A DNA stretch of 21,844 bases from a virus. The position numbers were made by a program, and so were the translations under genes. This document shows positions 1 to 21,844 of this stretch, piece after piece. Positions within the stretch are counted from its first letter, which is position 1, and every line of letters starts with the position of its first letter. The notes beneath the pieces are model-generated. The model ran no database searches and was not told the origin of the DNA. It saw nothing but the letters and a program-made list of their open reading frames with translations. The stretch covers positions 1 to 21,844 of the IMG/VR virus record IMGVR_UViG_3300033552_000060; one strand, written 5' to 3'.

Positions 1-356
1 TTTAATGTAGCTACTTTTTCAAAAATCACATCCTTTGTTGAACTATCAGCTTTGGCAAAATCCTTTTTTAATTTTTCATTTTCAGCAATCAAATTTTCAT
101 TAATTGGATTTTCAACAAAAACCGTTTTACCTTTTTGCATATTTGCCTTTATGACAATTGCTTCATGACCAGGTTTTTTAGCTTCAAAACTTCCCTTTAC
201 TTCCGGAACTATTACTTTTGCAATTTGTGGCGATGGCGTACTTCCTGAGCATCCTTTGAACCATAAAGTAATAAAACAACCTAGAATAAAGAATCCCAGA
301 TATTTTAAAAACTCTTTCCATAAAGGATTATATAAATTCACTTGCCAATTTTTCAT
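1..356 (-). CDS. Probable inner-membrane spanin (Rz-like), C-terminus beyond window edge
   Basis: This minus-strand reading frame opens with ATG at 356-354 and runs off the left edge with no stop, giving about 118 residues. Residues ~19-34 (LGFFILGCFITLWF) form one hydrophobic membrane segment. A Ser/Pro stretch follows, then a Lys/Glu-rich region that looks helical. The start overlaps the endolysin stop by 4 nt (ATGA), so the two genes are translationally coupled. One N-terminal anchor, a charged periplasmic helix and a position directly behind holin and endolysin are typical of the i-spanin (Rz) that fuses inner and outer membranes in the last step of Gram-negative lysis. The function is inferred from layout and topology, not from a recognised motif. 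An unrelated phage membrane protein is the alternative. Confidence 0.55.
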   Translation of the reverse strand, partial: MKNWQVNLYNPLWKEFLKYLGFFILGCFITLWFKGCSGSTPSPQIAKVIVPEVKGSFEAKKPGHEAIVIKANMQKGKTVFVENPINENLIAENEKLKKDFAKADSSTKDVIFEKVATL

Positions 357-895
357 AAATATAGTTTTTCGGCATTAGCCAGTTTTACATCATATAATAA
401 TTTCCAATATTCTTCTCCATTATAGTAGTAAGCCACTACTTTCCATGCTCCTTTTACCAATCCATCAAACATTTTCTTATTTGATTTTATAAAAAGCAAA
501 CTGATTCGCAGTTGATTGTATTCTGATTTTTTAGCATAATCCCACATCGCTCCAACAGACTTAAATCCTAATAGTTCCCAATGAAAACCCATTACTTGCA
601 TCATTCCAATTGAAGTCGCTTCCATTGCTGCATTAGGATTTTTAGCGAAAGCATCATTGAAAGCCAACCACTCTTCAGCTTGGTGCTCTACTTTGTTTAA
701 TGACCATTTCCCTGAAGGAGTATAAGGAGATTTTCTTTTGAACCAAACCGGCTCAAACTGGATGATTATCTTTCCTGTTTTTTTATCGAAGCCAATCCCT
801 CCACTTTCTACATGTTTTATTGCTTGGATTCTTGAAACTGGTACGCCAAATTCTAAGGCCAAAGATTTTATTTCTTGAAGTGTTATTGTTTTCAT
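353..895 (-). CDS. Endolysin, N-acetylmuramidase (DUF3380) family
   Basis: This 180-aa protein is a lysis enzyme expected to cut peptidoglycan glycan strands in the periplasm. It matches the N-acetylmuramidase/DUF3380 pattern from end to end. VESGG (Glu30, probable catalytic acid) is followed by IIQFEPVWF, corresponding to the family's 'ILFERH' region. EATSIGMMQVMGFHWELLGF at ~92-111 matches the family's 'SWGLFQIMGFNY..LGF'. The C-terminal YYYNGEEY matches 'YNGPGY', and a Leu/Ala-rich helix ends the protein. There is no signal peptide or SAR anchor, so export through the holin is expected. It sits 2 nt behind the holin and overlaps the next gene by 4 nt, forming a compact lysis cassette. The length is normal for a single-domain member. 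Confidence 0.85.
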   Translation of the reverse strand: MKTITLQEIKSLALEFGVPVSRIQAIKHVESGGIGFDKKTGKIIIQFEPVWFKRKSPYTPSGKWSLNKVEHQAEEWLAFNDAFAKNPNAAMEATSIGMMQVMGFHWELLGFKSVGAMWDYAKKSEYNQLRISLLFIKSNKKMFDGLVKGAWKVVAYYYNGEEYWKLLYDVKLANAEKLYL

Positions 896-897
896 AA

Positions 898-1434
898 TTA
901 CTTAGTTATTTCAGATTTTACTTCTTTAACAAAACCAATCATTTTTTTTAAAGAACCCCATAAATCAATACCACATTTAGGCAGGTTTTCATGAACAATT
1001 GAAAAGCCTTCGATGGCACAAAAGAATAAAACCACAATTGTTGCTAATTCAAATTCAGCATCAGAAATTGTTGAATACTTGAAGTTTTTAAGCAAAAGTG
1101 TTTTTTGAAGATTTATTAATAGTTGTGGAACCAAAAGATATACCGCTAACTTGATCCCCATTTTCTTGGCTTTGTCGCTTGAGAACCCTTCGCCTTTTCC
1201 AAAAAACCAACGTTCTTTATGATCGCTTTTCTTCCATTCATAAAACGAAGCCAAAAGCCCCGTTAGTAGATCACCTATAAAAAACCACCAAAATATAAAC
1301 CAAACACTTCCATAACTCACTACTTGTGATACTGCTGTAATAGCAGGAACACTTGCTATTATTAAAAATGGTTTTTTTATAAATAGTGATAGTAATGTGA
1401 ATTTTGGTAAGGCAAAAGCCAGTAGTTTTTCCAT
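898..1434 (-). CDS. Phage holin, holin_4 (toxin secretion/lysis holin) type
   Basis: This 178-aa protein has several hydrophobic segments: ~24-36 and ~44-62 (very Trp/Phe-rich, followed by DLLTGLLASFYEWKK), ~95-112, and ~127-143. The D-x-x-T-G-L/I-x-A motif after the second segment and the C-terminal EGFSIVHENLPKCGIDL (family pattern 'E.iSilENl.k.G...P..l...l') identify the Bacteroidota/Firmicutes phage holin_4 family. It should form inner-membrane lesions that release the endolysin. Its stop lies 2 nt before the endolysin start, and it follows the tail-fibre gene by 46 nt with no evident terminator. It is therefore probably co-transcribed with the tail genes. Confidence 0.8.
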   Translation of the reverse strand: MEKLLAFALPKFTLLSLFIKKPFLIIASVPAITAVSQVVSYGSVWFIFWWFFIGDLLTGLLASFYEWKKSDHKERWFFGKGEGFSSDKAKKMGIKLAVYLLVPQLLINLQKTLLLKNFKYSTISDAEFELATIVVLFFCAIEGFSIVHENLPKCGIDLWGSLKKMIGFVKEVKSEITK

Positions 1435-1480
1435 GCGTTATTTTGTTAATAATTTATATTCATTTAAAAAGTTCTTGGAT

Positions 1481-4400
1481 TTAAACTGCCACAAAAGTTC
1501 CTGAAACGGTGACGCTTTTAATTTGTGTATCTGGATTTAAGAACATTAACTGTGCGTATAAATCACCGCTATCAATCCTTGACGCTAGTATAACCCAGCT
1601 TATATTGTCATTTGAGTATTCATAGTAAACCGTTCCACTCGTTCTTCTTAACCTAATCCATTGGTTTGCTTGTCTTACAATTGTTGGCGGTGCCACATCC
1701 GCATTTATTGATGATAAATGAATCATATTATCTTGAAAATAATAAAACATATAGTTATGATACACCCAATTGTCCGCTCCTGTAAGTAAATTGTCATGTC
1801 TTAATGCAAAAATAACCCTATCTAATTGTGCTAATGTCAATGTGCTAACAGAACATTTAAACCATCCATCAATACCAGATGCTAATTTCCTATTCATACT
1901 TATAATTCGAGAACCATTTGCGCTTGAACTTAAAAAGTCACCCAACACAACATCATTTGTTGCTGAAAAATTAACAATTGAAGAATAATCACTACTAATA
2001 AATGGTGCCACGCCTACGGCTAAAATTCTATAATAAAAAGTTTGATTCAAAGTTAATCCACTATGTTTATAGGTGTTGCCGTTTACACCTATTGAAGCAA
2101 GATTGATAAAACTTATGCCATCAGTGGAATACTGTAAAGTATAACCGTTATTATTTAATGATTGCGTCCACGTAAAATTAATTTCTGTTGATGTTGTTCC
2201 GGTCGATATTAAATTTGGTACTATCAATTTTAAAACATTTATGATGCTTTTTAATTTATCATAAATAACACCATGGCCGGCCGCGTTTGGATGCCCGGCA
2301 TAACCTTGATATGTTGCGTTCCAAGTACTCGCTGACGAATCACCGCCAGTGAACAAAGTTTGCGATGCATCAATATATTGTGAATAAGTTGATTTTATCC
2401 ATGCATTAAAAGTTCCGTTTGTTGGTGGAATTGTTAATGGATAAACGGATATTCCTTTCGCTGTTATTGCATTTATTAATGTTTGGTAATTAGCTTGATT
2501 CGTGCCGTTTGTTCCAAGCATTAAAAAAACCGATTTTGGATTTCTTAATCCAATTTCATTTAATGTGGTTTGCATATCTAAAATTTGTGCCCCTCCAGAT
2601 GCGTGTAAGGAAATTTTTTGTGTATTTCGGTTTTTAAATAAATCAAAAAACCGTGATGAACTGCTTTTTCTAATTACGGAGGAATCTTCCATAGAAAAAC
2701 CTTGCGTAATACTATCACCTACAAATAAATAGTCAATATTTTTTTGCTCATTGGATTTAACTGTAAATGAATTAATTTCCCATTCACCATCTAACACTTG
2801 AAACCCATATTGAAACATTGTTGGCTGACAATTTGCCGTTTCATTGTAATTGCTTACAAAAGATAAATCCGATGATTCTCCGGTACTTATATTTTTAACC
2901 GTGAAAATTATTTTATTTTTTATCCTTGTCATTTTAAAGGAAACCAAATCATTTTTTTCTATAAGTACAATATTTGTCGATGTTATTCTATCAGTCCATG
3001 TAGTTCCATCACTTGTCGTTGAAGCAATAGCCATTCCGGTATTTGTTCTTCTGCAACTCCACAAAAATTTATAAGACGTCTGTAACGAATCTAGAAAAGG
3101 CGCAATTCCCAATCCAAGTGTTTTACAAACACCAACAATTTCCAATTCAAAATTATCTAATGTGGACGTTCCATAATTAGAAAAAACAAATTTATCCGCT
3201 TGAAACACTCCAACGCTTTTTGATACGTTTAATATATTATTAAGAATTGAATATGTTGTGTTTGGTGCCGTGATTGTTAATTCTGTTGATGTTCTAATTC
3301 CTGGAATAATTGTTCCTAATACATTATCATTTGCGTTTAAAATATTAACATTAATAATGGGTGCCAATGGGTTTGTGCTGTCAATTGTCACATTCGTACC
3401 CGCAACTAACTTGTTTTGTTTTCCAGAAACTAAATCATTAATTTGTTTTTGCAATTTGCCAAAAGCTACTAAAACACTATCTGTAGAAACAATTGCACCT
3501 CCTGTAACAAGAGAAAGTCCACTTACTAAAGTAGCCAAAACCCGTGCTGTCGTAAAATACAAATTACTCGTACCTTCAGGTAATTGATCCGTGTTCGTGG
3601 CTCCACTTCCTGTTACCGCATTTTTTACCCAAATAATTTCTTCAGCATCCCAGTTGTAATTCACAACATCAGCAGCGCCTACTTCATTTACTTGTGCATA
3701 ATCGCCAATATTAGCTATTGGGTGTGCTGAAATTAAAGCGGCTTGGGTAAGATAAACTCCTTTAAATCTATTGTTGTAATCAGAACTATTTAGTTTTAAA
3801 GCTAGAGCAGCGGCTTGTGCGGTACTTACTGGTTTATTTAGATCACTTGTGTTGTCTACGTTTCCAAGTCCTATTCTTGTTTTGTCGTAAACAATCCCTA
3901 CATAATCCAAAAAGCCAGAATTACCAGCATCAAAGCGCCACTTGAAGTGAACGATTTCATTGTTTTTTATCGATAACGTTTCAGCGTTAGGGAAGGAGTA
4001 TTTAAAGTTTCCTGTTCCAGAAAGATGCAATACTTGTAAAATACCGCCATTTACATTTTTTAAATAATGATCCTTACCATCGTAAATAAATTTTTTATTT
4101 GCAGTAGAAACTGAAATAGATCCTAAAGAAGTTGCTGCAACCACCAGGAAATTTGTTGCTTGATCCGTTATAGAAAATTCCGCTTTATATCCTGAACCTG
4201 ATAACTTCTTGAAGGTAGCTTCTGATTTGGCGATGTACGCGTCACCAGCCACCGGAGCCGTTGGCTGTTCAATAACGCCATCAGTAACAACAATCAAAGT
4301 AGCTTGCACCGTATCGTTAGGAACGGGTTGTGTTACAGGATTACTTACGCTTTCAGTTCCTGCAATACGAGTAAACGTGTTTGACGTGTTTAAAACAATC

Positions 4401-4681
4401 AAATCAATACGTTGCATTCCTGCGGCGGCAAAAGGAATATTAATCACTACAGCCGCCGGATTTGTATACGGAACTCCATTAATAAGCCATTGCCAACCGA
4501 TATTCATCGTTAAACTTTGACCCACCAAAGAAAAACCAGTTTCCGAAACTAATTTATCGACATTATCGATTTTAGCTTCGAGATAATCGAAATTAGCGTT
4601 AATCATTTGGCCCGCACTTTTTGCGCCAGTACCCGTTTTATCGCCGGTTGTTGTTCCTAAAAAAAGCTTTTGTAGTGCCAT
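1481..4681 (-). CDS. Tail fibre / receptor-binding protein with SGNH-hydrolase and FN3 domains
   Basis: This 1066-aa protein is probably trimeric and sits at the tail tip. The N-terminus (~1-45, TTTGDKTGTGAKSAGQMINANF) resembles virion-attachment regions of other tail fibres, and NLYFTTARV near residue 375 is a motif often seen in phage fibres. A beta-rich, lectin-like region (~490-645) precedes an SGNH/GDSL hydrolase domain (~650-815). That domain has block I GDSITQ (Ser657), block II Gly near 696, block III LGTN (Asn725) and block V HPN (His797). An FN3-like domain (~818-905, WTQSLNNNGYTLQYSTDG) and a C-terminal concanavalin-like module (~907-1066) follow. The enzyme domain probably deacylates a surface glycan during adsorption. 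The usual Asp of block V DxxH is Tyr794 here. The start overlaps the upstream stop by one base (TAATG). Confidence 0.8.
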   Translation of the reverse strand: MALQKLFLGTTTGDKTGTGAKSAGQMINANFDYLEAKIDNVDKLVSETGFSLVGQSLTMNIGWQWLINGVPYTNPAAVVINIPFAAAGMQRIDLIVLNTSNTFTRIAGTESVSNPVTQPVPNDTVQATLIVVTDGVIEQPTAPVAGDAYIAKSEATFKKLSGSGYKAEFSITDQATNFLVVAATSLGSISVSTANKKFIYDGKDHYLKNVNGGILQVLHLSGTGNFKYSFPNAETLSIKNNEIVHFKWRFDAGNSGFLDYVGIVYDKTRIGLGNVDNTSDLNKPVSTAQAAALALKLNSSDYNNRFKGVYLTQAALISAHPIANIGDYAQVNEVGAADVVNYNWDAEEIIWVKNAVTGSGATNTDQLPEGTSNLYFTTARVLATLVSGLSLVTGGAIVSTDSVLVAFGKLQKQINDLVSGKQNKLVAGTNVTIDSTNPLAPIINVNILNANDNVLGTIIPGIRTSTELTITAPNTTYSILNNILNVSKSVGVFQADKFVFSNYGTSTLDNFELEIVGVCKTLGLGIAPFLDSLQTSYKFLWSCRRTNTGMAIASTTSDGTTWTDRITSTNIVLIEKNDLVSFKMTRIKNKIIFTVKNISTGESSDLSFVSNYNETANCQPTMFQYGFQVLDGEWEINSFTVKSNEQKNIDYLFVGDSITQGFSMEDSSVIRKSSSSRFFDLFKNRNTQKISLHASGGAQILDMQTTLNEIGLRNPKSVFLMLGTNGTNQANYQTLINAITAKGISVYPLTIPPTNGTFNAWIKSTYSQYIDASQTLFTGGDSSASTWNATYQGYAGHPNAAGHGVIYDKLKSIINVLKLIVPNLISTGTTSTEINFTWTQSLNNNGYTLQYSTDGISFINLASIGVNGNTYKHSGLTLNQTFYYRILAVGVAPFISSDYSSIVNFSATNDVVLGDFLSSSANGSRIISMNRKLASGIDGWFKCSVSTLTLAQLDRVIFALRHDNLLTGADNWVYHNYMFYYFQDNMIHLSSINADVAPPTIVRQANQWIRLRRTSGTVYYEYSNDNISWVILASRIDSGDLYAQLMFLNPDTQIKSVTVSGTFVAV

Positions 4682-4836
4682 TATATGTTCGGGTTTTCGT
4701 CAAACGTTCTATCTTCCTGATCAAACGTAATTTCGTTAGTACTAAAGTCAAAAGGGATCGTTGGTTCCTTAATATCATTTTCACCTATGGAGGGATATTT
4801 ATTATTTCCTACTCCTATTCGTTTTATGTCAGCCAT
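4681..4836 (-). CDS. Small conserved-position tail-module protein, 51 aa, unknown function
   Basis: This short gene lies between the tail-tip gene and the tail fibre. ATG at 4836-4834 begins 2 nt after the tail-tip stop, and TAA at 4683-4681 shares its last A with the fibre ATG. The product is acidic and polar (begins MADIKRIGVGNNKY, ends TFDENPNI), with no membrane segment, no cysteine and no recognised domain. The tight spacing on both sides, in an operon whose genes regularly touch or overlap, is the main support for it being real. It could be a small tail-tip or fibre-attachment component, but nothing in the sequence shows this directly. Confidence 0.6.
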   Translation of the reverse strand: MADIKRIGVGNNKYPSIGENDIKEPTIPFDFSTNEITFDQEDRTFDENPNI

Positions 4837-4838
4837 AA

Positions 4839-7628
4839 TTAATAAGTTGTCATATATGATTCTGCCTCTACAGGTAATCCATTCAATCTTAAATTTCCAT
4901 TTGTCACCACAACCGTATTTAATTTGATCTTACTCCTTACGTGACTATAATCATTTATAGTTCCTGAATCAGCGGCTCCGGTTGCATTTAACGTTATATA
5001 AATCACATCCGAAGCTATATAATTTAGTGTGATTGGAATTGTTTTTGAATTACCTAAACTATTAGAACTCTCTATAATTACTCCGTTTTTTTCTATACTA
5101 TAACCCGCTGATGATTCCATACTAAATTTAGATCCTGACATATTTACCAAACCTTCGAAAACACCATAAAAAGCCAAAGAATCCGTAGGCATAATATTAG
5201 GTGTAATCGATAATTTTAATTTCCTACTCTTTTTACCCACAGCCATAACTACTTGAGTAACTATTTCAGAAACTAAATCCAAAGTGACGGTATACTCTTT
5301 GATTCTGATAATATTTAAAGAATCTAAAGCCGTAGCGCCATCGTTATCTGTAACCTGGATTTGGTACGTGTAATAATCTTCCGTGAGGTTTTGAAAAGTT
5401 GTCGCTAAAGCAAATGGCGTATTGATAATGTCGCCAAAACCTCCAACCGTTTTATTCCACACTTGACTTACAATTGTTCCGTCAGGATCATAAGCAGTCG
5501 CTAAAGCCGATGCCGTTGTTTGCGTATTTGTCAAGTAAATATCGTCACCAGCCAAAACTATTGGAGGTATATTTTCGTCACCAGGAGTTGTGGAACTTAC
5601 GTCCCTATAATGCGAGCGACCCAGCGTTAAAGTTGTTTTATTTTCATCAAGATTCCAAGAGCAGTTTAGGACTATGAAATCTTTTTCATACACGTATTTA
5701 AACAAAATAATATCATTGAACTTTACCGCATTCAAAGCCGTACAATCAAACTTTTCATGCGCTTCATTAAACATTCTTCGGTAAATGTTTGCAACCGTTT
5801 TACTGTACGAGGTGTTTTCTATTTTATAAACAGCGTCAGTCCATTGTAGCCAATGCGTTCGAGAAGATAAATTATCATCTGTAGCATATTTTTTTACCGT
5901 AAAACTCCCCGACGTTTGAGCCAATTCCGTTTGAACAACCATTTGCTCACCATCATTGAAATTATAAAAAACATTTATAACATTTATTAACAATCCCGAT
6001 ACGTAAACATTATGCATATTTTCTTTAATAAGATTCGCACCCTCAAGTTGTACAACACTATAATTATTACCTCTTAAAGAAAAATAATACAGTACAGGAA
6101 CTTCAATTTGATTAAAAAATAAAGTTTGCTCTTTCAATTTATATAAACGAAAACCTTTAGAAAAACCTGATTTATCATCGCTATAAATTAAGCCCACTTC
6201 TTTATCAATAGTGAATTCCCCGTTTATTACATCTGTTATTTTTTCAACTTCCTGAAAATCAATAATATCTACAGACGCTTTTATTATTTCAATTCCTAAT
6301 ATTCTATTTATATTAATTTGACCCGGTGGAGCATAAAATCGTACATCAATCAAACCTTCTTCTAAAAAAATATGTTCTATCTCTAAACCAGCTTTTCCAG
6401 AAGTGTCAAAAACCAACATTTCCTGATCAAGCACTATTCCTCCAAAATTGCTGTATATAACTACATTATTAAAAAATATTTCATACTTGAAAGGATTACT
6501 CCATAAAGCTATATTTTCCGGATTTTCATTAGGCCAAACAGGCTTCTTTATTTTAAAATCAAATTCAAATTTTACTTTTTGTCCTTTAGCTATGTATATT
6601 TTATTTTTTAAAGAAACTACTTTTAAATCATCTTGAATATAATTTACATACTGGCTTCCGTTGTAATAACCCATATTAAAAAGAGTGCAATTATAATCGG
6701 GATTAGTACATTTTAAATAATAATTATTATACCCCATCCATTCCGTTGCGTGCACTTCCCCTTTAACCCCGGTAACTATCGCCCAACCATCAATCGTTTC
6801 CTTACTTACTTCTTTAGAAAAATTAGGCGCTATTTTATCATGCGTAATAGTAATTTCATTATACGGCGGTATAGTTGTAAAAACAGGCGTTGCTAATGCC
6901 GTAATATCTTTTAATAAACGATTGTAAATTAATGTTCCGGTAAGCGTTCCTGTAGTGTTGTAAATCTTATAAGTAACCTGACGAACATGACGGGTATTTA
7001 CCCCTTCAATATACCAGCGGTTGTCGGCTTGGTAACAAACACTGAGCGTATCCTTTAATAAAGTTTCCAAAATGGAATAAGCATCTTGTTTTTTATCTTT
7101 ATCCAAGAAAGTAGCCGTATCAATGTATATCGTATTCCAATTTTTATTGACGAAGTTCTCAATAGCGGGATTAAAATATAAATCCAACTCGACACCCGTT
7201 AATTTTAGGCATTGGCAAAAAATATCAATAAGTGATTTTTCACGGGAATAATATTCATTGGGAAGGTATTTACCCTTTAATCTACCTAATCCATCACTAG
7301 CCGTAAAGGAGACGAAGAAACAACCGTTTTGATACGGCTCACTGTATAAATCAGGTAATATATAGCCTTGCCAAATAATACTATCATCCGCATTGTTTTT
7401 TACCAACACCTTAAAGCGATGTTCGTCTCCGGTAAAGAATTTAATAAAAGCGGCATCTTTTGCGGTTTTAGTAAGCATATCAAAATTAAACTCACTAGAT
7501 ACGATCGCCATTTCATCTTTAGTATCGCCACCATTCCACTTCAGGACAATTCCAGACGCAGAAGCATCCTCCAACACTAATTGTGTAAGCGGACTTGTCA
7601 TATCGAGTATGTCAATATAATAGCTCAT
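4839..7628 (-). CDS. Large tail-tip / baseplate-hub-like structural protein with PKD-like domain
   Basis: This 929-aa protein is encoded directly after the tape measure, where distal tail, hub and tail-associated proteins normally sit. The N-terminal part (~1-130) is beta-rich, with tail-protein-like stretches such as LKWNGG, SSEFNFDML, VLVKNNADDSIIWQGYI and FVSFTASDGLGRLKG, suggesting a hub or ring-forming fold. Residues ~687-775 (PPIVLAGDDIYLTN, then YDPDGTIVSQVW and VTDNDGATALDSL) form a PKD/Ig-like domain, a common decoration that binds glycans or other virion proteins. The C-terminal ~150 residues are again beta-rich. Its start overlaps the tape-measure stop by one base (TAATG). The role as hub is inferred from position and composition; no enzymatic motif was seen. 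Confidence 0.6.
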   Translation of the reverse strand: MSYYIDILDMTSPLTQLVLEDASASGIVLKWNGGDTKDEMAIVSSEFNFDMLTKTAKDAAFIKFFTGDEHRFKVLVKNNADDSIIWQGYILPDLYSEPYQNGCFFVSFTASDGLGRLKGKYLPNEYYSREKSLIDIFCQCLKLTGVELDLYFNPAIENFVNKNWNTIYIDTATFLDKDKKQDAYSILETLLKDTLSVCYQADNRWYIEGVNTRHVRQVTYKIYNTTGTLTGTLIYNRLLKDITALATPVFTTIPPYNEITITHDKIAPNFSKEVSKETIDGWAIVTGVKGEVHATEWMGYNNYYLKCTNPDYNCTLFNMGYYNGSQYVNYIQDDLKVVSLKNKIYIAKGQKVKFEFDFKIKKPVWPNENPENIALWSNPFKYEIFFNNVVIYSNFGGIVLDQEMLVFDTSGKAGLEIEHIFLEEGLIDVRFYAPPGQININRILGIEIIKASVDIIDFQEVEKITDVINGEFTIDKEVGLIYSDDKSGFSKGFRLYKLKEQTLFFNQIEVPVLYYFSLRGNNYSVVQLEGANLIKENMHNVYVSGLLINVINVFYNFNDGEQMVVQTELAQTSGSFTVKKYATDDNLSSRTHWLQWTDAVYKIENTSYSKTVANIYRRMFNEAHEKFDCTALNAVKFNDIILFKYVYEKDFIVLNCSWNLDENKTTLTLGRSHYRDVSSTTPGDENIPPIVLAGDDIYLTNTQTTASALATAYDPDGTIVSQVWNKTVGGFGDIINTPFALATTFQNLTEDYYTYQIQVTDNDGATALDSLNIIRIKEYTVTLDLVSEIVTQVVMAVGKKSRKLKLSITPNIMPTDSLAFYGVFEGLVNMSGSKFSMESSAGYSIEKNGVIIESSNSLGNSKTIPITLNYIASDVIYITLNATGAADSGTINDYSHVRSKIKLNTVVVTNGNLRLNGLPVEAESYMTTY

Positions 7629-10105
7629 TAGCCTATGCGGTTTTTACGGTTTGTAGCACGATCAAAAACAACTAATAAATCAGAACCTGATATTTTTAAA
7701 CTTGGAATAATTGCGGTCCCGTCACCACCATTCATAGCACCCCAAATGCGTTTTTGTTGGTCCGTATTCGAAATCATTTCCGCCGAGTTTACACGAGCCA
7801 TAATCTTATCGCCATAGTACGATGTACCATTAACGATTCCGCCATCTGCAAAAGCTTGTGTCCTTCCTCCAGAAGCTTTACCTAATGATGTTTTAGCAAA
7901 TGTTCCTATAGCTATTAAAGCCACTCCCGCCGCTATTGCAACAAAAGGATTTAAAGATTCTAAGGCTTTTTTAATTCCCAAAACAGCTAAACCTACCGTA
8001 ATTGCAATTTTTCCCACCTGAATAGCCATATCAGCTAATGTGGTTAAAAACAAATTACCTATAGACGAAAGCGAAGCACCGCCCGCAGCAAACTGCCCTA
8101 TCAAAGCACCAAAATTCTCAGCAAAACCGCCAATAGTATTTTGCCAAACAGCAGAAAACTGCTCATTAAAAGAATTCGCGTTTGCAACCATAGAATTTTG
8201 CTCCACTTCTATAACCGCTTTTGCACCGGAAACCGAAGCCGCTAAACGCGTCATCATTTGCTCGGTTGTTTCAACTGATTTTATTACAGAAGAAGGATCA
8301 AAATTCAACGCTTTTGCAAACTCAACTTTTGCAATTGCATCATCAGCCTGTTTAATCTGTTCCGCGGTTGTTACAACCGTGTCTCTAAATTCTTTTAGCT
8401 TTGCAATTTCAGCATCATACGCTTCAATTGTTCCAGTTGATAAACGATTCGTTATCGGGACATCTAGCGCGGATATATTTGCAGGCGCTTTTAATGCAGC
8501 TGCTTTTTTAGATTTAGTAGGAGCCACAACATCAGCAACGGTTGCTGTTGATGCCACTAATTTTAAATTGTCTTTATTTTTATTGTAAATTTCAGTAAGT
8601 AACTTAGACTCTGAATCATACTTTGTATTTTTTCGATCTAACGCTTCATTTGCAAATTGTAACAAGCGGTTGTTTTCTTCATAGAAAGTTTTTTCCGCTT
8701 CCCAACCCTTAGCAATCGCAGTTTCTCTTTTTGCATTGTAATCCGCTAATGCTTTTTCACGTTCAAAACCAGCTTTTATTTTGTCTGTTTGGTTTTGCTC
8801 TAATAAACGAGAAGCCGCACGAGCCGTTGCACCGGCAATTAAAGCCGCATTGTATTTCTCTACAGATACACGGGCCTTATCAGTATTAATATTTTCTAAA
8901 GTAAGATTCCCTAGATATTGAGGCGATATATTATTGATTGCCTGGATCGCTTTTAAACGATTGGCTTTGGTTTCATTTTCATTACGGGCCGTGATCAATA
9001 ACGATTCTAATGCTGATTTCTGATCAACAATTGAAGCCGTTGCTTCATCCGTTACTTTTTGCGTTAATTTTTGAGAATCGTTTAACTGAACCGAAGCCTT
9101 AGTTGTTTCGGCAAATGCGTTTTTAAGGACTAATAAAGCACCGCCCAACAAAACAACTCCTGCTAATATTGGCAGTATTGAAGCGCTTATTAAAGCAAAT
9201 CCAGCCACGATAAAAGGAATAGCTGATAATAAAGCACCAATACCTAGCAATAACGGACCTATAACCGCTACTAATCCAGCAACTACTACAATTACTGTTT
9301 TAGTACCCTCAGAAAGCTTTGAAAATGCTTTTATTTTTTCATTGATTGCCGTAATTACCTTTGTAAATAATGGCAAAATAACTGCGCCAAGCTGTTGTCC
9401 TACTTGCTTTAATGATTCAGTAAATATTCTTGTTTGATTGGCAGCACCGCCTGAAGTCCTTGTAAAATCGCCTTGTGCATTTTTTGTTTGCGACAAAACA
9501 TAATTGTATCTAAGATTTACTTTTTCGGCTTGAGACATTGTCTCATAGGTTTTTGTAATACCAGAATTCAAAGCGAATTGTTTTAAATTCACTTCCGTCA
9601 TTATGATACCTAATTTCTTAAGCGATTCTGTCTCACCTGTGAATATTGCTGCTAAAGCTGTATTTGCCTGCTCAATTCCAATGTTTTTAAAAGAAGATAA
9701 ATCCGCTGCTAAACCAACTAAAGAAGTCGACATTTTCGCAGCAGCCGCTACAGGCAAACCCATTCCTGTTGCCATATCTCCAAACAAAGAAGCAGACTCT
9801 AAAGCAGAGCCTTCAGCAATACCAAAACTTTCTAAAGAGGTTTTTGCAAATTCTTTTACTTGCTGCGAAGATCCTTTAAATGCAACATCAACTTTATTTA
9901 ACGATTCGTTGTAATCACTAGCAAATTTTACCGCAGCTGCACCGGCTGCCAAAATTGGCAACGTCACAAAAGCCGACATAGAGCGTCCTATTTTCTGGAA
10001 CTGTTGACCTGCTTTATCAATTTGGCGTAACGAGTTTTGCATCTCAGAAGAGAAGCCACGTAAATCAGCAGTAAACTTGATATTGATACTCGCTAAACTT
10101 GCCAT
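7628..10105 (-). CDS. Tail tape measure protein (TP901 core type)
   Basis: This 825-aa protein sets tail length and passes into the host envelope during DNA ejection. The N-terminus (ADLRGFSSEMQNSLRQIDKAGQQFQKIGRSMSAF) leads into the conserved TP901-type core (~55-240, including KFASDYNESLNKVDVAFKGS, GIAEGSALESASLFGDMA and TNTALAAIF-like stretches). Long hydrophobic segments lie at ~268-335 and ~690-750, and an Ala/Lys-rich helical region with coiled-coil character lies between them. The C-terminus is Gly-rich, with 'FADGGIVNG'. At roughly 1.5 angstrom per residue this implies a tail near 120 nm (inference). It is the first gene after the second terminator/promoter cassette, so it probably opens a separate tail/lysis transcript. 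Confidence 0.9.
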   Translation of the reverse strand: MASLASINIKFTADLRGFSSEMQNSLRQIDKAGQQFQKIGRSMSAFVTLPILAAGAAAVKFASDYNESLNKVDVAFKGSSQQVKEFAKTSLESFGIAEGSALESASLFGDMATGMGLPVAAAAKMSTSLVGLAADLSSFKNIGIEQANTALAAIFTGETESLKKLGIIMTEVNLKQFALNSGITKTYETMSQAEKVNLRYNYVLSQTKNAQGDFTRTSGGAANQTRIFTESLKQVGQQLGAVILPLFTKVITAINEKIKAFSKLSEGTKTVIVVVAGLVAVIGPLLLGIGALLSAIPFIVAGFALISASILPILAGVVLLGGALLVLKNAFAETTKASVQLNDSQKLTQKVTDEATASIVDQKSALESLLITARNENETKANRLKAIQAINNISPQYLGNLTLENINTDKARVSVEKYNAALIAGATARAASRLLEQNQTDKIKAGFEREKALADYNAKRETAIAKGWEAEKTFYEENNRLLQFANEALDRKNTKYDSESKLLTEIYNKNKDNLKLVASTATVADVVAPTKSKKAAALKAPANISALDVPITNRLSTGTIEAYDAEIAKLKEFRDTVVTTAEQIKQADDAIAKVEFAKALNFDPSSVIKSVETTEQMMTRLAASVSGAKAVIEVEQNSMVANANSFNEQFSAVWQNTIGGFAENFGALIGQFAAGGASLSSIGNLFLTTLADMAIQVGKIAITVGLAVLGIKKALESLNPFVAIAAGVALIAIGTFAKTSLGKASGGRTQAFADGGIVNGTSYYGDKIMARVNSAEMISNTDQQKRIWGAMNGGDGTAIIPSLKISGSDLLVVFDRATNRKNRIG

Positions 10106-10126
10106 TGTAGTACTTTTTGAAGTGGA

Positions 10127-10183
10127 GTAAAAGTACTTTTGAGGTTTATTTTAAAAGGGTGAAAGTTTTGCTTTTAAATTTTA
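10127..10183 (-). promoter_or_regulatory. Putative late promoter P2 (tail/lysis unit), shared two-part motif
   Basis: Read on the minus strand, a 31-nt element (10183-10153, containing GCAAAACTTTCACCC) is followed after exactly 17 nt by TACTTTTAC (10135-10127), and the tape-measure ATG starts 21 nt beyond it. The same two elements with the same 17-nt spacing occur at 17069-17013 before the portal gene. TACTTTTA fits the Bacteroidota -7 pattern TAnnTTTG in seven of eight positions, but there is no TTG at -33. The conserved upstream block may therefore replace it as an activator site. The promoter role is inferred. Confidence 0.6.
10153..10183 (-). repeat. 31-bp direct repeat, copy 2
   Basis: This stretch is identical over 31 bases to 17039-17069, in the same orientation. 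On the plus strand it begins AAAAGGGTGAAAG and ends TTTTAAATTTTA. It starts within 7 nt of the A-tract of a terminator hairpin, as the other copy does. Confidence 0.95.
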
Positions 10184-10189
10184 CATCGT

Positions 10190-10222
10190 AAAAAAAGCCA
10201 CTAAATTGCTTTAGTGGCTTTA
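10190..10222 (-). terminator. Intrinsic terminator after the secreted-protein gene
   Basis: A perfect 12-bp inverted repeat (AAAGCCACTAAA at 10195-10206 and TTTAGTGGCTTT at 10211-10222) with a TTGC loop lies 22 nt beyond the stop of the 122-aa gene. On the minus strand the stem runs into a U-tract encoded by 10196-10190. This should end the head/neck transcript. It may also work weakly in the other direction. Confidence 0.85.
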
Positions 10223-10244
10223 TATCTATTTTTTTAGTTTTAAT

Positions 10245-10613
10245 CTAGCAATTGCTCCTGCAATTATAAGTCACTTTATCATCTAGTAATTTATAATCTT
10301 TATTCAATTTTTCTTTGTAAGGCGTTTTAATAAATTGAATACTTTTATAAGTCCATCCTACATCATCCAGCGCATTACTTAATATAGGTTCTTTATTATA
10401 ATTACATAATTTAGTTTTAGGAACGGCGGTCCTATTACTGGCAATATCATAAAATACCGCTTTATCACTTGCTACATTTACAACTGTTACCGGAAAAGTA
10501 AATTCCGTGTAAACGATTGTTTTTTTCTTTTGTTCCAGATGGGTTGTAGTTCCCAGTACCGTAAAGCTAATCATCCCGATTAGCAAAATTAAGAACGATT
10601 TAATTAAGCGCAT
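10245..10613 (-). CDS. Small secreted/periplasmic protein of unknown function (probable moron)
   Basis: This 122-aa protein starts with a clear Sec signal peptide: MRLIKS, then a hydrophobic core LILLIGMISFTVLG at ~8-21, with likely cleavage near TTT. The mature part is small, Lys/Tyr-rich and beta-like, and ends with a CRSNC pair of cysteines that could form a disulfide. The start overlaps the end of the T chaperone frame by 14 nt, and a strong terminator follows the stop. An exported protein is out of place among cytoplasmic tail-assembly genes, so it may change the infected cell surface, for example by superinfection exclusion. That role is inference only. I recognise no family. Confidence 0.65.
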   Translation of the reverse strand: MRLIKSFLILLIGMISFTVLGTTTHLEQKKKTIVYTEFTFPVTVVNVASDKAVFYDIASNRTAVPKTKLCNYNKEPILSNALDDVGWTYKSIQFIKTPYKEKLNKDYKLLDDKVTYNCRSNC

Positions 10614-10962
10614 TGTTTTTTAATTTTTCATCCTGCAGGCGATAAAATTCTTCTACTTTTTCAATTTCTTCCAGAAGTATTGCATTGTCTTCTTCGGTGA
10701 ATTCTTCCTGCAATTCCGTTTCCCAGGGAAACTCTAGTATTTGGTTTTCTTTTAGGTTTTTACTGTTAGGCGCTAAACTGGCCCACATTATTTTACGGGC
10801 AATCATCCAGCGTTCCCTGCTTAAATTATCTTCCCGTTTGCGGTAGCCATTCACGGTGTTTGCAAATTCACGCGGGGTAAGCCTGTAGAAATAATCTAAA
10901 TTTAAATTCAAGTGCCCTAAAGCCAGTTCTTCGAGATCATCCCAGGAAGGATCTAAAGGTTC
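10600..10962 (-). CDS. Tail assembly chaperone T domain, made as -1 frameshift extension of G
   Basis: This frame is open from the slippery heptamer to TAA at 10602-10600, adding 120 residues to the G protein. The T part includes DYFYRLTPREFANTVNGYRK (from ~20 residues in) and ARKIMWAS, typical of phage tail chaperone C-termini in which an aromatic 'LTPREF' helix is followed by a basic helix. It ends in an acidic, helical tail. The frame has no good ATG of its own: the only nearby start is TTG at 10911, well inside a continuing frame. Frameshifting is therefore the better explanation. As in lambda G/GT, the fusion should bind tape measure through G and recruit tail tube subunits through T. 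Confidence 0.8.
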   Translation of the reverse strand, partial: EPLDPSWDDLEELALGHLNLNLDYFYRLTPREFANTVNGYRKREDNLSRERWMIARKIMWASLAPNSKNLKENQILEFPWETELQEEFTEEDNAILLEEIEKVEEFYRLQDEKLKNNALN

Positions 10963-11351
10963 TTTTTTGCTCCGCTCCTCAGAGCTTTCAACTTTCCCGG
11001 AGCCGTAACTTCTTTAGGCTGTTCCATGGATTTAATAAATTCCTGCATTACAATTGAAATGATGGAAAGAAGATTTTGTGTTTCTTCCAGATACATGTCC
11101 TCTAATTCCGTTTTTGTCAGTTGCTCTTTGTTTTCATCATTGCATTCTACTGATGCAATAATCAGATCGTTTATAACCGAAAGTTGTTTGAAAGTAACAT
11201 CTTCAGTCATTCCAGATAACGTTGTTAATACGTGTTGCTGAACCGTCATAAGCGATGGCAAATCCCATTTTTCGCCTAATGCTGCAAAAACCCCTAAGCC
11301 AAATCGCAGCTTAAAGGTTTTGTTTTTAATTTTTACAATAATTTCACTCAT
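10953..11351 (-). CDS. Tail assembly chaperone G
   Basis: This 132-aa protein lies between the major tail protein and the tape measure, the standard place for the G chaperone. The N-terminus (MSEIIVKIKNKTFKLRFGLGVFAALGEKW) has the short beta-hairpin plus 'FGLGV..ALGE' pattern common in Bacteroidota tail chaperones, followed by helices. The last codons read GCA AAA AAG AAC CTT TAG. The A-AAA-AAG heptamer lets a fraction of ribosomes slip to -1 and continue into the T frame, giving a 250-aa G-T protein. Unshifted G ends two residues after the slip site. Its start ATG is 1 nt after the stop of the major tail protein. Confidence 0.82.
   Translation of the reverse strand: MSEIIVKIKNKTFKLRFGLGVFAALGEKWDLPSLMTVQQHVLTTLSGMTEDVTFKQLSVINDLIIASVECNDENKEQLTKTELEDMYLEETQNLLSIISIVMQEFIKSMEQPKEVTAPGKLKALRSGAKKNL
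10962..10968 (-). promoter_or_regulatory. -1 ribosomal slippery site A-AAA-AAG
   Basis: The heptamer is in the correct phase (X XXY YYZ: GCA AAA AAG). A short inverted repeat AGATC/GATCT (10954-10950 and 10938-10934) begins 7 nt downstream and could act as a weak stimulator. Slippage gives K-K-E-P-L-D-P and joins the open T frame without any stop. Confidence 0.85.
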
Positions 11352-11352
11352 C

Positions 11353-11772
11353 TTACAGCGCTAATGTTTTAGTAAGATTTCCGTTTCCTTTGAAAGAGAA
11401 AGATCCTGTTACTGAATTACCATTTTCGGCAGTAATATCAGAACTTTCAACATACACTTTTCCGGAAAGGATAAAGTTTCCTGTAGCGCCATCCGTAAAC
11501 GTAATATCAATTTCAGTACCTGCCAGTTGTAAAGTGACAATATCCATAAAATCCAATTGCGTTGATGCAGCCGGCTTATTAGCCACTAAAGATTCTGCAG
11601 ATATATTCCACGCGTAATTTGATGGTGTTGATACCGTTCCTTGCGTATCTTTTGTAGCAATTTCTTCTAATTTTGTCGAAATCGACAACTTACAAGACAT
11701 TGCGTGGTAAAGCGCTTTTCCATTGTATGAAAAACGCACATTTTTTCCTTTGTAAATTTGACCTGCTGCCAT
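11353..11772 (-). CDS. Major tail (tube) protein, TP901-1 type
   Basis: This 139-aa protein should polymerise around the tape measure into the tail tube. The sequence is beta-rich. It opens with AAGQIYKGKNVRFSYNGKALYHAMSCKLSIS and EEIATKDTQG, matching the TP901-1/phi13 major tail protein pattern in which a 'g.di.l.v.g..ia.at..sls...e..e.s.KDsg' start is followed by a W residue (WNISAESL). The C-terminal half (SGKVYVESSDITAENGNSVTGSFSFKGNG) is also typical. It lies between the tail completion protein and the G chaperone, with 1-5 nt gaps. No extra Ig-like domain is present, so this is the minimal tube subunit. Confidence 0.82.
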   Translation of the reverse strand: MAAGQIYKGKNVRFSYNGKALYHAMSCKLSISTKLEEIATKDTQGTVSTPSNYAWNISAESLVANKPAASTQLDFMDIVTLQLAGTEIDITFTDGATGNFILSGKVYVESSDITAENGNSVTGSFSFKGNGNLTKTLAL

Positions 11773-11777
11773 AATTT

Positions 11778-12125
11778 CTAATTTGTATTTAGATTAATAA
11801 TTCCAACGAATGAAAATCCTTCTTCGATAAAATCGACGGTTGCACTTTGCCATTCGTAATTTTCGTTTGCTTCAATAATTAATTTCATTGCATCGGTAAA
11901 CGTGACACATTTTGCATATTCATTTGGACCAAACCAAAAATAGAGTTGCACCGTTGCGGCGGTTCCATCTTTACTCAGTGCCGTTTGCTCATTGATGCGA
12001 TAGGTTGTAAAAGGAAAATCAGTTTTCTCCGGTGCCACAATAGGAAATATTTTAATTCCCATTTTATTTGTAAAATCGCTATGCGTGCTCAGAAATAAAA
12101 CTAAGGCTTCAGATATCTTTAACAT
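11778..12125 (-). CDS. Tail completion / terminator protein (DUF3168-like)
   Basis: This 115-aa protein lies directly before the major tail protein. It has the DUF3168-like layout: an N-terminal helix (ALVLFLSTHSDFTNKMG), then 'IFPIVAPEKTDFPFTTYRI' (family 'v.p...p....fPyi.y') and a beta strand with 'VQLYFWFG'. A helix with 'ALKLIIEA'-like spacing and a final strand pair complete it. Such proteins cap the head-proximal end of the tail tube and stop its growth. The match is by pattern and position; overall sequence similarity in this family is low. Confidence 0.65.
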   Translation of the reverse strand: MLKISEALVLFLSTHSDFTNKMGIKIFPIVAPEKTDFPFTTYRINEQTALSKDGTAATVQLYFWFGPNEYAKCVTFTDAMKLIIEANENYEWQSATVDFIEEGFSFVGIINLNTN

Positions 12126-12127
12126 AA

Positions 12128-12637
12128 TTAACTTAGTTTATCGATTCTACGTTGAATGAACAATCCCATTTTGCGTTCCGCATCAGCGGTAACATTGTTT
12201 TTTGTGGATTCATAAGCTTGTGTAATAAAAGGATTTGCAGTCGTTCTGCGGATTGCAGCGCTCATGTTTGCTCCTTTTTTACGCTTTCTTTTAAAGCCTT
12301 TAGAATACACATTGATACCATCATGAACAAAATGGGCATACCAACCTTTATTCGCTCCTTTTACTCTGGCACCTACAAATATTGTAGGATTAGCACTTTT
12401 GCCTGTTATATTTCCTAATGATTTTTTAAGATTACCAGGATTAATAACCACACCTCTCGCAGTGTGCTTTTTTTTAGACACAGGCGCTAAAGCTCGCGCT
12501 GCATTTAGCGTAGGCTTTGCATTTTGACGTAGAATAAGAAGCATTTCTGTTTTCTTATCTTTATCAGAGGCCAGAAGTTCAATTTTTCGTTTTAATTCCT
12601 CAAAACCCGTTACGGTAATTCCTAAACTATCACTCAT
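12128..12637 (-). CDS. HK97 gp10-like neck/tail-completion protein
   Basis: This 169-aa basic protein opens with ITVTGFEELKRKIELLASDKD, the characteristic 'i.G.eel...l..l....' start of the HK97 gp10-like family. It continues with ALRQNAKPTLNAARALAPVSKK-type spacing (family 'a.......a..aP.....G.L..si'), here including NPGNLKKSLGNI. The middle WYAHFVHDGI matches 'yA.fvEfGt', and ANPFITQAYE matches 'a.PFl.pA'. It acts at the head-tail interface. It overlaps the upstream head-closure gene by 8 nt and ends 2 nt before the tail completion gene. Confidence 0.78.
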   Translation of the reverse strand: MSDSLGITVTGFEELKRKIELLASDKDKKTEMLLILRQNAKPTLNAARALAPVSKKKHTARGVVINPGNLKKSLGNITGKSANPTIFVGARVKGANKGWYAHFVHDGINVYSKGFKRKRKKGANMSAAIRRTTANPFITQAYESTKNNVTADAERKMGLFIQRRIDKLS

Positions 12638-12962
12638 AATCTCGAACTAAAAGTTTCAAAAATTGTTTTCGGCCCACCTCTATAGCATGATAAATATTAA
12701 ACTTTTGTCCGCTATCTATAACTAATAATTCTGAAGCGCGCATTCTGATCATAGGACTGTAGCGAATCATGTAAAAACGGTTTATGATATGCCGAACACT
12801 TCCTTCGACATCCTCACTACCGGACAAATCATTCATTTGGGCAAACGGCTCGGAAATCACATTATGAGTCACCTCCATCTCACCTGTAGAATTTCGCGTC
12901 TTTACAAGTTCTACTATTTGTATTTTACGGTCCAGTTGCCCTATGAATGGTGTTTTTTCCAT
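12630..12962 (-). CDS. Head closure / head-tail joining protein (SPP1 gp16-like)
   Basis: This 110-aa protein fits the Phage_H_T_join family: N-terminal LDRKIQIVELVKTRNSTGEM ('l..rI.i......d..G'), then PFAQMNDLSGSEDVEG ('.wa.v....g.E'), IRYSPMIRM ('ir...i....ri') and the final QKFNIYHAIEVGRKQFLKLLVRDYE ('..y.I..i.e.gr..fl.l....'). It should plug the connector after DNA packaging and receive the tail. It sits between the connector adaptor (2-nt gap) and the gp10-like gene (8-nt overlap), the usual order. Confidence 0.78.
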   Translation of the reverse strand: MEKTPFIGQLDRKIQIVELVKTRNSTGEMEVTHNVISEPFAQMNDLSGSEDVEGSVRHIINRFYMIRYSPMIRMRASELLVIDSGQKFNIYHAIEVGRKQFLKLLVRDYE

Positions 12963-12964
12963 GA

Positions 12965-13522
12965 TCAGTATTTTTTATACGGACGCAAAAGAGACATGGC
13001 AGCGGTTGCAATAACCTCAGTTCTATCCTCCCGACGCTCGTACATATCGCCTACTTGTAATAAAATAGCCTGTTGTATCGGTTTAGGCGTTTTTAAAATA
13101 GCATTACCTACTTTCACTATTACGATTACCGCATCAAACCTTTCGGCTGTTTTCGGAACGGATTCTTTGAAACGAAGGGCAAACACTTTTGACCCGATCG
13201 TTGTCAGACTATAATTAGCCGGTAGCATCGTTGTCAATACTTCACTTCCCAGTGGATAATATTGAACAGATGTTACGCTTTGTAACGGAAATGCTTCAAA
13301 AACCAATGGACTATCAAAAGCATTCATTTTTATAGTCATATCTTTTTCAAGAATATGGCCGCCAATAAAGTTTTCTGAAGCTTCAATTGCTGCGCCTATA
13401 TAACTTTTAATAAGATCATCTTCATCTATAAAAGAAGTTTCTAAACGAAGGTGTTTTTTAGCCTTAAGTAATGAGACTATTTCCATAGTATCATTTGGCT
13501 CGAATTTCACATCTGTTACCAT
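12965..13522 (-). CDS. Head-tail connector adaptor (HK97 gp6 / Phage_connect type)
   Basis: This 185-aa protein has the adaptor layout of gp6-like connectors: VSLLKAKKHLRLETSFIDEDDLIKSYIGAAIEASENFIG at ~16-54 ('v.lae.K.hLri....dD..l...i.aA...ie.y.g'), followed by a beta section with 'FEAFPLQSVTSVQYYP' ('l.g.Pv.sv.sv.y.d'). The C-terminal helix contains IQQAILLQVGDMYERRED ('ik.AillLva.lYenRe'). It forms a ring below the portal. It is the first of the neck genes after the capsid genes and is spaced by 6 nt from the upstream gene. Confidence 0.8.
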   Translation of the reverse strand: MVTDVKFEPNDTMEIVSLLKAKKHLRLETSFIDEDDLIKSYIGAAIEASENFIGGHILEKDMTIKMNAFDSPLVFEAFPLQSVTSVQYYPLGSEVLTTMLPANYSLTTIGSKVFALRFKESVPKTAERFDAVIVIVKVGNAILKTPKPIQQAILLQVGDMYERREDRTEVIATAAMSLLRPYKKY

Positions 13523-13528
13523 AGGTTT

Positions 13529-13873
13529 TTATTTTACAAATTCAGCATAGCCGGACTCTACTAATTCAGTTGCCTGCGCTTCATTAAATAAAGCTGTTTC
13601 GCCAACATTATACGCCAGGTTAAATTTGCCTGTTGGTGAAACTTTAAATTTCACTTTCAGTTTTTTCTCCTTGGTCACATCTTTTTTAGCAGTCTCTGCG
13701 GTTACATTTTCCAAAGCTGCTTTAGCATCTTCAAAATCTTTTACAGCTTGAGCACTTTGATCTTCCGTTGCATCTTCCGGAAGCGTATTTAAAACTTCGG
13801 ATGCATCATCGAAGTTTTTTTGTAATAAAGCGACCGCTTCGGCCGCTTTATTAGTTTTATCTGTATTTTTCAT
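13529..13873 (-). CDS. Capsid-associated accessory protein, unknown exact role
   Basis: This 114-aa protein follows the major capsid gene by 10 nt. The N-terminal ~75 residues are acidic, Ala/Glu-rich and probably helical or coiled-coil. The C-terminal ~40 residues (KLKVKFKVSPTGKFNLAYNVGETALF, then EAQATELVESGYAEFVK) form a small beta/helix unit seen in many phage proteins encoded next to capsid genes ('y..Gev..l....A..Li..g.Ae'). This suggests a capsid decoration, head-fibre or similar structural role. The position supports a virion link; the precise function is not visible from the sequence. Confidence 0.6.
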   Translation of the reverse strand: MKNTDKTNKAAEAVALLQKNFDDASEVLNTLPEDATEDQSAQAVKDFEDAKAALENVTAETAKKDVTKEKKLKVKFKVSPTGKFNLAYNVGETALFNEAQATELVESGYAEFVK

Positions 13874-13883
13874 CTTTTACGAA

Positions 13884-15167
13884 TTATACCGTGATTAATC
13901 CTTTAGCAACTGAGAATGCTTTTGGTTGTCTTAACATAACGTCAACAAATATGTTAACCGTAACCTCGATCAAACCTTCTTTTTTACGAGAAATTTCATC
14001 AACTGAAAGATCCATAAATCCCCATTGGTGAATATTCACTTGAGAAAAATCACCAAAAATCATTGCAGAAAGCGCCGTTCCAGTTCCTTTTACAAGATTA
14101 GAAGGAACGTGATTTGATACCCCAGAAGCATATCCATTTACAGTTCCATCAACTCCCATAATGTAGTTTAGATCTCCGGCTGCGTGTTTTGTTTTTTTCA
14201 ACTTCCCACGAGTTTTAGGATTTACCAAATAATTCATTTTGGCAGCACTTGCATTTGCCACAAAAACATTCGTTTCTGCATCCACCATCATATCCCAAGA
14301 AGGTAAAGAACCATTTACATCAGTAGCAACTACATTCACACTTGTATTATTCAAAATACCCAATGGTTGTCCTAAACCGTTTCCGTTCACAGTCGCTGCA
14401 TCTAATGCGTTTTCAATCGCTAAATTAATGTCGTTGACAGTATATCTCTCTAAATCAATAGAAGACTGCATCAAGTTTTGAAGCGAAATTGGCACGGTTA
14501 CCGACAAACGTTTTGGGATTGAATCCAAATACCCATACGCATTTGCAGTTTCTAGAGTGGTAGTTGTTTCACCTTCCCAAGAAGCTACAATACCACCTTC
14601 ATTTTTAGGGAAACGTAAATTACCCGTTAACCCGGTAATGTAGGCTGCACCCATTTTTTTCATTAACGGATCAGGACGTAAGAAGTCGATAGGCGACTGC
14701 AAATCAGTAGCTACCAATGCACCACCTTTAGTTCCTGTATCACCAGTCACGGATTGTTGCGCTCTATTCATAGGGATCGCTACACCTGAAAGCGTAATAC
14801 TACCCGGTTTCTCAGACGCCATAATACGATCATGTATTTCTTTTTCGATTCCTTCAAGCTTCCCATTCTGCATTTGCGAACGAATTGCACGGTGAATAGA
14901 GAAAACTGCTTTTGGCGTTTCTTCAGGTGTTTCTGGAACATCTAAACGTTGCGCACCAGTTCCGGCTAAAAGCAATTCGTTTCTCTCGAAACTTTCTGAA
15001 CGCTCAATACTTCTTGTAAGTACTTCGCTTTCAGTTTGCAAAGTGTCAAACGAAGCATTTTCTTCGTCATTCATTTCGCGTTTTAATTCTTTGGCATTTG
15101 CTACCAAAGCTTGTTGCGATTGCAGTTTTGCAGTACGCTCCAACTTTAATTCAGTTGATTTTTTCAT
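13884..15167 (-). CDS. Major capsid protein, HK97 fold (Phage_capsid family)
   Basis: This 427-aa protein is the shell-forming subunit. The first ~75 residues are a charged helical delta-like scaffold region (MKKSTELKLERTAKLQSQQAL, then DEENASFDTLQTESEVLTRSIERSE), expected to be removed by the prohead protease. The HK97-fold domain follows, with GGALVATDLQSPIDFLRPDPLMKKMGA ('G..lvP......i...l.....l...g'), WEGETTTTLETANAYG ('W..E......t...f') and ALDAATVNGNGLGQPLGILN ('..E.aif.G.G...P.Gil'). The C-terminal part contains GDFSQVNIHQWGFMDL and ends with a VEVTVNIFVDVMLRQPKAF-like strand. Upstream protease and portal genes complete the standard HK97 module. Confidence 0.92.
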   Translation of the reverse strand: MKKSTELKLERTAKLQSQQALVANAKELKREMNDEENASFDTLQTESEVLTRSIERSESFERNELLLAGTGAQRLDVPETPEETPKAVFSIHRAIRSQMQNGKLEGIEKEIHDRIMASEKPGSITLSGVAIPMNRAQQSVTGDTGTKGGALVATDLQSPIDFLRPDPLMKKMGAAYITGLTGNLRFPKNEGGIVASWEGETTTTLETANAYGYLDSIPKRLSVTVPISLQNLMQSSIDLERYTVNDINLAIENALDAATVNGNGLGQPLGILNNTSVNVVATDVNGSLPSWDMMVDAETNVFVANASAAKMNYLVNPKTRGKLKKTKHAAGDLNYIMGVDGTVNGYASGVSNHVPSNLVKGTGTALSAMIFGDFSQVNIHQWGFMDLSVDEISRKKEGLIEVTVNIFVDVMLRQPKAFSVAKGLITV

Positions 15168-15169
15168 TT

Positions 15170-15784
15170 TTAATATGAATTTTGATTAATACTTAATTGA
15201 GCCTCACGTACTGTGCGCTTTATTGTTTCCGGTTCTTTTACCGTTGTTTCTTTTTCTAATTTGGCTCGGATTTCTTCCATTGCGTCATGACTTCTTTTTA
15301 TTGCATCCGGATTAGATCCTAAAGCCACGATGGACCATTCTCTCAGTTCCTGATCATCAAAATAAATTACATTTGCATCTTCACCCAGCTTTTCGTCGCC
15401 CCAGTGTCCTTTTTTGATATTGGCACTTATTGAAGCCATACGAAGCGTTCCTGCCTGTATTTTTTTCCAAACTTTTTCAGCTAAAGGATTTACATCGGCC
15501 GCTTCAAAACGAACGATACCTATTAATTTATTATCTTCGATTCGAACCGCAGACGTTCCTAAAATCATATCCGGATCATCAGAGCCCGAACGATGTTGGT
15601 AACACACAATAGGATTCGCTTCATAGCGCTTTAGGTCCCAACCAGAAACCTTAAAAACAGTTTCATGAGAATCTACTGATTCAGTAGAAATCACAAATTC
15701 CGCTTCACGATTTTGTTTGTTTTCATCAGTAAGTGCGCGAACCACCGCTTCACGAACAACTACTTTATTTACTGCTATTTCCAT
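15170..15784 (-). CDS. Prohead maturation protease (HK97 family, peptidase S78)
   Basis: This 204-aa serine protease removes the capsid delta region inside the prohead. The family pattern is clear: EFVISTESVDSHETVF ('...ist...D..gdvv'), NPIVCYQHRS with His64 ('NPvvl..Hd'), GTLRMASIS with Ser118 ('G.l...Sigf'), and LREWSIVALGSNPDA with Glu149 ('l.EiSlV..pan..A'). These fit the expected His/Ser/acid catalytic set. The last ~35 residues are charged and variable. The start lies inside the end of the portal gene (20-nt overlap), and the stop is 2 nt before the capsid start. Confidence 0.9.
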   Translation of the reverse strand: MEIAVNKVVVREAVVRALTDENKQNREAEFVISTESVDSHETVFKVSGWDLKRYEANPIVCYQHRSGSDDPDMILGTSAVRIEDNKLIGIVRFEAADVNPLAEKVWKKIQAGTLRMASISANIKKGHWGDEKLGEDANVIYFDDQELREWSIVALGSNPDAIKRSHDAMEEIRAKLEKETTVKEPETIKRTVREAQLSINQNSY

Positions 15785-16994
15785 TTTGTTGTTCTTTTAT
15801 TAATTGATTTGCCATCGATAATGCCTGCATATTCACTGGCTGTAATATTTCACTCAATCCATCAATAGGATTCATATCTTCCAGGGCACGAACTTCATTT
15901 CTTGTGTAAATACCGGCATAAACCATTGCGGTGTAAAAACCTTGTTTCATTTGCAAATCACCACGCAGTAAGGCCGAAATATTAAATTTAGTATATACTG
16001 TCAATTGCTCTTTTTGAGAAAAAAGCTTTGTATCTAATTCCTGCTCGCGAGAAACCGCACGCGGCATAATCGAGTCCTGAACATGTTCAATTGATTGCTG
16101 GTAGATATTAGAATAATTACCGGAAGTAATGTCTTTTAGTTTATGCGGTGCGATATTTAACCAACGGCACACTTCAAGAACTCCTGCATTATTTGTTTCC
16201 AGGAATTGTGCTTCAGCAGGTGAAATAGAAATGGGTTTGTATTTCATACCAGCATCTAACATGGGTACTTTGAATTTACTGACTCCACTCATTTTAGATG
16301 AGAAACTATCTTCTATATATTTTTTGTTTGCTACATTCACTTCCAACTCACTTTCGATAACACCATACCCTAAACCACGATCTTTATATACTTCCTGCTG
16401 GTAAGTTTGGGAATCAATAGAGATACCTAGTTGCTTTGCAGCAAAAGTCACCACGCCAACGCCCACTAATCCATCAAAGGAGAATCCTTTGAAATGCAAC
16501 ATATCAGCCGCATCGATTTGACGGGATTTGTAGGTGTAATATAATTTGCGATCTTTTATAAAAACCTTCACATCATCATGGTCCAAGAAGTATAATTCCT
16601 CAATAAGTCCAGTAAAGGAATTGCGAACAATCTCAGCGTACCCATTTCCTTTTACGGTGCAGGAAATATCGATTATTTTCCAAAAATCGAAGGCTGTCAT
16701 TAGAGAATTTGGGCGTTGTGAGATTAACTTATTTACGGGATGTTCCGAGAATTTTATTCGGCTTTCACCGTCTTTTTTGAATACTATTTTTGGCAGCTTC
16801 GCCATATCATTTGACAATTGCTCAACAGCATTGTAAAAAGCAGATAAGGTAAATGCCGATTTTGAACTGGCCATTGTTCCTTTGCTTTCTACGCCAAACA
16901 TACTGCCAAAGCCAAATAACGAACTGGAAACTTGTGTTCCTGTTCCCGCGCTTCGGGTTGCAAACATTTGAGTAAAAGCCTGATCTAATGACAT
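15765..16994 (-). CDS. Portal protein (HK97 family)
   Basis: This 409-aa protein forms the dodecameric DNA gate of the head. Family features are FTLSAFYNAVEQLSNDMAKLP at ~46-66 ('..v..cv..iA..va.lp'), HPVNKLISQRPNSLMTAFDFW ('hpl..lL...PN...t...f'), and DAADMLHFKGFSFDGLVG ('..dilHi......g..G.S'). ICRWLNIAPHKL-type spacing and NYSNIYQQSIEHVQDSIMPRAVSREQELDTKL ('tysN.eq....f....l.P....ie..l...L') complete the match. The start ATG is preceded by the duplicated late promoter motif at 17069-17013, so it should open the head/neck transcript. The 3' end overlaps the protease gene by 20 nt. Confidence 0.9.
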   Translation of the reverse strand: MSLDQAFTQMFATRSAGTGTQVSSSLFGFGSMFGVESKGTMASSKSAFTLSAFYNAVEQLSNDMAKLPKIVFKKDGESRIKFSEHPVNKLISQRPNSLMTAFDFWKIIDISCTVKGNGYAEIVRNSFTGLIEELYFLDHDDVKVFIKDRKLYYTYKSRQIDAADMLHFKGFSFDGLVGVGVVTFAAKQLGISIDSQTYQQEVYKDRGLGYGVIESELEVNVANKKYIEDSFSSKMSGVSKFKVPMLDAGMKYKPISISPAEAQFLETNNAGVLEVCRWLNIAPHKLKDITSGNYSNIYQQSIEHVQDSIMPRAVSREQELDTKLFSQKEQLTVYTKFNISALLRGDLQMKQGFYTAMVYAGIYTRNEVRALEDMNPIDGLSEILQPVNMQALSMANQLIKEQQNGNSSK

Positions 16995-17012
16995 GGTTTG
17001 TTAATTTTCCAT

Positions 17013-17069
17013 GTAAAAGTAGATTGATGGATTTGTGTAAAAGGGTGAAAGTTTTGCTTTTAAATTTTA
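17013..17069 (-). promoter_or_regulatory. Putative late promoter P1 (head/neck unit), shared two-part motif
   Basis: On the minus strand the 31-nt element (17069-17039) is followed after exactly 17 nt by TACTTTTAC (17021-17013). The portal ATG starts 18 nt further on. The bases between and after the two elements differ from the copy at 10183-10127, so the elements themselves appear selected. It lies just past a terminator that closes the upstream small-gene cluster. Confidence 0.6.
17039..17069 (-). repeat. 31-bp direct repeat, copy 1
   Basis: This stretch is identical over 31 bases to 10153-10183, same orientation, about 6.9 kb apart. The identity ends abruptly on both sides. Confidence 0.95.
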
Positions 17070-17074
17070 AGCAT

Positions 17075-17104
17075 AAAAAAACCCGATTGTTAGATCGGGT
17101 TTTT
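17075..17104 (-). terminator. Intrinsic terminator after the zinc-ribbon gene
   Basis: An 11-bp perfect inverted repeat (17077-17087 and 17094-17104, core ACCCGAT/ATCGGGT) with a 6-nt loop lies immediately beyond the stop codon at 17106. On the minus strand the descending arm runs into six T residues (17080-17075). It should end the terminase/small-gene transcript before P1. Confidence 0.88.
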
Positions 17105-17105
17105 G

Positions 17106-17336
17106 TTAAAGGTTATACGTACTACAACAATTATCGCAAATTAAATACGGATCATCTGAAGATAATGTTCCTGGCGTAACTTCAAGTTTTCCTGTTTTAC
17201 AATGCGGACAAGGTTTTATGTTAGCAAATTTTATACAAGCATTAATTCCATCTATAAATCCTTTTTTACGTGATTGCGGCAAAGGAAATTCCGGTAAGTA
17301 AATAGCCATTATCTGAAGAATTTCTATTTCAGTCAT
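17106..17336 (-). CDS. Small zinc-ribbon protein
   Basis: This 76-aa protein has a helical N-terminal half (EILQIMAIYLPEF, KGFIDGINACIKFA) and a C-terminal zinc ribbon: KPCPHCKTG (Cys43, Cys46) and YLICDNCCSTY (Cys67, Cys70). The ribbon has the 'CPxC ... xxCxxC' spacing of small phage proteins such as Lar-type restriction-alleviation proteins, but the similarity is only in the ribbon, so that function is not established. It is the last gene of the cluster after terminase, with a terminator touching its stop codon. Confidence 0.65.
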   Translation of the reverse strand: MTEIEILQIMAIYLPEFPLPQSRKKGFIDGINACIKFANIKPCPHCKTGKLEVTPGTLSSDDPYLICDNCCSTYNL

Positions 17337-17368
17337 ATTTAAAAATTTTTATAAAATTACTATTTTTT

Positions 17369-17605
17369 TTAGTTTAAGAAAAAGGAAATTATCAGCAATC
17401 CAATTATTGCGCCACAACCGGCACCGAATGCGTAGGTTATTTTTTGTTTGATTGTTGAGATTGCTACTTTTGAAACATTGAATGCCCAAAGCAAGCTGAT
17501 CATAAACGAGACTATAAAAACACCGATGTAAATCCCTTTCGAGATTAACATCGTGTTTATAGCTACTAAGCCAATTTGAAAGAAGGATTGCAAGAATATT
17601 TTCAT
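17369..17605 (-). CDS. Small two-helix membrane protein, unknown function
   Basis: This 78-aa protein has hydrophobic segments at ~8-45 (IGLVAINTMLISKGIYIGVFIVSFMISLLW, possibly two short helices) and ~58-76 (AFGAGCGAIIGLLIISFFL). A Lys-containing stretch (VSKVAISTIKQKI) lies between them. Composition and codon use look coding, unlike the overlapping alternative frame at 17349-17642, which reads as a Leu/Arg/Asn-rich shadow. The start is ATG at 17605, 18 nt after the stop of the 50-aa gene. A holin-like or envelope-modifying role is possible; no family is recognised. Confidence 0.6.
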   Translation of the reverse strand: MKIFLQSFFQIGLVAINTMLISKGIYIGVFIVSFMISLLWAFNVSKVAISTIKQKITYAFGAGCGAIIGLLIISFFLN

Positions 17606-17623
17606 AGCTATTTTTTTTAATTA

Positions 17624-17776
17624 CTAGAAAACGAAATACCATTCGTCTTTTGTTTTTTCGAAGGTGTATTTTAGTTTTCCGACAGCAACGGTAACTGTAT
17701 TTGGTGAGTAGGTTTTAGGATTTGGAAGCCTTGATATTGCGGTTTTGATATTGGCTGTTTTTAGATTTTCGGACAT
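17624..17776 (-). CDS. Very small hypothetical protein, 50 aa
   Basis: A compact minus-strand gene runs from ATG at 17776-17774 to TAG at 17626-17624. The protein begins MSENLKTANIKTAISRLPNP and ends KTKDEWYFVF: soluble, basic, beta-prone in the second half, with no cysteine. It fits neatly between the 68-aa and 78-aa genes with no competing frame. The residue mix looks genuinely coding, but I recognise no domain and the gene lacks an obvious Shine-Dalgarno sequence, as usual for this host group. Confidence 0.5.
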   Translation of the reverse strand: MSENLKTANIKTAISRLPNPKTYSPNTVTVAVGKLKYTFEKTKDEWYFVF

Positions 17777-17815
17777 GTGAGATAATTATGAATTATTAAT
17801 TATAAGTTATGAGTT

Positions 17816-18022
17816 TTAAAAAATTGGATGCTCCGGTGGTTTAATTTCTTGATAATGAGAAAAGAACTTTTTAAAAAGATTCCTATCGATTGTATTACTT
17901 GGATCTAAATCTATTGCAGTAACTTTTTTTGTTTTTTTATAAAAAGCAAAATACTGCCCTTTTTTTGGTAACTCACTTTCTGGTGTTATTACAATCCAAC
18001 CATTGTTTTCTTGATTATTCAT
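17816..18022 (-). CDS. DUF551-like small phage protein
   Basis: This 68-aa protein contains GWIVITPESELPKKGQYFAFYKKT near the N-terminus and ends with HYQEIKPPEHPIF. This matches the outline of DUF551 phage proteins ('WI.v...lP..g..V......' then '..THW.plPepP'), though the final His-Trp pair is altered. The role of that family is unknown. The start ATG is directly adjacent to the preceding stop (TAAATG), indicating coupled translation with the 57-aa membrane protein. Confidence 0.6.
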   Translation of the reverse strand: MNNQENNGWIVITPESELPKKGQYFAFYKKTKKVTAIDLDPSNTIDRNLFKKFFSHYQEIKPPEHPIF

Positions 18023-18196
18023 TTATTTTTTTATTTCAGATTTTATGTAAAAAAAGCCAGTGGCTAATTCGATTAAGATTAAGAGAATTACAAGTACGTA
18101 GCGGACGGGATTCGTATCTATAAATTTTAATTCGAAAAGTGCGGTGGTGGCAAATGCCAGGATAAAGGTGACCACTATTATTTGTAGGATTTTCAT
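18023..18196 (-). CDS. Very small membrane protein, 57 aa, two predicted helices
   Basis: A minus-strand gene runs from ATG at 18196-18194 to TAA at 18025-18023. The first hydrophobic segment covers ~3-20 (ILQIIVVTFILAFATTALF) and the second ~33-50 (VLVILLILIELATGFFY). A short polar loop (ELKFIDTNPVRY) joins them, and the C-terminal tail is basic. It starts 2 nt after the stop of the 82-aa gene and its own stop touches the ATG of the 68-aa gene, so all three are probably one translational unit. The function is unknown; small phage membrane proteins of this shape can act in lysis control or superinfection exclusion. Confidence 0.6.
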   Translation of the reverse strand: MKILQIIVVTFILAFATTALFELKFIDTNPVRYVLVILLILIELATGFFYIKSEIKK

Positions 18197-18197
18197 T

Positions 18198-18446
18198 TTA
18201 TTTTTTTTGGTTGTGAAAAATTATTACTCTTTTAAAACTTTCAAAATCACTGTATCTATCCAGCCCAAATAAATCATTGTATTCTTTATTCAAAGCATTG
18301 AAAGCGGCTTTATTGCTTTTGTGATTTTTGCATTCGAGAAAATATTCTTTAAAGAAGCCATCCCGGGTAGCTAGCTTTTTCATTTTTTCGTTTTGTACTT
18401 TTAATTTTTCAATTTCGATTTGATTTGCAATTTCTAATGGGCTCAT
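18198..18446 (-). CDS. Small helical protein next to terminase, unknown function
   Basis: This 82-aa protein has a charged helical N-terminus (SPLEIANQIEIEKLKVQNEKMKKLA) and a C-terminal part, NKEYNDLFGLDRYSDFESFKRV. That 'FG..RYSdfeSF' signature is of a kind I associate with short Bacteroidota prophage proteins near terminase genes. No catalytic motif or cysteine pair is present. It is the first gene after terminase, separated by 77 nt, and is followed within 2 nt by the 57-aa membrane gene. A DNA-packaging accessory role is possible but unproven. Confidence 0.6.
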   Translation of the reverse strand: MSPLEIANQIEIEKLKVQNEKMKKLATRDGFFKEYFLECKNHKSNKAAFNALNKEYNDLFGLDRYSDFESFKRVIIFHNQKK

Positions 18447-18523
18447 ATATGGGTTTTTTGATTAGTGACAAATGTTTAATTTAATTTTTGGGTTTATTTT
18501 ACGGTTTCCCTCATTTTCGGGTT

Positions 18524-20272
18524 TTATATATAAATATCATCCGGGTTCATTTCCTTACTGTATTTAGATTGTTCCTCTTTTGGCGAAAGCGAACCACCAA
18601 GTGCCATAATTGCTGCAATAATTCCATCGATACGCTTGCCGTTTGCGTGTGATTTTCCTTTTGATATTCGGATATTCTCGTTGTGATCTTCAATGGTGAC
18701 ACAACCGGAAAGCATCCATTCCATAACTGGGTTTCCATCGTGTTTTATTTTACCTTCGAAAACCATTTTCTCAAACATTTTAGTAGGATGCGAAAAATTA
18801 GAAATGGTTTGCGAGAAATCAGACACTTCATAACCCTGCTCCACCAGGTGATTGATTATTGAATTTGAGTTCCAACGGTCACGCTCAATTCTTTTTACCC
18901 CAAATTGATGGTAGTTTTTATAAATGTAATCTTCAATCACATCATAATCGACTACGTTTCCAGGTGTTGCATAGAGATAGCCAGCATCACGCCAATATCG
19001 ATATGGTACTTGGTCCTCTTTGGAACGCTTGTCAATTGTATCTTCCGGACAAAAAAGAAAGGGTTTTATGTAACGAATATTTTCTTCATCAGGCTCTGAT
19101 ATTAGTACAAATGCGGTAATATCAGTAGTTGTGGATAAATCTAATCCGGCATAAGAACCGAATTTTTTAAACTTAGCGATATCAACTTCGAGTTTTGGGA
19201 GCTTTTTATCTCTGCCAAAATTGATGTCGTTTTTTTTCCAGATATCGGAAGGAATCCAAACATTATCACCATCAACCCACATATTTAGCGATTTAGTCTT
19301 GAAATTTGGAATTTTCGACGGTTGGTTTTTAGCTTTTATGAATTCACGGCGCATGAAATCCATTAAAGTACTGTTGTACATTACGTTTGGATTTGCTTTC
19401 TCCCAGTTGTTTTCATCTTCCCAATCATCATCAGCGTCCATTTGATGGATCATAATAAGCGTATGATTGTCCACATTTAGACCTAAAAGAATGTCTTTAT
19501 ACGAATCTTCGGCAAGTTTACAGGCAGATTTTAAGTTGAATCCTGCGGTGGTGATAATGTACACCAACGGATTGTCCCGCGCTCCCATTGCAGACTCCAG
19601 AACCTCCCGAACGCTATCATCTTTGTGCGCATGGTATTCATCGACCAAGGCCAAAGAAGGATTTAGTCCATCGAGCGTTTTACTGTCACCACCAAGGAAA
19701 CGAAACACTCCGGAGGTGTGCGAAAAACGGATTTCACGCTGGGTATTGCGAAAACCCAACGTGCGCAGCAGCAGCGATTTTTCGACAAAGGCAAATGCTT
19801 GCTCCCAAAGTGTTTTGGCTTGTGCCTCTTTAGTGGCTCCTACATAAATTTCAGGACCTTCTTCGCCATCCAAAGCTTGGCAATATAAACCAAGTCCGGC
19901 AAGTTGTGTAGTTTTTCCGTTTTTACGCGCCACGGCTTCATAAATAAAATTGATTCTGCGAAGTTTTGTGGCTGCATTTACCCATGCAAAAATGTTATAA
20001 ATAGTAAATTGCTGGTATGGCGAAAGTTCGAACGGTGTTTTAGTTTTCGCCATTGGCCCCTTAGTATGCGTTAGGAATTTAGGGAAGAAGTTGATCGCAA
20101 ACATTCCTTGGTTATGGTCCAACACATAGCCATCCTGATCAGCGGTTTCTATCCAGTCAAAAAAACGTTGCGCCGCTAATTTTATCCATTGGCCCGTAAC
20201 TAATTCCCCATCCAGTACTTGCTGCGCATACTGGAATGGAATAGAAGATTTCATTTGTGATGTAATTTGCAT
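18524..20272 (-). CDS. terL: Terminase large subunit (Terminase_1 family)
   Basis: This 582-aa packaging motor couples ATP hydrolysis to DNA translocation and cuts the concatemer. The ATPase domain has a Walker A variant ARKNGKT at 115-121, Walker B LALVDEYH with Asp211/Glu212, and the TTAG coupling motif near 241-244. The nuclease domain begins YAGLDLSTTTDITA (Asp378, Asp384), with the C-terminal acidic motif at KRIDGIIAAIMALG. The length and order fit HK97-like terminases. ATG at 20272 is the chosen start; an in-frame ATG at 20254 is possible. No small terminase gene is directly upstream. Divergent from it is the XRE regulator, so the shared 114-bp gap may control both. Confidence 0.92.
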   Translation of the reverse strand: MQITSQMKSSIPFQYAQQVLDGELVTGQWIKLAAQRFFDWIETADQDGYVLDHNQGMFAINFFPKFLTHTKGPMAKTKTPFELSPYQQFTIYNIFAWVNAATKLRRINFIYEAVARKNGKTTQLAGLGLYCQALDGEEGPEIYVGATKEAQAKTLWEQAFAFVEKSLLLRTLGFRNTQREIRFSHTSGVFRFLGGDSKTLDGLNPSLALVDEYHAHKDDSVREVLESAMGARDNPLVYIITTAGFNLKSACKLAEDSYKDILLGLNVDNHTLIMIHQMDADDDWEDENNWEKANPNVMYNSTLMDFMRREFIKAKNQPSKIPNFKTKSLNMWVDGDNVWIPSDIWKKNDINFGRDKKLPKLEVDIAKFKKFGSYAGLDLSTTTDITAFVLISEPDEENIRYIKPFLFCPEDTIDKRSKEDQVPYRYWRDAGYLYATPGNVVDYDVIEDYIYKNYHQFGVKRIERDRWNSNSIINHLVEQGYEVSDFSQTISNFSHPTKMFEKMVFEGKIKHDGNPVMEWMLSGCVTIEDHNENIRISKGKSHANGKRIDGIIAAIMALGGSLSPKEEQSKYSKEMNPDDIYI

Positions 20273-20287
20273 TGAACTGATTTTGGG

Positions 20288-20317
20288 TTGTTATTCTTAA
20301 TTTGGTTCTTACTTTTG
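20288..20317 (+). promoter_or_regulatory. Bacteroidota-type promoter for the XRE regulator
   Basis: TTG at 20288-20290, a 19-nt spacer and TACTTTTG at 20310-20317 match the Bacteroidota housekeeping consensus TTG-N19-TAnnTTTG exactly. It points rightward to the XRE gene, whose GTG lies 69 nt beyond the -7 box. Confidence 0.7.
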
Positions 20318-20356
20318 TGGCGAAAAATCCTAAATAAACTCATATATGCGTTCTTT

Positions 20357-20386
20357 TATTTTAAAATATAACTGCAATTTTATTGC
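20357..20386. promoter_or_regulatory. Palindromic candidate operator(s) before the XRE gene
   Basis: Two perfect palindromes lie side by side: TATTTTAAAATA (20357-20368) and GCAAT-TTT-ATTGC (20374-20386). The second abuts the GTG start at 20387. Their place between the divergent terminase and regulator genes suggests binding sites for the XRE protein, or a hairpin that affects its own translation. Confidence 0.4.
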
Positions 20387-20608
20387 GTGGTAGAAAAGAA
20401 CGAAATACAATTTATTAAATATGTTGGTAAAAAACTGAGAGAGAAACGATTGTCTAAAAATCTTTCTCAGGCGATATTGTCATACGACGCTAATATTCCT
20501 AAAAGCCAAATAGGACGCATTGAACGTGGCGAAATAAATACTACGATAGGCACTCTATTTAAAATTTGCAAAGCTTTAGACATTGATTTTAAGGACTTGA
20601 TTTCGTGA
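20387..20608 (+). CDS. XRE-family HTH transcriptional regulator
   Basis: This 73-aa protein is a single helix-turn-helix domain: FIKYVGKKLREKRLSKNLSQAILSYDANIPKSQIGRIERGEINTTIGTLFKICKALDI, with the classic 'lr..R...gls q..lA...gis.s.is.iErG...p.l.tl.kia.aL.i' pattern. It has no sensor or oligomerisation domain. It is the only plus-strand gene here. GTG at 20387 is the only usable start because an in-frame stop lies at 20369-20371 and no ATG occurs early in the frame. A good promoter lies upstream and palindromes flank the start. It may be the lysogeny regulator or control the late region. The stop is directly adjacent to the end of the integrase gene. Confidence 0.82.
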   Translation: MVEKNEIQFIKYVGKKLREKRLSKNLSQAILSYDANIPKSQIGRIERGEINTTIGTLFKICKALDIDFKDLIS

Positions 20609-21409
20609 TTATATAGCAAATGGAAGCTTTTTTAAGCTTTTACTTGATGTATGCGCATAAATAGCAGTTGTTTTTAATGAAGTTTGTCCTAGTAAATCGC
20701 CAATAAATTTTAAATCAATGCCTTTTTCAAACAATCCGGTTGCTACGCTATGTCTCAAAGTGTGCATGTGGTATTGTTTTCCTAGATATTTCTTAACGAT
20801 TTGGTTGCAGCTTCCATTAGAATATTTTAAACCAAACTGTCCATTAAATAAATATTCTTTTGGTAGATATTCCACGTAATACAGGCGAATTATTTCTCTA
20901 GTCGTGGGTGTTAGAGGAACTATTCGGTCTTTTTTACCTTTTGCACCAATAATTCTAATTTGCATAAGTGGTGTGCTAATATGTTCCAGCTTTAAATTTA
21001 ACACTTCAGAAACTCGTAATCCGACCGATGATGTCAAAGCAATGATCGCTTTGTGTTTTTTATTCTCGATTTTATCAATCATTCCTACCAACTCATCCAT
21101 ATCAATCACCAGCGGAATCTTCTTTTCTTTTTTTGCATACGTTATGTATTCAAATTTTCTGTTTTGCTTGATTGTCAGAATATAAAACTTCTTGATTGCG
21201 GAATGCATTGCATTTTGCGAATTGACTTCCTTAGCATTTAATAAATAATCCTTGATTTCATCTGCCGAAATATGTTTCGGACTGTCTTTTTCTTTGAAAT
21301 ATGCTAGGAATAACTTTATTTGGCTGCTGTAGTTCTTGATCGTTTCAATTGAGAAGCGAATAAATCTTAAATCTCTCTCATAGTCTTGGATGTACTTTGC
21401 GGAATTCAT
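20609..21409 (-). CDS. Tyrosine recombinase / phage integrase
   Basis: This 266-aa protein should catalyse site-specific integration and excision. The N-terminal SAM-like core-binding domain spans ~1-90. The catalytic domain contains GLRVSEVLNL (Arg132), GAKGKKDRIVPL (Lys157), HTLRHSVATGL (His216, Arg219) and the nucleophile motif TTAIYAHTS (Tyr251). The third box reads LLGQTS: Gln242 replaces the usual His or Trp, which may lower or alter activity. The stop codon abuts that of the convergent XRE gene with no base between. The size fits small XerC/D-like integrases of Flavobacteriia. It may serve this prophage, though no attachment site was seen. Confidence 0.85.
   Translation of the reverse strand: MNSAKYIQDYERDLRFIRFSIETIKNYSSQIKLFLAYFKEKDSPKHISADEIKDYLLNAKEVNSQNAMHSAIKKFYILTIKQNRKFEYITYAKKEKKIPLVIDMDELVGMIDKIENKKHKAIIALTSSVGLRVSEVLNLKLEHISTPLMQIRIIGAKGKKDRIVPLTPTTREIIRLYYVEYLPKEYLFNGQFGLKYSNGSCNQIVKKYLGKQYHMHTLRHSVATGLFEKGIDLKFIGDLLGQTSLKTTAIYAHTSSKSLKKLPFAI
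20624..20640. terminator. Possible convergent terminator hairpin inside the integrase 3' end
   Basis: AAGCTT-TTTT-AAGCTT followed by T residues could form a short hairpin just beyond the XRE stop, within the last codons of the integrase gene. The stem is short and AT-rich, so this is tentative. Confidence 0.3.
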
Positions 21410-21462
21410 AAGCTTAGGTATTGGTTTTGTTAGTTGTTTTGTGAGTTGAGTAAATGAATGCG

Positions 21463-21672
21463 TTAGTGAGAATACACCTCACGTTGCGCCAAATAGTTTA
21501 TACTTATTTTTGATTGTGCAATAGCTTGTTTTGCTAATTCCATTTCGCCTCTTTCAATCATTGCAATTAAAGTTGTTATTGGACTTAGTTTGTTTCTTAT
21601 ATCAGGAATAGTCAAAGTACTCTCACTAACACTTGATTGTGGCAATTGGGTATTATTTTCTTCTGTATTCAT
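21463..21672 (-). CDS. Small hypothetical protein upstream of integrase
   Basis: This 69-aa protein has a polar, low-complexity N-terminus (MNTEENNTQLPQSSVSEST) and a helical remainder, IPDIRNKLSPITTLIAMIER, then ELAKQAIAQSKISINYLAQ. The 'DIRNKLSPI..li.m.' stretch resembles the first helix of histidine-kinase dimerisation domains (HD.RNPLt.I), but without the phospho-accepting His. It lies 53 nt before the integrase start in the same direction and may be co-transcribed with it. It could be a directionality factor or an unrelated small regulator; neither is shown by the sequence. Confidence 0.5.
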   Translation of the reverse strand: MNTEENNTQLPQSSVSESTLTIPDIRNKLSPITTLIAMIERGEMELAKQAIAQSKISINYLAQREVYSH

Positions 21673-21740
21673 AGTCTGTACTTGTTTTTATTTGTTATTA
21701 ATCGTTATTTTTCGCTGGCTTTTCCCAACTTCCACAATCA

Positions 21741-21757
21741 AGGGAACGTTAGGGAAC
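21741..21757. repeat. AGGGAAC direct repeat, 10-bp period
   Basis: AGGGAAC occurs at 21741-21747 and again at 21751-21757, one helical turn apart, just beyond the stop of the partial right-edge gene. It may be a protein-binding site or chance. Confidence 0.25.
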
Positions 21758-21760
21758 AGC

Positions 21761-21844
21761 TTACTCAACTTTATCGCCAAAAGTTTCTTGATAGTAATTA
21801 TTCGACATTTCATTCTCATCTTGTATTCCACTTGTGTCCCAACT
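21761..21844 (-). CDS. C-terminal end of an unknown gene, partial at window edge
   Basis: A minus-strand frame enters from the right edge and stops at TAA (21763-21761), leaving 27 visible residues (ending YYQETFGDKVE). The fragment is polar and acidic, with no recognisable motif. It is plausible as the end of a gene in the same direction as the integrase, but too short to identify. Confidence 0.4.
   Translation of the reverse strand, partial: SWDTSGIQDENEMSNNYYQETFGDKVE

Follow-up and report, generated by a model that had tools for sequence, protein, structure and literature searches.

The window, that is, the whole stretch of DNA analysed here, is a linear virus record of 21.8 kb (21,844 nucleotides) in which all cassette coordinates lie on the minus strand. 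It contains two late units, headed by the portal gene and by the tape measure protein (TMP) gene, whose identities come from PHROGs, and a block headed by the large terminase gene (TerL) that also holds a small gene, c11a. The features are, from high to low coordinates:

18524..20272, minus strand: TerL, large terminase gene (phrog_9, E=9.5e-146), heading the block that holds c11a
18198..18446, minus strand: c11a, 82-aa candidate late activator, right after TerL, between TerL and portal
17077..17104, minus strand: terminator hairpin with T-tract before the putative portal promoter (terminator listing)
17038..17069, minus strand: 32-bp exact repeat, copy 1 (direct reading, repeat search)
17042..17060, minus strand: 19-bp dyad box, copy 1, AAAGCAAAACTTTCACCCT, centre 17051
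17013..17021, minus strand: -7-like box TACTTTTAC of the putative portal promoter, predicted start near 17009 (position scale from PMC6847099)
16991..17014, minus strand: inverted repeat ACATGG...CCATGT, left arm adjoining the -7 box, portal start codon covered by the right arm
15765..16994, minus strand: portal gene, ATG at 16994 (phrog_12, E=1.8e-91), heading late unit 1 (portal to 10245)
10194..10221 and on, minus strand: symmetrical terminator hairpin before the putative TMP promoter, AAAGCCACTAAAGCAATTTAGTGGCTTTTTTT (direct reading; listed on the opposite strand)
10152..10183, minus strand: 32-bp exact repeat, copy 2 (direct reading, repeat search)
10156..10174, minus strand: 19-bp dyad box, copy 2, centre 10165
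10127..10135, minus strand: -7-like box TACTTTTAC of the putative TMP promoter, predicted start near 10123
10109..10137, minus strand: 9-bp inverted repeat AGTACTTTT...AAAAGTACT, most of the -7 box within its left arm, its right arm shortly before the TMP start codon
7628..10105, minus strand: TMP gene, ATG at 10105 (phrog_1535, E=9.2e-40), heading late unit 2 (TMP to endolysin)

Three other genes were noted. The XRE-type regulator c29 (73 aa; 20387-20608, plus strand), also present in G008, G010, G013, G014, and G016, is divergent from the terminase and could be a controller of the TerL/c11a block. A tyrosine recombinase gene lies beside the terminase (20609-21409, minus strand); the contig ends shortly beyond and the early region is missing from the record. 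A 1066-aa tail protein (1481-4681, minus strand) has a segment that by eye resembles an SGNH-type hydrolase (GDSITQGFS).

A duplicated cassette in the window

Direct reading revealed a 32-bp exact repeat at 17069-17038 and 10183-10152, recovered independently as repeat family D1. Both cassettes, one standing before the head genes and the other before the tail genes, have the same order: terminator, 32-bp repeat, 16 unrelated nucleotides, TACTTTTAC and a gene start. The first-pass annotation had described an identical element of 31 bp followed by 17 unrelated nucleotides; the repeat and the unrelated spacer both hold, but their lengths are 32 bp and 16 nt. Its further observation that the same box then precedes the portal and TMP starts by 18-21 nt was recovered exactly, with TACTTTTAC at 17021-17013 and 10135-10127 and the ATGs 18 nt (portal) and 21 nt (TMP) downstream, and these two sites are the only exact matches of TACTTTTAC in the window. 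The strong terminators that it placed beside each copy correspond to hairpins with T-tracts just upstream of both repeats, and a TTG at -33, which it had reported missing, was indeed absent from both cassettes on direct reading. In 22 kb, an exact 32-bp repeat whose copies also agree in their downstream spacing is far beyond chance. The core of the repeat has to be corrected to a 19-bp dyad, imperfect in the window itself, and the -7 box shares bases with a second inverted repeat.

A phage-specific box shared by portal and TMP

The window repeat is phage-specific, and exact 24-mers of it therefore had no match in the genome_contigs and viral_contigs sets; the relatives were reached by protein-guided searches instead. 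The relatives are loci obtained by portal- and TMP-guided searches of viral contigs and Flavobacteriaceae genomes. Their upstream regions align gap-free and share one layout: a 19-nt box (-39 to -21, counted from the TA of the -7 element), an unrelated spacer of about 20 nt, TAnTTTTAC or a similar element, and the start codon. The cassette arrangement thus recurs with other sequences, the box reading GTTTGAAATTCAAAC, GTTACATAATGTAAC, ACGGATAATTTTTCCGT and so on; of the 31-mer cassette that was to be sought in related phages, the architecture is kept and the sequence, being phage-specific, is not.

In 17/18 records, the phage's own box (at most two mismatches, usually none) was found at both portal and TMP in two to three copies, and TA..TTT followed both copies at the same spacing, again in 17/18 records. 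No other close copy (at most two mismatches) was found in those records beyond the portal and TMP sites. The same phage-private site therefore stands before more than one late operon, which is the pattern of a late-promoter regulon. Among the 17 phages with both sites, box identity was 98% within phages vs 49% between them (permutation p<=1e-4), the corresponding values being 46% vs 36% for the spacer and 28% vs 31% far upstream. In the 4.7-Mb genome of Flavobacterium oncorhynchi, the exact 20-mer occurs only at two prophage sites. A terminator-like hairpin with a T-run precedes the box in 32/61 cases vs 1.9% of random positions. With a matched dyad and -7 box at fixed spacing in relatives, comparison of these sequences strongly supports the original proposal of a selected promoter cassette that splits the late genes in two.

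Several variants of this layout were observed. A third box copy lies 180-190 nt before the TMP copy in G001 (22412) and G013 (8799). At L067:3575-3700, one TMP gene is preceded by two tandem box and -7 cassettes whose dyads differ (GTTGAATAATTCAAC and GTTACATAATGTAAC), as if they were the trace of a code change. Myroides-type phages carry TAAGTTTG as their -7 box, and the near-complete record checked among them (G005) has the portal copy only; upstream of portal in L021, L024, L027, L038, and L042, also of this type, a conserved second palindrome, ACCTTGTCAAGGT, lies between the box and the TAAGTTTG -7 element.

The dyad symmetry of the box was supported by an arm-swap comparison of 28 nonredundant boxes, in which arm complementarity at centre -30 was 0.68 for own arms vs 0.39 for swapped arms (z=8.7), the next best centre reaching z=1.7. 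Differences between the box copies of one phage concern the dyad centre, that is, the central base, in 5/10 cases (six phages). The dyad centre is located 30 nt before the -7 box. Since the -7 element has its T at -12 on the F. johnsoniae promoter scale (PMC6847099), the dyad centre would be near -42 relative to the predicted start.

A scan for the sigma-70 consensus carries no information in this phylum, in which housekeeping promoters have TTTG and TAnnTTTG elements (PMC6847099, PMC9723704). The sites described here resemble these promoters in having TA at -12/-11 followed by TTT at -8 to -6, but differ from them at -5, where the -7 box of main-type sites (TAnnTTT) has A instead of G in 49/55 cases, and in that the -33 element is replaced by the dyad. 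Myroides-type sites have G at -5.

The C-terminus of c11a varies with the box

Gene clustering of the near-complete relatives yielded six candidate regulators: c11a, c11b, c20, c21, c26, and c29. c11a is present in 32/42 records, and the ten records without it are contigs without a TerL match either. We found no usable match to c11a among curated Pfam and PHROG families, nor did it match a known HTH profile or a solved structure of note; the viral proteins that match its fold well are all uncharacterised or unnamed. Its AlphaFold2 model comprises four helices (3-25, 28-39, 45-60, and 68-81) with a mean pLDDT of 92.7. Because the fold search against the PDB gave no significant match, we infer DNA binding from the covariation and the helices only. 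Cellulophaga phage phi39:1 gp08 (AGO49123.1; L036:3916-4146) is a homologue of c11a; no duplicated promoter box was found there.

Box distance correlated with the distance between c11a C-termini (Mantel, r=0.56, 28 phages). With portal and c15 controlled for, the partial correlation was r=0.45 (p=0.0002, 28 phages) for the C-terminus vs r=-0.02 (p=0.57) for the N-terminus, which served as a null control; such Mantel tests remove shared ancestry only in part, and the box remains somewhat correlated with portal distance. c11b correlated with the box less than c11a on the same phages. Pairs of phages illustrate the same trend. The window and L019, whose boxes are different, share 50/63 residues outside the C-terminus and 8/19 inside it, while the window and G016, whose boxes are nearly the same, share 12/19 C-terminal residues. 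G005 and L027 form a natural swap, in which the spacer (20/20) and the downstream sequence (60/60) are identical and both dyad arms and the c11a C-terminus (8/16) differ.

The C-terminal segment was picked after its variation with the box had been seen, so that an independent set of phages matters. This set consisted of TerL-guided contigs and further genomes. Among new contigs that carry c11a and offer 7 kb of room or more, the duplicated box with its -7 element was present in 5/20, vs 0/20 on the control strand; the other 15/20, which carry distant c11a homologues, had no duplicated box by the criteria used. One of the five, L159, is not independent, since its box and c11a end are the same as in the F. 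oncorhynchi prophage. The further genomes contributed two identical copies (L240), two diverged copies (L241) and a portal copy (L239). In pairs of new with old phages, the C-terminus again tracked the box beyond the rest of c11a (partial 0.37, p=0.0002). For instance, L240 and L026 are alike at 18/19 box positions and 14/21 C-terminal residues vs 27/63 other c11a residues. L173 and L190 are exceptions, their nearest C-termini including no near relative by box. Looser pair searches also returned pairs located in coding regions (L244, L036), which we discounted as chance.

The match between this phage-encoded candidate and its site is one of covariation. The sites change in step with c11a, above all with its C-terminal helix, and c11a is therefore likely to be the late-gene switch; the phage-encoded late activator that the first-pass annotation thought might bind the 31-mer thus has a plausible candidate, one that covaries with the dyad.

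A candidate late-gene switch

We consider it likely that a Flavobacteriia siphophage uses the cassettes as its two late promoters, activated by c11a and combined with a start-hiding stem on read-through RNA. The terminator at each cassette would end upstream transcription. Each promoter would combine a host-type -7 element with a phage-specific 19-bp dyad at about -42, and would have no -33 element. About -42 is the position of class II activators, and a c11a dimer would bind the dyad and recruit the host RNA polymerase in a class-II-like manner. As this recruitment would take place at both dyads, expression of the TerL/c11a block would switch on the portal-to-TMP and TMP-to-lysis intervals together.

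The same promoters and the same regulator could also be read with the opposite sign, with c11a repressing the late operons, either outright or as timed feedback. Covariation shows recognition and not its sign, and the site overlaps the -33 region, where a bound protein could block the polymerase. However, a dyad near -42, a -7 box without the host G at -5 and the lack of a -33 element fit activation, and the c11a gene is directly upstream of the promoter, like the Ltr activators of Gram-positive phages (PMC13123087), so that we regard repression as unlikely.

It is somewhat less probable still that another phage protein binds the dyad, such as c21 (DnaA-C-like), c20 (Myb-like with HNH), c26 or the XRE protein c29, and that c11a hitch-hikes by linkage. 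The portal box and c11a are physically linked, and both c21 (r=0.46, n=8) and c26 (r=0.62, n=7) correlate with the box, but the c11a C-terminus reaches 0.54-0.78 on the same phages, which disfavours these two as binders, and c20 (r=-0.16) and c29 (r=0.06) were rejected. Moreover, the linked portal and c15 were controlled for in the partial tests, where the c11a N-terminus retained no signal. c20, found in the early regions of G001-G003, G006-G010, and G016, mostly combines a Myb-like, highly variable N-terminus with an HNH_3-like domain. Finally, the repeat might have no regulatory role and stem simply from a recent duplication or from gene conversion, or it might serve in packaging or recombination. 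A recent duplication would also give near-identical copies within a phage, but these readings are very improbable, given that the likeness is limited to about 19 bp with far flanks and spacer near background, that phages whose boxes are unrelated carry them at the same two positions, and that the -7 box always follows at fixed spacing.

Besides activation of both promoters by c11a, the model includes the inverted repeats of the start regions. On read-through RNA, the -7 region would pair with the start region in a stem that hides the start codon, and transcripts from the late promoters, without the left arm, would be translatable. The score of the -7/start-region inverted repeat was 7.2 vs 4.9 for shuffles that kept base composition only, and the phages' own left and right stem parts paired better than parts swapped between phages (p=0.0002 at portal and p=0.0002 at TMP), statistics that partly reflect the conserved -7 box. 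The predicted unpaired fraction of the start region was 0.62-0.65 in late-start RNA vs 0.42-0.44 in read-through RNA, although removal of an arm must lower pairing. An Rfam search of the window gave no match. These predictions suggest a T4-like block on read-through transcripts, which is the least certain part of the model. T4 uses its own late sigma system. In its I-TevI, soc and e genes, the late promoter leaves late transcripts without part of a start-hiding stem (PMC2988022), and the late-start RNA would here similarly lose part of the stem hiding the start region. Unlike in T4, the stem is a prediction and the hosts are without Shine-Dalgarno sequences (PMC6847099).

Two known systems offer possible functional parallels, and our tests do not support membership of c11a in either. 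Ltr/RinA proteins of staphylococcal phages (about 130 aa) act on one main late promoter through a site of several direct repeats (-107 to -42 in phi13) (PMC13123087). As proposed for c11a, a small phage protein is encoded directly upstream of its late promoter, with a site upstream of the start, but c11a has about 82 aa and would use one dyad at about -42, two promoters and a Bacteroidota -7 element; no kinship was found in comparisons with curated Pfam and PHROG families and solved structures. The C protein of phage Mu acts on four late promoters in a sigma-70 host (PMC4461284). It shares with the model a dimeric activator (as proposed here), several late promoters with non-consensus elements and a site overlapping the promoter, but differs in promoter number and host, and no sequence relation was found.

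In the literature searched, which left many subscription journals outside its coverage, we found no paper on a late activator of Bacteroidota phages, and late-gene switching in Bacteroidota phages of this type appears undescribed there. We lean slightly towards the broader view that c11a founds an unnamed late-activator family across Flavobacteriia phages, unrelated to known DNA-binding families, in which C-terminal helix and operators would co-diverge into private late codes and the start-hiding hairpin would be a second, translational lock. The analysis yields a candidate regulator of about 82 aa, operators from dozens of phages and naturally occurring specificity variants, and both the protein-DNA recognition code and the late switch become directly testable, including in a sequenced Flavobacterium lysogen. 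The private late codes suggested here would stop co-resident prophages from switching each other on.

Follow-up and report, generated by a model that had tools for sequence, protein, structure and literature searches.

A predicted −1 ribosomal frameshift at G_GGA_AAG, with a candidate downstream hairpin, in the tail assembly chaperone genes of a phage of the Bacteroidota group

The G and GT proteins of phage lambda are tail assembly chaperones, reportedly described by Levin in 1993 and by Xu in 2004. Joining of G and T by frameshifting is an established strategy according to two reports (PMC5009743, PMC4493119), the second of which concerns Lactococcus phage TP901-1, in which the 3′ end of gpG holds a GGGAAAG slip site that was altered to prevent gpT production. 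The tail frameshift of corynephage phi16, predicted from a single genome, combines GGGGGAA with a Shine–Dalgarno (SD)-like element and an H-type pseudoknot (PMC5506516), and −1 frameshifting in Escherichia coli dnaX is stimulated by a stem loop (PMC7282821). A sweep of downstream structure windows by PRFect, a tool whose training set was actinobacteriophage tail chaperones, gave ‘no apparent accuracy peaks’ (PMC10885494). Ribosomes of Bacteroidia have an occluded anti-SD, and an SD-assisted prfB frameshift is found in 523 of 726 genomes (PMC8710568). The G/GT strategy is thus known, ordinary and widespread. The signal variant described below, in which a hairpin follows G_GGA_AA(G/C), is less ordinary and is the new element; no description of this pattern was found in the available text of papers on frameshifting in Bacteroides or Flavobacterium phages or in Bacteroidetes tail assembly chaperones, or on tail chaperone hairpins, a search whose scope was non-subscription papers.

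The DNA analysed, here called the window, is IMG/VR virus record IMGVR_UViG_3300033552_000060 (21,844 nt). Recognizable genes encode an integrase, terminase, portal, protease, HK97-type capsid, tail tube, tape measure, holin and muramidase, and the window belongs to a tailed phage that is probably temperate. The closest named terminase is that of Cellulophaga phage phi39:1 (48 % identity), which supports the phage group, Bacteroidota, named in the original prediction. As in lambda, the order is tail tube, G, T and tape measure, with T in the −1 frame (PMC5009743), and an in-phase G_GGA_AAG lies close to where G ends (position 10109 in lambda). All features of the window given with coordinates here are on the minus strand. 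The major tail tube gene (11353–11772; phrog_1407, E 1.9e-15; Phage_tail_2, E 9.1e-6) lies directly upstream of G, and the 825-aa tape measure gene (7628–10105; phrog_1535, E 9.2e-40) lies downstream of T. Unlike in lambda, one extra ORF of 122 aa separates T from the tape measure gene. This ORF (10245–10613) overlaps the end of T and has a hydrophobic N-terminus; in HK97 an annotated moron (gp15) occupies the equivalent place. Elsewhere in the window are a 929-aa tail protein with a PKD domain (4839–7628; E 3.7e-11) and a 1066-aa tail-end protein with a GDSL-like lipase/acylhydrolase domain (1481–4681; E 1.3e-7, 32.8 bits against a cut-off of 32.9).

G (10953–11351) is a zero-frame ORF of 132 aa with the 3′ end GCA AAA AAG AAC CTT TAG; its stop codon (10953–10955) is 43 nt past the start of the GGGAAAG heptamer. 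The T frame (10600–11013), −1 to G, opens at 11013 after TAA 11016–11014 and closes at TAA 10602–10600, and would supply the T domain of a GT fusion of 250 aa by computed translation. No ATG, GTG or TTG occurs in this frame before the TTG at 10911, and its first ATG falls within the T domain. A conserved T block, WD..E..ALG, lies upstream of that TTG, the sole possible start. The original prediction had claimed a lambda-type G/GT fusion by −1 frameshifting, with products of 132 and 250 aa, an open −1 extension, an LTPREF motif and no ATG belonging to T. The lengths, open frame, missing ATG and motif are all present in the ORFs and translations, and comparison with relatives strongly supports the fusion.

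The T of the window matches Pfam PF09550 (Phage_TAC_6) with E 2.5e-5 and 25.0 bits, above the curated cut-off of 23.4. G alone has no convincing Pfam match; Phage_TAC_12 matches 11 of the 16 aligned G proteins (best 4.8e-5), the window's G not being among the 11. The AlphaFold model of G (pLDDT 80.6; tail disordered from residue 113) had no significant match in a fold search against the PDB. Among viral structures (BFVD) its top match is a tail assembly chaperone (E 1.7e-3, probability 1.00), and 15 of the 50 matches listed are named TAC. Both proteins can be assigned by family, G as a tail assembly chaperone at the family level. The families, Phage_TAC_12 and TAC_6, differ from those of the lambda chaperones. 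Distant homologues of G and T, gp19 and gp20, lie between tail and tape measure genes in phi39:1, in which gp14–gp18 and gp21–gp22 are annotated as found in the virion and gp19 and gp20 are not so annotated; this fits chaperones that leave the tail. The phi39:1 pair, like that of Bacteroides phage Bacuni_F1, is annotated as two separate hypothetical proteins, so that the GT fusion does escape gene finders, as had been anticipated.

The first-collected relatives with both genes comprised 4 close relatives, 10 further distinct IMG/VR records and an Aquimarina contig (L021), 15 in all. The contig was the one match in a profile scan of genome contigs, a scan of these for close relatives having returned no match. 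A T profile search gave 69 viral IMG/VR records with a T homologue. By tblastn, the only named phages recovered were phi39:1 and, weakly, Bacteroides phages F2, F4 and Bacuni_F1; hosts are named among the relatives only for the Aquimarina contig, phi39:1 and the Bacteroides phage matches. For counts of sites, 69 sites (67 records, the window and L021) were thinned to 47 non-redundant ones below 75 % identity.

T is −1 to an overlapping upstream G in all 69 IMG/VR records, and of the 68 in which G is sufficiently long, 67 have a canonical X_XXY_YYZ heptamer within the overlap, in phase with G (L088 is without one; the G of L068 is cut by the contig end). In the window the proposed slip site is G_GGA_AAG at 10992–10998, in the context TCC|G GGA AAG and read ..CCG GGA AAG in the G frame. 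This is the lambda heptamer, no other GGGAAAG occurs on either strand of the window, and it lies 30 nt upstream of the A_AAA_AAG (10962–10968) that had been named as the slip site. A_AAA_AAG is at the position and in the G phase claimed for it, but none of the 15 first-collected relatives carries it at the equivalent place, whereas G_GGA_AAG is in phase within the overlap in 15/15. In place of A_AAA_AAG there is G_AAA_AAG in L002, L003, L010 and L017, A_AAA_AAA in L009 and other sequence in the rest. Two additional relatives represented by G only also carry an in-phase G_GGA_AAG. AAAAAAG occurs 16 times on the minus strand and 5 times on the plus strand of the window, and is in phase twice in other genes. 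It had also been argued that relatives should have no conserved T start and should keep the heptamer; the former is borne out and the latter, for A_AAA_AAG, is not.

Within the overlaps of the 47 non-redundant sites all 36 copies of GGGAAA(G/C) are in G phase, with none in either of the other phases, against a background of 3 in 15,373 positions of the upstream G body. From the codon use of the window, the probability of Gly-Lys being written GGA AAG after a G is about 0.012, and this form occurs at 0 of 24 other Gly-Lys pairs in 16 other genes of the window. The G stop immediately follows the heptamer in L045, L052, L053, L055, L069 and L086, and for L086 the heptamer is also the exact point from which T is open; together these pin the slip site. 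G_GGA_AAG is thus an in-phase slippery heptamer in the overlap that is conserved in relatives. Judged by sequence comparison, it is highly probable that a −1 frameshift at 10998–10992 joins G and T, and the earlier choice of A_AAA_AAG was very probably wrong: the finding is right in kind and wrong in site. Given the conservation of one heptamer and not the other, the expected junction is ...TAPGK-VESSEERSKKEPLDP... and not ...LKALRSGAKK-EPLDP.... The corrected site alters both the fusion that is predicted and the peptide that should be sought. A length of 250 aa is the same from either heptamer because only the residues between the two sites differ, and the peptide KKEPLDP would arise from either and does not discriminate between them.

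We infer the occurrence and rate of frameshifting, the stimulating effect of the hairpin and the roles in tail assembly in the following form. Most ribosomes would stop at TAG 10955–10953 and release G (132 aa). A minority would slip back one base on G_GGA_AAG (10998–10992), helped by a hairpin at 10985–10969 that is met 6 nt downstream, and would make GT (250 aa), consisting of G residues 1–120 followed by VESSEERSKKEPLDPSWDD.... If lambda is a guide, the tape measure protein may be coated by many G and few GT, with the T domain recruiting the tail tube protein. Sequence comparison shows how the frames lie, that the heptamer is kept in phase, that T has no start of its own, the order of the genes, the family of T and, for the group, the place and covariation of the hairpin. 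The phage very probably makes a longer tail-building helper protein by a −1 slip of this kind.

A role for A_AAA_AAG as the main slip site is improbable, given its absence from that place in all first-collected relatives and the retention of G_GGA_AAG in every one; additionally, the −1 frame between the two heptamers is conserved in close relatives (VESSEERSKKEP, VESSDERSEKEP, AESSDERSEKEP). As a minor second site, catching ribosomes that had not slipped on GGGAAAG, it is a possible but doubtful candidate. It is in G phase, the stem rule given below allows it a possible stem at a spacer of 7, and L009 has an in-phase A_AAA_AAA at the same distance from GGGAAAG. Likewise, A_AAA_AA-type heptamers are the sole one of the two main types in 12 of the 47 non-redundant sites, so such sites are used in the group. 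Separate production of T from TTG 10911 (103 aa) by reinitiation after G would have in its favour that the TTG ORF exists and that T genes are annotated separately in phi39:1 and Bacuni_F1. However, the invariant or nearly invariant T residues W18, D19, E22, A25, L26 and G27 lie upstream of this TTG, start-like codons of T occur at varying places in relatives, and the in-phase heptamer would be left unexplained, which makes this route very unlikely. We give equally little credence to transcriptional, as opposed to ribosomal, slippage on an A-run. Runs of A6 in the window, A8 in phi39:1 and A9 in Bacuni_F1 would suit it, but A6 is short for transcriptional slippage, and most close relatives have no six-A run in the overlap and yet keep the frame relation and GGGAAAG.

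A 6 nt spacer, TTGAAA (10986–10991), separates the heptamer from the hairpin GCTCTG-AGGAG-CGGAGC (10969–10985), the proposed frameshift stimulator. The 47 non-redundant sites comprise 35 G-type, G_GGA_AA(G/C), and 12 A-type, A_AAA_AA; loci with both heptamer types (5/47) were assigned to G-type. Folding energies are low in most G-type sites when 26 nt are folded from 4 nt past the heptamer. At this expected offset the folding z averages −1.97 over the 35 G-type sites, where the background is −0.07 (the offset means having an sd of 0.16), while the 12 A-type sites have no dip (mean z −0.16; G-type vs A-type Mann–Whitney p 0.004). A stem was then scored as the best within 25 nt, starting at a spacer of 5–7 nt with a score of 11 or more; this rule and the 26-nt offset were chosen after viewing a few examples, which may bias the counts, as may the assignment of two-heptamer loci to G-type. 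Such a stem is found downstream of 26 of the 35 G-type sites, 0 of the 12 A-type sites and 269 of 4,755 control positions in the same genes (5.7 %); shuffled sequences gave a mean of 1.55 and at most 5 in 35. The binomial value for the excess, 1.6e-25, treats related sites as independent and is not to be taken literally. With the 5 two-heptamer loci excluded the counts are 23/30 and 0/12, and after thinning to 33 sites 19/24 and 0/9. The stem is missing by the rule at 9 of the 35 G-type sites. In L083 an upstream GGGAAAC carries the stem instead, and the A-type L036 has a strong stem at spacer 4.

In an alignment of 16 relatives all five pairs change on both sides. The covariation score is 0.365, compared with 0.214 for shuffled alignments (0/500 as high) and 0.043–0.238 when the stem is slid along. 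Only 63.8 % of the cells are paired because several rows use another register or none, and RNAalifold predicted no pairs from all 16 aligned sequences, several rows of which are out of register. The mean pair probability of the window's own hairpin drops from 0.98 when 30 nt are folded to 0.34 with 60 nt, a length at which a longer fold competes, and the window's 59-nt fold prefers another structure (z +0.78). A covarying stem 5–7 nt past the heptamer, within the 5–9 nt expected of such signals and above chance, is seen for the group, and in the window as a local structure with a competing fold. Stimulation of frameshifting by the hairpin is probable for the group on this comparative evidence, and fairly likely in the window itself.

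The overlap bases code for a basic G tail (mean charge +3.9) and an acidic GT linker (mean −1.75) across 36 non-redundant sites; this contrast may follow mechanically when AAG/AAA codons are read with a one-base shift back. Such a bias raises the possibility that the hairpin is a by-product of dual coding in a Lys/Glu-rich overlap and no stimulator, and similar GAAGAAA loops are indeed common to several close relatives. Against this, the A-type overlaps code for the same tails and none of the 12 has the hairpin, the stems vary in sequence and covary, and the folding dip is limited to offsets near one place, the same rule finding stems at 5.7 % of positions elsewhere in the same genes. We consider a by-product unlikely, and retain the hairpin as the candidate stimulator.

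A hairpin 6 nt downstream sets these sites apart from lambda, which has none by the same rule. Eight outside phages were compared (lambda, HK97, PhiR12_5, HK225, mEp043, phi80, Ayreon and Vibrio Val-yong3), of which lambda and PhiR12_5 have an in-phase GGGAAAG; lambda relatives are near copies and of no use as a varied control. TP901-1, which shares the GGGAAAG slip site at the 3′ end of G and lacks a downstream stem of this kind, makes three outside sites; none of the three has a stem at spacer 5–7 (PhiR12_5 has one at 8). A downstream RNA structure has been proposed alongside a tail chaperone frameshift in phi16 too, but here it is a simple hairpin that recurs and covaries across a family. 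The arrangement of slippery heptamer followed by stem loop resembles that of dnaX. dnaX also uses an upstream SD. No clear SD-like peak was seen upstream of the G-type heptamers: an SD-like element is present in the 16-nt window just upstream at 8 of 35 sites, against 0–6 at other printed offsets. Absent SD use would fit the occluded anti-SD in Bacteroidia; given the SD-assisted prfB frameshift there, these sites may nevertheless use an SD.

We lean towards the view that this tailed-phage family, which includes Bacteroidota phages, uses either of two designs that are interchangeable: G_GGA_AA(G/C) followed at exactly 5–7 nt by a hairpin, or A_AAA_AA(G/A/C) without one. Several switches from one to the other would have occurred, as though the weaker slip site required structural help to hold the G:GT ratio where upstream SD help is unavailable. 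On this reading the A-type site would be slippery enough alone and G_GGA_AAG would be helped by the hairpin. On a tree of T with the overlap left out (and without L026, which has a broken T frame), parsimony puts the changes of slip type at 7, at least 3 of which fall on well supported branches; the designs thus seem to interconvert. How many switches there were is uncertain because the tree is weakly resolved, with 23 of 43 inner branches open. Slip type was also tested against hairpin by independent pairs; only 3 such pairs lie on well supported branches, none of them opposite, and with that number the test cannot reach significance. Natural sites with and without a hairpin in one gene family offer a direct test of how slip-site strength and RNA structure are balanced to set a protein ratio in hosts with a hidden anti-SD.

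Several loci depart from the frame relation or run lengths seen in the window. In phi39:1 (L006, 3340–3360), unlike in the window, the deposited sequence has G and T meeting across an A8 run with T in frame −2/+1 to G, which would reflect either recoding of another kind or a sequencing error in the homopolymer. In Bacuni_F1 (L022, 1500–1516) the homologues are joined in the −1 frame across A9. In L002, at about 5450, an indel breaks the T frame, which resumes in the G frame, through either damage or an assembly error.
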